Shown one piece after another: positions 1-64,000 of a DNA stretch of 64,000 nt. Under the pieces are notes generated by a model. The model did not search any database, had not been told where the DNA came from, and worked only from the letters and a program-made list of their open reading frames with translations. Positions within the stretch are counted from its first letter, which is position 1, and each line of letters opens with the position of its first letter. Source of the DNA: Bacteroidales bacterium (lineage in GTDB: Bacteria; Bacteroidota; Bacteroidia; Bacteroidales; M50B96); NCBI GenBank assembly GCA_021740905.1, contig JAIOYV010000010.1:1-64000 (forward strand), given 5' to 3'. The position numbers and the translations under genes were made by a program.

Positions 1-6
1 AGGAAA

Positions 7-80
7 GGAAGGGCTTTCCCCTGTTGCATATTATTTGGGAAACTTGCCCCACCATTGCTATGAAACACGGATTGTCCCCC
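7..80. repeat. Intergenic repeat copy 1
   Basis: This stretch shares a nearly identical 21-base start and a diverged remainder with bases 2638-2711. Both copies begin GGAAGGGCTTTCCCCTGTTG and continue through a related CTGCCCC/TTGCCCC and TTGCTATGAA pattern. They lie in the same orientation on either side of the propeller gene. No protein is implied. It is probably a dispersed non-coding repeat of this genome. Confidence 0.6.
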
Positions 81-162
81 TTTATTTTTCACAAAGGGGG
101 AGACCGAATTGGGCTATGAAACAGGGACAGTAGATGGGGATAAACCCAAAAAAATCAGCACC

Positions 163-255
163 AGCGAGGGCTTCGCTTCGAGCGAAACCCTCGCTCGCTA
201 TGTCGGTCAAGTCGGAGTGCGACTTTGTGTCGCTGCCTGCCCCGTTTCGGCGGGG
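163..255. repeat. Cluster of hairpins in the upstream intergenic region
   Basis: Bases 163-177 and 181-195 form a 15-bp stem with one mismatch and a three-base loop (AGCGAGGGCTTCGCT against AGCGAAACCCTCGCT). Bases 240-244 and 251-255 form a second small stem (CCCCG/CGGGG). A 60-codon open frame crosses the area (109-291), but it only reflects the repeat and has no domain or start context. The 1-319 region therefore holds repeats, hairpins and the promoter of the next gene, and no convincing gene. Confidence 0.5.
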
Positions 256-267
256 TCCCTACTTATG

Positions 268-296
268 TTGGAATCCCAAAAAATTTCGTAATTTTG
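268..296 (+). promoter_or_regulatory. Bacteroidota-type promoter of the propeller gene
   Basis: TTG at 268-270 and TAATTTTG at 289-296 are separated by 18 bases. They match the Bacteroidota vegetative consensus TTG-N19-TAnnTTTG. The predicted transcript would start near 303, just ahead of the ATG at 320. Confidence 0.55.
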
Positions 297-319
297 GATA
301 GTCATCAAAAAAAATAACT

Positions 320-2422
320 ATGAAAAAAAATGCCTTTCTTTTCCTTCTACTTATTGCTGTAACCATCCAGGGTTTCGGGCAATACCAGTTCACCAATTAC
401 ACCACCTACAATACAGGCGAAAACTCCCTTGGGTCGAATACTATATTTACAATGAAGGAGGACACAGTAAACAACTGTCTTTACCTCACGGCATTTGATG
501 CTTACATGAAATATAATTTTGTTGATTTCACCCCGATGTTTAATCTATATATGCCTCATAATATATCGGGGAATACCCTTGAAATGCAATTTCTCGCTTG
601 TGATAAATATGGCAATCTTTGGTTCGAGCATTGGGATGATACCCTTACGAAGTTTGATGGTATCAATTTCTATAAATACCCAACTCCAAATCCCAATTAC
701 CAGATTAGAAATATATTTTGCGATAGCCACGGAAATGTCTGGCTGGGAACATTTACCTGTTTATATAAATTTAATGGGATCACATTCGAAGAGTTTAATA
801 CAGGTAATGGTTTAACAGGTAATAACATTAATTGTTTTTATGAAGATTCGGATGGCAATGTATGGGTAGGCAATAACTATGGTATCTCAGTCTATGACGG
901 AACATCATGGACTTCGCACAATATGAGCAATGGCCTGAATTGGGGAAGTACGTGCGGTGTGAGCTGCATTAACCAGGATGAGTCGGGAACGATATGGGCA
1001 GGAGGACAAAAAATTGCCTACCTGACTGGAAATTCATGGACAGTGCTGGATCCGGCAGTATTAACCAATACAACAGGTATATACTTCAACACGTATTGTA
1101 TAGTAAATGATACTGTTAACCACAGGCTTTGGTTTGGGACTGCACATGCCGGATTGTATTATAAAGAAAACGGCCAGTGGTACAGACATTCAATGGCTGA
1201 TGGCTTGCCAACCAATAATATCTTATGCGGGCTTCAGGATTCAAAAGGGAATGTATGGTTTAGTTTGAAAGAAGAAGGAATTTGCCGGTACACAGGCGGT
1301 TCGTGGACCTTCTTTTCTACAGATTCGGGGTTGGCCGACAACTGGATCAACGATATTCATGAAAGTGTGGACAATGAAATATGGGCAGCTAATTTTAGCG
1401 GGGTCAGCAGATTCAGTTCAAATCAGTGGAACAGTTATCTTACACAGGATCAATATGGTGAAATTGAATTGGTAAAAAGCGATTTCGATGGGAATTTATG
1501 CGTTTTCAAGGATAACTTTTTGTACAGATATAGCAATTCGAGCTGGGACACTATTTCTTGCTATTATGCCCCCATAGTACGTGATTTCATCTCCGAAGCC
1601 TCTGGGGATTATTGGGCTGCCGGAGCCAGTACTGCCCATTTTTGGGGTCCGAATTATTGGGATGTGGCTTTTGGCGAAGAATTTATCACCGGGTTACCTA
1701 GCGTTTATTGCAATGCCATAGAACGGGATTCCTCAGGTGTTCTTTGGGTAGGTACATTTGGTGGACTCGTCTATTTGCAAAATACAACCTACGTACAAGA
1801 GGTGATCCCTGATGTTAATTTTGGAACTCATATTTTAGATATACGAACGGGCCTTGATGGAAAACTCTGGATTGCCTCCAATAATGGAGCGGCTTGTAAA
1901 TCGGACACAACCTGGACATTTTATTATAGCACAAACGGCCTTGCAAATGATTGGGTGTCCGATATTGAAATTGCAAGTGACAGTTCAATCTGGCTTGCCA
2001 CTTATGGAGGAGTTTCTGTAATAACCAACTCAGGGATAATCAATATAAATGAATCTGATGAACTTCTACTTAATAATGTACTTTGCGTAGAACAAGACCA
2101 CCTGGGCAATATGTGGTTTGGAACACAGCATGGCATAAGCATGTTGCACAATGCAATTCCCATTCTTGAAAAACAAGAAGTTAAAACTAATGCTGAGATT
2201 CAGGTTTACCCCAATCCCGCATCCCGGCAAATCAACATTCACACAAATGAATCAATTATCAAAATTGAAATTTTTAATAGTATCGGGCAATTGGTCATGA
2301 CTGATCAGCCGATAAATAGCACTGTAATCTTAGAAATATCAGACTTAAGGCCAGGCAACTATTTTATCCGGGCCAGTGGCAAGGAGAATGTTTGGGTGAA
2401 AAAGTTTGTGGTGGTGAGGTAA
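320..2422 (+). CDS. Secreted two-component-regulator-propeller protein with T9SS sorting domain
   Basis: A secreted or cell-surface protein of 700 residues whose role is unknown. Residues 1-21 are a signal peptide (MKKNAFLFLLLIAVTIQGFG). Residues about 25-600 hold many repeats of the Reg_prop type, with recurring patterns such as 'GNVWVGNNYGISVYDG' and 'GNMWFGTQHGISML', which predict a beta-propeller like the sensor domain of hybrid two-component systems. Here no membrane or kinase part follows. The C-terminus (about 620-700, containing 'VYPNPASRQINI' and ending 'KKFVVVR') is a type A T9SS sorting domain, so export across the outer membrane and anchoring or release are expected. It stands alone, with its own promoter upstream and an inverted-repeat element downstream. 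The family call is firm; the ligand or function is not known. Confidence 0.85.
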   Translation: MKKNAFLFLLLIAVTIQGFGQYQFTNYTTYNTGENSLGSNTIFTMKEDTVNNCLYLTAFDAYMKYNFVDFTPMFNLYMPHNISGNTLEMQFLACDKYGNLWFEHWDDTLTKFDGINFYKYPTPNPNYQIRNIFCDSHGNVWLGTFTCLYKFNGITFEEFNTGNGLTGNNINCFYEDSDGNVWVGNNYGISVYDGTSWTSHNMSNGLNWGSTCGVSCINQDESGTIWAGGQKIAYLTGNSWTVLDPAVLTNTTGIYFNTYCIVNDTVNHRLWFGTAHAGLYYKENGQWYRHSMADGLPTNNILCGLQDSKGNVWFSLKEEGICRYTGGSWTFFSTDSGLADNWINDIHESVDNEIWAANFSGVSRFSSNQWNSYLTQDQYGEIELVKSDFDGNLCVFKDNFLYRYSNSSWDTISCYYAPIVRDFISEASGDYWAAGASTAHFWGPNYWDVAFGEEFITGLPSVYCNAIERDSSGVLWVGTFGGLVYLQNTTYVQEVIPDVNFGTHILDIRTGLDGKLWIASNNGAACKSDTTWTFYYSTNGLANDWVSDIEIASDSSIWLATYGGVSVITNSGIININESDELLLNNVLCVEQDHLGNMWFGTQHGISMLHNAIPILEKQEVKTNAEIQVYPNPASRQINIHTNESIIKIEIFNSIGQLVMTDQPINSTVILEISDLRPGNYFIRASGKENVWVKKFVVVR

Positions 2423-2443
2423 ATGTGGAACTATTTATAAACC

Positions 2444-2564
2444 GTCCCAAGTGATTCTGCCCCAGTCACCGGGTGAGTATTGAGCCAATGAACCAAAAAG
2501 ATCAAACATCCTGTCTTTTCTTATAAAATTCACCCGGTGACTTGTGGGTCTGTTTAAACGGGAC
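2444..2564. repeat. Imperfect inverted-repeat element (MITE-like or long hairpin)
   Basis: Perfect 13-base arms AGTCACCGGGTGA (2464-2476) and TCACCCGGTGACT (2530-2542) face each other across 53 bases. Weaker complementarity continues outward to GTCCC (2444-2448) and GGGAC (2560-2564). It sits just after the propeller gene. It could act as a transcription terminator hairpin or be a small non-autonomous element; there is no T-tract, which argues against a simple terminator. Confidence 0.4.
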
Positions 2565-2637
2565 CGGCAACGACTATCAGTCGGGGCACACCTTGCGCCA
2601 AGTTTAGTAATCCATCCAAACCCTTCCTTTATGGAAT

Positions 2638-2711
2638 GGAAGGGCTTTCCCCTGTTGCCAACAAATTAGAAAACCTGCCCCGCCGTTGCTATGAACCACC
2701 GATTTTTCCCC
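2638..2711. repeat. Intergenic repeat copy 2
   Basis: Second copy of the repeat seen at 7-80, in the same orientation about 2.6 kb downstream. The first 21 bases are essentially identical and the rest has diverged. Together the copies bracket the propeller gene. Confidence 0.6.
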
Positions 2712-2863
2712 TTAAATTAAGGAGAAAAATGATTTGACCTTTTAAAACGAAACCTTCGTTGGGGATGAACCCAAAACCCGAGACACGAAACCCTAGACAC
2801 GTGAACCGAAACCACCAAAGTTTCAAATATTTGTATCTTTCGCATTGAATTAAAATAATTGCA

Positions 2864-3433
2864 ATGCCGGAAACCAACGTAACAATCCATTACCTCGAAA
2901 TGACCAGCCAAAGCCAGTTTCGGCCTAAGACCGGTTTTGAAACGACGATCCAAGTTCAGGAAATTGAAAATGACAGTTTCATGCACTTTATGCTTTTTAC
3001 GGGCGTTGGCCTTCCCTGGAAGTGGTACAGCCGCCTGAGTTGGAGTATCGGGGAATGGGAGGATTATTTCAGAAATCATACATGCAAAACCTTTCTGGGT
3101 TTTCAGGAAAAGAAACTGGTTGGTTATTTCGAGTTGGAATTTCAGGAAGTCGGAAATGTGGAAATCAATTTCTTCGGGTTTTTCCCTCAGTATATTGGTT
3201 GTGGCCTAGGCGGACATTTTCTGTCGCACGCTATTGATACAGCCTGGAAATCGGGGGCGAAAAGGATCTTCTTGCACACCTGCAACATCGACCACAAATA
3301 TGCAACGGCCAATTACACGGCCCGTGGGTTCAGCCCCTACAAAGAAGAAACGGTGATCGAGCAAATCCCTTCCCGGCAGGAATTCCTGGAGTTGATCAAG
3401 GATTTCTTTGCCGGATATATGGATAGAAGTTAA
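2864..3433 (+). CDS. GNAT-family N-acetyltransferase
   Basis: A cytosolic protein of 189 residues that should transfer an acyl group from acetyl-CoA to an unidentified amine. The GNAT core is visible at about residues 55-165: strands around 'GYFELEFQEVGNVEINFFG', then 'PQYIGCGLGGHFLSHAI', which fits the acetyl-CoA-binding motif A (Q/R-x-x-G-x-G/A), and 'TARGFSPYKEE', which fits the late N-x-x-A/Y-R-x-GF motif. The length is normal for the family. ATG was chosen because it lies close after a TATCTTTC sequence (2834-2841) that resembles a -7 box. It is monocistronic with no informative neighbours. Substrate unknown. Confidence 0.8.
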   Translation: MPETNVTIHYLEMTSQSQFRPKTGFETTIQVQEIENDSFMHFMLFTGVGLPWKWYSRLSWSIGEWEDYFRNHTCKTFLGFQEKKLVGYFELEFQEVGNVEINFFGFFPQYIGCGLGGHFLSHAIDTAWKSGAKRIFLHTCNIDHKYATANYTARGFSPYKEETVIEQIPSRQEFLELIKDFFAGYMDRS

Positions 3434-3710
3434 ATAGGAGAAAGTCCTCAGTTGGTAGTCGGAAGTCCAGAGTCACAAACAATAGTCAATAGGGTAGAAT
3501 GCTGGATGACCCTAGTACGATAAAACTTGCCTTTGTTGGAAGTCCGATTTTTTTTGGGCGGATATACCAAATTTCAATTTCTGAAAATAACCTTATCTTG
3601 CGTAAGATTTTTTGGTCGTGTTTTTAGAATAAATCAAACATCAGAAATGATACAAAACATAAGCTTTGAAAAGTTGGATCGCCATAAAGAGTAAATTCAA
3701 AAATTCTGCA

Positions 3711-5120
3711 ATGCGGCTAAATAATTTCTTTGACAAATTGAAATTTGCCGATTTAATTTGGATAGCTATCGGAAGTATGGTTACCATTTTTCTCTATTTT
3801 TTAAATCGACAAGCAGATACAAAGCATTTGTTTGGACTTAGTGTTTTAATATTCCTTGCTATACTATATACCATTGTTTTCTATAAAGAAAAAGAGGTGG
3901 ATAGAGTAAATAAGTTACTGCTTGGGATCTCGACTGTTTTGGTCTTACAATTTCTGAATGTACTATACAAAAGCTACTTGAGGGTAAATGAATGGGATTT
4001 TATGGCCTTTTATCTTTTTGCCCATTCGGGCTTATCGGGTTCTAACTTTTACGATCCCTCATTGTATCATTCACTTTTTCATGAACTCAATCTCGATACA
4101 CTGGTAAGTACTAGTTTTGTACGTGATATTGTGGATGTTGGTTTTTGGTATCCTCCCCCCTCCATGTTATTGTTTATGCCACTGGGATGGTTTGACCTGA
4201 ATACTGGCTTTTTTCTATGGCAAAGTATCATCGTCCTTTTTTTGATTGCAGATATAGTTTTAGTGATTACGATTTTTAAACCCTATGCAAAAGGTAAATC
4301 GAATACCCTGTATTTGTTTTCTTTATTAATCCTGATTTTAATTTTCCCTGGCCTGACCAAAACCCTTCTTTTCAGCCAAACCAATACCCTGTTACTATTC
4401 TTCCTTCTTCTTACGGTTAAAAATCAAAATCATTGGAGTGCCGGAGTGTATTTATGTTTGATGATATTTATAAAGCCCCTGGCAGTAATTTTTGGACTCT
4501 ACTTTTTGTATTTCAGAAATTGGAAAGCTCTACTCAGTTCGGCTGCAACAGGAATTTTAATAGTGCTTCTAACAGTTTTGGTGTTTGGGGGAGAAATCTT
4601 TTATTCTTATTTCTCGTCCTTGCCCACAAGCCGAATGAACGACTGCATTTTCCTCGAAGACATCAATACATCATTGAATTCAGTATTGCTCCGGTTTCAG
4701 GCGACCAACATTCAAACCATTAGCTTGACCAGCATTAAAACTGTTCTTTACTCCGTAACTATCTTGTTTACTGCTGTTTCTATTTATCTAGCACATTATG
4801 CACGTAAATCATCAGCCCAATTGTCAATCTTACTCTTTGTTCCTCTAACATTAATAATTTATCCAGGTACGCTTTCCCATTATTCGATACTTCTGCTTCC
4901 GGTTGCTTTGTTTATTTTTAAGGAATTTCAAGAATACAAGAATCCCTTTTTCCCGTTGACAAGTCTTTTTGTTCTTTATCTTTCAGGTGTGTCCAATTTA
5001 TTTTACTTCAATATTATAGCTTTTATGTTATTAAGCTATTTTGTAATCAGTACAAAGCAGGCAAGCCCTCCCACGCCAAGAATTCGGAGTACCATCGAAA
5101 AAAAGGTATTTGGTACGTAG
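3711..5120 (+). CDS. GT87-like polytopic glycosyltransferase
   Basis: An integral membrane protein of about 470 residues with roughly ten hydrophobic segments and no signal peptide. The motif 'FWYPPPSMLLFMPLGWFDL' about 150 residues in, followed by 'LWQSIIVLF', and 'FIKPLAVIFGLYFL' later, are typical of the DUF2029/GT87 family, GT-C enzymes that use polyprenyl-phosphate sugars (PimE and AftC of mycobacteria belong here). It would add a sugar on the outer face of the inner membrane to a lipid-linked or surface glycan. The frame can be opened from a TTG at 3666, but the ATG at 3711 leaves a normal short N-tail. It lies upstream of the HAD-UbiA gene on the same strand, which suggests a shared pathway. 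Donor and acceptor are not determined. Confidence 0.75.
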   Translation: MRLNNFFDKLKFADLIWIAIGSMVTIFLYFLNRQADTKHLFGLSVLIFLAILYTIVFYKEKEVDRVNKLLLGISTVLVLQFLNVLYKSYLRVNEWDFMAFYLFAHSGLSGSNFYDPSLYHSLFHELNLDTLVSTSFVRDIVDVGFWYPPPSMLLFMPLGWFDLNTGFFLWQSIIVLFLIADIVLVITIFKPYAKGKSNTLYLFSLLILILIFPGLTKTLLFSQTNTLLLFFLLLTVKNQNHWSAGVYLCLMIFIKPLAVIFGLYFLYFRNWKALLSSAATGILIVLLTVLVFGGEIFYSYFSSLPTSRMNDCIFLEDINTSLNSVLLRFQATNIQTISLTSIKTVLYSVTILFTAVSIYLAHYARKSSAQLSILLFVPLTLIIYPGTLSHYSILLLPVALFIFKEFQEYKNPFFPLTSLFVLYLSGVSNLFYFNIIAFMLLSYFVISTKQASPPTPRIRSTIEKKVFGT

Positions 5121-5271
5121 CTTTAAGATTGAAAATAGATAGAAGATCACCTGGAATCAATCCTTTCAACTATCCAACTTCTTTCCTTCTATCCCCATTT
5201 CTCCTTCCATAAAAATTCCTAACTTAGAGAAGATTTTTTCGTAGGACTTTCAGAATATATTGAGAAAAAAA

Positions 5272-6738
5272 ATGACGCAAAATATGAGTTCAGATAATAG
5301 TCAGATATTTACCGACAATATACCCATAGTAGTAGATTTGGATGGCACTTTTCTTCGTACCGACTTATTGGTGGAAGGATTTGTCCACCTAATAAAAAAG
5401 AATCCTTTTTACTTTTTCTTATGTATTCTTTGGCTGTTGAAAGGAAAATATCATCTGAAAGAAAATATCAATGCTCGGGTGAACACCAACTATAGCCTGT
5501 TGCCTGTAAATAATGATATTTTTGATTTCATTAAAAGCGAATCGGAAAAGGGAAGAAAAATTATCCTGGCCACAGCATCTCTACAAATTCAAGCTGATGA
5601 AATCAGAAAAGCCTACCCGGTTTTCGATGAAGCGTATGGCAGTTGTGATGGACAAAATCTATCAGGCTCAAAAAAATCCAGTTTTCTTGTCGATAATTAT
5701 GGACAGGGGCAATTCGATTATATGGGCAATTCGAAATCCGACCTTCCTATTTTCACAGAGGCCCGCCATGCCTATCTGATCAATGCCGATAAATTAGTTG
5801 TGCAAAAAGCCAAGAAAATCGGGAATCTGCAAAAAAAATGGGAAAACACGGGAAGCACCCTAACTTCGTCCATAAAGGCAATCAGGGTTTACCAATGGCT
5901 GAAAAACCTTTTGCTATTTGTCCCTTTGGTTACCTCGCATTCGTTTTCCAATCCCGACCTAGTTTTAAAGACCATTATCGCTTTTGTGGCCTTTGGTTTT
6001 ATCGCTTCGACAGGATATATTATCAACGATTTGATGGACCTTGACAGCGACCGTTCGCACCCACGGAAAAAAAAGAGACCCATGGCATCAGGAAAACTTC
6101 CTATTTTGTCGGCAATGATGATAGCCATTTTACTTTTTATTGTTGGTTTGATGGCTGCATATTTCATCAACACTTCGTTTTTTATCATCTTGTTGCTCTA
6201 TTTCCTTTTATCAGTGGGCTATTCAATCCATATTAAAAAAATTGTACTTTACGATGTCTTCCTTTTGGCAGCCTTTTATACGATTAGGGTGATTTCGGGG
6301 GGAATTGCGACTGATATTCCGATTTCCTTCTGGTTGGTAGCCTTTTCAATATTCATTTTCTTGAGCCTGGCTTTCGTGAAACGCTACTCGGAAATTGCTC
6401 AGATAACCCATCTCACTAGTATTGAAAACAGAAGGCGGGATTATTCGTCGGTCGATATCCCTTTACTTCAGATAATGGGCATTGTCAGTGGTTTTATGTC
6501 TGTCATCGTGTTTTCATTATACATCAATAGTCCCGAAGTACGCTTGTTGTATGCCAATCCTAAAATTTTGTGGTTCCTCAGTTTTCTGCTATTGTTTTGG
6601 ATAAGTAGGATTTGGCTTGTGACCAGCCGGGGCCAAATGACCGATGATCCAATTGTTTTCACGTTGAAAGACCCAGGCAGCTATGTCCTCTTTTTACTGA
6701 CCGCTATCATCTTGATGGCTTCGAAATTCCTGGTTTAG
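5272..6738 (+). CDS. HAD phosphatase-UbiA prenyltransferase fusion (DPPR synthase-like)
   Basis: A two-domain protein of 488 residues. Residues about 15-190 are a HAD hydrolase: 'VVDLDGTFLRTD' (motif I), 'ILATAS' (motif II), 'SGSKKS' (motif III Lys) and 'YMGNSKSDLPIF' (motif IV). Residues about 205-488 are a UbiA-type membrane prenyltransferase with 'NDLMDLDSDRSHPRKKKRP' (the NDxxDxxxD Mg-diphosphate site) and 'YSIHIKKIVLYDVF' (second Asp motif). The ligand-binding sequence HPxKKxRPxASG resembles decaprenyl-phosphate phosphoribosyltransferase. By family analogy it would join phosphoribosyl diphosphate to a polyprenyl phosphate and the HAD part would remove the 5-phosphate, making a lipid-linked pentose. 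The ATG at 5272 is preferred over a TTG at 5260. Its GT-C neighbours are the plausible users of the product. Substrate identity is inferred. Confidence 0.8.
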   Translation: MTQNMSSDNSQIFTDNIPIVVDLDGTFLRTDLLVEGFVHLIKKNPFYFFLCILWLLKGKYHLKENINARVNTNYSLLPVNNDIFDFIKSESEKGRKIILATASLQIQADEIRKAYPVFDEAYGSCDGQNLSGSKKSSFLVDNYGQGQFDYMGNSKSDLPIFTEARHAYLINADKLVVQKAKKIGNLQKKWENTGSTLTSSIKAIRVYQWLKNLLLFVPLVTSHSFSNPDLVLKTIIAFVAFGFIASTGYIINDLMDLDSDRSHPRKKKRPMASGKLPILSAMMIAILLFIVGLMAAYFINTSFFIILLLYFLLSVGYSIHIKKIVLYDVFLLAAFYTIRVISGGIATDIPISFWLVAFSIFIFLSLAFVKRYSEIAQITHLTSIENRRRDYSSVDIPLLQIMGIVSGFMSVIVFSLYINSPEVRLLYANPKILWFLSFLLLFWISRIWLVTSRGQMTDDPIVFTLKDPGSYVLFLLTAIILMASKFLV

Positions 6739-6786
6739 ATGCCCTTCGGATGTCATTCGAACAATTTATTGCAATTGAATAACTAC

Positions 6787-6819
6787 TGAATGACAAGTGA
6801 ATGACAAGTGAATGACAAC
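6787..6819. repeat. Three tandem 11-bp repeats
   Basis: TGAATGACAAG occurs three times in a row (the third copy ends AAC) in the gap between convergent genes. No function is evident. Confidence 0.7.
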
Positions 6820-6821
6820 TG

Positions 6822-6847
6822 CCCACCTACGCCAAGGCTTCGGTGGG
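6822..6847. terminator. Hairpin between convergent genes
   Basis: CCCACC (6822-6827) pairs with GGTGGG (6842-6847) around a 14-base loop, followed by a short A/T-rich run. It lies between the UbiA gene and the convergent GT39-like gene and could end transcription from either side. The T-tract is weak. Confidence 0.4.
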
Positions 6848-6867
6848 TAAAAATAACAACCGAATAT

Positions 6868-8574
6868 TTACCTGATATCAAACAAGACCAGTCCAGGCCC
6901 CTCATAAAGAACCGGATATTGCATCCTCATCTCCTTTTCAAATCCGTCCTTCCCTTCTAGTTGCCCTTCTTCAGCTATAAAATACTGCGCGCCGCGAATA
7001 CTAAACTCCTCAATTTTCTTGATACTTTGATCCTCAACACAAATATTAAATCCTTTCTTGTCGAGCCAGTAAAAGAAATAGGGGGAGTTGTGGGCAAGTG
7101 GATATCCGGTCCGGTCGAAGCATTTTCCACCAGAAACCAGGATTAATGAATTATCAGGAATTATTGTCCGCAAATTATCCACACATTCGGTATAATAAAT
7201 AGCTGGTTTTGCCAATTTATATATCTCAGAAATCTTATAAGCCTGGTAAGCAAGGGTTGTAAATACGAGAAAAGAAGCCAATAGTAAAGGCAATTTATTT
7301 TTCAGAAAGCGGAGTTTGGCTATATCCCATATCCTTATCAGAAAAATAAGCCCAATAAATGCGAGACAAATTGCAAAAACAAGAAGTTGCATGTTTTCAC
7401 CCATGTAGGGGGGGCGGATGTACCATAAAGAAGTAACAACAGTAAGTATTAAAACAACAGCCACAGTTGAATATAGCAAACCATAAAGTACTTTTTCATT
7501 TTCAATTTTAAGGATTCTATTAATCCCCATGCCAAACAGCAATGCGATAGGGGCAACCGAAACACTATGGTAATAGATCGACCATAAGTCGGCTGTGGTA
7601 CGAATGGTTAGGACATAATAAATATAAACCGATACCAACCAAAAGAAAGCATATTGGCGAATTTGACTGTTTTTGAATTGCTTGCTAAAAAGACCAAATA
7701 GTACTACGACAATACCAACGGGCATAAAAACAAAGAACAGCTCATTAAAAAAAAGCCCTTTGATAGAATATATATCGGTAAAGAAATCCCATCCAATCCA
7801 ATGATACTCGTTCGACAAACCCAGGGAATTCCCATAATCAAGCCAATACCCTTTAGCATGGACATACCAAAGGATGGGTGGCAACAATGCTATAAACCCA
7901 AAAACATAAATCCTATAATCGCTAAAGCTTCGTAAGCCTTTTTTCTGAAGCAGGATAAACAAAAACAGGATCCCGATATACAGATTGCTGATTTTTGCAA
8001 GGATGGCCAATGAAGTGGCTATAGAAGCAATTATTAAATGCTTCCACGAATTGCTATCCTTCCATAAAACAAAGAAATAGATGGCCAGAAAATCGAGCAA
8101 TAGCATAAAGGGCTCCGGTCGGACATTATTGGATATCTGCACAATCAACGGACTGAAAACAAAGAAAAGTGCTGCGATATACGATGCCGGGGGTTCCAAC
8201 CATGAACGTGCCATCTTGAAAAACACCAATAATGATAGCAAAGAGAAAAGGTAGGAAAGGAACCGACCGATAATATCGTACTGCCCAAATATTTTATACA
8301 TCACAGCGATCATCCAGGGATAAGCCGGAAATTCCATTTCGGCAAAGCCAGGCCCATCGCCACGCCAATCGATACGAGGTTCCAATATATTCATCCCATC
8401 GCGGTCGAAATTACGGGCAATCGAAGCCACGTCAGCCTCACGCCATAAAAGCCTGTCGACAGGGTGCCACAGATCGACAGCATATAACCCAGCAGCGATC
8501 AAAAAAAGAATTAGCCATATATAGTTGCGCGTATTCAGAATACAATGATTTAAATTTCTATAAAGAAAATCCAC
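6868..8574 (-). CDS. GT39/ArnT-like membrane glycosyltransferase
   Basis: A polytopic inner-membrane protein of 568 residues with about 11-13 hydrophobic helices. The first extracytoplasmic loop, with 'LLWREADVASIARNF' and then 'FAEMEFPAYPWMIAV', matches the PMT/ArnT-type GT-C fold, where acidic residues of loop 1 are catalytic, and 'FVFSPLIVQISNNVRPEPF' is also typical. It would move a sugar from a polyprenyl-phosphate carrier to a lipid, glycan or protein on the periplasmic side. The start is a GTG, with the first helix beginning about 18 residues later. It is convergent with the GT87-like and HAD-UbiA genes, so all three probably act on lipid-carried sugars. Acceptor unknown. Confidence 0.75.
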   Translation of the reverse strand: MDFLYRNLNHCILNTRNYIWLILFLIAAGLYAVDLWHPVDRLLWREADVASIARNFDRDGMNILEPRIDWRGDGPGFAEMEFPAYPWMIAVMYKIFGQYDIIGRFLSYLFSLLSLLVFFKMARSWLEPPASYIAALFFVFSPLIVQISNNVRPEPFMLLLDFLAIYFFVLWKDSNSWKHLIIASIATSLAILAKISNLYIGILFLFILLQKKGLRSFSDYRIYVFGFIALLPPILWYVHAKGYWLDYGNSLGLSNEYHWIGWDFFTDIYSIKGLFFNELFFVFMPVGIVVVLFGLFSKQFKNSQIRQYAFFWLVSVYIYYVLTIRTTADLWSIYYHSVSVAPIALLFGMGINRILKIENEKVLYGLLYSTVAVVLILTVVTSLWYIRPPYMGENMQLLVFAICLAFIGLIFLIRIWDIAKLRFLKNKLPLLLASFLVFTTLAYQAYKISEIYKLAKPAIYYTECVDNLRTIIPDNSLILVSGGKCFDRTGYPLAHNSPYFFYWLDKKGFNICVEDQSIKKIEEFSIRGAQYFIAEEGQLEGKDGFEKEMRMQYPVLYEGPGLVLFDIR

Positions 8575-8663
8575 TTTTAGCGTGATTAAACAATCAAACT
8601 ATACTACTGTTCAAAAATAAATAAAAATAAAACACAAAAGCATTTGTAAGCCAACATAAAACA

Positions 8664-8696
8664 AAAAGACCCACCAGTTTATTCAATCATGGTGGG
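8664..8696 (-). terminator. Intrinsic terminator of the PNGase F-like operon
   Basis: On the minus strand CCCACCA (8690-8696) pairs with TGGTGGG (8670-8676) and is followed by TCTTTTTGT. It lies 66 bases past the stop of the downstream PNGase F-like gene and should end the two-gene transcript. Confidence 0.7.
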
Positions 8697-8761
8697 CCTT
8701 CCTGCAATATATTTTAGGATACCATTACATATTAAGTTGCTTCGCTCGTTTGGAAATGAAA

Positions 8762-11281
8762 TTATTGGATCACAACTCGTTTGGTAATTTTTTCGTCATT
8801 GGTTGTAATAACAATTGAATACACTCCCATACCGGCACTTTTTAAGTTGACAACCCGCTCGTTGCCATCCCAACTGAAACTCATTATCTTCCTTCCGGGC
8901 AAGTCGAAAATCTCAACACTGGCATTATTAAAATCTCCATGGGAAGAAAGGACAAACTCACCTGCCGAAGGATTTGGGTATGCGTTGATATCGATATTCG
9001 ATACAAGAGGCTCACTTATTTCAATTGGGTCGAAATAGGAATCATAGAAGGTGATATAGTTGGCTGTGATAATATAGTGTGGGTTGAAGCCGTCGTTGCA
9101 ATTGGCGCAAGTTACATTATCCATACAATCGGGGTGGTTAGGGTGGCAATAATCGACATACCCATCGAAAAATTTATATTCCATGTTTACGGTTCCCATG
9201 GCAATATATGCTGAAAGGTCGTAATCGAAAACCATACTTATCGCACCCGGGCACCAACCTGCCCTGTTATGATACCAGGTACCGGCCTGGGGTTGGCATC
9301 CATCCGGGTTTGGGTTGCATATATCCCATAGGTGCTGGCTTACGGGGTTGCCATTAAATTTTAGTGTATGTGTTGCCTCATAGAATTCTGCTGCATTACT
9401 GGTGTTCAAATCGCCCCAGCCATGGCCTGTGTTCATAATTTTCAGTTTTGCAGCAACAATCGAGTTAGGGAACACCTTGTTCACCAATGGAACGGGTTGC
9501 AAATTGGCATAGTCGCCAAATGGATAGGTATCCTGCCAAATTACTTCCACATTGCTATAATTATGGGCAGGTGTGCCGGCCGTATAGGCAAAGCTTAAAT
9601 CGTACAAATAGCCATTGTCGAGAGTACCGCAATTCAACCTAAAGGCAATTTTCCCCTGCAGGATCGACATATAATCGGTCAAGTCGATGGTGTGGTCACA
9701 GGCCGTGCCATAAGGTGTTATGTAGCGGATTATTTCGATCCATTTCCCATTGTGCCCACGGGCATCGATGCTCGCCACACGGTCCCATTCGCCACACCCA
9801 CCGGTGGGGCAATGCACATTTAAAGTGGCGATAATCTGGTTGAAAGCCCCGAGGTAGGAGGGCAATTCGGCATCTACGGTCACGGTTGGTGTATTGGTTT
9901 CGAGCCATACATCTTGCACCGCCGTTACATTCATATTGGTCACAGCCTGAACTATGTTGATGCTCAACGATTTTGTCCCTGTGCTTCCATAGTTGTTATC
10001 CGCATTGATTATGAGTGAATAGCTACCATAGGCCGGCGGGGTCCACCATCCGGTATAAAATCCGCCCCCCCAATTTGTGGCAGGAATGTTTGTGCCATCA
10101 ATGGTAAAGCTAACATCACCTACACTAAACAAACCGGGATACCCAATATCCACGATTGTGGCAAGCTGAATAGCAGTCAAAGTAGGAACGTACACATCAC
10201 CTTCGAGGGGGCTTCGGGCATCTATTTCGGGAACATAAGTGGCAGGGTCGAGAACCATGAAAGAATTGACCACATCGACAGCCGGGTTATAGGTTGCATC
10301 GCCAGGTTGACTGGCTTTTATTGTTACTTCGCCAGCAAGGCCGGTCAAAGTCACCGTATCGCCCGAAATAGTGGCAGGACCTGAAACAATTTCAAGAGTT
10401 ACGGGCAATCCTGAGGTTGCGATAGCATCTAATTCGAATGGCCCATCGGTAATCAATTTGTCGGGGATTTGCGAAAAAGAGATAGCCTGGTAGCCGGTAA
10501 TCAGTGTCCCAAGGAAATTAGAAGTATTACCTGTAAGGGCAAAGTTCAACAAATCGGCATCGCGGGCACCGGCACCAACTTCCGAAACAAGCTTGGTTAT
10601 AGAGGTATTGTTTCCACCCGGGTTTCCCTGGTTGAATTTATAATACATCTGCAAACCTGTCTCTGTCCCAAGAAGCTCATTGGCCATCATGTCCTGGATT
10701 TCGGCTTGTGTCAAGGCTTTGTTCCATACTGAAACTTCATCGGCACGGCCACCAAAAATAAAATTAAAACCACCCAACAAACACTTGCCGATGGTAAATT
10801 CGATATTTGTAAATGTAATTTGGCCAGAAGCAGGTGTGGAGCCGATTATATTTCCATTTACAAACAGAGTTACCGACGACCCGTTGTACACCCAGGCATA
10901 ATGCTGCCATAAGCCTGGGACGACTGTATTTGCTGGGCCAACTACTTCGGCCAGCGTACCAGATGAGTTTTGGAAACGACATTCCAATGTCCCACTGCCT
11001 AGCTCGATAAGATAAAATCCTTGTCCAGATGTACGGAACGACATCATCCCCTGTCCATAGCCATTCGCTTCGGTAAAAAACCAACCAGCCATCGAAATGG
11101 CCGATGAATTGGCGATATACTGCGATCCATTGGGAAGGGTCACATAATCGTCTACCTTATCGAAATGAAGGTATTGATTGGTTTGGGCAAACAGGCTTGT
11201 CGATGTAGTTAAAGAAACAACAAACAACAATCCCACAAAAAATTGTAAAATAGTTCTCATAATTTTCGTTTTTAATTTCAT
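8762..11281 (-). CDS. Secreted LamG-PNGase F-like amidase with T9SS sorting domain (copy B)
   Basis: An 839-residue secreted protein. Signal peptide about 1-32; LamG/concanavalin-like domain about 35-235; an Ig-like MBG-type domain near 265-345; a PNGase F-like region about 450-745; T9SS type A domain at the end ('NAYPNPSAGEFVL' to 'KRVVIQ'). The PNGase F part shows 'CGEWDRVAS' and 'AAEFYEATHTLKFNG', matching CDEWDRYAN and CAEWCFRTHTIAIN of the flavobacterial enzyme, so D500 and E632 align with catalytic Asp60 and Glu206. 'WYHNRAGWCPGA' matches WAPDRAGWCPGM. The position of Glu118 looks like Cys in my hand alignment, so activity may differ. PNGase F removes N-glycans from Asn; the actual substrate here is not known. 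It follows its paralogue by 20 bases, so one operon. Confidence 0.85.
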   Translation of the reverse strand: MKLKTKIMRTILQFFVGLLFVVSLTTSTSLFAQTNQYLHFDKVDDYVTLPNGSQYIANSSAISMAGWFFTEANGYGQGMMSFRTSGQGFYLIELGSGTLECRFQNSSGTLAEVVGPANTVVPGLWQHYAWVYNGSSVTLFVNGNIIGSTPASGQITFTNIEFTIGKCLLGGFNFIFGGRADEVSVWNKALTQAEIQDMMANELLGTETGLQMYYKFNQGNPGGNNTSITKLVSEVGAGARDADLLNFALTGNTSNFLGTLITGYQAISFSQIPDKLITDGPFELDAIATSGLPVTLEIVSGPATISGDTVTLTGLAGEVTIKASQPGDATYNPAVDVVNSFMVLDPATYVPEIDARSPLEGDVYVPTLTAIQLATIVDIGYPGLFSVGDVSFTIDGTNIPATNWGGGFYTGWWTPPAYGSYSLIINADNNYGSTGTKSLSINIVQAVTNMNVTAVQDVWLETNTPTVTVDAELPSYLGAFNQIIATLNVHCPTGGCGEWDRVASIDARGHNGKWIEIIRYITPYGTACDHTIDLTDYMSILQGKIAFRLNCGTLDNGYLYDLSFAYTAGTPAHNYSNVEVIWQDTYPFGDYANLQPVPLVNKVFPNSIVAAKLKIMNTGHGWGDLNTSNAAEFYEATHTLKFNGNPVSQHLWDICNPNPDGCQPQAGTWYHNRAGWCPGAISMVFDYDLSAYIAMGTVNMEYKFFDGYVDYCHPNHPDCMDNVTCANCNDGFNPHYIITANYITFYDSYFDPIEISEPLVSNIDINAYPNPSAGEFVLSSHGDFNNASVEIFDLPGRKIMSFSWDGNERVVNLKSAGMGVYSIVITTNDEKITKRVVIQ

Positions 11282-11301
11282 AAAATATATTTTCCATTGC
11301 T

Positions 11302-13770
11302 TTATTGCAATACTATTCGCTTGCTTTTTACTTTTTCATTTATCTTAATTTGCACAAAATATACACCCTTCTTGGCACCTGTCATATCGACCCATTGGGA
11401 TTTGCCATCCCAATCGAAACTATCTATTTTGTGGCCAAGTATATCAAAAATTTCAACATGGCTTTTCATGAAATCCCCATTCGACGAAAGCATAAATTTC
11501 CCTACAGCCGGGTTCGGAAACACCTGTACATCGACATTTGAGATGTTTGGTTCATCGATTTCGACAGGATCGAAATACGAATCGAAATAAGTAACCAGAT
11601 TGGCCGCAATGATGTAGTGGGGATTGTAACCATTGTCACAATCGGAACAAGTAACATTTGTAACACAATCGGGATGATTGGGGTGGCACAAATCGACATA
11701 CCCATCGTAAAACTTGTATTCCATATTTACGCTCCCGGACGTAATGTACTGGCTAAGGTCGTAATCGAAAACCAGGCTTATTGCCCCAGGGCACCAGCCT
11801 GCACGGCTATGATACCAGGTGCCGCTCTGGGGTTGGCATCCATCTGGGTTAGGATTGCAGGTTGCCCAAAGATGCTGGCTTACCGGGTCGCTGTTGAATT
11901 TAAGGGTGTGGGTAGCCTCATAAAATTCTGCCGCATTGCCTGTGTTCAGGTCGCCCCAACCATGTCCGGTGTTCATCACTTTCAGTTTTGCGGCTTGCGT
12001 TGAAGCGGGAAATGTCCTGCTCTGCATAGGAACAGGCTGTAAATTGGCATAATCTCCAAAGGGATAGGTATCCTGCCAAATCACGTCCACATTGCTGTAA
12101 CAATGGTCGGGTGTCCCGGCCTTGTATTCAAAGCTCAAATCGTACATATAACCATTGTCGAGGGTTCCGCAGTTTAGCCTGATGGACACCTTCCCCTGAA
12201 GGATCGACATATAGTCGGTCAAGTCGATACTATGGTCACAGGCCACACCGTAAGGGGTAATGTATCGGATAATCTCTATCCATTTTCCATTGTGCCCACG
12301 GGCATCTATACTGGCGATACGGTCCCATTCGCCACAACCACCCGCTGGGCAATGCACGTTTAGGGTGGCAATAATTTGGTTGAAAGCTCCCAGATAGGAG
12401 GGCAATTCAACCTCAACCACTTCGCTTGGGTTGTTCATGCTCAGCCACACACCTTCAACAGCTTGAACATTCATATTCGTAACGGCCTGCACAATATTGA
12501 TACTTACCGATTTTGTCGCAGTACTACCAAAATTATTATCTGCATTGATAACAAGAGAATAACTGCCATAAGCCGTTGGTTCCCACCAAGCGGTATAATA
12601 ACCGTTGCCCCAATGCGTGGCAGGAACAGTTGTTCCATCAATGGTAAAACTCACATCATCAACAAAAAATAATTCGGGATATCCGATACCTACAATAGTG
12701 GCAAGCTGAATGGGTTTCAAAACAGGGACATACACATCTGCCTCAAGTGGGCTTCGAGCCTCAATAGTCGGCACATTGACAGCCGGATCAATCACCATAA
12801 ATGAATTTACCACATCGACTGCAGGGTTGTAGGTGGTATCACCAGGCTGACTGGCTTTAACTACAACCTGGCCAGCAAGGCCCGACAAGGTTATGGTATT
12901 GCCGGAAACTGTTGCAGGGCCGGAAACAATTTCGAGGGTAACAGGCAACGCCGAAGTGGCTGTGGCATTCAAAAGAAATGGAGCATCGGTCACTAATTTA
13001 TTGGGTATGGGTTGAAAAGAGATGGCCTGGTATCCGGTATTCAGCGTACCAATAAAATTTGAAGTGGGCCCGCTTAGCGCAAGGTTCAGCAAGTCGGCAT
13101 CGCGGGTGCCCCCACCAACTTCCGAAATAAGTTTTGTTATGGATGAATTGTTACCCCCTGGGTTGCCCTGGTTAAATTTATAATACAATTGAAGACCGGG
13201 TGCTTTGACATCAATTTCGTTGGCCATAATATCCTGGATTTGCGCCTGTGTCAAAGCCACTGTCCACAGAGCTACCTCATCGGTGCCTCCATTATAATAC
13301 CATTGATAGGAAGCCAAAATGTTCCGGCCTATCGCAAAAGGGACATTTGGGCTGGTGAGTACGCCCGAGGCCACATCACTAACTACAACCACACCATCGA
13401 CATATAGTTTTATCGAACTTCCATCGTACACAAAAGCTACATGTTGCCACACCAAGGGGATTTGGGTGAATTCGGGCGTGGAAATAGTACTGTTGTCAAA
13501 ACGGGCCTTTATCACTCCATTGGTTTGTTGGGCCACATGAAAAGACCCACCGGTGCCCCGGCATCCCATCAACCCTTTAGCATAGCCCAATTGGTCGGCT
13601 TTGAACCAACCTGTCAACGACAGAGTGGTCGAATTTAACATATATTGCGACCCATCTGCAAGATAGGCATGGTCGTCGACCCCATCAAAGTGCATGTATT
13701 GATTGGACTGTGCAAATAAACCAGGCATCAAAATAAAAAGAAAGAAAATAGCAAAAAGCACTTTCCTCAT
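11302..13770 (-). CDS. Secreted LamG-PNGase F-like amidase with T9SS sorting domain (copy A)
   Basis: Paralogue of the next gene with the same domain order: signal peptide (MRKVLFAIFFLFILMPGLFA), LamG, MBG-type Ig domain, PNGase F-like amidase, T9SS sorting domain ending 'KRIVLQ'. D483 (in CGEWDR) and E615 (in AAEFYEATHT) align with the catalytic Asp60 and Glu206 of PNGase F. The copies are very similar from LamG to the amidase domain and drift more in the signal peptide and sorting domain. The frame opens at 13842, but a TATATTTG promoter box at 13840-13847 overlaps that position and the signal peptide begins at 13770, so that ATG was chosen. It is the first gene of a two-gene operon, divergent from the LacI-type regulator. 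Confidence 0.85.
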   Translation of the reverse strand: MRKVLFAIFFLFILMPGLFAQSNQYMHFDGVDDHAYLADGSQYMLNSTTLSLTGWFKADQLGYAKGLMGCRGTGGSFHVAQQTNGVIKARFDNSTISTPEFTQIPLVWQHVAFVYDGSSIKLYVDGVVVVSDVASGVLTSPNVPFAIGRNILASYQWYYNGGTDEVALWTVALTQAQIQDIMANEIDVKAPGLQLYYKFNQGNPGGNNSSITKLISEVGGGTRDADLLNLALSGPTSNFIGTLNTGYQAISFQPIPNKLVTDAPFLLNATATSALPVTLEIVSGPATVSGNTITLSGLAGQVVVKASQPGDTTYNPAVDVVNSFMVIDPAVNVPTIEARSPLEADVYVPVLKPIQLATIVGIGYPELFFVDDVSFTIDGTTVPATHWGNGYYTAWWEPTAYGSYSLVINADNNFGSTATKSVSINIVQAVTNMNVQAVEGVWLSMNNPSEVVEVELPSYLGAFNQIIATLNVHCPAGGCGEWDRIASIDARGHNGKWIEIIRYITPYGVACDHSIDLTDYMSILQGKVSIRLNCGTLDNGYMYDLSFEYKAGTPDHCYSNVDVIWQDTYPFGDYANLQPVPMQSRTFPASTQAAKLKVMNTGHGWGDLNTGNAAEFYEATHTLKFNSDPVSQHLWATCNPNPDGCQPQSGTWYHSRAGWCPGAISLVFDYDLSQYITSGSVNMEYKFYDGYVDLCHPNHPDCVTNVTCSDCDNGYNPHYIIAANLVTYFDSYFDPVEIDEPNISNVDVQVFPNPAVGKFMLSSNGDFMKSHVEIFDILGHKIDSFDWDGKSQWVDMTGAKKGVYFVQIKINEKVKSKRIVLQ

Positions 13771-13839
13771 TGTTTGCAACGAAGAGCTTTTAATAAGTCG
13801 AATTTTTCTTTCCATTGGGTTTGTTTCTAATTTATAGTC

Positions 13840-13847
13840 CAAATATA
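13840..13847 (-). promoter_or_regulatory. -7 box of the PNGase F-like operon
   Basis: TATATTTG on the minus strand fits TAnnTTTG exactly. A clear TTG at -33 is missing, so activation may be needed. The transcript would start near 13833 with a leader of about 60 bases to the ATG at 13770. Confidence 0.45.
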
Positions 13848-13912
13848 GGCAAATTTGGAAGAAAAATTTTGCTTAATGCTTTAAGTTTTGTAATAACTTG
13901 TATTTCAGTCAT

Positions 13913-13928
13913 TTAATAAATTTATTAA
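13913..13928. promoter_or_regulatory. Perfect 16-bp palindrome, candidate LacI-family operator
   Basis: TTAATAAATTTATTAA is a perfect palindrome midway between the divergent PNGase F-like operon and the LacI-type gene. LacI-family proteins bind palindromes of about this length. It is all A/T, so it could arise by chance. Confidence 0.35.
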
Positions 13929-13966
13929 TAATATCTGAAAATAAATCACAAATATCTAAAATAAAA

Positions 13967-13997
13967 TTGGATTATTAAGCAGAAGTATGTAATTTTC
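13967..13997 (+). promoter_or_regulatory. Probable promoter of the LacI-type gene
   Basis: TTG at 13967-13969 and TAATTTTC at 13990-13997 are 20 bases apart, close to TTG-N19-TAnnTTTG with one mismatch in the last base. The ATG at 14029 follows 31 bases later. Confidence 0.45.
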
Positions 13998-14028
13998 CAC
14001 ACATTTTTAATACCCAAAAAATTCTGGT

Positions 14029-15069
14029 ATGTCATTGAGCAGGATAGCAAAAGAATTAGGCTTGTCAACCGCAACGGTTTCGTATGTGGTCAATGGGAAA
14101 GGCGATCAAAATAAAATCCCAAAGGACACACAGGAAAGAGTGACGGAATATGCAGATAAGATAAACTACAAGCCCAATAAACTTGCCCGCAGTTTATTTA
14201 CAGGAAAAACAAATACTATTGGTTTAATAATCTCCGACATTGGCAACTTTTATTATTCTAAAATGGCTAAAAGCATTGAAGAGGAAGCCCGCAAGAATGG
14301 CTATGAAACAATGATTGTAAGCTCTCACGAAGAACCTGAACTTGAGAGCGACATCATTCAGAATTTATGTGGGCGGAAAGTCGATGGCTTGATAATATCA
14401 ACAACCGGAAAAAACAAGGAAGACATAAAAGCCCTGCGCGATAGTCATTTCCCGTTGGTATTGATCGACCGACGCTACAAAGGTTTAAAAACCAACCTTG
14501 TGCAATCCGAAATTTTCGATGGTTCTTTCAAAGTAGTAAACCATCTGTTGAAATTGAATTACCAGAAAATTGGCGTAGTCACTACCCTCAACCACCTTCC
14601 CTCGATGAGCGACAGGGTGGAGGCCTATAAGGAAGCCCTGAAAGGGCACCATATCTCTTTCAACTCAAACCTGGTAAAGGAAGTCCCATTCGATGCCAAA
14701 TTGGAACTGATTAAAACGGTGTTGTCGGATTTAATTACTAGCCCCAACGCCATTGATGCCCTTTATGTGACCAACAATAAACTCACCATGCTTTGCTACG
14801 AGGCATTGACCGAGATGAATGTACGGATACCTTTCGATTGTGCCTTTGTGAGTTTCGACGACATGGACTATTTTAAATACATCACACCATCGCTTACAGC
14901 CGTGAAGCAAAATGTAGATGAAATGGGCAAGATTGCAGTTAGGATTTTAATTGAAGAGATCAATACAAATGCCTTGACAAAAAGGGCGAAAAAAGTAGTG
15001 AAAGTAAAAATGGATTTGAATATACGCAACTCATGTGGCAGTTTGTTAAAAAATGCCATGGCTGTATAG
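14029..15069 (+). CDS. LacI-family transcriptional regulator
   Basis: A 346-residue DNA-binding protein of normal LacI/GalR length. Residues 1-55 are the helix-turn-helix and hinge ('RIAKELGLSTATVSYVVNG', then 'NYKPNKLARSL'). Residues about 60-340 are the periplasmic-binding-protein-like effector domain ('TIGLIISDIGNFYYSKM', 'VDGLIISTTG', 'FVSFDDMDYFKYITPSLTAV'). It should repress or activate nearby genes in response to a small ligand, usually a sugar in this family. It is divergent from the PNGase F-like operon and 39 bases upstream of the 2500-residue surface protein on its own strand, so both are candidate targets. The palindrome at 13913-13928 is a possible binding site. Confidence 0.9.
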   Translation: MSLSRIAKELGLSTATVSYVVNGKGDQNKIPKDTQERVTEYADKINYKPNKLARSLFTGKTNTIGLIISDIGNFYYSKMAKSIEEEARKNGYETMIVSSHEEPELESDIIQNLCGRKVDGLIISTTGKNKEDIKALRDSHFPLVLIDRRYKGLKTNLVQSEIFDGSFKVVNHLLKLNYQKIGVVTTLNHLPSMSDRVEAYKEALKGHHISFNSNLVKEVPFDAKLELIKTVLSDLITSPNAIDALYVTNNKLTMLCYEALTEMNVRIPFDCAFVSFDDMDYFKYITPSLTAVKQNVDEMGKIAVRILIEEINTNALTKRAKKVVKVKMDLNIRNSCGSLLKNAMAV

Positions 15070-15108
15070 CATGTAGAAATTTATTGATAACCTAATACCT
15101 ATAAGATT

Positions 15109-18100
15109 ATGAGAACATCGAAACGTAGAAATTTTAAATTTGGGATTGTGCTTTTAAGCCTATTCCTATGTATCTCAGGAAACCTGTTTTCCCAGTACAC
15201 CATCCAGATTGGGGCGGGCACTGCAACCAACGGTACTTCGGGCGCTGCGCCGATAAATATTTATTACCGAAGCTTGCACTGCCAGACAATTTATACGGCT
15301 GCCGAATTGACTGCAGCAGGTGCCAACCCAGGAAATATCCTGGAAATGGGATATTATATTTATAATGCTCCGGTGAATGCTTTGCCAAATTTCACAGTGA
15401 AGATGAAACATACCACTGCTACCCTTCCAACCACTTATGATGGTACAGGACTTACCCAGGTTTATCTCAACACATTGTATGCACCTGTGGTAAATACCTG
15501 GGATATGCTTACTTTAGACACTCCCTTTTTATGGGATGGCGTAAGCAACATACTTGTAGATGTTTGTTTTGATCAGGTCTCAGCCTGGAATTCATCAGGT
15601 CGTGTATATACCTATACCGAAACAAATGGTTTCCGGTATATTAGAAATGATTATTCGTCCCAATGTGGCGTGGCAACAAGTAGCAATGCATCAACAAAAC
15701 CTCAAATTAAATTTACCTTTGCCCCCTTGTATGCCAACGATGCCATGATTGATTACTTTGTGTCGGAGGCCGTGTGCGAAGGCCTGACCGATGTTTCGGT
15801 ATTCGTTAAAAACAACGGAAGTGCCAACATCGATACAGTTACTGTCAACTGGTCGGTAAATAATGTATTGCAAACACCTGTCTCTTATACCACCACTATT
15901 CCATCTTTTCAAGGTGCTACGGTTTCGTTGGGTGGATATTCTTTTACTACCGGTAACTTATACGATGTACTGGCCTGGACAAGCATGCCCAATGGCATGG
16001 CCGACGACAACACGGCCAACGACACCCTTGGATTGTACGACATAACCACGGGCACAAGCGGAACCTATACCATTGGTTCAACAGGTGATTTTACAAGCTT
16101 TACAACTGCTCTTCATTGGCTCGATTCACTTGGATTATGTGGCCCTGTTGAATTTCTCGTAAGTCCTGGCACCTACAACGAGCAATTGGCTATTACTGCC
16201 ATTGCAGGTGCCTCAACAACCAATACAATTACATTTACGGGGCAGGGCGATGCAACAAAGATTAGTTATTCACCTTCAGCTTCAAACCTTCCGGTAATTG
16301 GGCTGGATGCTGCCAGTCATTTTGTGTTCGATAGTTTGTTGGTCGAAGTTTTAGGTGCCCAGGGTTGGGCTTTCAACTTCATGAACCAGTCGGACAGCAA
16401 TACGGTCCGTAACTGCCACATTACCCTGCCAGGCATTGCCACCGAACACAAAGGGATTTGTGCAATAAATTCGCTCGATGGTTCTGTTATAGTTGGCAAT
16501 AATGCAAACTACCTGCTCGTTGAAAACAACCTTATCGAGAGTGGGAACCAGGGCATCCATGTTCAAGGATCAACTCCTTTTATGACAGGTAATAAATTTA
16601 TTGGAAATACCTTGCTTGAATTTGGGTTTATAGGGATGAACTTATCGTCGAATACCCAAATGGACGTTCTGTCAAATACGCTTACATCTAACATTGCCGG
16701 CGCAAGAAATGCCATTACTATGTGGCCCACCGGGATATTGACAAATGTTATCGGAAACAATATTTATGTGAATAGCAACGTGGCCAATACCCGTCTCATC
16801 CAGGTAGCCAACGAGGTCGGCGGTGGTGGTGCAGGTGGCGATATTGTGATCGCAAACAATATGGTCCAATATGCAGGGACATCCTCAACCGAAGCCTGTT
16901 GCATCTATACCAAAAACACAAGCTATCTAAAGGTGTATCACAATACCACTAAAACTGCTTCAGGGGCAGGTTCAAGAGGTATCTGGCTCGATGCACTCGG
17001 GCCCGACACCAATGTGGAATTGAAAAACAACAATATGGCTTCTTATGTAAGTGGTTCGAATTTATTGATCAAACATGCTTCTGTATCGGCCATTTCATCG
17101 AACAATAACTTCTATAATCCCAATGGTTTCAGTGTGTATTGGAATACATCCTATACTTCATTGTCCTCATTTCAATCAGCTTCAGGTGATGTAGGGTCAG
17201 TTAGCCTGGATCCAATGTTTGTAAGTAGTACTGATTTGCATATCAACACTGCAAATTTCTTTTTAAATGGATTGGGTACCCCATTAGCCGCCATTACCAC
17301 CGATATTGATGGAGATGTAAGAAGTTCTATAACCCCGGATATGGGTGCTGATGAATATGTCCTTACTCCGAATGATGCAGGTATTGTAAATTTACCAGGT
17401 ATTTATGGGATGTGCCCCGGCCTTACGACAATTGTTGCTACGGTTGCCTGCGGTGGGTCAAATCCCTTGTCGTCGGTTATCATTGACTGGGAAATAGACG
17501 GTGTGCTTCAAACCCCGATCAACTACACCACTTTGATCCCAGTTGGAGGCTTTGCCAATGTGACCCTTGGCACCTACACCTTTGCTGCCGGGACCACCTA
17601 CGATATTTCCGTGTGGACTTCGTTGCCAAATGGTGTCGCCGATCTAAATCCAGGCAACGACACCCTTGCTTTAACCGGGGTATCAACTTCCATTTTTGGA
17701 ACTTTTACCATTGGTGCAACTGGCGACTTTGTTTCGTTTAATGATGCTGTCGACCATATTGTATCCACAGGCGTTTGCGGCCCGGTTGAATTTGTGGTTG
17801 ACCCTGGCACCTATCCCGAAAGGATCACCATCCCTTCAATTCTCGGAGCTTCCTCTGCCAATACCATCACTTTTAGGTCGATGAACAACGACAGCACATC
17901 AGTAATTATGACAGCCGGGGCAACCGGCTCAAGCGACAACTGGTTGGTAAAAATGGATGGTGCAGATTATGTAACATTCAAGGGGATCAAGTTTATGCCC
18001 ACAAATACCACTTATTCAAACAGTATTTTATTTTTAAATAGTGCCAAATACAACACATTTACCAATAATTATTTTGTTGCACCGGGCACCGGGACTTCCA

Positions 18101-21100
18101 CCAACCAGGCCCATGTCCGTTGCGAAGATGTGAACAGCTCATACAATACCGTAAGTTTAAACCGATTTACAAGTGGCTCAACAGCTGTTTTTATGAAAGG
18201 TGTTTCGGCAAGCTCCAGCCTCAATGGGGTAAATATTTGGGGTAACATAATTGAAGGTTTCCAATGGTACGGAATCCGTTTGGAGTATGTGAACTCACCT
18301 ATTGTCGACGCCAACGAAGTTACCTCTTCGGTTTCCGGTACAGGGACGAAAATGGGGATTTCGATTATCTATGCAAACGACAGCTTGAGGGTGACCCGGA
18401 ACAAAATTGTTTTGTCAAACTTTAGTAATACCCAAGGGATTAATTTAGAAAACATAGTCTCAACAGCTAATTCAAAAGGATTGATTGCAAATAACTTTGT
18501 GAGTATTTTAAACGGCACCAATTTTACTTATGCAGTCAGGATGTACTTGAATTGCCATTATCAGGATATCTATTACAATTCGGTATATGTTAACGGGAAC
18601 AGCTCATCCGATACCAGGGGGCTTAATATTATTGGTGGTGGAAATAATAGAGTTTTCAACAACAATGTGATGTCGGTCAGATATCCGACCCTTTACGAGG
18701 GAGTACCATCTCCGGTTATAGCTTCCGATTATAATAATTTCTATTCAACCAATAGTGCCTATGCCTATTATCCAAATACGTGGATGAATTACACTTCGCT
18801 TGCAGCACTGGCTGCTGCAACGGGCTTCGAGACAAACTCAATTTCTGTTGATCCTAACTTTTTGTCCACCTCGAACCTTCATGCTTTCAATACCGATTTG
18901 ATTGGGGCGGCAATGCCATTCCCTGAAATTACTGAAGATATTGATGGTCAACTCAGGGATTCGCTTGCGCCCACTATTGGGGCCGACGAATTTATGATGC
19001 TTGCCATTGATGCCGGTATAATACAGATCGTTGGGCCAACCGGGATGCTCATCGAAGGGCAGACTCAGATCCCTGTCGTGATTTTGAAGAACTTTGGTAC
19101 TTCCGATTTAACATCGTGTGACATTTCTTATACCGTAGGCGGGATCCCATCCGGTTCGTACACCTGGACAGGCTTGCTGGCCCAATCGCAAACCGATACG
19201 GTTGAACTACCTGGTTTTATCGTACCTGGCTCAGCCCAACAGCTTTGTGCATTTACCGAGCTTACCGGCGACCTAGAGCCTGTAAACGATATGGCTTGCA
19301 TGTCGTTCGATCCCTTGCCCAATGCGTGTAACTACGCCATGCAATTCGACGGGAACAACGACTGGATTGAGATACCCAACGATGCATCATTAAATTCAAC
19401 AGATTATACTCTCGAAGCATGGATCAAACCCTCTGCATTTTCATGGTTGGATGGGATAATTTCGCGCTATCCAGGTAGTGGCCCGTCCGGCTATGTCTTA
19501 CGGTTAAGTCCAACTTCACCTTATAACAAAATCAACTTTAACGAGGCCGATGCCAATTACACTTTATCCACCAATACATGGTATCACCTGGCTGCTGTAA
19601 GGGCCAATGGGGTAAATACTGTATATATAAATGGTGTTGCATACGCTGTTGCCGGCAATGCCATGTCGGGTGCAAATAATGCACTCATTCAAATTGGATG
19701 CGACTATAACGAACGGTATTGGAATGGTTTGATCGATGAAGTAAGGATATGGGGCACCGGTGTAAGCCAGGCCGATATTATCGAATGGGCCAACAAGCCT
19801 GTAACTGCAACCCACCCCAACTATGCCAATTTGATGGGATATTGGAACTTCGACCAACCAAGCAGTGCTATGGTGCCCGACCAGAAAAACTCAAACGACG
19901 GGATTATCCACGAGGCCATTTTTGTGACCAGCGATGCACCCTTTGTCTGTGCCCAGTACGATGCAAGCATTGCTTCAATTATTTCGCCCATAAGTGGGGC
20001 TTACCTCACAAGCACTGAAATTGTCACTGTCGAAATTGAGAACGGTGGATTGGATTCGATTTCCAATTTTGGTGTTGGTTTTTCAGTGAATGGCATTGGT
20101 GTTACCGAAACCATAAGCGACACAATTGCCCCTGGATCTACACTTCTTTACACATTTACCAATACGGCCAACCTCTTTCAAACAGGGTATGGCACCTACG
20201 ATTTTTGTGCCTATACCATGCTTAGCACAGATGAATATACACCCAATGACACCTTGTGTAGCCCTGTGACAAACTATGGTGCTGGCATGGCTTGCTCAAC
20301 AGCATTGCCTTACGAATTTGTGAACGACCCGGCGGTTACCGATAGCATTTCAAGTGGCGAAAGCGGATGGTGGGAGTTGAATGTTTTAGGCGACTACACC
20401 AACGTGGCCATTTCACTTTGTGGTTCCTCCTTCGATACCAAACTCGAACTTTACAACAGTTGCACGGGGGCAAGCATAGCCTCCAACGACAATTCTTGTG
20501 GCACCCAGTCGCAATTGGATATTCCTACTTTGTTCTCTGGAACAACATATTACGTACGTGTATTTGGGGCCACTCAATCTGCTTTTGGCAACTACACCCT
20601 GAATATTACCGGGACAGCTGCCGCCCCGTTCAATTTATTATTTGATCCCACAATGGTTTCGTGCAATGGGGCTGCCGACGGTTCAATCGACCTTACGGTA
20701 TTCAACATAATTGGGGTCCCTCCATTCTCATTCGTATGGTTGACAGGCGATACCTCTGAGGATATTTCTGGATTGGCAGCAGGAACTTATTTGGTGACTG
20801 TAAGCGATTCGGGCGGAAGCTCTGTTACAGGGCAGGTTGTGATTACAGAACAGGCAGCCTTATCGAATAGTGCTACTGCGACCGGAGTAACTGCCATTGG
20901 TGCCAATAACGGGAGTATCACCAATTCGGTAAGTGGGGGCACTGCCCCTTACACTTATCTTTGGTCGAATGGTGCAACCACGGCAAATATTGAAAACGTA
21001 TATGCAGGCAATTATTCAGTAATAATTACCGATGCGAACAATTGCCAGCTCATCGAAACCATATATATCCCAACTCCTGTCCCAACCGGATGGCAGGTTA

Positions 21101-22611
21101 CCCCTACCCCTATTTCGCACACTATAGATGTTGCACAAAACTCAACGATAACCCTCGATGGTAACAATGTGGCTCCTGGTAGCCTGATTGGTATTTTCTA
21201 CAACCAGAGCGGAACTATGGTTTGCGGTGGATTTACCGTTTGGTCGGGAATAGCCACATCGTTGGTAGCTTATGGAGCTACTACCGGACTTGACAATGGT
21301 TTCCAAACAGGTGAAACATTTACCTGGAAATTGTATGAAGCAAGCTTGGCGGTTGAGCATGGTGGCAGCGCATGTTACCTGCCCTTGTATCCCCAAACAA
21401 ATACCTTCCTATCGGGTGGCTCCAGTGCCATCAATTGTTTGAACGCCCAATCTATCGTCATCCATCCCATAAGCTTACCGGCTGGGTGGAGCATCTGGTC
21501 GACTTATGTGACACCGGTAGATCCAAGTATGATCGCTATTTATGATTCCATCGTAAATTTTGTGACCATCGTTAAAAGTGGCTCCGGACTGATTTACTGG
21601 CCTCTTTATGGTGTCAATTCAATAGGAAACATGGTAACTGGGCAAGGCTATCAAGTAAAGATGACCACAGCCAAAATACTATACATGGCTGGAACACTTA
21701 TCGATCCTGTAATAAGCCCGATAAATATACCGAGTGGATGGAGCATCATTGCTTACTTGCGCACTTCGCAAATGGATGCAGCCGCAGTACTCACGCCCGT
21801 TGTAACTTCAATTGTTATTGTAAAAAGCGGATCGGGACTGATTTATTGGCCACAATATGGTGTTAACTCAATTGGGAACATGATACCAGGCCAGGGATAT
21901 CAAATAAAAATGACGCAGGCGGCCACACTTTACTTCCCGGCAAATACTGCACCCTCTTCAAAAAGCGATTACATCCAGCCTCAACCCGAAAAGTACATCG
22001 GAGTGCCTAACACGGGTCATAACATGAGCTTGGGCATCCTCGACGAAGCTTGGGATGTCAGCCCGCAGGAAGGCGATGAAATCGGGGTATACAATGCCAA
22101 CGGTGAGTTGATAGGCAGTGGGGTTTACCAGAATGGTTTCAATGCTATTACCGTGTGGGGCGACGATAGTTCAACAGACGAAAAAGAGTGCATAAGCGAA
22201 GGGCAAAGCTTTAGATTGAAACTTTGGCAATTTGCACAAAACAGCGAGCAGGAGCTTATGGTTGAAACCTGGGCTGTGGGAAATGACAAATATTCGACTG
22301 ATGCGATTAGTGTGATCGAAAAGATGACTGTTGTGAGCGAAGACGGAAATGATTTTGTTCTTTATCAGAACAAGCCGAACCCATTCCAAAATTCAACAGA
22401 AATTGAGTTTTATGTACCGGAAACAAGCCAGGTAAGTATTTCAGTTTTCAACAGCATTGGCGAGAAAGTAAGCGATATTGTATCGAAGAAGTTCGAAAAA
22501 GGAAAATTCAGTGTCACCTTCGATGCAACAGAATTGCCTGCCGGAACTTATTTCTACCAATTCAAATCCGATAAGTTCACCCAAACAAAGGCATTGAGCC
22601 TCGTGAAATAG
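15109..22611 (+). CDS. Giant multidomain surface protein with T9SS sorting domain
   Basis: A 2500-residue secreted protein. Approximate layout: signal peptide 1-28; an N-terminal beta domain 30-205; CARDB-like domains near 207-314, 755-858, 1298-1402 and 1615-1718; two right-handed beta-helix regions (about 315-750 and 860-1294); a LamG domain (1405-1590, 'IEIPNDASLNSTDYTLEAWI'); a pre-peptidase C-type domain (1728-1838); two SprB-like repeats (1842-1988); a doubled module containing 'GSGLIYWPLYGVNSIGNM' and 'GSGLIYWPQYGVNSIGNM' (2118-2284); a linker domain ('WDVSPQEGDEIGVYN'); and a type A sorting domain at 2415-2500 ('NKPNPFQNSTEIEFYVP'). The beta-helix and LamG parts suggest binding or cleavage of polysaccharide, but I see no defined catalytic motif. 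An intrinsic terminator follows. It may be co-transcribed with the LacI-type gene. Confidence 0.8.
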   Translation: MRTSKRRNFKFGIVLLSLFLCISGNLFSQYTIQIGAGTATNGTSGAAPINIYYRSLHCQTIYTAAELTAAGANPGNILEMGYYIYNAPVNALPNFTVKMKHTTATLPTTYDGTGLTQVYLNTLYAPVVNTWDMLTLDTPFLWDGVSNILVDVCFDQVSAWNSSGRVYTYTETNGFRYIRNDYSSQCGVATSSNASTKPQIKFTFAPLYANDAMIDYFVSEAVCEGLTDVSVFVKNNGSANIDTVTVNWSVNNVLQTPVSYTTTIPSFQGATVSLGGYSFTTGNLYDVLAWTSMPNGMADDNTANDTLGLYDITTGTSGTYTIGSTGDFTSFTTALHWLDSLGLCGPVEFLVSPGTYNEQLAITAIAGASTTNTITFTGQGDATKISYSPSASNLPVIGLDAASHFVFDSLLVEVLGAQGWAFNFMNQSDSNTVRNCHITLPGIATEHKGICAINSLDGSVIVGNNANYLLVENNLIESGNQGIHVQGSTPFMTGNKFIGNTLLEFGFIGMNLSSNTQMDVLSNTLTSNIAGARNAITMWPTGILTNVIGNNIYVNSNVANTRLIQVANEVGGGGAGGDIVIANNMVQYAGTSSTEACCIYTKNTSYLKVYHNTTKTASGAGSRGIWLDALGPDTNVELKNNNMASYVSGSNLLIKHASVSAISSNNNFYNPNGFSVYWNTSYTSLSSFQSASGDVGSVSLDPMFVSSTDLHINTANFFLNGLGTPLAAITTDIDGDVRSSITPDMGADEYVLTPNDAGIVNLPGIYGMCPGLTTIVATVACGGSNPLSSVIIDWEIDGVLQTPINYTTLIPVGGFANVTLGTYTFAAGTTYDISVWTSLPNGVADLNPGNDTLALTGVSTSIFGTFTIGATGDFVSFNDAVDHIVSTGVCGPVEFVVDPGTYPERITIPSILGASSANTITFRSMNNDSTSVIMTAGATGSSDNWLVKMDGADYVTFKGIKFMPTNTTYSNSILFLNSAKYNTFTNNYFVAPGTGTSTNQAHVRCEDVNSSYNTVSLNRFTSGSTAVFMKGVSASSSLNGVNIWGNIIEGFQWYGIRLEYVNSPIVDANEVTSSVSGTGTKMGISIIYANDSLRVTRNKIVLSNFSNTQGINLENIVSTANSKGLIANNFVSILNGTNFTYAVRMYLNCHYQDIYYNSVYVNGNSSSDTRGLNIIGGGNNRVFNNNVMSVRYPTLYEGVPSPVIASDYNNFYSTNSAYAYYPNTWMNYTSLAALAAATGFETNSISVDPNFLSTSNLHAFNTDLIGAAMPFPEITEDIDGQLRDSLAPTIGADEFMMLAIDAGIIQIVGPTGMLIEGQTQIPVVILKNFGTSDLTSCDISYTVGGIPSGSYTWTGLLAQSQTDTVELPGFIVPGSAQQLCAFTELTGDLEPVNDMACMSFDPLPNACNYAMQFDGNNDWIEIPNDASLNSTDYTLEAWIKPSAFSWLDGIISRYPGSGPSGYVLRLSPTSPYNKINFNEADANYTLSTNTWYHLAAVRANGVNTVYINGVAYAVAGNAMSGANNALIQIGCDYNERYWNGLIDEVRIWGTGVSQADIIEWANKPVTATHPNYANLMGYWNFDQPSSAMVPDQKNSNDGIIHEAIFVTSDAPFVCAQYDASIASIISPISGAYLTSTEIVTVEIENGGLDSISNFGVGFSVNGIGVTETISDTIAPGSTLLYTFTNTANLFQTGYGTYDFCAYTMLSTDEYTPNDTLCSPVTNYGAGMACSTALPYEFVNDPAVTDSISSGESGWWELNVLGDYTNVAISLCGSSFDTKLELYNSCTGASIASNDNSCGTQSQLDIPTLFSGTTYYVRVFGATQSAFGNYTLNITGTAAAPFNLLFDPTMVSCNGAADGSIDLTVFNIIGVPPFSFVWLTGDTSEDISGLAAGTYLVTVSDSGGSSVTGQVVITEQAALSNSATATGVTAIGANNGSITNSVSGGTAPYTYLWSNGATTANIENVYAGNYSVIITDANNCQLIETIYIPTPVPTGWQVTPTPISHTIDVAQNSTITLDGNNVAPGSLIGIFYNQSGTMVCGGFTVWSGIATSLVAYGATTGLDNGFQTGETFTWKLYEASLAVEHGGSACYLPLYPQTNTFLSGGSSAINCLNAQSIVIHPISLPAGWSIWSTYVTPVDPSMIAIYDSIVNFVTIVKSGSGLIYWPLYGVNSIGNMVTGQGYQVKMTTAKILYMAGTLIDPVISPINIPSGWSIIAYLRTSQMDAAAVLTPVVTSIVIVKSGSGLIYWPQYGVNSIGNMIPGQGYQIKMTQAATLYFPANTAPSSKSDYIQPQPEKYIGVPNTGHNMSLGILDEAWDVSPQEGDEIGVYNANGELIGSGVYQNGFNAITVWGDDSSTDEKECISEGQSFRLKLWQFAQNSEQELMVETWAVGNDKYSTDAISVIEKMTVVSEDGNDFVLYQNKPNPFQNSTEIEFYVPETSQVSISVFNSIGEKVSDIVSKKFEKGKFSVTFDATELPAGTYFYQFKSDKFTQTKALSLVK

Positions 22612-22647
22612 CACAAAACAAAAGTTAGTTAGTTTAGTATAATGGAA

Positions 22648-22680
22648 CGGGCTGCCAGAAATGGTGGCCTGTTTTTTTTT
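22648..22680 (+). terminator. Intrinsic terminator of the giant surface-protein gene
   Basis: CGGGCTGCCA (22648-22657) pairs with TGGTGGCCTG (22662-22671) if G-T pairs are allowed, and nine T follow. It lies 36 bases past the stop codon. Confidence 0.7.
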
Positions 22681-22694
22681 GGGGGGCTGGTACA

Positions 22695-25600
22695 TTAGAT
22701 TTCGATCCTGAACTCAGCACCAATATCACTATTGGCCACACTGAGACGACCTCCCATATTTTTTTCAATAATGGCCTTTGACATGTAGAGTCCGAGACCA
22801 GTGCCTTTGCCTTGCTCTTTTGTGGTAAAATAGGGCTCGAAAATATGATGTATAATCCCATCTGGCACTCCCCCGCCATTATCGGAAATCAACACGACAG
22901 TTTTAGATTTATGTTGCTTCAGGGTAATTTTGATTCTTGGCTCCTTAATTTTCTTTTCCAGAAAAGCATCCTTTGCATTTACCAGGATATTTAAAATCAC
23001 TTGGGAAAATTCATTAGGAAAGCCTTCTATAAGTACATCTTCCTTAATTTCGTTTTCAACTTTGATATTATTATGCACAAAATTGTGGGCCAAAAAATTG
23101 ATCGTTTTTTCAACGGTCTCCTTTAGGCTGAATGTGATTTTCTCATTGTTGGGCTGGAAAAAATTCCTGAAATCGTCGATGGTTTCCGACATAAAATTGA
23201 TAAGCTCGGTAATTTTCGTCACCTTGTTGTCGAGGTAATCTGATGTCATAATGCCCATTTCGTAGGCATTCTTAAAATTCTGGACAATAAGGCCCAAACT
23301 GTTAATAGGTTGCCTCCATTGATGAGCAATATTGCCGATCATTTCCCCCATGGCCGCTTGCCGCGATTGTTTTATGAGCATGTGGTCACGTTCGCGCAAT
23401 TCCTTTACGGCATCAGTCACCTTCCGTTCCAGGTTATCGTGTAGTTTTTTCAGTTCTGTATTGGTTTGCTTCAACCTTTCTTCGGTTTGCTTAATATCGT
23501 TGATGTCGCGCCCCACTCCCTGTATTTCGACTGTATTGCCATACAAATCTTGAATGGCGTAAAAATCCCACATAATGCAACTTTCAAGTCCATTAAGTTT
23601 CGTATTTTGTTCTAAACGGACCCTATACGGGGGTTTATCAAGCCCTGCTATGCTTTTTGTCAAAAACTTCGAATCTTCTTTACTGGCAAGGGTTTTATAA
23701 TCGGCACCCAAAATGTGATCAGCTTCTAAATTGAATTTTTTGCAATAGGCATCGTTGGCAAATGTAATTTTCATGTCGGATGAAATGCGGATCACCAGAT
23801 CGTTTTGCGACTGGATAAGCCCCCTGTAGCGGTCCTCGCTCGATTTTAGGGCTTCGAGGTTTTTCATATTTTCGGTCAGGTCGCGGCTTACACCGAGCAA
23901 GCCCAGGATTTCACCGGCTGAGTTATAGAAAGGGGTTTTTATTGTTTCGAGCAACACCTGCTTGCCCTCAGGGATTTTTACCCAGTCTTTATGACGGTAG
24001 GTCATTTTTCGTTTCACCATTTCATCATCGTTTTCCTGGAAAAATTTGGCCATCTCCCCAGGGAAAAGATCAAAATCGGTTTTGCCAATTATTTGCTTGG
24101 AGTTTTTGCCTACAAAGTTTTCAAACGATTTGTTATGGCCGAAATACTCACCTTTTACTGTTTTGTAGAATATCAGGTCGGGAATGTTATTGATAACCGA
24201 ATCGAGCAAGGACTTTTGGTAAGAGATTTTCTCTTCATCCTTTTTGCGTAATGTAATATCTGTGTGTGTACCAACCATTCTCGAAGGTTTTCCATTCATG
24301 TCCCAATCTACGATACGGCCACGCACCAAAATCCAAAGACGGTCGCCCGATTTTGTGATCATCCTGAATTCCCCGTCGAATTTTTCTGTTTTGCCTTTAA
24401 GGTGATCTATCAATAGTCGGCTAAACCTTTCGTAATCATCAGGGTCGATAAGGCTTTCCCATGTATTGAAAAGGGGTGATAAATCCTTTTCATCAAAACC
24501 CAACATAGCCATCCAACGAGGGCTAAAATACGTTTCGCCAGTAGTGATATTCCAATCCCAAAGACCATCGTTCGAACTGGTTATAGCCATATTCAATCTT
24601 TCTTCGTTGACCCGCGCCAATAAATCCTGTTGATTTTTTATCATGGCGGTCGAAAGGATCATGGAGGCTGTTTTCAGCAAGGGAATTTCATCCAGCGACC
24701 AGGAATCATCTGCATTTACATGATCGAAGCCGAGAAATCCATACAATTGTCCATTAAGGTGAATAGGTATGGCCACAGTGGCATTGACCCCCATTGTTTC
24801 CATACGACGTTTTAAACCAGTTGCTTCGGCGGGCAGTTCGGATGCTGAGTTCAAAAAAGTGGCTTCGCCCTTCCTTAGCTGGTCCATAAGCCATGGAAAT
24901 TTGCTTATTGATAATGCTTTGCAAGCCTCCTTAGGCTGATAAGTATGGGGATTGCACCATTCATGGTGGTTTTCGAGGGTTCCATTTTCCTTATTTAAGG
25001 TATAAAGATAGGCCCTGCTGGCTGATCGGATTTTTCCAATCACAGCTAAGCTGTGGTTTATGGTTTCTGTAATATTTTTGGATGTCAGCAACATGGTTGC
25101 AACCTCCGAAATTGCTTTGTTGATATTGTTTTTCCGAAGCAACGACTGTTCCGATTTTTTAATATTGGTAATATCCTGAATGGCCGATAGATACACATCC
25201 TGCCCCCCAATCTCTATAGGCAAAATGGTCAATAATGCCCACAAACTGGAATTATCTTTTTTCCTAAGCTCTACTTCCTTGCCAATTACTTTGCCTTCGA
25301 ACAGCAGGTTTTGGTTGATCTCATATAAAAGCTCGTGCTTGATGAATAAACCAGGTAAACTTACGCCCTTCATTTCACCATTGTTGAACTGGAGCATTTG
25401 GCTCAGGGTATTGTTGGCCATTATATATCGCTGGTCTTTCGAGATTATGCCAATCCCTGTTGGGGCATTGTCAAAAAGCACACGATATCGTTCCTCGCTT
25501 TCGCGAAGGGCCACTTCGTATTTTTTTCGGTCGCTGATATCATTGATAATCGCTTGGTAGAGCGATTTGTCGCCATGTATAAGAATAGGGGCAACATGTA

Positions 25601-26291
25601 CCGAAAAGTCGATGCTGTTCCCTGTTTTCAAAGAATAGTGTAGCTCTCTCTCTACCACTGTGTTATTTTCCATGCAACGCATAAAGGAAGCCGTGATGCC
25701 TGAATTGATAAACGGGATAAACTCATAGATATTCAGGTCTGACCTGGTTTCGGGGTCAACCACGTTTAGGCTACGGAGCAGTTTGTTGTTGTAGTCAAGA
25801 ATATTTCCCTGCTGGTCGATAATTACAATTCCGAGAGGGGCCGATTCGAAAAGGGTGCGGTAGCGTTTCTCGTTTTCGAGGATGAGTGCATTTTGTTTTA
25901 CTACTTCTTGTTGAAGGAGGAGATTGTGGTTTATCCTCTGAACTTGTTCGAGTAATTTTTCCGGGTTGATGGGTTTTATCAGAAAGCTATTCACGCCTAA
26001 TTCAATAGCCTTTACAAATTGGTTGGTTTCCTGGTTCGATGAAGTGATGATGCAATTAACACCCTTGTCGATTTCCCTGATATGGGCAATCATGTCGAGA
26101 CCCGACATAATGGGCATGGATATATCAGTGATAACCAAATCGGGCCGGTACTGCTTATAAATTTGCAGGCCCTGCTCGCCATTATCGGCTATGTATACAG
26201 TTTCGAATTTTTTTTTCAGAAAAGATGCAATCAATCGCTGGGTAAGCGTGTCATCCTCTGCATAAAGAATTGAAATGTTCAATTTATCCAT
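22695..26291 (-). CDS. Receiver-PAS-GAF sensor histidine kinase
   Basis: A cytosolic-looking sensor kinase of 1198 residues with no transmembrane segment. Order: receiver domain 1-125 (acidic E12/D13/D14, phospho-acceptor D56 in 'LVITDISMP', K106); PAS about 143-265 and 268-390; GAF about 395-560; PAS about 575-695, 700-820 and 825-945; coiled coil; HisKA with H990 in 'IGNIAHQWRQPINSL'; HATPase with 'LNILVNAKDAF', 'LISDNGGGVP' and 'GTGLGLYMSKAII'. The receiver is N-terminal, the reverse of common hybrids, so it may take a phosphate from another kinase and gate this one. It lies 153 bases downstream of the appendage operon on the same strand, and an NtrC-type regulator lies upstream of that operon, so the two could be partners; that pairing is inference. 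Confidence 0.85.
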   Translation of the reverse strand: MDKLNISILYAEDDTLTQRLIASFLKKKFETVYIADNGEQGLQIYKQYRPDLVITDISMPIMSGLDMIAHIREIDKGVNCIITSSNQETNQFVKAIELGVNSFLIKPINPEKLLEQVQRINHNLLLQQEVVKQNALILENEKRYRTLFESAPLGIVIIDQQGNILDYNNKLLRSLNVVDPETRSDLNIYEFIPFINSGITASFMRCMENNTVVERELHYSLKTGNSIDFSVHVAPILIHGDKSLYQAIINDISDRKKYEVALRESEERYRVLFDNAPTGIGIISKDQRYIMANNTLSQMLQFNNGEMKGVSLPGLFIKHELLYEINQNLLFEGKVIGKEVELRKKDNSSLWALLTILPIEIGGQDVYLSAIQDITNIKKSEQSLLRKNNINKAISEVATMLLTSKNITETINHSLAVIGKIRSASRAYLYTLNKENGTLENHHEWCNPHTYQPKEACKALSISKFPWLMDQLRKGEATFLNSASELPAEATGLKRRMETMGVNATVAIPIHLNGQLYGFLGFDHVNADDSWSLDEIPLLKTASMILSTAMIKNQQDLLARVNEERLNMAITSSNDGLWDWNITTGETYFSPRWMAMLGFDEKDLSPLFNTWESLIDPDDYERFSRLLIDHLKGKTEKFDGEFRMITKSGDRLWILVRGRIVDWDMNGKPSRMVGTHTDITLRKKDEEKISYQKSLLDSVINNIPDLIFYKTVKGEYFGHNKSFENFVGKNSKQIIGKTDFDLFPGEMAKFFQENDDEMVKRKMTYRHKDWVKIPEGKQVLLETIKTPFYNSAGEILGLLGVSRDLTENMKNLEALKSSEDRYRGLIQSQNDLVIRISSDMKITFANDAYCKKFNLEADHILGADYKTLASKEDSKFLTKSIAGLDKPPYRVRLEQNTKLNGLESCIMWDFYAIQDLYGNTVEIQGVGRDINDIKQTEERLKQTNTELKKLHDNLERKVTDAVKELRERDHMLIKQSRQAAMGEMIGNIAHQWRQPINSLGLIVQNFKNAYEMGIMTSDYLDNKVTKITELINFMSETIDDFRNFFQPNNEKITFSLKETVEKTINFLAHNFVHNNIKVENEIKEDVLIEGFPNEFSQVILNILVNAKDAFLEKKIKEPRIKITLKQHKSKTVVLISDNGGGVPDGIIHHIFEPYFTTKEQGKGTGLGLYMSKAIIEKNMGGRLSVANSDIGAEFRIEI

Positions 26292-26323
26292 TTGCTTCGC
26301 TTAATATTACATTTTGTTCAGGG

Positions 26324-26331
26324 CAAATGTA
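26324..26331 (-). promoter_or_regulatory. -7 box upstream of the sensor kinase
   Basis: TACATTTG on the minus strand fits TAnnTTTG. It lies 32 bases before the start codon at 26291. No matching TTG at -33 was found, so this is a partial match. Confidence 0.4.
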
Positions 26332-26444
26332 ATTATCTCAAGGTTTAGTTTAGTATGTTGGCGAGAGTTGTTCCAGGCTTCAGGTTTAGTCTGGGTAAAT
26401 CTTCCTAAAGATTCTGTTTGTTTTATTCAGATTACTCTCATTAC

Positions 26445-27041
26445 TTATAATATTTCGGTTAGGATAAAATCTATGGTTGTTTGATAGGTTCCTTTTTTAA
26501 AATTTCCTTCCAGCAATGAAATGGCGTTTGTATTCCCGTTACCTGTCCCCATTTCCCAAAAAACCTCAAAAGCATTATCTTCGTTTGTACCTGCATTGGT
26601 TTTTTCTGCTTTAGTCAATACAATAGCTGGCATATTTGTCAAAGCAACAGGATCGTTTTCAGCGGCAGTGCTAATCCGTTGCGATCCGTAATTCCCTGTA
26701 AGACCAACTTTGTAACCTACATAATTAAGGGGAATGGAGTGTTGTCCGTCGGAATGTGTTAGTGAATCCTGGGCTGATTTTATCGATAATTCCCAGTTTG
26801 CCGTTGAATAGACAGATCCCTCAACGGAATTTTCGCCATTTTCGCCTAGCCCATTTTGATAATCGCTCACTGTGTTAAAGTCGAAAGTAATAACTGTATT
26901 TTGGATGTCTAAAGATAAAGTGGTATTCAAATTAGCGGTTAAAACAAGTTGGGCATTATCCTGAACTTGTGCCACTATCAGGTTTGATAGCAACACTGTT
27001 AAAATCAAAATAATATGTTTTCCAGTAAAATTCAATTTCAA
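26445..27041 (-). CDS. WxL-like small secreted subunit, copy 3
   Basis: A 198-residue exported protein, last gene of the appendage operon. Residues 1-25 are a signal peptide. The mature part is all-beta in appearance and shares four features with the other two small proteins of the operon: 'DYQNGLG' near residue 60, a W-x-L motif ('ANWELS', W83-L85), 'FWEMGTGNGN' near 160, and a final strand 'GTYQTTIDFILTEIL' that ends the protein. The last strand has the alternating pattern of pilin-type or WxL-type Ig subunits. It starts at a TTG 32 bases after the MORN-repeat gene. Its place at the end of the operon would suit a tip, adaptor or minor subunit. No database family was confirmed. Confidence 0.65.
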   Translation of the reverse strand: MKLNFTGKHIILILTVLLSNLIVAQVQDNAQLVLTANLNTTLSLDIQNTVITFDFNTVSDYQNGLGENGENSVEGSVYSTANWELSIKSAQDSLTHSDGQHSIPLNYVGYKVGLTGNYGSQRISTAAENDPVALTNMPAIVLTKAEKTNAGTNEDNAFEVFWEMGTGNGNTNAISLLEGNFKKGTYQTTIDFILTEIL

Positions 27042-27073
27042 CCTATTATTTTTTAATTTACTAAAAATTGATG

Positions 27074-28285
27074 TTATTCTACTAATACAGGCAATTCTTC
27101 TTCAGTTCCTTCTTCTATGCCAAATTTAAATATTTTTTCATCAATCAACGCACCTTCTTCATTATATTCTTTGCAAAGCCCATTCAATAAACCTTTTTTG
27201 TATTTCAATTTTCCTTTTATTATACCATTTTCATGGTATATCAACCATACACCAACTTCCGCGTCGTGTTTATACTTGCCAATTTTTGAAAGGTTACCAT
27301 TTTCGTGATAATATTTCCATTTTTTTTCGGCCTTGCCTATTTTATATTTGCCAACCTGTTTAAAGTTTCCATTTGGATAATACACGTTCCATGTTCCATG
27401 AAATAAGCTATATTTATAATTTCCAATAGTATATAGACTCCCATCAGGATAAAAAAACTTACCCATGCCGGTTTTCACACCTTTTGAATAAAAACCGGTT
27501 TCGCGCAAAACCCCTGTGTCGAAATATTCGTTCCAAATGCCCTCGATGTTGCCATCCACATAATTACATTGAATATCTATTTGGCCATTGGGGTGATAAG
27601 TGAAATAGTCCCCAAATATTTTATTATCCTTGAAAAATATCTTTTTCTCAAGAGAGCCATCTTTTCTATATTTAAGGTATTCCCCATCGTATTGCTCTCC
27701 ATTTTTAAACGCTTTTTCTTGAATAAGTCCAGATTTATAATAAAGTTCATACAAACCCGAATATTTATCCTCATTAAAATTGAATCTAAAATAAGGTTTG
27801 CCATTTTCGTAATATCCTTCTGCGGGACCATGTTTTAGTCCTGTTCGATAATGTGTTTTTTCTTTCAACTGGCCATTCTCGTAATAGGAAATAATTTCGC
27901 CATCCAACTGGTCTTGTTTATAGGTACCATTTTGTTTCAGTTCCCCATTTTGATAATAAATGGCAAAATCCCCTTCGCGTAAACCATTTTTATAGTTTAA
28001 GATTTTATAGCGGATACCATGCTTGGAATAGATGCTCCAAACACTATCGAGGTCGTTGTTCTTATAGTATCCAAATTGTCGTTTTGTCCCATCTGGGTAA
28101 AAGTATTTGAAAAAACCATGACGAATTGTTTCTCCATTTACTATTTTACATTCGTAAATTGATTCAGGATACCTGCCGTCGTCGTGCCAGGTAGTATCTA
28201 TAAATACCTGAGCAAACCCACAACTTGGCGTAGTTAATATAAGAAAGATCCAGAAATAAAGATGTTTTGTTAAATATATTTTCAT
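27074..28285 (-). CDS. MORN-variant (YwqK-like) repeat protein
   Basis: A 403-residue exported protein. A hydrophobic start (residues 1-26, 'FWIFLILTTPSCGFAQ') is a signal peptide; a Cys at 22 does not fit a good lipobox. The rest is about a dozen repeats of 22-24 residues with the pattern YY-x-NG-x-x-K-x-x-G-x-Y-x-x-G-x-x-x-G (for example 'YPNGNFKQVGKYKIGKAEKKW' in part), the MORN repeat variant also called YwqK-type. Such proteins form elongated beta-hairpin stacks; the toxin-antitoxin label seen in databases for this family is not supported here. It is embedded in the operon, 9 bases after the chaperone-like gene and 32 before the third subunit, so it probably serves the same surface structure, perhaps as scaffold or anchor. 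That role is inference. Confidence 0.75.
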   Translation of the reverse strand: MKIYLTKHLYFWIFLILTTPSCGFAQVFIDTTWHDDGRYPESIYECKIVNGETIRHGFFKYFYPDGTKRQFGYYKNNDLDSVWSIYSKHGIRYKILNYKNGLREGDFAIYYQNGELKQNGTYKQDQLDGEIISYYENGQLKEKTHYRTGLKHGPAEGYYENGKPYFRFNFNEDKYSGLYELYYKSGLIQEKAFKNGEQYDGEYLKYRKDGSLEKKIFFKDNKIFGDYFTYHPNGQIDIQCNYVDGNIEGIWNEYFDTGVLRETGFYSKGVKTGMGKFFYPDGSLYTIGNYKYSLFHGTWNVYYPNGNFKQVGKYKIGKAEKKWKYYHENGNLSKIGKYKHDAEVGVWLIYHENGIIKGKLKYKKGLLNGLCKEYNEEGALIDEKIFKFGIEEGTEEELPVLVE

Positions 28286-28294
28286 ACCACTAAT

Positions 28295-29125
28295 TTATTG
28301 AGGTTGTTTTTGTTCTGGAATCTCAATATCCATTTGTACACCTTCTAATTCCGAATCGTTTCCATAGTCTAAAATTGCAGCCACGGAGTAAGATCCGGCA
28401 GCCAATCCCTTGGGCAGTTCAAGTATAACTTCATGTTTTACACCTGGAAGGACTAAAAAGCTAACTGGCTCTACCTTGGTTTCTTCTGCCGTTTGTAAAT
28501 CCATAATTGTCAAATAAACCTTGCAATCTAAAATTTGGTCACCCATATTCTGAACCTGCGCGCAAACACTTCGACTACTATCTTCGTCCGAAGAAAAATA
28601 TTCTTTTAAATTGCTGATCCCACCTTTTAAAGATGTGTTCGATGCAGGAGATTGCAGGATATAAATGGCAATGTTGGGACTTATCACAATACCCGATTTA
28701 ATTGACTTGTCGGCCACAACTGCACTGGTTTGTTCAACTGCCTCGCGAACCACAAGCATGGCCCATTTTGTGTTTATTCCCGAATCGGGAACGTTTATGT
28801 TGATGGCCACTTTAATCGATTCGTTTGGGCCAAGGTCGAAAAAAGCTGGCGAAATATTTACCCAATCGACACAGCTGCGCTTTGGATTTGATTCGACATA
28901 AGTGATTTCCCCCTTTTCATCCACAGTCCAGTCGCGAAGCTCAAGGATGTAACTCTTTTTAACATCCGATTTGTTAATAACTGAAAGCCGTTGTGTCCCT
29001 GACTGACCAGGTTCAACCATATATCTTAACTTTGATGGCGACACTTCAAACTGTTGTGCAAATAATTGAAATGAAGCAAATACGAATGTTAAGATCCCCA
29101 AAATTGTAATTTTTATTCGTCTCAT
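28295..29125 (-). CDS. Periplasmic chaperone-like Ig-fold protein
   Basis: A 276-residue exported protein with a signal peptide (about 1-24, cleavage near 'LFAQ') and two predicted Ig-like domains (about 25-155 and 165-270). The first domain opens 'FEVSPSKLRYMVEPGQSGTQ' and continues 'RLSVINKSDVKKSYILELRDW'. This is the pattern shared by PapD-type pilus chaperones and by the DUF916/WxL-interacting proteins of Gram-positive bacteria; R34 would occupy the place of the chaperone's conserved Arg. It sits 12 bases after the usher-like gene and 9 before the MORN gene. The context and fold suggest that it holds the small WxL-like subunits in the periplasm. Homology to either family is inferred from pattern and needs profile comparison. 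Confidence 0.65.
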   Translation of the reverse strand: MRRIKITILGILTFVFASFQLFAQQFEVSPSKLRYMVEPGQSGTQRLSVINKSDVKKSYILELRDWTVDEKGEITYVESNPKRSCVDWVNISPAFFDLGPNESIKVAININVPDSGINTKWAMLVVREAVEQTSAVVADKSIKSGIVISPNIAIYILQSPASNTSLKGGISNLKEYFSSDEDSSRSVCAQVQNMGDQILDCKVYLTIMDLQTAEETKVEPVSFLVLPGVKHEVILELPKGLAAGSYSVAAILDYGNDSELEGVQMDIEIPEQKQPQ

Positions 29126-29137
29126 TGAATTATAAAT

Positions 29138-31978
29138 TTAATTATTTTTATTGAAATTAATTTTTCTTCCTTTCTCTTTGAATATAAAATTCAACCTTAT
29201 TGTTGGTTCATGATTTAAATCTACTACAATGTTATTTTTAAGTACTTCCATTTTTGCTCCAAATGGATTAACTATTCGAATCGTGTAGTTGCTGTTTTGA
29301 GGGACATATAAAATGTAATTCCCATTTCTCCCTGTTAATGAACTATACTCTTTACCTTCGGCAGAGGTGGCAATAATTCGAATGTTTTCGGGACTTACCA
29401 AACCCATTGACGAATATGCATCGCGCTTAATTATAAGCTGTCCAAATATCTTTCCTGCTTTTTCATAAGGGATATATACAGTTTGGTTAGCATCGAGTTG
29501 GAAACTTTGTTGAGTGCCTGTAAAATTGAAATAGCCTGATAGGTTTTGAAAAGCTGTAATATTGATATTGTATAAGCCTTCGGGCATGTACTCCATTTTT
29601 ATTTCTCCTTTTTTGTCGCTTGCCAGTGGGATATATTTAAAATTATCAGATCTATGACCACCATTCGTAGCGTTTTCTTTTCCTGGTAAAGCACCTGTTT
29701 TTGTTATCCCAGCCATCATATTTCCAATTCCCGATTCATCATTGTCCTGTATTCCATTGCCATTTTCGTCTTTAAAAAACTTAATTGACACATCGTAATA
29801 TTCAATTTCGCTCCGAGAAAAGGAAATACCTTTCGAAATCCCCAGTTCTAAATTTGCCAGCTTAGATCCGGATAATGTATAGCTTTTCACCAACTGGCAA
29901 TCAATACGACTTGCAAAATGGATTTTCCAATTATTTCGAAGTAATCCATCAACCCCAGCAATGAAACTAATTTTACCTTTGTCAATTAAGAAGTTATAAT
30001 TGTATTGCGCATTTGCTGTAACTGTTAGGTTATTCCGAAGGAGGCTTTTCTTATAATATGGGCGCATGGATAATTTTTGCTCAATGCGTTGCTTCACAGA
30101 AAAGTTTCCACTTTCGATGCCATCCTGATACTCTATCTCCACTCCGTAATTCGAATTGGTCGCGCTTGTCTTAATTTTGATATTCGGTCTTTTTGGGGCA
30201 TTATTGTCGTCGATATAGCCCAAGCTTAAATTTGATTGATAATTAAGGTATCTCCTTGTAATTCGGCCATCCAATAGTAGGTTGTACATTTTTATTGTAC
30301 CGGACTGAACGGTGTTTTGATCAGTTTCCAATTCTGATTCCAGCACGGTGATCGAACTTCCAATTCCATAACCTACAAAGCTGGCACTTGGGCTAGTCAA
30401 TCTAAGTACGTACACATCCTTTTTTACATTATTTTCAGGTAATCTTTCTCGATTTTCATTATACAAGGTCGGATTAAGCAAAATATTGTTCCAGGAGGCA
30501 TGAAGGGAATATAAAGATTTTAAGAATACGTAATTTAAATTGGAAGCGAAATTTTGCGAGCCTCGCTCAGAACCCGGAAAGTTCGAGCTTCCCAATCGAT
30601 GGCTTGCCCATACCCTTAACTGCTTTGTAATTGGCAATACATAAGAGAAGATATGAGAATAACCTTGTTCCTGATATTGTTTCTTTGAATAGTTTTCTTC
30701 CCATACACCAGATATTCGGTAATTAAAACGTTGATTATGCCGTAATAAAAATTCACCTTCCTCTTTAATAGAAATATTATCTATTTTTGATTTGGTACCA
30801 ATACTTGCTCCTAATGATGATCCAATAGTATACTTTTCATCTTTGTAAAAATGCCCAAATCCTAAACGCGTTTCGCCATCGAATGGGGAAACAGAAGCAA
30901 ATCCAGAAAGGGTGTACAATGAATCATAAACATAATTGTATTTTGCATAAAAGCTCTCCTGATAACTAATATCACGACCCAGGTTCGAACTGCCGGTTCC
31001 GATACCCCCCTCGAAAGATTTCGTTTGATAATTAAGGTTATATTGCGATTGTTCTTTAAAGTTTTTGCCATTGCTGAGATCATTATTGCTGAAGCTATAG
31101 TTAATGGTTCGATCCTTATCTGTTTTTATTGCTCCTTTTGTGAGCAACCTGTACCTTGCCAAATCCGATTGAGGACTCATGGCTGTTAGCTGAATGAAAT
31201 TTGGGGTGTGCTGATCACGGGTGTAGTTGTCGTATTCAGTATTCAGCCGAACAAAACTAAAATTGACAGTTTGTTCCCGACTCGCAGAAGATATAAAAAT
31301 CTTTAATGTACTTGAGAAATTCTGATTTTTGAATTTTTTGTCATAAGTAACAAGTATTTGGATTTCCTTTTCGGCCATTGCTGTTAATACCATAGAAGTA
31401 TCAATCAGTATGCTGTCCACCTGAACTATCTTCAACTCTTTTCCGATCTCGAATTTTACCTTCAACTCTTCTTGTACATTTCCATTATTAGTTATTTTAA
31501 AGAGTGCAGAAACGATGGATGAATCACTTTGAATAAATTTCATATTATTATACGCACTTACAGTCCAATCGCTTTTTGCCAAAATCTGAAAGCGACTTTT
31601 TACAACTCCAACAATTAGGTTGTTCGAATCGGAAAGTTGAGCTTCGATTTCGTAATCGATATTGGCAAGGCTTAATTTTGAAACATTGGCTCTTATGGGA
31701 ATTGCTTTTGTAGATTGAGGTTGAATTAAATAAGTTGTAAGTGTAGAAATAAGCTGCCATTGATTGGGAAGTATTAATTTTGGGGAAATTTTAATAGCAG
31801 TGCCTGAATTATTCCGAATTCGCAAAATATTTACATAAAACTCATCAGGATCTTGCACAAAATCATTCTTCACAAAATAGGCTTCGATAAAATCAAAATC
31901 TGAATTTTGAGCAAACAATCCTATGCCACAAACCAATGTGAACATTATACTTAATACTATTTTTCGAGCTACTGTCAC
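29138..31978 (-). CDS. Usher-like outer-membrane beta-barrel protein
   Basis: A 946-residue exported protein with a signal peptide (residues 1-23, GTG start). Residues about 25-235 look like two Ig/NEW3-type domains ('ILRIRNNSGTAIKISPKLIL', 'LFKITNNGNVQEELKVKFEI'). Residues about 240-725 have the alternating short-strand, aromatic-rich texture of a large outer-membrane barrel ('NYQTKSFEGGIGTGSSNLG', 'SSLGASIGTKSK'). Then come a calcium-loop segment 'FKDENGNGIQDNDESG' (about 733-750) like SdrD B repeats, and a C-terminal regulatory-type Ig domain (about 850-946, 'GKIFGQLIIKRD', 'TGRNGNYILYVPQNSNYTIRI'). Placed with a chaperone-like protein and three small secreted subunits, it is a candidate usher. 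It lacks any usher motif I recognise, so it is either a far relative or an unrelated barrel of similar use. Confidence 0.6.
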   Translation of the reverse strand: MTVARKIVLSIMFTLVCGIGLFAQNSDFDFIEAYFVKNDFVQDPDEFYVNILRIRNNSGTAIKISPKLILPNQWQLISTLTTYLIQPQSTKAIPIRANVSKLSLANIDYEIEAQLSDSNNLIVGVVKSRFQILAKSDWTVSAYNNMKFIQSDSSIVSALFKITNNGNVQEELKVKFEIGKELKIVQVDSILIDTSMVLTAMAEKEIQILVTYDKKFKNQNFSSTLKIFISSASREQTVNFSFVRLNTEYDNYTRDQHTPNFIQLTAMSPQSDLARYRLLTKGAIKTDKDRTINYSFSNNDLSNGKNFKEQSQYNLNYQTKSFEGGIGTGSSNLGRDISYQESFYAKYNYVYDSLYTLSGFASVSPFDGETRLGFGHFYKDEKYTIGSSLGASIGTKSKIDNISIKEEGEFLLRHNQRFNYRISGVWEENYSKKQYQEQGYSHIFSYVLPITKQLRVWASHRLGSSNFPGSERGSQNFASNLNYVFLKSLYSLHASWNNILLNPTLYNENRERLPENNVKKDVYVLRLTSPSASFVGYGIGSSITVLESELETDQNTVQSGTIKMYNLLLDGRITRRYLNYQSNLSLGYIDDNNAPKRPNIKIKTSATNSNYGVEIEYQDGIESGNFSVKQRIEQKLSMRPYYKKSLLRNNLTVTANAQYNYNFLIDKGKISFIAGVDGLLRNNWKIHFASRIDCQLVKSYTLSGSKLANLELGISKGISFSRSEIEYYDVSIKFFKDENGNGIQDNDESGIGNMMAGITKTGALPGKENATNGGHRSDNFKYIPLASDKKGEIKMEYMPEGLYNINITAFQNLSGYFNFTGTQQSFQLDANQTVYIPYEKAGKIFGQLIIKRDAYSSMGLVSPENIRIIATSAEGKEYSSLTGRNGNYILYVPQNSNYTIRIVNPFGAKMEVLKNNIVVDLNHEPTIRLNFIFKEKGRKINFNKNN

Positions 31979-32090
31979 TACTATTTTTCCTAATAATGGC
32001 CTTCTTGCCTATACATTGTTAGCCAAAGCTTGAGACTTGTACGGGACAATGGAAAAATGGTTTATGTAAAAATCTCAGAAACTGAAAATT

Positions 32091-32699
32091 TTACAGCACT
32101 TCGCGAAGAATAAAATTTATCGTTGTTTGATATATCCCATGTGCATAGCCAGCAGTTTGAAAATCGGTTGAGTTCATATTTCCGTTATCGGTACCCATTT
32201 CCCAGTAAAAAATAAAAGCGTTGTCCAAATCATCACCGGCATTCGATTTGTTTTTGTTTTTAGGCTCCAACAATTTATATTCAGTTAATTGCAAAGCTTT
32301 GGGATGATTCTTGGCATTATTAGTCAAATCACCGTTCCCATAGTTTCCAACCAGATCAACCTCAATTCCCACCTGATTAATTGGAATTGTATTCATACCA
32401 TTATTGTGCACTAAATCGGATGATGCGTAAATGGCCAATTCCCAGGGCACATTTGCATCTACACTGGCCGAAAAATAGTGATCATGATTTGCACCTATCC
32501 CATTCTCGTAATCCGAAATAAAATAAAAATCAAAAACTACTTGAGTTGCATTAAGTGTAAGCGAGACAGAAGAAACCGTAGTGGGAGACGGTGAAACAGA
32601 AGGACAAATAATCGTGCTTTCGTTGGCGAGTTTGGGTTCGTTTCCGGCAACCAGGCACACAGGCAACAATAGCAAAAATAGATTTAAAACTGTACGCAT
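32091..32699 (-). CDS. WxL-like small secreted subunit, copy 2
   Basis: A 202-residue exported protein with signal peptide 'MRTVLNLFLLLLPVCLVAG'. The longer frame begins at a TTG (32723), but a TATATTTG box overlaps it, so the ATG at 32699 is used. It shares 'DYENGIGA' (near 63-70), W-x-L in 'VPWELAI' (W86-L88), 'YWEMGTDNGNMN' and a last strand 'GIYQTTINFILREVL' with the other two subunits. A Thr/Ser/Pro-rich stretch follows the signal peptide (about 32-46), a feature the others lack. It is the first gene after the internal terminator and lies 112 bases before the usher-like gene. Probably a minor or anchoring subunit of the surface structure. Confidence 0.65.
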   Translation of the reverse strand: MRTVLNLFLLLLPVCLVAGNEPKLANESTIICPSVSPSPTTVSSVSLTLNATQVVFDFYFISDYENGIGANHDHYFSASVDANVPWELAIYASSDLVHNNGMNTIPINQVGIEVDLVGNYGNGDLTNNAKNHPKALQLTEYKLLEPKNKNKSNAGDDLDNAFIFYWEMGTDNGNMNSTDFQTAGYAHGIYQTTINFILREVL

Positions 32700-32720
32700 A
32701 TTTTTTATCCAATTTGGTAT

Positions 32721-32728
32721 CAAATATA
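32721..32728 (-). promoter_or_regulatory. -7 box for the second part of the appendage operon
   Basis: TATATTTG on the minus strand matches TAnnTTTG and lies directly after the terminator at 32739-32782 and 21 bases before the ATG of subunit copy 2. No TTG at the right spacing was seen. It would let the usher, chaperone and later genes be transcribed without read-through. Confidence 0.45.
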
Positions 32729-32738
32729 ATCAAACTGT

Positions 32739-32782
32739 ACAACAAAAAAAGACCCTCCTGAGAGGGTCTTTTTTTTGTTGTA
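32739..32782 (-). terminator. Strong terminator after the first subunit gene
   Basis: GACCCTC (32751-32757) and GAGGGTC (32762-32768) form a seven-pair stem with a four-base loop. A- and T-tracts on both sides extend the pairing and supply the U-run on either strand. It lies 36 bases past the stop of the first small subunit and separates it from the rest of the operon. This suits a major subunit made in excess, with partial read-through. Confidence 0.8.
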
Positions 32783-32817
32783 ATTCTATATCGTGTGTAA
32801 GTCGATTATTGAACCAA

Positions 32818-33450
32818 TTATTGGTTGTTAGTTTGGCTACTGAATATTTCAGTCAGGGTGAAATTAACAGTTTGCTGGTATTGACCTTTTCTGTAGTTGG
32901 CCTCAAATAAGCTGGTTCCATTCATGTCGCCAGTTCCTGTTCCCATTTCCCAATAGATAGTAAAAGCGTTTTGAGCATCTGTACCAGCATTGGAAACACT
33001 TGTTGAAGCAGTAGTAAAGAGATTAATAGGATCAGTAGTCAAGGGAACAATTGAAGTAACTAAGTTAGATGTGTTTGATGCATAGCCTCCATCCATTGTG
33101 CCTTTTAAACCTACTTGGTCAATTGGAATAGTGTAAGAACTTTCCTCTTGATGAACCAATGTTGCACCTGCAGCTGCACAATCCAGTTTCCAGTCACAAG
33201 TAGCCTCTACACCACCAGTCATTGTTATGTCACCACCTGCCCCAACGCCATTAATGTAATCAGTAAGTTCGTCAAAATTGAATACAACCTGGGCATCATC
33301 AATTGTTAACTCTAAAGCATGGTTCAAATTAGCGACCAAAGTGGTTACTCCGGCATCGGTGTCAGCTGTTTGAGCATTTGCCTGGTTAGAAACTACAGTT
33401 AAAGTTAAAACTGCGATAGCGATCAATGTTAAATTTCTTAATGTTTTCAT
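32818..33450 (-). CDS. WxL-like small secreted subunit, copy 1 (probable major subunit)
   Basis: A 210-residue exported protein with a clear signal peptide (about 1-27, 'SNQANAQ'). Shared features: 'DYINGVGA' (64-71), W-x-L in 'CDWKLDC' (W87-L89) with Cys 85 and Cys 91 on either side that could form a disulfide, 'YWEMGTGTGDMNG' (166-178), and a late strand 'GQYQQTVNFTLTEIF' (189-203) followed by a seven-residue tail. It is the first gene behind the sigma-54-like promoter and is followed at once by a strong terminator, so it should be the most abundant product. Its fold is predicted to be Ig-like, similar to pilin or WxL-domain subunits. I do not recognise a named family. Confidence 0.7.
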   Translation of the reverse strand: MKTLRNLTLIAIAVLTLTVVSNQANAQTADTDAGVTTLVANLNHALELTIDDAQVVFNFDELTDYINGVGAGGDITMTGGVEATCDWKLDCAAAGATLVHQEESSYTIPIDQVGLKGTMDGGYASNTSNLVTSIVPLTTDPINLFTTASTSVSNAGTDAQNAFTIYWEMGTGTGDMNGTSLFEANYRKGQYQQTVNFTLTEIFSSQTNNQ

Positions 33451-33522
33451 GTTTTCTAAATTTTTAAGTTGATACTAATTTGTTTATTTTAATTTTTAAA
33501 GTTTTTTCGTTGAATGACCTAT

Positions 33523-33538
33523 TTCAATGCACGTGCCA
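33523..33538 (-). promoter_or_regulatory. Sigma-54-type promoter of the appendage operon
   Basis: Minus strand TGGCACG-N4-TTGAA matches the sigma-54 consensus TGGCACG-N4-TTGCW at all but one position. The transcript would begin near 33512, about 60 bases before the ATG of the first subunit. The gene for a sigma-54 activator lies just upstream on the same strand. Confidence 0.65.
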
Positions 33539-33607
33539 TGAACTATAATTATTTGAATATATGACACTTATGCAAATTTCATTGAAGCCATATAGTATGG
33601 TGAAGTA

Positions 33608-33622
33608 TCTGATTTCGAATAG
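33608..33622 (-). promoter_or_regulatory. Putative activator site 1
   Basis: TCTGATTTCGAATAG, read on the plus strand, is one of three copies of the same 15-base pattern in this 475-base intergenic region. It lies 70 bases upstream of the -24 box. Confidence 0.5.
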
Positions 33623-33690
33623 AGGAGAGGATTTCGGTATGTTAAATTCATAAACAAACATTTCATATACAGTATCTTGCGCCAATATTA

Positions 33691-33705
33691 TTCAATATCG
33701 AATAG
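33691..33705 (-). promoter_or_regulatory. Putative activator site 2
   Basis: TTCAATATCGAATAG, the second copy, extends to a 14-base near-palindrome (ATTCAATATCGAAT, two mismatches). It lies about 150 bases upstream of the -24 box. Confidence 0.5.
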
Positions 33706-33709
33706 GGTC

Positions 33710-33724
33710 TTCGATTTCGAATAG
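33710..33724 (-). promoter_or_regulatory. Putative activator site 3
   Basis: TTCGATTTCGAATAG, the third copy, has dyad symmetry TTCGA-N2-TCGAA and starts 19 bases after site 2, about two helical turns. Paired sites of this kind suit a dimeric NtrC-type activator. Confidence 0.55.
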
Positions 33725-33830
33725 TTGAAAATTTGTGCATTGATTAAGGGAAATAATTTTCAAAAAAAAAATGGGATAGCTAATTTATCCAATTATAAAA
33801 GATTGATTTTATTTGCATTACGGGGCAATA

Positions 33831-33858
33831 AAAAAGCCAGAAATAAATCTGGCTTTTT
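33831..33858 (-). terminator. Terminator of the NtrC-type regulator
   Basis: AAAAAGCCAGA and TCTGGCTTTTT pair over 11 bases around a six-base loop, with a T-run on either strand. It lies 68 bases past the regulator's stop codon and isolates it from the appendage operon. The rest of 33451-33925 holds the sigma-54 promoter and three sites, and no gene. Confidence 0.8.
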
Positions 33859-33925
33859 AACATTATAAAGTGGAAAAAAAAATGCAAACTGTAACAATAC
33901 TGAGTTTCGATTTTTTTGACCAGGA

Positions 33926-35293
33926 TTAATTAAGCTGAAACTTGGCAATCTTGCGGTGCAGGGCATTCCACGAGATATTCAGCAACTTGGCAGCCTGGCT
34001 TTTGTTGTTGTCAGACTTTTCGAGGGCTTTCAATATCAGGTTGCGCTCGTTTAGTTCAAGGTCGAAAATTTCAGTGCTGTGGCCGTTCCCGCTCCCATTT
34101 TTTGGAAGGATACTGGGGAAGTGCTCGGCCTTTATTGTTTTGCCTTCCGAAAGGATGACTGCCCGTTCGACAAGGTTTTTAAATTCTCTGACATTACCTG
34201 GAAATTTGTAGTTGTCGAGCACATCGATTGCCTTATCTTCAATGTGGCTTATTTCCCGGTTCATCTTGGCAGCAAACATCGTCGAAAAATAATTCAATAA
34301 TTCAGGGATGTCCTCTTTCCTTTCACGAAGGGGTGGTATGTGAATGACAAAGGCGCTCAGGCGATGGTAAAGGTCGAGCCGAAAATCCCCACCTTTGCTT
34401 TGTTCTTCAATATTATGGTTGGTGGCTGCAATAATCCTGATGTCAAAATCAATCGGTTTTTGGGTCCCGACCTTGGTATATTTTCGCTCTTCAAGTACCC
34501 GCAACAATTTCTTTTGAAGGATAACCGGCATATCGCCAATCTCATCGAGAAAAAGTGTGCCTTTATGCGCGACTTCGAACCAACCTGCCTTATCCTCTGT
34601 TGCCCCTGTGAACGATCCCTTTTTGTGTCCAAAAAATTCGCTCTCGAAAAGATTTTCAGGAATGGCCGAACAGTTGACAGCATAAAAAGCGTGGGCCTTT
34701 CTTTCGCTAAGTTGATGGATGCCTTTGGCTACCAATTCTTTTCCTGTCCCACTTTCGCCTGTAATCAACACGGAAGTATCTTTAGCCCTGGCCACCTGTT
34801 CCATCGAATGTAAAACACTGTCCATTAGTGGGCTTTTGCTGATTATTTCGACCCCCTCAAAGGAATTCAGTTTTTCCTTCAGAAGGCTATTGGTCTGTTC
34901 GCTCTGGTTCAATTTGCGCCGCACCACAATATATTTTTTGGTGCGCTCGATTGCCATCATAACTGTTTGCAGGTTGATGGGTTTTTTAAAATAGTCGATG
35001 GCCCCTTTGCGCATGGCTTCAATAACGCTTTCCATTTCGCCATGCCCGCTAATCATCATAATTTCTATGTGGGGGTATTTTTCTTTTACCGTTTGAAGTA
35101 GGCTCAGGCCATCGGTTTCGGGCATCTTAATATCAAATATGGCAAGGTCGATGTCATGCGAATCGAATAATTGCAATGCTTCCGATGGCAAACCTGCTGT
35201 GAATACTTTAAACCCATTCAGCGATAGGAACTCATCAAGTTCTTCGCGAACATACTTTTCATCATCTAAAACCAGGATATTTAATACGTCCAT
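33926..35293 (-). CDS. NtrC-family sigma-54-dependent response regulator
   Basis: A 455-residue transcription activator with the standard three parts. Receiver 1-120: acidic D10/D11, phospho-acceptor D54 in 'LAIFDIKMP', Lys in 'YFKKPIN'. AAA+ domain about 140-380: Walker A 'GESGTGKE', the sigma-54 contact loop '[12 protein letters not shown]' (GSFTGA variant of GAFTGA), '[10 protein letters not shown]' (Walker B). C-terminal Fis-type helix-turn-helix: '[20 protein letters not shown]'. The longer frame starts at 35323, but the ATG at 35293 gives the normal receiver start. No kinase gene adjoins it. The operon directly downstream has a sigma-54-like promoter and three repeated upstream sites, so that operon is its likely target. 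Confidence 0.9.
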
Positions 35294-35305
35294 GTAATCT
35301 TTTTT

Positions 35306-35327
35306 GCTATTGATTCTTTTCAATAGC
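35306..35327. promoter_or_regulatory. Perfect 8-bp inverted repeat before the NtrC-type gene
   Basis: GCTATTGA and TCAATAGC surround TTCTTT, starting 12 bases upstream of the ATG at 35293. It could be an mRNA hairpin or an operator; nothing else supports either reading. Confidence 0.35.
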
Positions 35328-35408
35328 TTCTATACATGGCAAGGCTGCGTTTTGTTACAGAATATTGGCTCTTTAATGATGAAAAATTCGGATCAAAATA
35401 AGGAAAAC

Positions 35409-35630
35409 TTATTCATCATCCTTTTTCTTAAATGGCTCGCGCAACAATATGTTGTAGATGAAGAGCACCAAAATGGCGGCAATGAATACCACAAATAGGG
35501 TCTGCATGATTTTCCAGATCACATCTTCCAGGTCGATCAGGCCCCAAACCGAAAAGATGGCGATGAAAGTTGAAATCATTACAACTACTATTAGTATGTA
35601 GCTTGCTACTTTTTTTACTGCATTATCCAT
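35409..35630 (-). CDS. Small two-TM membrane protein coupled to the ABC importer
   Basis: A 73-residue protein with two hydrophobic helices (about 9-31 and 41-62) and a charged tail ('REPFKKKDDE'). Its ATG overlaps the last eight bases of the ATPase gene, which indicates translational coupling. I do not recognise a family. A regulatory or accessory membrane subunit of the transporter is possible from position alone. Confidence 0.6.
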   Translation of the reverse strand: MDNAVKKVASYILIVVVMISTFIAIFSVWGLIDLEDVIWKIMQTLFVVFIAAILVLFIYNILLREPFKKKDDE

Positions 35631-36654
35631 GATTATTCTGATTTAAGGTTTTTAAAATGATTGAAAGTTCGTATATCGAATGGCATGTTGTTTTCTTTTC
35701 TCCGTTTATCAATACCCATGTAAACCCTTTTTCAATTTGGTTTATTGTGACGGATAGATCAGCAGATAAGTTACAATCGATTTGAAATCCCAATCTTTCG
35801 AGGGCCTTTTTGGTCCACTCGGCCTCTATGCCTTTTGCTTGAAAACAAATAGTTAGATTTTGCTTTCGGGGCATCTTAAAATTACCTGTCACGAAATCAA
35901 ATTCAGCCTTTCCCTGTCCAAACACCTTTATGATAGATTGATTGAGGATAAGGTCTTCGGGTGCACCTTCAACAATGCTACCCGCAGAGGCCAGCCATAT
36001 TTTATCGGCTTCCTGGAGGGCAATGTTCAGATCGTGGATGGCAATGATAATGCTTTTCCCGAATGTCCGGCTTTGTTCCTGAAGAAGCCTGAAAATTTCG
36101 TATTTGTGGGGCAGGTCGAGAAAAGCCGTAGGTTCGTCGAGAATAATAATCGGGGTATCCTGGGCGAGGGCCCGGGCAATCATGGTCCGTTGTTTTTCCC
36201 CGTCGCTCAGTTCGTTCATCTTTTTATAAGCCAACGATGAAATGCCAACCGCTTCGAGGGCATTATAAACCACTTTTTTATCATCCACCCCAAGCTTTCC
36301 TGTCCAGGTTGTATGCGGAAAACGGCCCAAGGCCACCAGATCGAATACCTGCAAATTATTGCTGTTGATTATTTCGGTGGATACAAAACTAATATGACGG
36401 GCCAGGTCTTTTTTGGGCCATTTTCCCAATTCTACATCATTCAGCCTTACCTCGCCCGATAACACCGGCTGCAAACGGGCAATGCTGCGCAAAAGGGTGC
36501 TTTTGCCCGAACCATTCAACCCAAGCAAGGCAATGGTCTCCCCATTTCGCACCTTCAAATTTACGTTTTTTAGAACAGAAATTGAATGGCCGCCCTGGGC
36601 AAACCCAACGCTCAGGTTTTGTAGTTCGATGCTATGTGGGTTTTGGTTTTGCAT
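35623..36654 (-). CDS. FecE/BtuD-type ABC transporter ATP-binding protein
   Basis: A 343-residue ATPase that drives import of an iron complex, heme or cobamide. Walker A 'GLNGSGKST' (45-53), signature 'LSDGEKQRTMIARAL' (a variant of LSGGE), Walker B 'IIILDEPTAFLDL' and H-loop 'IIAIHDLN' are present. Residues after about 255 form an extra domain of some 85 residues that the usual 250-260-residue FecE proteins lack. It follows the permease gene by two bases and overlaps the small membrane-protein gene. No substrate-binding protein or TonB receptor lies in the window, so the substrate cannot be named. Confidence 0.9.
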   Translation of the reverse strand: MQNQNPHSIELQNLSVGFAQGGHSISVLKNVNLKVRNGETIALLGLNGSGKSTLLRSIARLQPVLSGEVRLNDVELGKWPKKDLARHISFVSTEIINSNNLQVFDLVALGRFPHTTWTGKLGVDDKKVVYNALEAVGISSLAYKKMNELSDGEKQRTMIARALAQDTPIIILDEPTAFLDLPHKYEIFRLLQEQSRTFGKSIIIAIHDLNIALQEADKIWLASAGSIVEGAPEDLILNQSIIKVFGQGKAEFDFVTGNFKMPRKQNLTICFQAKGIEAEWTKKALERLGFQIDCNLSADLSVTINQIEKGFTWVLINGEKKTTCHSIYELSIILKTLNQNNHG

Positions 36655-36656
36655 GT

Positions 36657-37724
36657 TTACAAGATGGAAGAAAGTTTTTGGTTTTTAATGATTAGGTAAA
36701 TTACTACGGGAATTCCTATCAATGCTGTCACAGAATTTATGGGCAGACTGCTTTGCGATCCGGGCAACTGGGAAATAATATCTCCGGCCACCATCACCAC
36801 TGCACCTAATATCATGCTTGCCGGCATCAATACATGATGATTGGCTGTGTTGAAAGCCATTCGGGCAAGGTGTGGCACTGCAATGCCAATAAAGCCAATA
36901 GGACCGCAAAATGCAGTAATGCTGCCAGCCAGGATACTGGTGCTGAGAAATATGGTAAGGCGCGCCAGACGGATGTTAAGGCCCAGGCTTTTTGCATAAT
37001 TTTCGCCTAACAAAAGTACATTGAGAGTTTTACCTGAAAACAGGGAGATTATCAACCCAATCAGGATAGTAGGTACCAAAACCTGCAATTGCGATTGGGT
37101 CACCCCGCCGAGGCTACCCATGGTCCAAACAATAAAGGTTTTTAACATCGACTCGTTGCTGAAATACTGGAGGATGCTCACAACAGCCGTGACCGCACTG
37201 CCCACCAGGATCCCGAGGATGAGGATGGTCATAATATCGCTTACCCGCAACGACACTACAAAAATTAGTGCCAACACAGCCCCAGCCCCCAACCAGGCCA
37301 CAATTGCAATCAGCCAATTGCCCCCGATATCGAAATAATTAAACGAAAAGAAAGACGCAAAACCCATCACCAATAGGGCTACTCCGAGGCTGGCACCTGC
37401 GCTAATCCCCAACACATAGGGCCCGGCAAGGGGATTCCGAAAAATGGTCTGCATCTGCAAGCCACTTACAGAAAGGGCTGCCCCGGCCAATAGGGCCGTA
37501 AGTAATTTGGGTATCCTGAATTCAAAAATAATATTACCCCAACCAGGCCTTTGTGAACCCTGCCCCATCAGGATTTGAAAAATATCAGCAAAAGGGATTT
37601 TTACCGAACCCAGAAAAAGATCGAGAAAAGAAAAAACCACCAGCAATATCAACAGAGCACCAAATACAAAATACATTCTTCGCTGCATGGATTTTCGGGT
37701 GATATTTGTTTGTTGGTCTGTCAT
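36657..37724 (-). CDS. FecCD-family ABC importer permease
   Basis: An inner-membrane permease of 355 residues with about ten helices. It shows 'FEFRIPKLLTALLAGAALSVSGLQMQ' in part, 'NPLAGPYVLGISAGASLG' and 'CGPIGFIGIAVPHLAR', the hallmark segments of BtuC/FhuB/FecCD proteins. A reading frame continues to 37916, but its first 64 codons fall in repeat DNA and overlap the upstream lipid-kinase gene, so the ATG at 37724 ('MTDQQTNITRKS') is the real start. It works with the ATPase two bases downstream to import a siderophore, heme or cobamide. No riboswitch was recognised in the leader. Confidence 0.9.
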   Translation of the reverse strand: MTDQQTNITRKSMQRRMYFVFGALLILLVVFSFLDLFLGSVKIPFADIFQILMGQGSQRPGWGNIIFEFRIPKLLTALLAGAALSVSGLQMQTIFRNPLAGPYVLGISAGASLGVALLVMGFASFFSFNYFDIGGNWLIAIVAWLGAGAVLALIFVVSLRVSDIMTILILGILVGSAVTAVVSILQYFSNESMLKTFIVWTMGSLGGVTQSQLQVLVPTILIGLIISLFSGKTLNVLLLGENYAKSLGLNIRLARLTIFLSTSILAGSITAFCGPIGFIGIAVPHLARMAFNTANHHVLMPASMILGAVVMVAGDIISQLPGSQSSLPINSVTALIGIPVVIYLIIKNQKLSSIL

Positions 37725-37732
37725 TGATGTCG

Positions 37733-37769
37733 GTTTCGGGTTTTGTGTTTCGGGTTTCGGGTTTCGGGT
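37733..37769. repeat. Short tandem GTTTCGGG-type repeats
   Basis: Several units of GTTTCGGG and TTTCGGGTTT lie in the gap between lipid kinase and permease genes. The reverse complement resembles the CGAAACC-rich run at about 2750-2820. Confidence 0.6.
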
Positions 37770-37817
37770 TGACTGACGGGGCGTGAAAGGGTTGCGGGTT
37801 TGTCGTTGCGGGTTTAC

Positions 37818-37841
37818 AGAGACGCGATAAATCGCGTCTCT
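37818..37841. repeat. REP-like perfect palindrome
   Basis: AGAGACGCGAT and ATCGCGTCTCT pair over 11 bases with a two-base AA loop. GC-rich palindromes of this type are known as REP-like dispersed repeats in several phyla. It lies between two genes on the same strand and may stabilise or end the message. Confidence 0.65.
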
Positions 37842-37891
37842 ACTGTTGCCGGTTGCCGACTGAGAACTGAAGACTGCCGACTGAAAAACGC

Positions 37892-38815
37892 CTACGGTAC
37901 CCCAACCCTCAAACATTCAGGCAGGATTTCAAACTCGAAGGGGCTTTCGCCACACACTTCACCATCCAGTTCAATTTTTATTTTAGGTGAAGACTCTATT
38001 TTAATTTTCTTTGCGCGAAGAGCATCTATTTTGGGATGATCGATGATTGAACCGTCATATAAGCGTTTTATATTGCGGATCAATTCGAACTTGCCCATAT
38101 TATTGATTGTGGTAATATCGAAAAAACCATCGTTGGGCACTGCATTAGGCAGTTGCATCATACCTCCGCCATTGTATTTCCCAATTCCAACGCTCATGCT
38201 GAAAACCAATTTGGCAAATTCATTACCATCGTAGGTCATGGTTACATCAGTCGAATTATATTGGAACAAACAGGTAAGCAAATTCCAGAGATAACTAAAG
38301 GACGTTCCTTTGCTTCTTTTCAAGCTAATTTTATGGGCCACAAAAGCATCGAATCCCATGCCTGTCACATTTATAAAATACCGGCTTTGCTTCTGCCCGT
38401 CATTATAAAAGCTAACCTTGCCTACATCCTGATAGATGAAATTACCTTTACTGATAATCTCAAAAGCTTTTTCATGCTCGAAGGGAATGTTAAAAGTCCG
38501 GCACCAGTCGTTTCCTGTCCCCACCGGGATAACCGAAAGGGTAAAATCTTTTGAATCGATTTTGGATTGACCCAAAATGCCATTGGCCACTTCCCACAAA
38601 GTTCCATCACCTCCAATAACAATGAAATCTCGGGCACCCATACTGATTTGTTGCTGGCAAAAGTCAATAGTACTAGTATTTTTTTCTGTTAAATAAAAAG
38701 TAAATCCAACCACTTTTTCCTTCAGCAATGCTTGAACGGCTTCCCAGCTCTGCTTCCCAGCTCCCCTTCCTGCAACCTGATTGATAATTATCGTATATGT
38801 TTTTTCCATATTCAT
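37892..38815 (-). CDS. YegS/DgkB-like lipid kinase
   Basis: A cytosolic or membrane-associated kinase of 307 residues that phosphorylates diacylglycerol or a similar lipid. The catalytic loop 'VIGGDGTLWEVANGI' contains GGDGT at residues 68-72, 'PVGTGNDWCRTFNIP' follows, and the C-terminal beta-sandwich carries 'PFEFEILPECLRVGVP'. Length is normal. It is transcribed toward the ABC importer genes with a 167-base repeat-bearing gap, so they are probably separate units. The neighbouring gene on the other side is divergent. Confidence 0.85.
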   Translation of the reverse strand: MNMEKTYTIIINQVAGRGAGKQSWEAVQALLKEKVVGFTFYLTEKNTSTIDFCQQQISMGARDFIVIGGDGTLWEVANGILGQSKIDSKDFTLSVIPVGTGNDWCRTFNIPFEHEKAFEIISKGNFIYQDVGKVSFYNDGQKQSRYFINVTGMGFDAFVAHKISLKRSKGTSFSYLWNLLTCLFQYNSTDVTMTYDGNEFAKLVFSMSVGIGKYNGGGMMQLPNAVPNDGFFDITTINNMGKFELIRNIKRLYDGSIIDHPKIDALRAKKIKIESSPKIKIELDGEVCGESPFEFEILPECLRVGVP

Positions 38816-38939
38816 AGCTACAATAATACAATTTTGCTTGCAATTATTCAGGAAGAATTGAAGGAATTGAAGAGTACGACCCTATTTTTCAAATACCGGG
38901 TTTATATAAACCATCAAAGGGTGAAAAATTGCAATGTGT

Positions 38940-38983
38940 GAAGACTATACGAACTTTAGACGAAGACTATACGAACTCTATAC
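38940..38983. repeat. Two 22-bp direct repeats
   Basis: GAAGACTATACGAACT plus six further bases occurs at 38940-38961 and again at 38962-38983. They lie in the divergent region upstream of the 189-residue protein gene, 120-165 bases before its ATG. They could be regulator sites. Confidence 0.5.
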
Positions 38984-39045
38984 GGACAAAGAAGCGGGTT
39001 TTGTGAAATTTTATGGATGAAATAATAATTTTTAAAAGAATGTGT

Positions 39046-39062
39046 TAGTCTTTATAAGACTA
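39046..39062. promoter_or_regulatory. Palindrome near the start of the 189-residue protein gene
   Basis: TAGTCTTTATAAGACTA is a perfect inverted repeat with a three-base centre. It shares AGACTATA with the 22-bp repeats upstream, so one protein may bind all of them. It lies 43 bases before the ATG at 39106. Confidence 0.35.
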
Positions 39063-39105
39063 TAACAACATTACCAATTCTAATTACCAATTTAACCTTA
39101 AAGTT

Positions 39106-39675
39106 ATGGCAGTAGTAAAAAAGAACATCATTACGGAAGGGTTGAGCGGGATGCTTGGTCATTCGATTGTTTTCAGGAATGTGGGTAGCCGCACCATAGT
39201 AGCTTCGCGGCCGAGTGTAAACGACAACCCCAGCGATGCCCAGGTTGCCTCACGTACTAAATTCCACGAGGCAGTAATCTATGCCAAGGCGCAAATGGAG
39301 GATGCGACCAGCAAAGCGGAGTATGCAGCACATGCCGAAGTCAGGCGGATGCCAAGTGCGTACACGGTAGCTATTGCCGACTTCTACCATGCCCCTGATA
39401 TTAAGGATGTAGACCTGAGCGCTTACAGCGGGGCTGTGAACGATAAAATCGGGATGATTGTGACCGATGACTTTAAGGTTGCCAAAGTGGAAGTGGTTAT
39501 TTTTAACCCCGACGGCCCCCAGGTGGAAGGCGGCGAAGCTGCCTTTGTGCAGGGAAATCAATGGGAGTACACAGCCACTGTTGCCAATCCGGACCCTAGC
39601 GGAGCCAAAATCATTATCCGGGCTTATGACCGGCCAGGCAATGTGGCCGAAAGCGAGAGTAATTTGCAAACGTAG
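39106..39675 (+). CDS. Bacteroidota-specific protein, DUF6266-like start
   Basis: A 189-residue protein with no signal peptide. The start 'MAVVKKNIITEGLSGMLGHS' followed by 'VFRNVGSRTIVASRP' resembles a family of short Bacteroidota proteins whose N-terminus reads as a lysine-rich, glycine-marked strand region (DUF6266-like). The middle is helical ('ASRTKFHEAVIYAKAQMED') and the end (about 110-189) looks like one Ig-type domain. Function is unknown. It is followed after 260 bases, in which I see no gene, by the metallopeptidase-like T9SS protein on the same strand. Confidence 0.7.
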   Translation: MAVVKKNIITEGLSGMLGHSIVFRNVGSRTIVASRPSVNDNPSDAQVASRTKFHEAVIYAKAQMEDATSKAEYAAHAEVRRMPSAYTVAIADFYHAPDIKDVDLSAYSGAVNDKIGMIVTDDFKVAKVEVVIFNPDGPQVEGGEAAFVQGNQWEYTATVANPDPSGAKIIIRAYDRPGNVAESESNLQT

Positions 39676-39935
39676 GACGGGCTGGAAAAGCACCGTTTTT
39701 GTTTACCCTTCGCAGCAGAATGATATTAAAAAAAGAGCGTTTACCAAAATTACCTATATCGACAATCACAAAAAATTTAACTTTTTTACTAAAGGCAATG
39801 ACTATAACGAGCATACTTACAGATATATACAACTGCAAACAAGAAACATGTTGTATAACATGTTGTCTTCAGGGTTATAATCGGGGGCATTTTTACACTA
39901 ATACATTGAAGCAATATTATTAAACTAAAAAACTT

Positions 39936-42900
39936 ATGACTATGAAGCACATTATCTCTATTGCATTTGTAACGCTGATGGCCAGCTACTGCATTGGCCA
40001 GGACACTTTAATCCATTCTGCACAAGATTCTTTAATGGATAAGTTTGGTTATTACTATCATACGGATGATATTAAAATTCCGATAGATACCAGTGATAGC
40101 AAGGCAAATTCGTTTCCCAATGCTGTGGTTGCAGGCTTTTTCAGGTTACATTTTTATGATAAAATTTATAGCACTGGTATTGGCTTTGACGATCAAACCC
40201 AGGCCCAAGCCCCTTATTCTTCCTATACAATCGGGGAATTAAGAATTGAAGTAATAAAGAGGGTATTTGAAGATTTATGTATATTGATAAGACCTAACGG
40301 TGAATTACCTGATCCATACCCAGATGAATACTATGCTATGCTACCTAATGATTATTTTCCAAATTCAAGATATGTTGAAATTGCAATTTTGGAATCAGAT
40401 TCAGGACTTACCACTACAGGATATTTTAACAATGTCTATTTAATTGGTGACTTTTTAGCAATAAGTAGCCCATTTTATTTTAATGATGAATTATTATATA
40501 GTGGTGTTGTTCATAATGAGATTTGGGAATATATCAATGCAGGTTATGATACCCACGACTTTGCAAGGAACTTCACTGGTTATGATAGTATCCCATATTC
40601 TCAAATTGAAGTATTACCACATGGGTACTTAAAATTTAATTTTTATAAACCAGAAATGGATACTTCAAATATTGATCTGTATTTAAATACACCACAATAC
40701 ATATATGACTTGTATACCATATGTCTGCATGAGGCAGTCCATTTATTAGGATTTGTTTCATTTTTCGACAATACAATTTATTACATGAGTTTTGGATATT
40801 GCACTGCATGGTATGGCACGAGCAGTAATTGTCCAGGTCTTTTTACTGCTTATGATCATTTATTGCAATATGACAATAATTTTGTGGTAGAGAGCACGGA
40901 TTGCTACACAAGTGTGGCAGATTCTGCACTATTATCAGCCGATATTGTATATAGCTGTAATAATGAATATTTAACATTTTGGGGGATTGACAGTCAATTG
41001 GTTTATACAAATTCTACGTTTGCACCAGGGGAGAATTATTGTCATTTTAATTGTACACCACAAAGCGGATATGTGATGAACCATTCCTACGTAGAGCAAA
41101 CTAGATCATTACATTATAAAGAGGTTCAAGCACTAAGTTTATTGGGCTATAGTGTTACTGGAGAATTTGGAACTGGGATGAGTTGGTGCGGCCAAAACGA
41201 TTCAATTGCGGCAATTACTTATACTTGCCAGGTGGATACTCAAAATATTGTAGCCGGTTGCCATGATTACAGGTATTATTCGACCGATCATTTAGGTAGT
41301 TATTTATTTCCAAATCCCAGTAATAGCAAAGTCAGAATACCTGTTGCAAGCTTATTGGCAAATGATTATAATGCCGATTATATATGTTGTTTTGAAAAAC
41401 TGGATTTTTACAATGCCTTAATAAATTTTAGTGTAATCACAGCAACATCTACCTTGGATTCATTGACTTCCCATGATACTATTACCATCGAAATACCAAT
41501 ATATGAGCCCTATGTTTATTTATTTCAGTATGTGCCCAAAAACAGTTTTGGAAAAAGAGGAAACCGTACGCTTGTATTTTTCAGACCTGAAAATTTAAAT
41601 ATTTTATACTGTTCCCAATATAGTAATTGCGACAACTTGATTTGCCATGGCGATTTCGAAGATTTTGAGAACCTGCAACAATTTAATGATGAATTGTTTA
41701 TTACCAAAAATAATGATTTTCCTAATTTTGCCAGGAAAAACAATTATCCGCTTTATCAATATCTTTCAAGCACGGAAACGGTTTACAGCGGAAGTCCATT
41801 TTTAAATAGTAATCTTTATGTTTCTTTAAACCCAATTTTTAATCCGGCAAATAATGGTGGTGAGAAATTTGGTTTTTTCCACGGAAGTGCATCATTGACA
41901 TTTAAAACAAAACAAACTATCGATCCCAATGGGCATTATAAGATTACATTTATTGCAAGAAACAAAGAAGCAAATGTAACTACAAATATCAGGTTCTGGG
42001 GGGGTGAAACCCAGCCCTGTTGCAAAGGAAACGCTACCATTGTAAATACTACATTAGGTAGCACTACGAGTTGTGGTGCCTGTGGGTTACCTGACTATAC
42101 AACAAATTTCTCAAATTCAACAATTAATGTAACAGATACAATTTGGGTGGAATATTCTTTGGATATCTTACCAGGTGATGCTATTGGACCAGTTAATTAT
42201 TTATCTGTGTTTTCTTATGGTACTTTTGGCATTGACAACATCGAAATAGAAGAAGTTAAGGATTTTGATATCAGCATTGGTAATTTATCGGATACCACTC
42301 CATGTATCGGGGTGCCATTTTCCTGCGAAATTTATCTGTGCAACAACGACACATTTGATAGTGCCGATAGTGTGACAATCTTTATTGAACTGCCTCCTTT
42401 TATAGAAATTGTACCCAATGCTTATTTCGATGCGTCCGGTACGTGTATTGTCCCGGCTGATTCGCTTGTGTCGCAGTTTTGTTACGAGGTAAGTGTTGAA
42501 TTAATGGCGAACGAATACTGCATCCCCCATAACACCGTTTTCCTGCCTGTTAGCCTATCCTCAGAAAGTTGCTGGCAGGGAGAGTCGGGCATTAGCTTTG
42601 TGCCGAACGATAATACTTTAAGCATTACCAAAACGGTAGTTGGGGATACTATAGGGTACAAGCCCGGAGATGAGGTTGAATTCCTAAACACAGTAATCAA
42701 CAACAACGATGTGCCGGTAAATAATGTAATTATTCAGGACACACTGCCCACCGGATTGATTTATTCACCCAACAATACAGAATTTGACTCCCTTTCCATT
42801 TCCGTCTGTCAATTGACTAATCCATTGCTATTGGCCCCTTTCGATACAATTTCTTTTTCTTTTTTTGCAGTATTTTCCGATACAGGTACCTGCAACCCTC

Positions 42901-45900
42901 CCTGGGTAAACACAGCATGGATCACCGACGCGGAAGAGATTTGTTATTTACCCACTGGCGATTCGGCTATGGTTTACCAGAATGGTTTTGGACTAAGTTT
43001 TACATCGACCAGTATGTGCAATCACGACAATGATATTGAAGTTGTCCCTGTGTCTGTTGCCGGGCCTTTTGATTTCTTGTGGAGCACGGGGGCAACAACA
43101 CAAACAATTACAGTATTTGGGGTTGGGGAGTATTGTGTAACAGTTTCGAAGACAAACGACCCATCGTGCTTTGCCACGGGGTGCCATAGCAATGTCCCTG
43201 TAATCAATGATTCTGTCATGACTACTTCATCGCAATGTAACAATTGCCTGGGCACTGCCACTGTGTACCCTTATGGGGGAATTTCCCCTTACTCCTATTA
43301 CTGGAGTACCGGTGATTTTACACAAAGTATCGACAGCCTGTGCAGAGGGGACTATCCTGTTATTATCTGGGATAGCTCAAATTGCTTTTTTTTCGATACA
43401 ATAAGTATTGTGGACAGTCTTGGTTTCCGCTTGATAGGCTTCGATGCCAATTGCCCCGGCGATAGTTCCGGTTATTTCTCAATCCTAATGTTTAATCCAG
43501 CCAACCCTACCACTTTTTACTGGTCAACCGGAGATACTTTAGTGCTCACAAGCGGTAGTTCAATCCTTTATCAAAACTTACCGGCCGGGGTATATTCGGT
43601 TACTATTACTGATAACAACGGCTGTGTGGGATACGGTACCGGCACCATTTCGAACCTCTATAATTTTTATGCTGAAGTCATTAATATCACAAATGCCACA
43701 TGTGCTGATACCTGCAATGGAAGTATGGTGGTGGAATTAATTAACTATAACCTGCCATTGAATTTTAATTACAACCTGTCAAACGGACAATCAATCTACA
43801 CGTCAAGTATTAATCAATCATTTCAGGATCTTTGTACCGGCATTTATTCCCTTACCGTATCGGATACTATAGGCTGCACCCACATCATCGATTCCATAGA
43901 GGTGGACGTCGAAACCTTAGACTTTTTTTATACTGTAGTTGCCCCCTATTGTACACCAACCGGTGCAGGAGAAATTGATTGCTTTTTATCAGGTTGGGTG
44001 CCTCCATATAGTTATTCATGGAATACAGCAGCAACCACCCAGGATATCTACCCAACACAAACAGGAACCTACACTGTCATTGTTACTGATGCAATGGGAT
44101 GCAAAGATACATTGCAGTGCGTCATTGAATCACAGGATATCATCCTGTTAAATGAAAATGTAATATCTCCCACTTGTGAGTATTATCTTTCGGGGTATGC
44201 ATCTGTTTCTGTTTCCGGAGGTCAGTCTCCATATAGTATACTATGGGGCACAGGAGAGAACTCTTTTGAGTTAGTACAGCTATCAACAGGAGGATACACG
44301 TACACCGTAACCGATGATTATGGTTGCACAGGAGAAGGGGAAATAATAATTACAAATGAAAATCTTTTATCTGCAACATTGGATGGCCTTCCGCCATTAT
44401 GCGACAGTTCTGCATTAGGGTCAATCCAATCCGAAGTAAGCGGAGGTATTTCCCCTTACCTTTACTATTGGAGCAATAGCGAAACAACATCCGAGATTAA
44501 TAACCTTACGATAGGAACTTATTCCCTTACTGTGGTGGATAGCATTTATTGTTCAGATGTTGTAAACTATGAGTTCCCTTATCTTTGGCTTGGTTTGGAT
44601 ACAAATATCCTAGGACAAGGCTGTGACGGCATTTACAACCACCCTTCGGTTTATCTGACCAATGGGGAGATACACATAGAGGCAACCGGTGGTACCCCTC
44701 CTTATGAGTATATCTGGAACAACGGTTTCCCTATAACCGATTTTTATGAACAATCAGATAGCACAGCATACACAATTACAGTAAGCGATGCAAACGGTTG
44801 CCAGGCAACAGCCCTAATAAGGGTAGGCTCCGACCAGGAAATATTATTAAAATACAGCTGGTCACTATATTCTACTTATATAACACCTTTTGGAAATCCA
44901 TATATTTCTGAAACCTTTATTGCACAGGGTTTGGAAAATGAAGTTTTAGTTATTAAAGATGGCAACGGGAATATTGCTTGGTGGCCCGATGTTAATTACG
45001 ATCCACATATTGCTTATGCTATAGGTGCTGGTTATCAAATCAAAATGAACTCAGAACAAACATATTACATTAAAGGACACTTGGTATGCCCGGAAGATAA
45101 TGAAATGAACTTAAGCCCTAACTGGAACATCCCTGGCTATTTACGAACATCTGCCAGCCCAATTACTACCGAATTTTCATCCTTTTATCAGGATATAATC
45201 ATAATTAAAGACGACAGCGGATTGGTATACTGGCCACAATACTCATTGTTTCAGTTTAACGATTTGCTACCTGGCGAAGGCTATCAGTTGAAGGATTCGA
45301 GTGCCCATAGTTTTTATTATACTTCAAATTCAATCTTGTCCGGAACAAAAAGCCATATCTGGAAATCTCCAGACCAGTTTCATTATTTTATTGATACGTC
45401 CAATTTACGCACCGGTACAAATATGATATTGATGCTGCCTAACGAATGCTGGGAAGAAGTACCTGGAATCGGTTCCGAAATTGGCATAATTGGCGAAAAT
45501 GGACAGTTGACTGGCAGGGCTATTTTTGATGGACAACATACGCCTGTGCTTATTTACGGCGATGATATTACAACGCCAAATGAAGAAGGATTAGCGGAGG
45601 GTGAAAGTTTTACAATCTCTGTTTGTGAACCGGCCAGCAAAAATAGTAAGTCTCTAAAGATAAACAGATGGATAAAAGGAAATGATATTTTCTCGGAGGG
45701 CAAGGTAAGCATTGCTGGAAAAAATAATGTAGTGGATGTTCTGGATAATAAAGACAAGGAGATTGTAATTTTATTTCCCAATCCTTCATCAGGTACTTTA
45801 TGGCTACAAATGCAATTAATGGAAAACCGGCAAGTTAGTTATCGCATATATAGCTTTGAAGGTAAAAAAGTCTATGAAATGGCTAATATTGATATGTTTC

Positions 45901-46013
45901 CCGGTGTTCATGAGTTTGAGGTAAACCTCCAATTTTGCAACTCTGGCACCTACACCTTACAACTTATTATGGATGATGTTGTAAAACATGTTAAATTTGT
46001 GGTAATTAAATAA
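39936..46013 (+). CDS. Large T9SS protein with probable zinc-metallopeptidase domain
   Basis: A 2025-residue secreted protein. Signal peptide about 1-21. Residues about 60-410 look like a zinc peptidase: 'CLHEAVHLLGF' gives HExxHxxGF at 265-273, H370 in 'NYCHFNC' could be the third zinc ligand, M381 in 'YVMNHSY' suits a Met-turn, and 'EVQALSLLGY' ends the domain as in M8/M10-like enzymes. Then follow a carbohydrate-binding-like region (about 565-772), a DUF11-type segment (885-1008), about eight SprB-like Cys-bearing repeats (1015-1635), the doubled module seen in the 2500-residue protein (1642-1805), a linker domain (1808-1935) and a type A sorting domain (1942-2025, 'LFPNPSSGTLWLQM'). The peptidase call rests on motif and order only. 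Confidence 0.75.
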   Translation: MTMKHIISIAFVTLMASYCIGQDTLIHSAQDSLMDKFGYYYHTDDIKIPIDTSDSKANSFPNAVVAGFFRLHFYDKIYSTGIGFDDQTQAQAPYSSYTIGELRIEVIKRVFEDLCILIRPNGELPDPYPDEYYAMLPNDYFPNSRYVEIAILESDSGLTTTGYFNNVYLIGDFLAISSPFYFNDELLYSGVVHNEIWEYINAGYDTHDFARNFTGYDSIPYSQIEVLPHGYLKFNFYKPEMDTSNIDLYLNTPQYIYDLYTICLHEAVHLLGFVSFFDNTIYYMSFGYCTAWYGTSSNCPGLFTAYDHLLQYDNNFVVESTDCYTSVADSALLSADIVYSCNNEYLTFWGIDSQLVYTNSTFAPGENYCHFNCTPQSGYVMNHSYVEQTRSLHYKEVQALSLLGYSVTGEFGTGMSWCGQNDSIAAITYTCQVDTQNIVAGCHDYRYYSTDHLGSYLFPNPSNSKVRIPVASLLANDYNADYICCFEKLDFYNALINFSVITATSTLDSLTSHDTITIEIPIYEPYVYLFQYVPKNSFGKRGNRTLVFFRPENLNILYCSQYSNCDNLICHGDFEDFENLQQFNDELFITKNNDFPNFARKNNYPLYQYLSSTETVYSGSPFLNSNLYVSLNPIFNPANNGGEKFGFFHGSASLTFKTKQTIDPNGHYKITFIARNKEANVTTNIRFWGGETQPCCKGNATIVNTTLGSTTSCGACGLPDYTTNFSNSTINVTDTIWVEYSLDILPGDAIGPVNYLSVFSYGTFGIDNIEIEEVKDFDISIGNLSDTTPCIGVPFSCEIYLCNNDTFDSADSVTIFIELPPFIEIVPNAYFDASGTCIVPADSLVSQFCYEVSVELMANEYCIPHNTVFLPVSLSSESCWQGESGISFVPNDNTLSITKTVVGDTIGYKPGDEVEFLNTVINNNDVPVNNVIIQDTLPTGLIYSPNNTEFDSLSISVCQLTNPLLLAPFDTISFSFFAVFSDTGTCNPPWVNTAWITDAEEICYLPTGDSAMVYQNGFGLSFTSTSMCNHDNDIEVVPVSVAGPFDFLWSTGATTQTITVFGVGEYCVTVSKTNDPSCFATGCHSNVPVINDSVMTTSSQCNNCLGTATVYPYGGISPYSYYWSTGDFTQSIDSLCRGDYPVIIWDSSNCFFFDTISIVDSLGFRLIGFDANCPGDSSGYFSILMFNPANPTTFYWSTGDTLVLTSGSSILYQNLPAGVYSVTITDNNGCVGYGTGTISNLYNFYAEVINITNATCADTCNGSMVVELINYNLPLNFNYNLSNGQSIYTSSINQSFQDLCTGIYSLTVSDTIGCTHIIDSIEVDVETLDFFYTVVAPYCTPTGAGEIDCFLSGWVPPYSYSWNTAATTQDIYPTQTGTYTVIVTDAMGCKDTLQCVIESQDIILLNENVISPTCEYYLSGYASVSVSGGQSPYSILWGTGENSFELVQLSTGGYTYTVTDDYGCTGEGEIIITNENLLSATLDGLPPLCDSSALGSIQSEVSGGISPYLYYWSNSETTSEINNLTIGTYSLTVVDSIYCSDVVNYEFPYLWLGLDTNILGQGCDGIYNHPSVYLTNGEIHIEATGGTPPYEYIWNNGFPITDFYEQSDSTAYTITVSDANGCQATALIRVGSDQEILLKYSWSLYSTYITPFGNPYISETFIAQGLENEVLVIKDGNGNIAWWPDVNYDPHIAYAIGAGYQIKMNSEQTYYIKGHLVCPEDNEMNLSPNWNIPGYLRTSASPITTEFSSFYQDIIIIKDDSGLVYWPQYSLFQFNDLLPGEGYQLKDSSAHSFYYTSNSILSGTKSHIWKSPDQFHYFIDTSNLRTGTNMILMLPNECWEEVPGIGSEIGIIGENGQLTGRAIFDGQHTPVLIYGDDITTPNEEGLAEGESFTISVCEPASKNSKSLKINRWIKGNDIFSEGKVSIAGKNNVVDVLDNKDKEIVILFPNPSSGTLWLQMQLMENRQVSYRIYSFEGKKVYEMANIDMFPGVHEFEVNLQFCNSGTYTLQLIMDDVVKHVKFVVIK

Positions 46014-46075
46014 TGGAGCAAAATTATGCAACAAAGTAGTCATATTTTTTGTCAGAGAAGAAACGATAATTTATT

Positions 46076-48913
46076 ATGAGAAGTTTCCTTTCACTTATGC
46101 TTATATTAGTAAGCTCCATAATACTTAAAGCACAGCATGAAGCCGATAACTGGATTTTTGGACTTTATGACAATATGATGGTATTTACCGATACAGGGGC
46201 AATTTTGGTAAATGCACCACCAAATATTTCAGGTGCTGTGGAGTTTTTTTTCTGTGGAGGGGGTGGTAATGCTACTCTAAGCGATAAAGATGGAAACCTC
46301 CTATTCTATACTGATGGTGAAACTTTATGGAATGGAGAATATGATACTATATCCAATCCTCAAATACCATTAGCAGGAACTACTAAGGGTACTAACCTGT
46401 TTATCCCCAGACCTGGGCATGAGGATCGGCGTTTTGTATTAACAACCTCATATCCAAATATGTTATGGGGCCTATTGATCGCAGAAATTGACATGAACCT
46501 AAACAATGGGCTTGGTGGGCTTGTACCGATATATAATTATCAACTGTCGGGTGACATGGTCCCTAAACTTGCAGCTACCTATCATGCCAATGGGAAGGAT
46601 ATTTGGGTCGTAGGTCATGATAGATATTCCAATGCATTTAAGTCATTTTTAATCACAGAAGAAGGCGTTTATTTTGCAAGTGGGTTACAGACCAATGTTG
46701 TACCCGTAATTAGCAATGTTGGACTTTCACAACAGGAAACAAGCCCATTGCCTGATCCATTTAACAGGAACGCATGGGGCCGAATGAAAATTTCTCCGGG
46801 TGGTAACTATATTGCCATGAGCAGCAATGGATTGAATGCTGTTGAACTTTTTAAGTTTGATATTTCAACAGGTATTGTTTCAAATCCTGTTCAAATGACA
46901 ATAGAACGCCCATTCGATGTTGAGTTTTCTCCAGATGGCACATTGCTATATGTTGGAAGGCATTACAATTGTTATTATTCGGGGTGTAATATCACGTATC
47001 CTGGTGTAACCCATGTGCACCAATTCAATTTGTTAGCTGGTGACTCTGCCGCCATTGTTAATTCAAACACACCAGTTTCAGTTTATAATCCAAGTTATTG
47101 GACAAATTGGGGCAATCTTCTCCAGTTGGGTCCAGATCAAAAAATTTATTGTACAACGAATTGTCAATATGGAGATGAATTTGATATAAATGTAATTCAT
47201 AACCCAAATCAAGTTGGAAGTGGATGTAATTGGGATTTGTATGGAGTGGAAGATTGGGCAGGTTATTTTGGCGGAGGTCCTGTAGCAGGTTTTCCAGATT
47301 TTTTTGTCCCTTATCTCGATAAAAACATTTTATTTGAGAACAAATGCTATGGGGATACTACTTTGATTTACACGCTAACCAATACGGCAATGGATTCCAT
47401 TCGTTGGGAATTTACTGATCCTCAAATTGGCCTTGTAAGTGTCCTTGACCAGGATTCGGTTTATCATATTTTTACACAACCGGGGAGCTATGAGATTAGC
47501 CTTAAACGCTACCGAAACGGAAACCTGGATGAACTGAAGAAAATGATTTACATAAAGCCCAGCGTAGAAATTAACCTACCAGTGGATAGTGTGCTTTGTG
47601 AGGGGCAGGAAATCATACTGCCTTTCAACTACCCTTATGTGGATTTTGCCTGGATAAACAATAATGGCAGTGATACCGTATTTGGTGATACGGTCATCAT
47701 TCAGGGAACAGGGAACTGGTGGCCCGTGATTACGAACTTTGATGAATATTGTGGACATATTGACACAATCTATATAAGCCTTCATCCCGATTCGCTTGAT
47801 CTGGGCGATAATGTTTCGGGTATTTGCATCAGCAACCCAGTACTATTAAATGCCAGCATCGACAGCGCAAGCTATGTATGGTCGACCAATGATACCACCG
47901 CCTCTATCCTGGCAACCGAAAGCGGTGTATATTGGGTAGCGGCACAGCAGGGAAACTGTACATTCTATGATACTGTGTTAATAAATTACGATGATCCATT
48001 GACAGTAAGTTTGCCCGATACGGTTTACCTTTGCGATAGTATCCCGGAAATGATCCTGGCGGGGGATTTCCCGGCTGATTTCTTATGGTCGCCAACAGGA
48101 GATACCACAGCCGATATTGTTATCACACAGCAAGGCATATACAGCGTAACAGCCAGCAATGCCTGCGGGGATTTTACCGATTCAACTCTTGCTATGTACC
48201 TTCAAAGCCCGGTATTTGATCTTGGAAACGATACGGTTATTTGTATTGGGGACAACATTCTTTTGAATGTCTCGGATTATCCATTGACAGACTACCTGTG
48301 GTCGAACGGGGCTACAGATACATTTATCATAGTGTACGACCAGGGCTTTTACTCTCTGTCTGTGAGTAATGCTTGTGGAAATGCCTCTGATACAATTTAC
48401 CTGGAAACACACGAAAATAACTTCTTGTTTTCGGATGATTCAATTGGCCTAATTGTAGGCGAATTGGCAATCATTGATGCCGGGCTTGGTTTTACAAGCT
48501 ATTTATGGTCAACGGGTGAAACAGGCCAGGCTATTACCACAGGCATCTATGGCTTCTATTGGATAACAGTAACAGACAGCATTGGATGTAGTGGATCCGA
48601 TTCAATATTGCTTTACATAATTGATGCAATACCTGAAACATCTGTTTTTACAATTATAAAAGTCTACCCAAACCCGGTAAAGGATGAATTGATAATAAGC
48701 TGGTTTTCCAAAAATGTCCCAGGTGAAATGGTGTATTCCCTCTATAATTACATGGGACAAAGATTGGGGCCGGGCAAGGCCGCCTGCATTGCCGGATCAA
48801 ACGGCAGTGCAGGTTTTTACCGTATTGATTTTTCAGGCTATCCCAAAGGGATTTATCTGCTTGGCATACAGCAAGGGAATGAAAGGAAGGTGTTTAAAGT
48901 AGTGAAAGAGTAA
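46076..48913 (+). CDS. T9SS surface protein with propeller-like N-terminus and Ig repeats
   Basis: A 945-residue secreted protein. Signal peptide about 1-20 ('FLSLMLILVSSIILKAQ'). Residues about 22-410 resemble the WD-like beta-propeller found at the start of many Bacteroidota surface proteins ('ADNWIFGLYDNMMVF', 'GNLLFYTDGETLWNG', 'RPFDVEFSPDGTLLYVG'). Residues 500-860 are four or five Ig-like repeats of the 'VCIGDNILLNVSDYPLTDYLW' kind in part, as in gliding-motility-associated proteins. The C-terminus ('VYPNPVKDELIISW' onward) is a type A T9SS sorting domain. It follows the metallopeptidase-like gene by 62 bases on the same strand and may share its transcript. Probably an adhesin or structural protein. 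Confidence 0.8.
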   Translation: MRSFLSLMLILVSSIILKAQHEADNWIFGLYDNMMVFTDTGAILVNAPPNISGAVEFFFCGGGGNATLSDKDGNLLFYTDGETLWNGEYDTISNPQIPLAGTTKGTNLFIPRPGHEDRRFVLTTSYPNMLWGLLIAEIDMNLNNGLGGLVPIYNYQLSGDMVPKLAATYHANGKDIWVVGHDRYSNAFKSFLITEEGVYFASGLQTNVVPVISNVGLSQQETSPLPDPFNRNAWGRMKISPGGNYIAMSSNGLNAVELFKFDISTGIVSNPVQMTIERPFDVEFSPDGTLLYVGRHYNCYYSGCNITYPGVTHVHQFNLLAGDSAAIVNSNTPVSVYNPSYWTNWGNLLQLGPDQKIYCTTNCQYGDEFDINVIHNPNQVGSGCNWDLYGVEDWAGYFGGGPVAGFPDFFVPYLDKNILFENKCYGDTTLIYTLTNTAMDSIRWEFTDPQIGLVSVLDQDSVYHIFTQPGSYEISLKRYRNGNLDELKKMIYIKPSVEINLPVDSVLCEGQEIILPFNYPYVDFAWINNNGSDTVFGDTVIIQGTGNWWPVITNFDEYCGHIDTIYISLHPDSLDLGDNVSGICISNPVLLNASIDSASYVWSTNDTTASILATESGVYWVAAQQGNCTFYDTVLINYDDPLTVSLPDTVYLCDSIPEMILAGDFPADFLWSPTGDTTADIVITQQGIYSVTASNACGDFTDSTLAMYLQSPVFDLGNDTVICIGDNILLNVSDYPLTDYLWSNGATDTFIIVYDQGFYSLSVSNACGNASDTIYLETHENNFLFSDDSIGLIVGELAIIDAGLGFTSYLWSTGETGQAITTGIYGFYWITVTDSIGCSGSDSILLYIIDAIPETSVFTIIKVYPNPVKDELIISWFSKNVPGEMVYSLYNYMGQRLGPGKAACIAGSNGSAGFYRIDFSGYPKGIYLLGIQQGNERKVFKVVKE

Positions 48914-49110
48914 GCTTATTTAGGACACGACAATACAATTCACAAATGAAACGGGCCAGGTTGTGCAGTTGCTTAGGCTAAACTCACTGACAAGCTACAA
49001 GCCAGAACAATACAGGTTTTTAATCCCAATACATAAAAATCAGCAAAGAATAAAATTGGAATATTCGTGAAATTAAATGAATTTTGCGCTAAATCAAATT
49101 GAGGAAAATT

Positions 49111-49911
49111 ATGTCGAAAGTCATTGCTTTAGCCAATCAGAAAGGCGGCGTGGGAAAAACCACCACCGCCATCAACCTTGCAGCCAGCCTGGCTGTGCTC
49201 GAAAAAAAGGTGTTGATTGTCGATGCCGACCCACAGGGCAATGCCACATCGGGGATTGGATTTGATGTAAGGCATGTTAAGGCCAGCCTTTACGAATGTT
49301 TGATAGATGGGCAAAACCCTGCCGATGTAATCCTCAACAGCGAAACCCAGGGCATGGACATTATCCCATCAAATATCGACTTGGTAGGTGCCGAGATTGA
49401 AATGCTGAACATGCCCAACCGCGAAAAGATCATGAAGCAGGTAATCGACAAAGTGCGCGACAATTACGATTTTGTGCTCATCGACTGCAGCCCATCGCTT
49501 GGCTTGATAACATTGAATGCCTTAACAGCAGCTGATTCCATAATCATTCCCGTGCAATGCGAATACTTTGCCTTGGAAGGTTTGGGCAAGCTGTTGAATA
49601 CAATAAAACTTATCCAGGGGCGTTTGAACCAGGATTTGCAAATTGAGGGATTCCTGCTGACCATGTACGATTCACGCCTGCGCCTGTCGAACCAGGTGGT
49701 GGAAGAGGTTAACAAGCATTTTCAGGAGATGGTTTTTAAAACACTGATACAACGAAATGTGACCCTGGGAGAAGCACCCAGTTATGGAAAACCGGTGGTG
49801 ATGTACGATGCGTCTTCGATAGGGGCTAAAAATTACCTGAACATGGCCAAAGAGTTGCTTCAGAAAAACAACATGACAAAAATTGATTCGAACCAAAAAA
49901 AAATAGATTAA
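49111..49911 (+). CDS. parA: Chromosome-partitioning ATPase ParA
   Basis: A 266-residue cytosolic ATPase of the Soj/ParA type that moves ParB-bound origin DNA. The deviant Walker A 'NQKGGVGKTTTAINLAASL' is at residues 8-26, 'LIVDADPQGNAT' and 'FVLIDCSPSLGL' follow. The ATG at 49111 sits after GAGGAAAATT, a fair ribosome site, and is preferred over a TTG at 49099. It is six bases upstream of parB. The block parA-parB-DUF5683-transglycosylase on one strand is the usual chromosomal arrangement in Bacteroidota, so this is not a plasmid system. Confidence 0.95.
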   Translation: MSKVIALANQKGGVGKTTTAINLAASLAVLEKKVLIVDADPQGNATSGIGFDVRHVKASLYECLIDGQNPADVILNSETQGMDIIPSNIDLVGAEIEMLNMPNREKIMKQVIDKVRDNYDFVLIDCSPSLGLITLNALTAADSIIIPVQCEYFALEGLGKLLNTIKLIQGRLNQDLQIEGFLLTMYDSRLRLSNQVVEEVNKHFQEMVFKTLIQRNVTLGEAPSYGKPVVMYDASSIGAKNYLNMAKELLQKNNMTKIDSNQKKID

Positions 49912-49917
49912 AATAAC

Positions 49918-50802
49918 ATGTCAGCAGCGAAAAAAAGTGCGTTGGGAAGAGGATTGGGAGCATTGATCAGCGATCCCGAAGAAAAAGAGGTTAAAAAGAA
50001 TGACTCCATCCAAGAAGTTGAATTGGATTTGATCGATGTGAACCCGTTTCAGCCCCGTACCAATTTTGATGAAGAAGCCCTCGAAGATTTGACCAATTCG
50101 ATCCTCGAACTGGGGTTGATACAGCCCATCACTATCCGTGAAATGGACAACGGGCGCTACCAGATTATTTCGGGCGAGCGAAGGATGCGGGCATCAAAAA
50201 ATGCAGGCCTTACCAGTATCCCAGCCTATATCCGTAAGGCTAACGACCAGGGCATGTTGGAAATGGCACTGGTCGAAAACATCCAGCGCGAAGACCTCGA
50301 TGCCATCGAAATTGCCATTAGCTACAACCGGCTGATGGAAGAATGTAACCTGAACCACGAAGAAATGAGCAAGCGGGTGGGCAAACGCCGCTCCACCATT
50401 TCGAACTACCTACGCCTGTTGAAACTGCCGGTTGAAATCCAGAAAGGAATCAGGAACAAAAAAATCGGGATGGGCCACGCCCGCGCACTGGTTGTGGTCG
50501 ACGATGCCGACCTGCAATTGAAAATTTGCCTGCGCATAATCGAAGAAGACCTGTCGGTTCGCAAAACCGAAGAGATTGTAGCCAATTACATAAAAGGCCA
50601 AAACGAAAGCCCAAAACTGAAAACGGTTGCTCCTCCCGTTCCAAAAGAATATTCCGAACTGGAGCAGCACCTGATCAAGTACTTCGATTCGCCTATCCAG
50701 TTTAAGCGATCGAAAGCAGGAAGGGGACAAATCATCATTCATTTCAATTCGGACGACGACCTGGAGAGGATTGTGGGGGTTTTAGACCGTTTAAACGAAT
50801 AA
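49918..50802 (+). CDS. parB: Chromosome-partitioning protein ParB
   Basis: A 294-residue DNA-binding CTPase that loads at parS sites. The N-terminus carries 'GRGLGALISD'; the ParB/sulfiredoxin domain has 'PFQPRTNFDEEALEDL' and the CTP-binding box 'GERRMRASKNAG', then 'ALVENIQREDLDAIE'; the helix-turn-helix is near residue 155 ('SKRVGKRRSTISNYLRLLKL'), and a dimerisation domain ends the protein. Length is typical. No parS palindrome (TGTTNCACGTGNAACA type) was noticed in this window. Confidence 0.95.
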   Translation: MSAAKKSALGRGLGALISDPEEKEVKKNDSIQEVELDLIDVNPFQPRTNFDEEALEDLTNSILELGLIQPITIREMDNGRYQIISGERRMRASKNAGLTSIPAYIRKANDQGMLEMALVENIQREDLDAIEIAISYNRLMEECNLNHEEMSKRVGKRRSTISNYLRLLKLPVEIQKGIRNKKIGMGHARALVVVDDADLQLKICLRIIEEDLSVRKTEEIVANYIKGQNESPKLKTVAPPVPKEYSELEQHLIKYFDSPIQFKRSKAGRGQIIIHFNSDDDLERIVGVLDRLNE

Positions 50803-50812
50803 GGGACCAAAT

Positions 50813-51373
50813 TTGAAACGAGCATTTTCATTCAAAATAATTATTCTACTGGCTATACTGATTGGGCTTTTCCTCAATGTGAAAGAGGTACATGCCCAAT
50901 TGAGGGGCGATACCATAATTATAGATCAGCCAGAAGAAGCTCATTCGCCGAGGAAAGCCACACTCTATTCTACTTTTTTACCAGGCCTTGGCCAGGTGTA
51001 CAATAAAAAATATTGGTATATCAAAGTCCCCATCATCTATGGTGGTTTCGGAGCACTTATTTATTCTGCTTCGTGGAACAATACGGAAATGAAACGATTC
51101 AAGAAAGCCTATAAGGATTTTCCAGATAATGAATTTGAAGGCATCCCACAAGACCAGCTGATCGATTACATCGACTATTACAGGCGATACCGCGATTTGA
51201 GCGTAATCGGGATGGTAATAGTTTGGGGGCTGAATGTTATTGAAGCCAATGTAAGTGGCCATTTTTACAATTATGATATAAGCCCCGATTTAAGTTTGAA
51301 AGTTGAACCTTTTTTCAGGAACAATCCTATAGCACCGCCCGAATTAGGGATCAAGTTAGCCATCAATTTTTAA
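50813..51373 (+). CDS. DUF5683 membrane protein
   Basis: A 186-residue exported membrane protein of the DUF5683 family. It has a signal peptide (1-29, 'LAILIGLFLNVKEVHAQ'), the conserved 'LYSTFLPGLGQVYNKKYWYIK' start in part, two later hydrophobic stretches and the end 'PPELGIKLAINF'. The frame has no ATG near the signal peptide, so the TTG at 50813 is the likely start. It lies 10 bases after parB and 18 before the transglycosylase. The family is regularly found at this place in Bacteroidota, with no assigned function. Confidence 0.85.
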   Translation: MKRAFSFKIIILLAILIGLFLNVKEVHAQLRGDTIIIDQPEEAHSPRKATLYSTFLPGLGQVYNKKYWYIKVPIIYGGFGALIYSASWNNTEMKRFKKAYKDFPDNEFEGIPQDQLIDYIDYYRRYRDLSVIGMVIVWGLNVIEANVSGHFYNYDISPDLSLKVEPFFRNNPIAPPELGIKLAINF

Positions 51374-51391
51374 CAAACACATTAGAACTAC

Positions 51392-52978
51392 ATGAACAAA
51401 CTGTTTTTTTTCATCATATTATCAACTCTTCTTTTATTATCACACACAGGTTTTTCTTTTTCAGAATACAAAGACACCGTGAAACTCGACTCGGTCCAAA
51501 CTCATGAAGACTTGAGTGACTTCTTGTTTTTCAGGAATCTCGACAGTCTAAGCAACCTGTTTTATGTGCAACAATCACTATCGATGCGCCACCTCGATTC
51601 ACTCACGACAATAGAGGGAGACAGTACCAGCATCCCAACTTTTCCCGATTCGGTGTACATTGAAAGGCTGGCCAGGATCCCCTCGGTATTCGACCTTTCG
51701 TTCAACGATAAAGTAAAGGCATACCTTGATGTGTATACCAAAAAGAAGCGAGAGAAGGTGGAAATCATGCTTGGCCTTACGGACTATTATTTTCCCATTT
51801 TTGAAAGAGTTCTTGATGAATATGGGCTGCCCCACGAACTGAAATACCTTCCGGTAATCGAATCGGCTTTGAATCCGCGGGCGGTTTCGAGAGCCGGGGC
51901 TACCGGGATATGGCAATTTATGTATTCCACAGGGAAACTCTACAAGCTGGAAATCAATTCGTACGTCGATGAACGCCGTGACCCCATTGCTGCAAGCTAT
52001 GCTGCGGCCAACTTTCTCCGCGACCTGTACCAGATGTTTGGTGACTGGACACTGGTGATTGCAGCCTATAATTGTGGGCCTGGAAACGTAAAAAAAGCGA
52101 TCCGACGCTCTGGGGGAAGGACCAACTACTGGGATATTTACTATCGCCTTCCCCGCGAAACAAGGGGTTATGTACCAGCCTTTATTGCCGCCACATACAC
52201 CTTGAATTATTATAAAGAACACAACCTGGTACCCCAGCCAATTGATATGTCGATGGCAATGGCCACCGACACCTTGATGATTTCGGAAGAACTTCACCTG
52301 AAGCAAGTTTCTGAAGTGCTTGGATTGCCCTTGCAAACAATCAGGGATTTGAACCCTCAGTATAAACTCGACATTATCCCGGCCATCACCAAAAGCTACG
52401 CGCTAAATATCCCTGTTGAATATGTAAGCCCTTTCATCGATTTACAGGATTCAATTTTTACATACAAAGACAATGAGTTTTTCGATCCTGATAAAAAGCT
52501 AAAAGCACCTGAAAAATATACAGCTTATACGGCAGCACCGCCAAAAAACAGTACCAAGCTTACCTATCGGGTAAAATCGGGAGATAACCTGGGGTTCATC
52601 TCTGAATGGTATGGTGTGGGTTTGTCAGACTTACGCTATTGGAACAACATACACCGCAACCTGATTAAAGTGGGGCAAAACCTGGTGGTATACGTACCCG
52701 GTGACAAGAAGGAAAAATACGAGAAAATCAATAGCATGAGTTTTGCACAAAAACAGGCTACCCTTGGGAGATCCACGCAACAGGCCAGCACCGCTCCTAC
52801 CAAAATATACAGTGACTCGGAATATGAATACTATACCGTAAGAGGTGGAGACAATCTTTGGACGATTGCCAAGAAATTCCCCGGTGTAAGTGCCGATAAT
52901 ATCAAAGACCTGAACAACATTACCGATACCCGCTCGCTTGCCCCAGGTCAGAAATTGAAGATCAGAAGGAAAGGGTAG
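51392..52978 (+). CDS. MltD-like lytic transglycosylase with two LysM domains
   Basis: A 528-residue enzyme that cleaves peptidoglycan glycan strands in the periplasm, leaving 1,6-anhydro ends. Signal peptide 1-23. The SLT domain runs about 135-290: catalytic E157 in 'LPVIESALNP', 'SRAGATGIWQFM', 'AAYNCGPGNVKKAI'. Two LysM domains at about 388-435 ('YRVKSGDNLGFISEWYGV') and 480-527 ('YTVRGGDNLWTIAKKF') bind the wall. Length and order match MltD. It is the last gene of the par block, which couples wall turnover and chromosome partition only by position. Confidence 0.9.
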   Translation: MNKLFFFIILSTLLLLSHTGFSFSEYKDTVKLDSVQTHEDLSDFLFFRNLDSLSNLFYVQQSLSMRHLDSLTTIEGDSTSIPTFPDSVYIERLARIPSVFDLSFNDKVKAYLDVYTKKKREKVEIMLGLTDYYFPIFERVLDEYGLPHELKYLPVIESALNPRAVSRAGATGIWQFMYSTGKLYKLEINSYVDERRDPIAASYAAANFLRDLYQMFGDWTLVIAAYNCGPGNVKKAIRRSGGRTNYWDIYYRLPRETRGYVPAFIAATYTLNYYKEHNLVPQPIDMSMAMATDTLMISEELHLKQVSEVLGLPLQTIRDLNPQYKLDIIPAITKSYALNIPVEYVSPFIDLQDSIFTYKDNEFFDPDKKLKAPEKYTAYTAAPPKNSTKLTYRVKSGDNLGFISEWYGVGLSDLRYWNNIHRNLIKVGQNLVVYVPGDKKEKYEKINSMSFAQKQATLGRSTQQASTAPTKIYSDSEYEYYTVRGGDNLWTIAKKFPGVSADNIKDLNNITDTRSLAPGQKLKIRRKG

Positions 52979-53501
52979 GTTGAGCAAGGTGAGTAGGTGA
53001 GCTGGTTAAGCAAAATAACGAATTCAACTTTTATTGGGACAGAAGCCTTTACTACAATGCCTTAAATAGATGGAGGGTGGGCAACAACCGAAATATGACC
53101 AAGTTTTCCGAAGTGTAACTTGGGCACACACCACTCATCCGTTTTGGAGTACACCAACCAATTATGGGTGCCGAAGTTTGGCTCATGGACATCGGTGCCG
53201 GCTGGGTCGGCCCTTTGAGCTTGATGGATATTAATACAAAAGAGTTTTTCAAAGTGATATTGTGCAGGAATTGAATGAAGGATATTCAATGTGAAATCCA
53301 GCACCTACCCTAACAAAATATAGTGTGTTTTGACCACTGGATGGAAATAGGATAATCAACCTATTCTCTGGAACATGAACGGTTTAAATCGAACTAAAAA
53401 AATTAATCAAGAACAGCAAAATAGAATAGTATCAGTTTTTTATATAACTTTGCTTGTGAGAACAGGTAGATTAAACTATTGACTAAAAAATAATATATAC
53501 C
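52979..53501. other. 523-base region without a convincing gene
   Basis: Two overlapping minus-strand frames (53052-53252 and 53062-53304) are open here. The 80-codon one reads like real protein in its amino-acid content (for example 'KLFCINIHQAQRADPAG') but has no start context, signal or known domain. It may be a conserved intergenic repeat or the remnant of a gene. Nothing else was seen except a possible promoter close to 53440-53470. Confidence 0.4.
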
Positions 53502-53738
53502 ATGGAACAGGTTCATTTAAATATGCCCCTTTCAAATATGCAACTAGAACTTTTGAAACTCTTTTCACGCAATCTTGATGAAACGGATTTAATGGCTTTA
53601 AAAAGAATGATGGTTAAATACCTCGCACAAAAAGCAACAAAATTGGCCGATGAGGTATGGGATGAAAAAAAATGGACAGAAAAAGATATGGATGATCTTT
53701 TAAATACACACGAGCATAGCCCATATAATCCCAAATAA
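53502..53738 (+). CDS. Antitoxin-like protein of a PIN-type module
   Basis: A 78-residue cytosolic protein of mostly helical content ('LMALKRMMVKYLAQKATKLA', then 'DEVWDEKKWTEKDMDDLL'). Small proteins with this YLAQKAT...DEVWDEK-W pattern normally precede PIN-domain toxin genes in Bacteroidota and act as their antitoxins. One base after its stop a PIN toxin begins but is broken by a stop codon, so the antitoxin is orphaned. Function is inferred from pattern and context. Confidence 0.7.
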   Translation: MEQVHLNMPLSNMQLELLKLFSRNLDETDLMALKRMMVKYLAQKATKLADEVWDEKKWTEKDMDDLLNTHEHSPYNPK

Positions 53739-53739
53739 T

Positions 53740-53865
53740 ATGGCTCTTAAGATTGTCCTCGATACAAATATTCTTCTTGTCTCTGTCTCCCCATAGTCAC
53801 CTTACAGATGGGTTTTCGATGCTTTTGTAGAAAGCTGGAAAATTATACCAAATAAAACCCACTGA
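53740..53865 (+). pseudogene. Broken PIN-domain toxin
   Basis: Starting at an ATG the frame reads 'MALKIVLDTNILLVSVSP', then TAG (53794-53796), then 'SPYRWVFDAFVES' and a second stop at 53863. 'KIVLDTNI' holds the first catalytic Asp of PIN ribonucleases, and 'SPYRW-FDA' after the stop is the normal continuation (KSPYRW), so a single AAG-to-TAG change is the likely first lesion. The remaining two thirds of a normal toxin of about 140 residues is missing. It is too short to appear as a gene. Confidence 0.75.
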
Positions 53866-53953
53866 TTATCCAAAACAAATTGGCTTGAAAGTATGTCTAA
53901 AAGAACCTACAACTGACATATTTGGCAACCAAAAAAATAAGTATCTTTGAATT

Positions 53954-54244
53954 ATGATTCAAGAGAATGAAATATTGGATAAACTGAGGGAATTGAAACC
54001 AACTTTGCAGAAAGAATTTCACATTAGTGAGATTGGTTTATTCGGTTCATTTTCGGACAATACAAATACAAAAGAAAGCGACATTGACATACTTGTTGAA
54101 TTGGAAAAACCAATCGGTTGGAAATTCTTCACACTTGAAATTTACCTGGAAAAAATCTTTGGTCGAAAAATAGATGTCGTGACTAAAAATGCCTTAAAGG
54201 TGCAAATTCGGGACAGTATACTGAAACAAGTAAAATTTGTTTGA
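53954..54244 (+). CDS. mntA: MntA-type nucleotidyltransferase antitoxin
   Basis: A 96-residue minimal nucleotidyltransferase. 'LFGSFSDNTNTKESDIDIL' carries G31-S32 and the catalytic Asp pair D43/D45 of the GS-x10-D-x-D motif. In the studied Shewanella system MntA adds AMP units to a Tyr of HepT and so silences it. The HepT gene follows after one base, giving a standard MNT/HEPN pair. Confidence 0.9.
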   Translation: MIQENEILDKLRELKPTLQKEFHISEIGLFGSFSDNTNTKESDIDILVELEKPIGWKFFTLEIYLEKIFGRKIDVVTKNALKVQIRDSILKQVKFV

Positions 54245-54245
54245 T

Positions 54246-54602
54246 ATGCGAAAGGAGGATCGGACATTTATAATGTATCTGGAAGACATACAGTTAGCAA
54301 TGTCCAGAATTGCAGAATATATTGCAGCCTATACCCCTATCCAGTTCAAACAAGACTACAAAACCGTTGATGCAGTTGTTCGCAACTTTGAAATAATCGG
54401 CGAAGCCTCGAAAAATTTACCTAATGAGATTAAAGACAAATATCCAGATGTTCCCTGGCAAGAAATGTACTTTTTAAGAAATAAAGTTTCCCATGAATAT
54501 TTTGGAATTGACTACGATATTCTTTGGGATGTAGCATTCAATTATTTGCCTGAAAATAAAATGCAAATTGATAGTATCATTAAAAATGAAACTTCAATCT
54601 AA
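54246..54602 (+). CDS. hepT: HepT-type HEPN ribonuclease toxin
   Basis: A 118-residue helical HEPN (DUF86) protein that should cleave RNA. 'RNKVSHEYFGID' supplies the RX4HXY motif: R78 and H83 form the nuclease site and Y85 is the expected modification site. Its partner MntA lies directly upstream. The frame can be opened at a TTG (54237) within mntA, but the ATG at 54246 matches the family start. It appears intact, in contrast to the PIN module next to it. Confidence 0.9.
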   Translation: MRKEDRTFIMYLEDIQLAMSRIAEYIAAYTPIQFKQDYKTVDAVVRNFEIIGEASKNLPNEIKDKYPDVPWQEMYFLRNKVSHEYFGIDYDILWDVAFNYLPENKMQIDSIIKNETSI

Positions 54603-54646
54603 TACCTATTACAAATTGCAGGGGTAATTATTTAAACATACAAATC

Positions 54647-56209
54647 TTACTCCAAAACTCTCCTTACCGAATCAATCACAGTTCCATCCACCCATTTGAT
54701 AGCGGCTACGACCTCTTCTCCAAATTTTTGCTTTTGAGGTACGCCACAAATCCGGTCGGCTTCGGCTTTTAGTTCCTGGATGGTTTTTATGGGCAGGCCG
54801 GAACCTTTTGCAGCTTCTATTAAATCTTTGCGCAAGGGGTTGATAGCAATGCCCCGCTCGGTGACAATTACATCGATCAGTTCGCCGGGGCCGCAAAGGG
54901 TGGTCACTTCGTCGATAATAATAGGGATCCGGTCGCGGAAAAGGGGAACTGGGATGATCACCGTTTTTGAGAACAAGCAATTCTGCCAGCCACCAATTCC
55001 GTGAAGCAAAAGACCATCAGAGTGAGTTACCACATTGGCGTTAAAATTTATATCAATTTCAGTGGCACCTAAAATCGCCACATCGACTAATGAAGCGAAA
55101 TTTCCTTTTCCATGGTAGTTGTAGCTTGTAAACGGGCTGGTCCAAACATGTCCTGGATTTTCAGCCATGGAGCGAACACCTTCAAGATCGAAAGTTTGTC
55201 CATCGAGGATGTACTCTACCAATCCTTCTTCCAACATCTGAACGAGGTACTTGTTGCTACCTCCCCTTGCAAATCGGGCCTTGATGCCCTTTGCTTTCAT
55301 TATTTGCTTGAAATATTCACCCACTGCCAGGGAAGTCCCACCTGCCCCACTCTGGAAACTAAAACCATCGCGGATAATGCCGGTCACTTCACAGAATTTG
55401 GCTGTCATCTCGGCCAATAGCAAGCGATCAGGGCTTTTTGTAATTTCGGTGGTCCCTGAAACGATTTTTTCTGAAAGACCTACCTTGTCCATTTTAACCG
55501 TAAAGTCGACATGGTTTCCCTGAATTTGCCATGGCACACAGGGAAAAGGAACCATATTGTCGGTCACCACGATCACTTTTTCAGCATACTCCGAATCGGC
55601 CAGGGCAAAGCCCAACAAACCACTTGCCGATTGACCATATAACCCATTTGCATTACCAAACGAATCGGCACAAGCCGCCCCGATCACAGCAATGTCAATT
55701 TGCACATCGCCGTCCTGCACAGCCTGGTAGCGCCCACCATGCGAACGAAGAATGGCTGTCCTGCTCATTTTTCCGTAAGAACAGAACTTGCCCAAAGCGC
55801 CATTCATGCTACCTTCTATATGCGAAATGGTGCCATCTTCAAGATAAGGGATCAGATGTTCGTGGCAAGGAAAAGAGGCTGATGGAAACCAGCGAAGGTT
55901 TTTCACTCCTAATTCGTGGGCAATATCAAAAATCAAGTTAGCTAGCAAATCGCCATTGCGGAAATGGTGGTGGGTCGAAATGGTCATGCCGTCTTTTAGC
56001 CCAGCCTTTATCAGGGCATCTTTTAGGCTCTCAACCTGCTTGTTACCGTCAGCCGGGTAGTTGGCATACGATTTTATGCTTGGAGCATGTTTCTTCCCAG
56101 TTGGAATGAATTTCCCCACGCCCATGTATGGGACTTGTTCAACTCCATTTATAGTTTTTGGGACCATCCGTCCCGCTGCATTCTTTATAAGGTTATCTGA
56201 TTTTTCCAT
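54647..56209 (-). CDS. citF: Citrate lyase alpha subunit (citrate CoA-transferase)
   Basis: A 520-residue cytosolic enzyme that moves the acyl carrier onto citrate to give citryl-ACP. It matches CitF along its length: 'KDGMTISTHHHFRNGD' near the start, 'EGSMNGALGKFCSYGKM', 'GAACADSFGNANGLYGQSA', 'FSFQSGAGGTSLAV' and 'VVTHSDGLLLHGIGGWQN'. Length is normal. It follows the CitD-CitE fusion by 58 bases in one operon. CitC, CitX and CitG, which mature the acyl carrier, are not in the window. Confidence 0.92.
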   Translation of the reverse strand: MEKSDNLIKNAAGRMVPKTINGVEQVPYMGVGKFIPTGKKHAPSIKSYANYPADGNKQVESLKDALIKAGLKDGMTISTHHHFRNGDLLANLIFDIAHELGVKNLRWFPSASFPCHEHLIPYLEDGTISHIEGSMNGALGKFCSYGKMSRTAILRSHGGRYQAVQDGDVQIDIAVIGAACADSFGNANGLYGQSASGLLGFALADSEYAEKVIVVTDNMVPFPCVPWQIQGNHVDFTVKMDKVGLSEKIVSGTTEITKSPDRLLLAEMTAKFCEVTGIIRDGFSFQSGAGGTSLAVGEYFKQIMKAKGIKARFARGGSNKYLVQMLEEGLVEYILDGQTFDLEGVRSMAENPGHVWTSPFTSYNYHGKGNFASLVDVAILGATEIDINFNANVVTHSDGLLLHGIGGWQNCLFSKTVIIPVPLFRDRIPIIIDEVTTLCGPGELIDVIVTERGIAINPLRKDLIEAAKGSGLPIKTIQELKAEADRICGVPQKQKFGEEVVAAIKWVDGTVIDSVRRVLE

Positions 56210-56267
56210 TTTTTCCTTTTTTGTTTTGATCTGTCCAACTTATTATTGGTATCCGGACAATCTTAAG

Positions 56268-57488
56268 TTAAGCATTAAATTCTTCTCGCCAATTTTCATC
56301 CAACAAACCCAGTCGAAGGGCGAGATGGATTGTAGTTTCTGCCCTTTTCACAACAGGAGGGTCGATCATTTTTGATCCCAGCGAAACTACTCCAAGGCCT
56401 TTTTCAGAAGCTTCCATAAAAGCATGTACAATTTTTTTGGCCTTGTCGATTTCATCGGCTTCGGGGGCAAAGCTCTCGTGGATTACAGGAATCTGGCGCG
56501 GGTGGATGCAGCCCATTCCCTCGAAACCAAGCGATTTCGAAACTTTGACATTCTCTTTCAGGCCGTCCATATCGCCCACATCCGAAAATACCGAGTCGAT
56601 AGGCTGGATACCTGCAGCTTTGCAGGCATTCACCAAACGAGTGCGGGCATAAAATGATTCGGTCGCTTCTTTGGTCCGGCGTGTGCCCAAATCGGCAGTA
56701 AAATCTTCGAGGCCAATAGCCAGGGCAACGACATTTTTCGATGCAGTAGCAATCTCAAAAGCCTTTTCAACGCCCAATGCCGATTCGATAATAGGCATGT
56801 ACCAGGTGGGCATTGTTATCTTATGAGCCGATTTTATCTTTTCGATTTCGATGTCTAATTGCTTAATATAACCAGCACTCTCGCATTTGGGAACAAGGAT
56901 CAGGTTTACATTTTGAGGAATAATGTAAGCCAGCTCAGCAATACCCATATCTCCCTGATTGATCCGGACCATCCGTTCGGCCCCATACATATTTAAAGCC
57001 CGAAGAGCATTGCGGACTAAAAAACGGGCTTCTGGTTTTTTGGCAGGGGCCACCGAATCTTCCAAATCAAGGATGAGGCCATTGGGTTTGTGGATGCCGG
57101 CATTGAGCATCATGCTGGGCGTGTTGCCCGGTAGGTAAAGCCGTGAAAAACGAAACTGCGATTTTTGCGAACTTGTTGTATTCTCCTCAATCATTTCGGG
57201 TAGAAATTCTTTCTCGCTTTCGATAAGTTGTTTGATGGCCGCCTCAATCCGTGCCATAATAACCCAGGGAAGCGCACCTTTATCATCAATAAAAAACTCG
57301 GCATTTTCGATTCCAAAAAACGCCAAGGCCTTTTTACATACAGCCAAAATATCATCTCCAAACAAAGTTTTCACTTTACTTTGAACCTCGATATGTAAGC
57401 CTCCGCTTTCTTTTAATTCGAGGGAAACAAAACAATCCGATCGTATCTTGTCGCCATCATTTCCCGCTGTTGCAATTTTCTTTGTCAT
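56268..57488 (-). CDS. Fused citrate lyase gamma-beta subunit (CitD-CitE)
   Basis: A 406-residue fusion. Residues 1-95 match CitD, the acyl carrier: 'IRSDCFVSLE' aligns with ESSDCMV, making S17 the expected attachment site of the prosthetic group, and 'DDKGALPWVIMARIEAAI' matches DKGAL...ARxEAA. Residues about 110-406 are CitE, the HpcH/HpaI-fold lyase that splits citryl-ACP to oxaloacetate and acetyl-ACP: 'SRLYLPGNTPSMM', 'GLILDLEDSVAPAKKPEAR', 'IESALGVEKAFEIA'. A longer frame from 57653 adds 55 residues of unrelated sequence, so the ATG at 57488 is used. CitD and CitE are normally separate, so the fusion fixes their ratio at one to one. Confidence 0.85.
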   Translation of the reverse strand: MTKKIATAGNDGDKIRSDCFVSLELKESGGLHIEVQSKVKTLFGDDILAVCKKALAFFGIENAEFFIDDKGALPWVIMARIEAAIKQLIESEKEFLPEMIEENTTSSQKSQFRFSRLYLPGNTPSMMLNAGIHKPNGLILDLEDSVAPAKKPEARFLVRNALRALNMYGAERMVRINQGDMGIAELAYIIPQNVNLILVPKCESAGYIKQLDIEIEKIKSAHKITMPTWYMPIIESALGVEKAFEIATASKNVVALAIGLEDFTADLGTRRTKEATESFYARTRLVNACKAAGIQPIDSVFSDVGDMDGLKENVKVSKSLGFEGMGCIHPRQIPVIHESFAPEADEIDKAKKIVHAFMEASEKGLGVVSLGSKMIDPPVVKRAETTIHLALRLGLLDENWREEFNA

Positions 57489-57508
57489 GGTCGAATATTT
57501 TAAAAAGA

Positions 57509-57516
57509 CAAAGATA
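57509..57516 (-). promoter_or_regulatory. -7 box of the citrate lyase operon
   Basis: TATCTTTG on the minus strand fits TAnnTTTG and lies 20 bases before the ATG at 57488. No TTG at -33 was found. The rest of the 301-base gap 57489-57789 shows nothing I can name. Confidence 0.45.
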
Positions 57517-57789
57517 ATACAAGTTGCTTGTGGCATGTATCCGGCGATCAAAATTAAAACATGTTTTAAAACAATTGGGCAGTCTTTAATATCCTTAATA
57601 ATGCATAGGTTAATCTTTAATGGAGCAATCATAATTAACCCAGATTGGATCAACCTGAAGTTTGATTTCTGAGAAGTTGCAATTTTACAAAATAGGGAGG
57701 TTATTTCGACCGATTCTCTAAATTGAAATTCGATGAGATTGTGTTATAGAGTTTTCTTCACTCCTTTAACCAGTCGTGTTAAAACAGAT

Positions 57790-58719
57790 TTATTTCAGCC
57801 AGGTTTTCAAGGCATCAATAAATTCCGCTTGCTGGTCTATGTACACACTATGGGAACAATTGTCGAGATATTTTACATTGCCTTCTGGTAAAAGTTCTTG
57901 CAACTCCTTTACCTGAGCAGTCGAATACAGTCCATCATCCTTTCCATACAAACCATAAATGGGGATTTTTTCAGATTGCAATTTTTTCAGGTTTGAAGTC
58001 AGGTCAATTGAAGTGTACCTCTCATTTGCCCAAAAGCCCTTTGGTGCCTCATAAGTCATAACAGCTGCATTACGTGCAAGGATTGGATCGGTCTGAAATT
58101 TCATATATATTTCCTGGGCTTCGATGCTCGGGTTTTCGGGACTGTAAAAACCATTTTGCATGGCGTGCATAAAACAATACGAGCTATACTCAAGGCTGGC
58201 TGTGTCCATTTTTTCCATCATCAAAATATACTTGAGATTAGTACTGTCGTTTTTCGATTCATAAATCATTTGCGAATTGGCCCGAATGTTTTTAAATGAT
58301 TTCTGCAATGAAACGGGGGCGCCCACCAGCACAAGCGCTTGCACCTTTTCAGGATATTCTTCGGCAAAAAGAGTGGCCAGCACCCCTCCAAAACTATGTC
58401 CGATCAAGGTAGCTTTTTTCAGCTTGTATTTCTTGTAAATTGATTTCAAGTCTTTGAAACTTTCAGCAAATGTAAAACTGGCCTTTTTGTCTAAACTCCT
58501 TCCTTCACCCCTACGATCGTAAACTACAACAAAAAAACCCTGGTTGGCGAGGACATGTGCTGTTGTGATTTCAAATGTGGAGCAGTTATAACCGGGGCCT
58601 CCGTGAAGAAAAATGAGTGCTTTGCCATCTTTGTTGCCAAAAGTCCTGATATATAAGTCTTGACTATTGCCCACAAGTACCACCATCAATAGGAATGTTG
58701 AAAAAATGCTTGTTTTCAT
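57790..58719 (-). CDS. Exported alpha/beta hydrolase, prolyl-aminopeptidase-like
   Basis: A 309-residue protein with a signal peptide (1-20, 'MKTSIFSTFLLMVVLVGN'). The fold is alpha/beta hydrolase: oxyanion 'FLHGGPG' (38-44), 'VVYDRRGEGRS', nucleophile S109 in 'GHSFGG', then Asp in 'LYGKDDGLY' and His in 'NCSHSVYI'. HGGPG and DRRGEGRS place it near the S33 peptidase/aminopeptidase group, though lipase or esterase activity is equally possible. The ATG at 58719 was chosen over 58752 because the signal peptide begins there. Single gene. Confidence 0.85.
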   Translation of the reverse strand: MKTSIFSTFLLMVVLVGNSQDLYIRTFGNKDGKALIFLHGGPGYNCSTFEITTAHVLANQGFFVVVYDRRGEGRSLDKKASFTFAESFKDLKSIYKKYKLKKATLIGHSFGGVLATLFAEEYPEKVQALVLVGAPVSLQKSFKNIRANSQMIYESKNDSTNLKYILMMEKMDTASLEYSSYCFMHAMQNGFYSPENPSIEAQEIYMKFQTDPILARNAAVMTYEAPKGFWANERYTSIDLTSNLKKLQSEKIPIYGLYGKDDGLYSTAQVKELQELLPEGNVKYLDNCSHSVYIDQQAEFIDALKTWLK

Positions 58720-58927
58720 TTGTAGATTCTGTTTAATTGAGGTGTATAACAAGGTCCTAGCTCACTTAGTTCAAATAAAAATTACGGCATCTCATTTTTA
58801 GGATCAAGTGTTTTGAAGTATGACAGGGCAATTCATACTTTGCGTATCAACGAAACAAAGCTATTTTTGGGCAAATTTCCGGTTCAAAACAAATCGCTTG
58901 TGAGAGACCGGTGTAAACATTAAAGCT

Positions 58928-59413
58928 ATGGAATCGAAGTGGGTATTACTGATAAAAAACAACATAGAGAAACACAAGGAAACAGTACATAAGCGGGATG
59001 TCCGTTTTTTTCAATTCGACCAGTTGGTGCGGATTGCCGAGAGACTTGACAACTTTGAAAAAACCTGCCCGGAATGTAGTGGGCATAAGGGGGTTTTAGA
59101 AGAAATTTCATCCTCATTGACCCAGTATGTCAATACATCGCCTTCGATGAAAAGGGAATTTGAGAAGAAAACCGACCGTATTAAAAAACACCTTAAAACA
59201 GCCCATCAAATAATCCCGGTGTACTTCTTCCTTTCCTTATATTCCTTCCTGGGGCTTGCTATTGGTGCGGGTGTAGGTGTTATTGCCGGCTTAGCGTTTT
59301 ATTCCTATTTCATCAATATTATTGTGTTTTCAACAATTGTAGGATTGACTATCGGATATATTTTAGGCTCGAAAAAAGACTGGAAGGTAAGGCTCGATAA
59401 GAGGCTGCTTTGA
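58928..59413 (+). CDS. Unknown two-TM protein with a CxxC motif
   Basis: A 161-residue protein I do not recognise. The N-terminal half is helical and charged, with 'EKTCPECSGHKG' (CPEC) near residue 46, a possible metal or redox site. A coiled-coil-like stretch ('SPSMKREFEKKTDRIKKHL') leads to two hydrophobic helices at about 96-118 and 122-148. The end is basic ('GSKKDWKVRLDKRLL'). It is a single gene, convergent with the kinase gene beyond the tandem repeat. Confidence 0.6.
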   Translation: MESKWVLLIKNNIEKHKETVHKRDVRFFQFDQLVRIAERLDNFEKTCPECSGHKGVLEEISSSLTQYVNTSPSMKREFEKKTDRIKKHLKTAHQIIPVYFFLSLYSFLGLAIGAGVGVIAGLAFYSYFINIIVFSTIVGLTIGYILGSKKDWKVRLDKRLL

Positions 59414-59473
59414 GGCAGTCGGCAGTCCTACTAAGCTAAAGCTTGCTTTGGATAACCTGGAATACGCAGTAGT

Positions 59474-59592
59474 CTTCAACTCAGAACTTTTCAACTCAGG
59501 ACTTTTCAACTCTTCAACTCATCAACTTTTCAACTCTTCAACTCTTCAACTCTTCAACTTTTCAACTCATCAACTCATCAACTCATCAACTC
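59474..59592. repeat. Low-complexity tandem repeat (TTCAACTC/CATCAACTC)
   Basis: About thirteen imperfect units of eight to nine bases, TTCAACTCT or CATCAACTC, fill the gap between two convergent genes. The reverse complement reads GAGTTGAA. Such arrays are common between genes in Bacteroidota. No coding or terminator role is clear. Confidence 0.85.
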
Positions 59593-59600
59593 CGAACCCT

Positions 59601-62471
59601 CTACAGCGAGAAATAGAACGTTGCCCCTTCCCCTTCTACACCTTCGGCCCAGATTTCACCTTTGTGTCTATTTACAATCCGCTGCACTGTTGCAAGGCCA
59701 ATGCCGGTACCAGGAAACTCTTGATCGGAGTGTAAACGCCTGAATACTGCAAATAACTGGTCGTAGTATTTCATGTTGAAGCCAATTCCATTGTCGCGGA
59801 CAAAGACCACTGTTTTTCCATCTTTCATTTCTGAACCAACGGAGATTTCAGTAAGCTCCCTTTTCTTGGTAAATTTCCAGGCATTTTCAATCAGGTTGCG
59901 CATCATAAACTCTAACAGGGTTTTGTCGGCGTGTATTTTAATTTCCGGCTCGACACTGATCTTCGATTTTCGATTGGGCGAGGCTTCCCGCACTTCTGCA
60001 AAAATAAAATTTGCCAACGAACTTGCATCGATTTCCCGCACTTGCAGCTCCTTGCGGTTGATCCGCGAAAGGGTAAGGATGTCTTTGATAAGTTCGCCCA
60101 TGTGCTGGCTCGAAAGGCGGATCCTGTCGAGGTAATGTTGGGCAGTTTCATCGATATTTCCTTTCATGTGATCGAACAGGGCACGGCTAAATCCATCGAG
60201 GCGTGTGAGTGGGGCTCGTAAATCGTGCGATACCGAATACGAAAAAGATTCGAGCTCCTGATTCAGTGCATCGAGTTCTTCGTTGGCAAAGATCAAATCT
60301 TTCCGGGCCTCGTTCATATCTTCCAATAAAAAGGTCAATGCCTGTTGCGACTCCGATATTTTCTTGGCTTGGAGTTCCAATTCGTCGGTGCGTTGTTTTA
60401 CCATCGACTTTAGGTTGGTTGAATAATCCCTGACTTTCTTTTCCGACTTCTGAAGGTTTTTATATAATTCGAGATTATCCAGTGCTTGTGCCAGGCGTTG
60501 GCCCACCTCCTTGATTAAGCGCAATTCATCTTCTGTCCATCGGTGTTCTACCGTGGTTTGGTGCAAGCCAAGCAACCAAGGCTTTCCAATTTTTGTTTCG
60601 ACCTTTACTGAAAGTTGTGCCTTTACATTGTATTTTTTAACTGTTTCGCTTTCAAGGGCCTCTTGGCTGTCGGCATAAGCAACGACTGGTTCTCCTTTTT
60701 CAGCCTGTTTCATTAAATTACGAGAGAAATGGTCGAGTTCAATTTCATTGTTCATCATTTCGAATTTGCTTTGCTTGCCCTTGTCGTAATTATATCGAAC
60801 AAAGTGATTTTCGGCTTCCGGCTCACAAGGGTAGAGCAACCATGTCCTTTCGCAATTAAAAAGCTCTGCCACTTCGGTAATTACGGCCTGGATAACTTCT
60901 TCGTTAACCATCGACTGGTTCAACATCTTTGATATTTTGTCGAGGTTTTCAAAATAACTCAGGTTTTCTTTAAGCGTTTCTTGTGCCCTTAAAAGCTCCT
61001 GTTCTGCTTTCTTACGCTCGCCGATATCCCTGACTACAGAGAGTATTGCAGGTGCTCCTGAATATTGAACGGATCGGGCACTAACTTCAACGGGCCAATT
61101 GTCCCCCTTCGAATCCCGATGTATTGTTTCGAAAGAATGGGACCCTTTCTCCTTAACTATTTTAATCCTGTCGGGAACCCTTATCGCTTCCTCCGGCGCA
61201 TCAATGTGCGCTAGCCCAAGTCGAAAAAGCTCCTCCCTCGAATATCCATATCTTTCAAGAACCGTGTCATTAAATTCAACAATCTCCCCATCTTCTTTAT
61301 GGATGAAAATAGAATCGTTGATTGTGTTAAAAATGGTCCGGAACTTATCTTCTGATTCTTTTAATTCCAGCTGGGCCTTTCGGTACTCTGTAACATCTTT
61401 GGCAAATACCAGTAGTCTATTGTCCGACATTTTTACGCAACTTATCAGGACAAATTTGATTTCCCCATTTTTATTATTTAGGCTGAGTTCTGCTGTTGCT
61501 TTGCCATGTTGCCATACCTCTCCAAAACAGGTTATCGCTTCTTGTTTGCTATCGTCGGTGACCAAATCCAAAAAATTAAGAGTCAGAAACTCCTCCTTTG
61601 TATATCCTGATATCTCGATGGCTTTATCATTGATATCAATATATTTTCCCTGTTGATCGATTACAAAAAAGCCATCAGGCAAATTTTCAATATAACTTTT
61701 GAATTTTTCCTCAATCTCTTTTGTCTCAGAAATATCTTCAATCGTGCCGTCGATAAAGGCAATAGTTCCTTCACCATTATAAACAGCATTATAATCTGTT
61801 TTCACCCAAATAACCGAACCATCCTTTTTAAGCTCCTTTGTGATAAAACTTTTTACAAACCCATGTTTTTTAAGTTGGGCCAGCATTTCCTCCCTATCGC
61901 TAGTGTTGGAGTAATAATTTTGAGCGGGTTGTGCAAGGAGTTCTTCTTCGGTTTCAAAACCATACATCTTCACCATTGCAGGATTGGCATAAAGTACTTT
62001 GCCCGATATGGTTGACCTGAAAATTCCAAGAGGGATATTGTTATAATGGTACTTGTACTTTTCTTCGCTTTGTTTTAGTTTCCTTTCTGTTTCAACGAGC
62101 CGAATAAGTGGCCGCAGCCTGGACAATAGATCATTTTTTGTAAATGGCCAGTTTACAAAGCCATCACCATCGGCTTCAATTGCCTTAGTTTGATCTTCTT
62201 CGGAATATTTTATAGAGGATACTAAAAGTACAAGAATCCCTTCGAGGGTTGGCGTGGATTTAATATGTTTACAGACTTCGTAACCCGATTCGCCTGGCAT
62301 CACAATATCTAATAGAATGATATCGGGTTTATCATTCTCAATCATTTTATATGCCTCCTTACCCGACAATGCAGTAAAAATTTTGAATATGTCATCTTCA
62401 ATCATTTTTAATTGAAGCTTTAAAATAGCTTGATCGTCGTTTACAATGAGAATTTTAATTTGATTATTCAT
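59601..62471 (-). CDS. Receiver-PAS-GAF sensor histidine kinase
   Basis: A 956-residue sensor kinase without transmembrane helices. Order: receiver 1-125 with phospho-acceptor D55 ('IILLDIVMP'); PAS domains about 138-255, 258-375 and 378-500; GAF about 510-680; coiled coil; HisKA with H749 in 'SYSVSHDLRAPLTRLDGFS'; HATPase ending 'GTGIGLATVQRIVNRH'. The receiver lacks the usual Lys: 'FVNWPFTKND' has Trp where KP is expected, so its switching may be altered. The ATG overlaps the TGA of the upstream PAS-protein gene by four bases (ATGA), so the two are translationally coupled and probably work together. Confidence 0.85.
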   Translation of the reverse strand: MNNQIKILIVNDDQAILKLQLKMIEDDIFKIFTALSGKEAYKMIENDKPDIILLDIVMPGESGYEVCKHIKSTPTLEGILVLLVSSIKYSEEDQTKAIEADGDGFVNWPFTKNDLLSRLRPLIRLVETERKLKQSEEKYKYHYNNIPLGIFRSTISGKVLYANPAMVKMYGFETEEELLAQPAQNYYSNTSDREEMLAQLKKHGFVKSFITKELKKDGSVIWVKTDYNAVYNGEGTIAFIDGTIEDISETKEIEEKFKSYIENLPDGFFVIDQQGKYIDINDKAIEISGYTKEEFLTLNFLDLVTDDSKQEAITCFGEVWQHGKATAELSLNNKNGEIKFVLISCVKMSDNRLLVFAKDVTEYRKAQLELKESEDKFRTIFNTINDSIFIHKEDGEIVEFNDTVLERYGYSREELFRLGLAHIDAPEEAIRVPDRIKIVKEKGSHSFETIHRDSKGDNWPVEVSARSVQYSGAPAILSVVRDIGERKKAEQELLRAQETLKENLSYFENLDKISKMLNQSMVNEEVIQAVITEVAELFNCERTWLLYPCEPEAENHFVRYNYDKGKQSKFEMMNNEIELDHFSRNLMKQAEKGEPVVAYADSQEALESETVKKYNVKAQLSVKVETKIGKPWLLGLHQTTVEHRWTEDELRLIKEVGQRLAQALDNLELYKNLQKSEKKVRDYSTNLKSMVKQRTDELELQAKKISESQQALTFLLEDMNEARKDLIFANEELDALNQELESFSYSVSHDLRAPLTRLDGFSRALFDHMKGNIDETAQHYLDRIRLSSQHMGELIKDILTLSRINRKELQVREIDASSLANFIFAEVREASPNRKSKISVEPEIKIHADKTLLEFMMRNLIENAWKFTKKRELTEISVGSEMKDGKTVVFVRDNGIGFNMKYYDQLFAVFRRLHSDQEFPGTGIGLATVQRIVNRHKGEIWAEGVEGEGATFYFSL

Positions 62472-64000
62472 TTGTTTTGTTCTGATAATTTTTCTTCCAA
62501 TTTTTTCACTTTGTCACGTAGTTCTTTTATCCTGAATTCGCGACCTACAAACAATTGGTTAAAGCGTTCTAGTTCAATATTTTTTTCAATAAGTTCTTTA
62601 TTTTTTACTTCAATTTCCGCAGTCCGTTCTTTTACCATCTCTTCAAGTTTTTCACGGTATTGACTGAGTTGCATTTCTGCTTCTTTTCTATCGCCAATAT
62701 CCTTGAAAACAGTGAGCATGGCCGGTTTTCCAAAATATTGAAAAGGCACACCTGCCACTTCCACAAATATGATAGTCCCATCAAAGCATATAAATTTTTC
62801 CTCAATTAATTTGGCAGGTTCATTATTAAGCTGGCTTGATTTAATTCGCTCTATAACCATTTCTCGCGAATCAGGGTGCACAAACTCAAATACAGATTTA
62901 TCCGTGAAGGATTCCTTCCCTGAGGCTTTCATAATTGAAATAGCCGAATCGTTGCAAAAAACGATTTTTCCTTCACAATGCACCACCACACCTTCAGGTA
63001 TCATATCCACCAGATTACGATATCGTTCCTCACTTTCTTGCAAAGCCCTATTTATTTCTTTGTTTTCAGTAATGTCAATGAAAGAAACCAATACTCTCGA
63101 CAAACTAGACTCGTAACCCGGGGTAACAGCCAGCCTTAGATCAATAAATTTTACATTTCCTTTAAAATCAAGGATCCTGATTTCGCAATTGAACTCCATG
63201 CTACCTTCTGCCAGAGCAATAAGCTCATTTTTGAAGGCTTCGAGCGAATCCTGATCGAAAAATCTGGGGAAGCTATTCAATAAGTCCTTTTTTGAATCTG
63301 AATTGAAAAGTTTTAAACTTGCTTCATTCACATCAAGAATCCTCACAAGCCCGATGCACTCGTTTACTTTGTCGGGGTAAGAATCGAAATATTCCCTAAA
63401 ATCGACAACACCCACGTCTTTCAGGTTATCGATCAATGCTTTTACCTCCGAAAAATCCTCTTCAAAAATAGGGATGGCTGCATTTTCGAATAGCGACTTA
63501 TAGCGCGTTTTGCGATCTAATAATTGTCTTTCGACTTTTTTACGCTCAGAGATATCCCTTATTATAGACAAAAAAGAACCATCACTGATCTTCGATGAAG
63601 TCATTTCGACAGGAACAATTTTCCCACTTTTGGATGTCAAATTTCGTTCATGGGTTATCGATCTCCCTTTTTTCAATATGTCGTACCGCAATGGCTTCTC
63701 AGCCATTTCCACATCAGAAAACAAATCCGACATGCGCAAATGCAATAATTCCTCCCTAGAAAAACCGGTTAATTTACAGGCTGAAGTGTTGACCTGAATG
63801 AATTTACCATCATGATCGCCTTTTACAATAGCATCACTGGCTTGCTCCACCAGTATCCGATAATTACTTTCGCTGCGTACCAGTTCTTTTTCAAGCTGAG
63901 TTTTCTCGTCAATCATTTTGTTTGCCTCTTGAGCTAACAGGCGTAGATCGGAAAATACAATCCCATCGGTATCAATTTTTTTGTTCAACAGCGTAAACCT
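62468..64000 (-). CDS. PAS-repeat signalling protein, 5' end beyond the window
   Basis: At least 506 residues. Three PAS domains are seen: about 38-155 ('YRILVEQASDAIVKGDHDGK'), 160-305 (the variant 'FENAAIPIFEEDFSEVKAL' with 'LDVNEASLKLFNS') and 315-440 ('YRNLVDMIPEGVVVHCEGK'), followed by a C-terminal coiled coil ('REKLEEMVKERTAEIEVKNK'). No kinase, receiver or membrane segment is present. The only start in the window is a TTG at 63988 and the frame stays open to base 64000, so the gene probably begins outside. It overlaps the following kinase gene by four bases and may be a sensory partner of that kinase. Confidence 0.7.
   Translation of the reverse strand, partial: RFTLLNKKIDTDGIVFSDLRLLAQEANKMIDEKTQLEKELVRSESNYRILVEQASDAIVKGDHDGKFIQVNTSACKLTGFSREELLHLRMSDLFSDVEMAEKPLRYDILKKGRSITHERNLTSKSGKIVPVEMTSSKISDGSFLSIIRDISERKKVERQLLDRKTRYKSLFENAAIPIFEEDFSEVKALIDNLKDVGVVDFREYFDSYPDKVNECIGLVRILDVNEASLKLFNSDSKKDLLNSFPRFFDQDSLEAFKNELIALAEGSMEFNCEIRILDFKGNVKFIDLRLAVTPGYESSLSRVLVSFIDITENKEINRALQESEERYRNLVDMIPEGVVVHCEGKIVFCNDSAISIMKASGKESFTDKSVFEFVHPDSREMVIERIKSSQLNNEPAKLIEEKFICFDGTIIFVEVAGVPFQYFGKPAMLTVFKDIGDRKEAEMQLSQYREKLEEMVKERTAEIEVKNKELIEKNIELERFNQLFVGREFRIKELRDKVKKLEEKLSEQNK

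Follow-up and report, generated by a model that had tools for sequence, protein, structure and literature searches.

Enhancer-binding proteins of the NtrC/PilR type combine a receiver, an AAA+ domain, and a Fis-type helix-turn-helix (HTH), and they use palindromes located 100 to 200 bp upstream of −24/−12 promoters; PilR controls type IV pili. In sigma-54 promoters studied elsewhere, the C at −12 is conserved. Within the Bacteroidota, −24/−12 promoters are known from the sigma-54 regulon of Flavobacterium psychrophilum, in which promoters with the SM4 motif were reporter-tested at the surface adhesin operon remFG-sprCDBF and others precede lon and other chaperone genes, lon and htpG being among the listed targets; the accessible part of that report describes neither an activator site nor a pilus target (PMC9723704). 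A class-wise survey of sigma-54 promoters gives the consensus TGGCAC-N5-7-TTGCT and includes ABC transporters and chaperones among the targets in Bacteroidia; in the available portion of its text, the string "fimbri" is absent and "pili" occurs once, for type IV pili (PMC12316311). A literature search over titles and the openings of abstracts gave, among the matches listed, no paper about pilus control by an NtrC-type activator in Bacteroidota, nor any containing the word DUF4402. Judging from these searches, descriptions of sigma-54 activator-operator pairs in Bacteroidota seem to be scarce.

Here, we analyzed a 64-kb stretch of Bacteroidales DNA (the window), in which a 475-bp gap (33451-33925) separates the gene of an NtrC-type activator from a minus-strand gene run opening with the gene of a secreted 210-aa protein (Table 1). 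It is very probable, at roughly 85%, that this gap would serve as an activator-dependent sigma-54 control region, a pilus switch, because a like arrangement is found next to pilus genes in related bacteria; across other families of the order, it accompanies orthologous activators and mostly lies before pilus-type genes. A preliminary description of this DNA had already put forward such a control model for the appendage operon, and it is supported by the presence of rpoN, by a complete activator, and by a palindrome and −24/−12 element recurring at near-fixed spacing. The biochemistry is that of a classical NtrC-type system, with the same domain order and upstream palindromes as in NtrC and PilR, whereas the operator (TTCG-W4-CGAA) and the class of pilus differ. 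As far as the literature searches tell, novelty lies in the operator, in the subfamily of activators, and in the pili as targets in Bacteroidales.

Table 1. Positions of the control elements, of the neighboring genes, and of related operator sites
Feature	Position	Strand	Basis or remark
Sigma-54 type −24/−12 promoter TGGCACGTGCATTGAA	33523..33538	-	Sequence, shuffles, similar elements in related promoters
Proximal candidate activator palindrome, minus-strand sequence TATTCGAAATCAGATA	33606..33621		Core 10/12; 69 bp from −24 element
Distal candidate activator palindrome TATTCAATATCGAATA	33689..33704		Sequence
Distal candidate activator palindrome TCTTCGATTTCGAATA	33708..33723		19 bp from the 33689-33704 site; tandem sites in relatives
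NtrC-type activator: receiver, AAA+ with GSFTGA loop, Fis-type HTH, recognition helix WNALHRK	33926..35323	-	Domain search and sequence
Terminator-like hairpin with T-run after activator gene	33830..33860	-	−15.1 kcal/mol, z −5.95
First target gene, pilin-like secreted subunit, 210 aa	32818..33450	-	Fold matches
Strong terminator/attenuator-like hairpin between first and second subunit genes	32744..32775	-	−26.7 kcal/mol, z −7.28
Second pilin-like subunit	32091..32723	-	
Usher-like beta-rich protein, 946 aa	29138..31978	-	Fold matches including FimD and PapC, low TM-score
Periplasmic-chaperone-like protein, 276 aa	28295..29125	-	21% over 104 aa to chaperone-like protein of G035 operon
MORN_2 repeat protein	27074..28285	-	Often beside chaperone-like gene in relatives
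Third pilin-like subunit	26445..27041	-	
Hybrid receiver/PAS/GAF/histidine kinase, end of gene run	22695..26291	-	Domain search
Sister operator sites	L165 5063-5166, L162 4663-4768, L169 9756-9858, L161 9602-9711, L164 7411-7502		

The promoter had been described as a minus-strand TGGCACG-N4-TTGAA sequence one base off the consensus, and direct reading of the sequence bears this out: TGGCACGTGCATTGAA (minus strand, 33538-33523) departs from TGGCACG-N4-TTGCW by a single C-to-A change at −12. It keeps GG-N10-G with a TGGCAC-like −24 element and has TTGAA where TTGCW would place a C. No other site within one mismatch of the consensus is present in the window. In dinucleotide shuffles of the gap, a one-mismatch −24/−12 element appeared in 0 of 4,000 on this strand and in 4 of 4,000 on either strand. 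The genome search for sigma-54 promoters that had been recommended gave a divided answer: the window site is the sole exact TGGCACG-N4-TTGNA in the 6.54-Mb genome, whereas the pattern as such, with 26 + 26 sites at up to one mismatch versus 24 + 32 in the reversed control, shows no genome-wide enrichment. With the G taken as −13, the transcript start would be predicted near 33512, 62 nt upstream of the ATG. The shuffle result on this strand and the near-fixed spacing that recurs in related promoters make it very improbable that the −24/−12 match arose by chance and that an ordinary Bacteroidota sigma-A promoter in the gap drives the pilin gene. The long, AT-rich gap would offer room for one, with a TTTG/TANNTTTG pair (two mismatches) ending 93 bp upstream of the ATG, a TTG/TANNTTTG pair (one mismatch) ending 310 bp upstream of it, and a 9/12 sigma-70-like match at 33576-33548 (such matches number 35 versus a shuffle mean of 41.6); against this, the 475 bp contain no exact TANNTTTG box on this strand.

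The adjoining gene, previously noted as an NtrC activator, indeed encodes a complete response-regulator/sigma-54-activator/Fis-HTH protein, in which a receiver is joined to a Sigma54_activat domain with a GAFTGA-type loop (GSFTGA) and a Fis HTH. The genome (6.54 Mb, 97% complete) contains one copy of rpoN (E value of 6.6 × 10−53), the absence of which had been named in advance as a reason to abandon the model. RpoN carries ARRTVAKYRE, which we take to be the RpoN box. Among named genomes, rpoN is best matched in metagenome-assembled genomes of Bacteroidales (up to 70%), on which the assignment to this order is based. Sigma54_activat gave ten matches above the cut-off in the genome, seven of them strong. 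Upstream of the activator gene, no palindrome core with up to two mismatches was found, and the activator does not seem to regulate itself via the 33523-33538 site. A small membrane-protein-like open frame (35400-35622) lies directly upstream of the activator gene and is possibly cotranscribed with it.

The preliminary description also listed three upstream copies of a 15-base motif. Their presence was confirmed, the 15-mer TTCGATTTCGAATAG matching at 33608 (two mismatches), 33691 (two), and 33710 (none), whereas the direct-repeat unit did not hold, 16-bp palindromes giving a better fit. The likeness of the three 15-mers is by itself weak and no better than in shuffles, as their mutual similarity was reached by 205 of 300 shuffles of the gap. 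Since such similarity alone is common in shuffles and the core recurs as a palindrome in relatives, the direct-repeat reading was dropped. On the minus strand, all three copies have the exact 8-mer CTATTCGA in common; any 8-mer with at least three G/C present three times was seen in 7 of 4,000 gap shuffles. In the double-stranded reading, the copies are 16-bp palindromes near TATTCGA-WW-TCGAATA with the core TTCG-W4-CGAA. They carry two (33606-33621), one (33689-33704), and one (33708-33723) mismatches, and the first is half-degenerate, with one good and one weak half. Two TTCG-W4-CGAA cores within one mismatch arose in 6 of 4,000 gap shuffles, a figure for a motif picked after the data had been viewed. 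The three sites lie 69, 152, and 171 bp before the −24 element, with centers near −101, −184, and −203 relative to the predicted start.

The suggested genome search for the 15-base site showed no genome specificity (531 places at up to three mismatches versus 276 in the reversed control), and the palindrome at up to three mismatches was found at 642 places versus 412 in the control. Seven genomic palindromes were listed within one mismatch: two are those of the window, a third (L041) falls in a space between called frames, and the remaining four are inside frames, two of which are short. As neither the 15-mer nor the palindrome is specific in the genome, the sites gain their meaning from context and comparison, not from rarity.

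Relatives were sought by two routes, through homologs of the 946-aa protein and through orthologs of the activator. The 946-aa protein had matches in 23 of 149 genomes, its own included, with usher-like homologs 18 to 23% identical, and no match in a scan of named genomes. The 20 loci of these relatives (9 to 20 kb each) contained no full NtrC-type activator and, in a few cases, short receiver proteins. Footprinting on the pilus genes themselves was dropped because the homologs were too distant and their 20 loci lacked such an activator. Since no close relative carrying the same operon was found among the 946-aa homologs, the case for conservation is built on orthologs of the activator, which adjoin a different pilus, of the DUF4402 type.

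Within the order, the best matches of the activator are 45 to 57% identical. In G035, G034, and G088, its neighbors are DUF4402-type subunit genes (that of G034 below the Pfam cut-off), with chaperone- and usher-like genes also near the activators of G035 and G088. A palindrome with the core seen in the window accompanies a −24/−12 element in each of the three: TCTTCGAAAACGAAGA with TGGCATATTAGTTGAT in G034, CCTTCGTTTTCGAAGA with TGGCACATCTATTGTT in G035, and TCTTCGAAAATGAAGA with TGGCACGATCATTGCG in G088. These three genomes served to define the motif; G189, G208, G241, G251, and G392 did not. The latter were retrieved with the G034 activator as the query, which matched 10 of 393 genomes at an E value of 1 × 10−150 or better and also led to longer G110 flanks and G217. 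In a tree of 37 activators, the window protein groups with those of G034, G088, G035, and G110 at a support of 89/80 (the tool's mark being 95/80).

A common layout, in which a palindrome is followed after 66 to 87 bp by a −24/−12 element and after a further 55 to 94 bp by the ATG of a pilin-like gene, was found in G034, G035, G088, G208, and G241. The G208 locus comprises two tandem activators, seven subunit-like genes, one chaperone-like gene, and one usher-like gene. Of the upstream regions of five of its subunit genes, three have a −24/−12 element: TTGGCACGGATATTGCT and CCGGCACGTATATTGAT, each 67 bp past a 10/12 core, and TTGGCACAAATATTGGT, 66 bp past an 8/12 core; subunit genes 6661 and 11392 are without a convincing one. 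The palindrome of G241 is paired with TGGCATATGGTTTGTT before a DUF4402-like gene (below the cut-off), and that of G189 with CGGCATGAAAATTGTT before the gene run that encodes its receiver, kinase, and activator. The G035 chaperone promoter, 66 bp past a palindrome, is weak (6/11). In G251, two tandem palindromes precede a large secreted-protein gene without a convincing −24/−12 element there, and around the G110 activator neither intergenic palindromes nor pilus genes were found. Almost the spacing of the window is seen in G392, where sites 67, 137, and 155 bp (69, 152, and 171 bp in the window) before TGGCACGAAAATCGG (TGGCACG-N4-TCG) occupy the gap (L186 10500-10748) between a WNAL activator and a 699-aa lipoprotein-like gene for a secreted, non-pilus protein; its proximal site TCTTCACCAATGAAGA has good outer halves and an 8/12 core. 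In G208, three more palindromes lie 21 bp apart (L182 5412-5469), 293 to 335 bp before a DUF4402 promoter, as a possible distant enhancer array.

Measured from the core to the T of TGG, the distance is 69 bp in the window, 68 bp in G034, 66 bp in G088 and G189, 67 bp at the two better promoters and 66 bp at the poor one of G208, 67 bp in G392, 78 bp in G035, and 87 bp in G241. These steps of about 10 bp suggest that the sites lie on the same helical face. Tandem sites are 19 bp apart in the window, 20 bp in G035, 21 and 21 bp in G208, 22 bp in G251, and 18 bp in G392.

We compared 36 loci of orthologous activators, 9 with the recognition helix WNAL and 27 without. Palindrome-bearing loci have WNAL-H/Y-R at this helix, and the others have WQSLDRR, RQALDRR, RDALIRK, and similar; G110, inside the clade of the window protein, has SKTLSKK and no strict site. 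Strict palindromes were present within 10 kb in 8 of the 9 WNAL loci and in 0 of the 27 others (Fisher P = 3.0 × 10−7, L186 of G392 included), a count that, like the related ones, followed the definition of the motif and drew on loci differing in length, the non-WNAL loci L112, L117, and L119-L125 being only 3 to 4 kb long. With L186 left out, there are 12 strict sites in 8 WNAL loci (120 kb; 7 of 8 loci) versus none in 27 (327 kb) (Fisher P = 1.2 × 10−6, binomial P = 1.4 × 10−7). This 35-locus count omits L118 (the same locus as L185), the paralogs L090, L091, L093, L095, L161, and L169, the second activator of L141, and the genome's own paralogs in L092 and L094, which aligned too short for the tree. 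Under a looser rule (core with up to one mismatch, between genes), the figures are 8 of 9 versus 2 of 27 (P = 1.3 × 10−5), L127 and L142 having one such core each. When context is disregarded, both groups have many cores (22 in 140 kb versus 26 in 327 kb). The L184 palindrome misses the strict rule; L186 combines a WNAL helix, a strict site, and a window-like promoter. Pilus-type genes are within reach in 6 of the 9 WNAL loci (the window, L138, L140, L141, L182, and L184) and in 0 of the 27 others, with L138, L140, L141, and the window having supplied the queries; L181, L183, and L186 are the WNAL loci without pilus genes within reach.

Site and recognition helix thus co-occur across loci, and the adjacent activator may well bind the site. 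That strict palindromes track the helix (8 of 9 versus 0 of 27) and stand upstream at enhancer distance makes it unlikely that the −24/−12 promoter is real and the palindromes serve another regulator, e.g., a repressor, even though palindromes are a generic format and related TTCG-W4-CGAACA sites precede other operons with no WNAL activator in the fetched stretches.

Such sites came to light when a composite pattern was run over 393 genomes of the order, giving 14 hits versus 1 in the reversed control, 3 of the 14 having been used in its design. In its strict form, the pattern misses the window itself, the proximal site of which is only 10/12 to the core. Among the other 11 hits, three are inside genes (G014, G211, and G351), two are without a near start (G227 and G363), and six lie shortly before a likely start (G257, G391, G145, G198, G196, and G270), although at five of these six sites there is overlap with a mechanically called frame, almost complete in G270. 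The stretches fetched around the 11 show neither a WNAL activator nor a pilin next to the hit, and the core is therefore not exclusive to this subfamily. In G257, G391, G227, G145, and G196, the core continues as CGAACA or TGAACA, and a sister operator, TTCG-W4-CGAACA (or TGAACA) 66 to 84 bp before TGGCAY-N5-TTG, can be discerned in other Bacteroidales; the sister sites of L162 and L169 precede ABC-transporter-like operons, the latter ending with an activator gene. When a more stringent composite was run over 395 genomes of the class, 15 of which are the own genome or belong to the same order, one genome had a hit. A composite built on a half-site had 5 hits in the own genome, including the window, versus 1 in the control; L299 is a lead only.

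The base at −12 varies in these promoters, being A in three, T in three, G in two, and C in two of the ten found at WNAL loci. In six TTGGCAY-N5-TTG sites outside long frames in the own genome, it is A in four, G in two, and C in none, and some of these six may be chance matches, as the pattern had 26 genome hits versus 24 in the control. By these counts, a missing C at −12 would be usual in this lineage, and C at −12 is probably a poor criterion for its sigma-54 promoters, which suggests that scans demanding TTGC at −12 miss sigma-54 promoters in this order. Four own-genome candidates have TTGA at −12, near position 1501 (L191, L201, L199, and L189), and the genes after them were taken to encode Lon, Hsp20, a phosphate-binding-like protein, and a lipoprotein, respectively; the L199 candidate shares sequence with a 76-aa frame. 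The lon and hsp20 candidates fit the targets given in the accessible part of the F. psychrophilum report (PMC9723704), and lon and htpG, as read from their translations, likewise follow candidate sites, at L191 in this genome and at L167 in G270.

From the comparison, one subfamily of activators emerges together with its candidate operator, a rule for the spacing, and a class of targets (surface pili). It is about as likely as not that the WNAL-H/Y-R proteins form an NtrC-like group with its own operator code (TTCG-W4-CGAA on one helical face, about 67, 78, or 87 bp upstream of −24 and in many cases joined by a distal tandem pair) that is reused for different pili and other secreted proteins with a dispensable −12 C, i.e., an undescribed type of Bacteroidales regulon. 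The link between pilus genes and a two-component signal gives an experimental handle on uncharacterized Bacteroidales pili.

The gene run resembles the CFA/I-like branch of chaperone-usher pili in having, by fold matches, pilin-, chaperone-, and usher-like genes together, and differs in giving no usher or pilin match in a Pfam search of the window proteins; it is too distant for membership. The model of the first subunit (pLDDT 83.7) best matches TLP-1a/TLP-1b (E value of 1 × 10−4), followed by glycosidase domains and the CfaB, EcpA, and CooA pilins (E values of 0.005 to 0.03). For the 946-aa protein (pLDDT 80.0, pTM 0.48), Foldseek placed FimD third (E value of 5.2 × 10−11) behind two ciliary proteins, with PapC lower, TM-scores of 0.2 to 0.3, and other barrels matching too. 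The 276-aa protein gave no PapD_N match and no PDB sequence match at an E value of 1. Given the weak fold matches, the low TM-scores, and the ciliary proteins and other barrels in the list, we call the run pilus-like and do not assign it to the chaperone-usher family. Chaperone-like and MORN-repeat genes are also paired near usher-like genes in L072, L073, L075, L079, L080, L084, and L070.

The strong hairpin after the first pilin gene, which has T-runs on both strands, may terminate much of the transcript, and this suggests an output split between that gene and the remaining ones: the first pilin may receive most of the transcription from this promoter, and the assembly genes would be reached by read-through, which attenuators downstream of major-pilin genes often permit. 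It is possible, if rather doubtful, that the promoter makes mainly a short first-pilin transcript and that the other appendage genes have promoters of their own, an arrangement compatible with the switch. The stability of the hairpin (−26.7 kcal/mol, with a T-run) and the gaps that follow the first and the second gene (94 and 112 bp) would suit it; the later gaps, however, contain no palindrome core with up to two mismatches, and these gaps and the region upstream of the activator gave no −24/−12 match except one with three mismatches before the kinase gene.

For the pilus switch, we propose the following course, of which we infer the binding, the transcript start, and the kinase pairing. The activator would be phosphorylated, perhaps by the hybrid kinase at the opposite end of the gene run, a candidate partner by its position only. 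Its dimers would bind the palindromes, i.e., the tandem pair near −184/−203 and the weaker one near −101, an AAA+ ring would assemble, and the DNA would loop to RNA polymerase-sigma-54 waiting at the −24/−12 element. Remodeling of this complex by the activator would let transcription begin at the predicted start. The hairpin would then end much of the transcript, giving an excess of the major pilin, and read-through would supply the usher-like, chaperone-like, and minor-subunit genes. The hybrid kinase has a receiver, several PAS domains, and a GAF domain, and large kinase-like genes also flank the WNAL activators in L138, L140, L181, and L182. Two very large open frames with signal-peptide-like starts, 15109-22611 (2,500 aa) and 39936-46013 (2,025 aa), flank the whole region.
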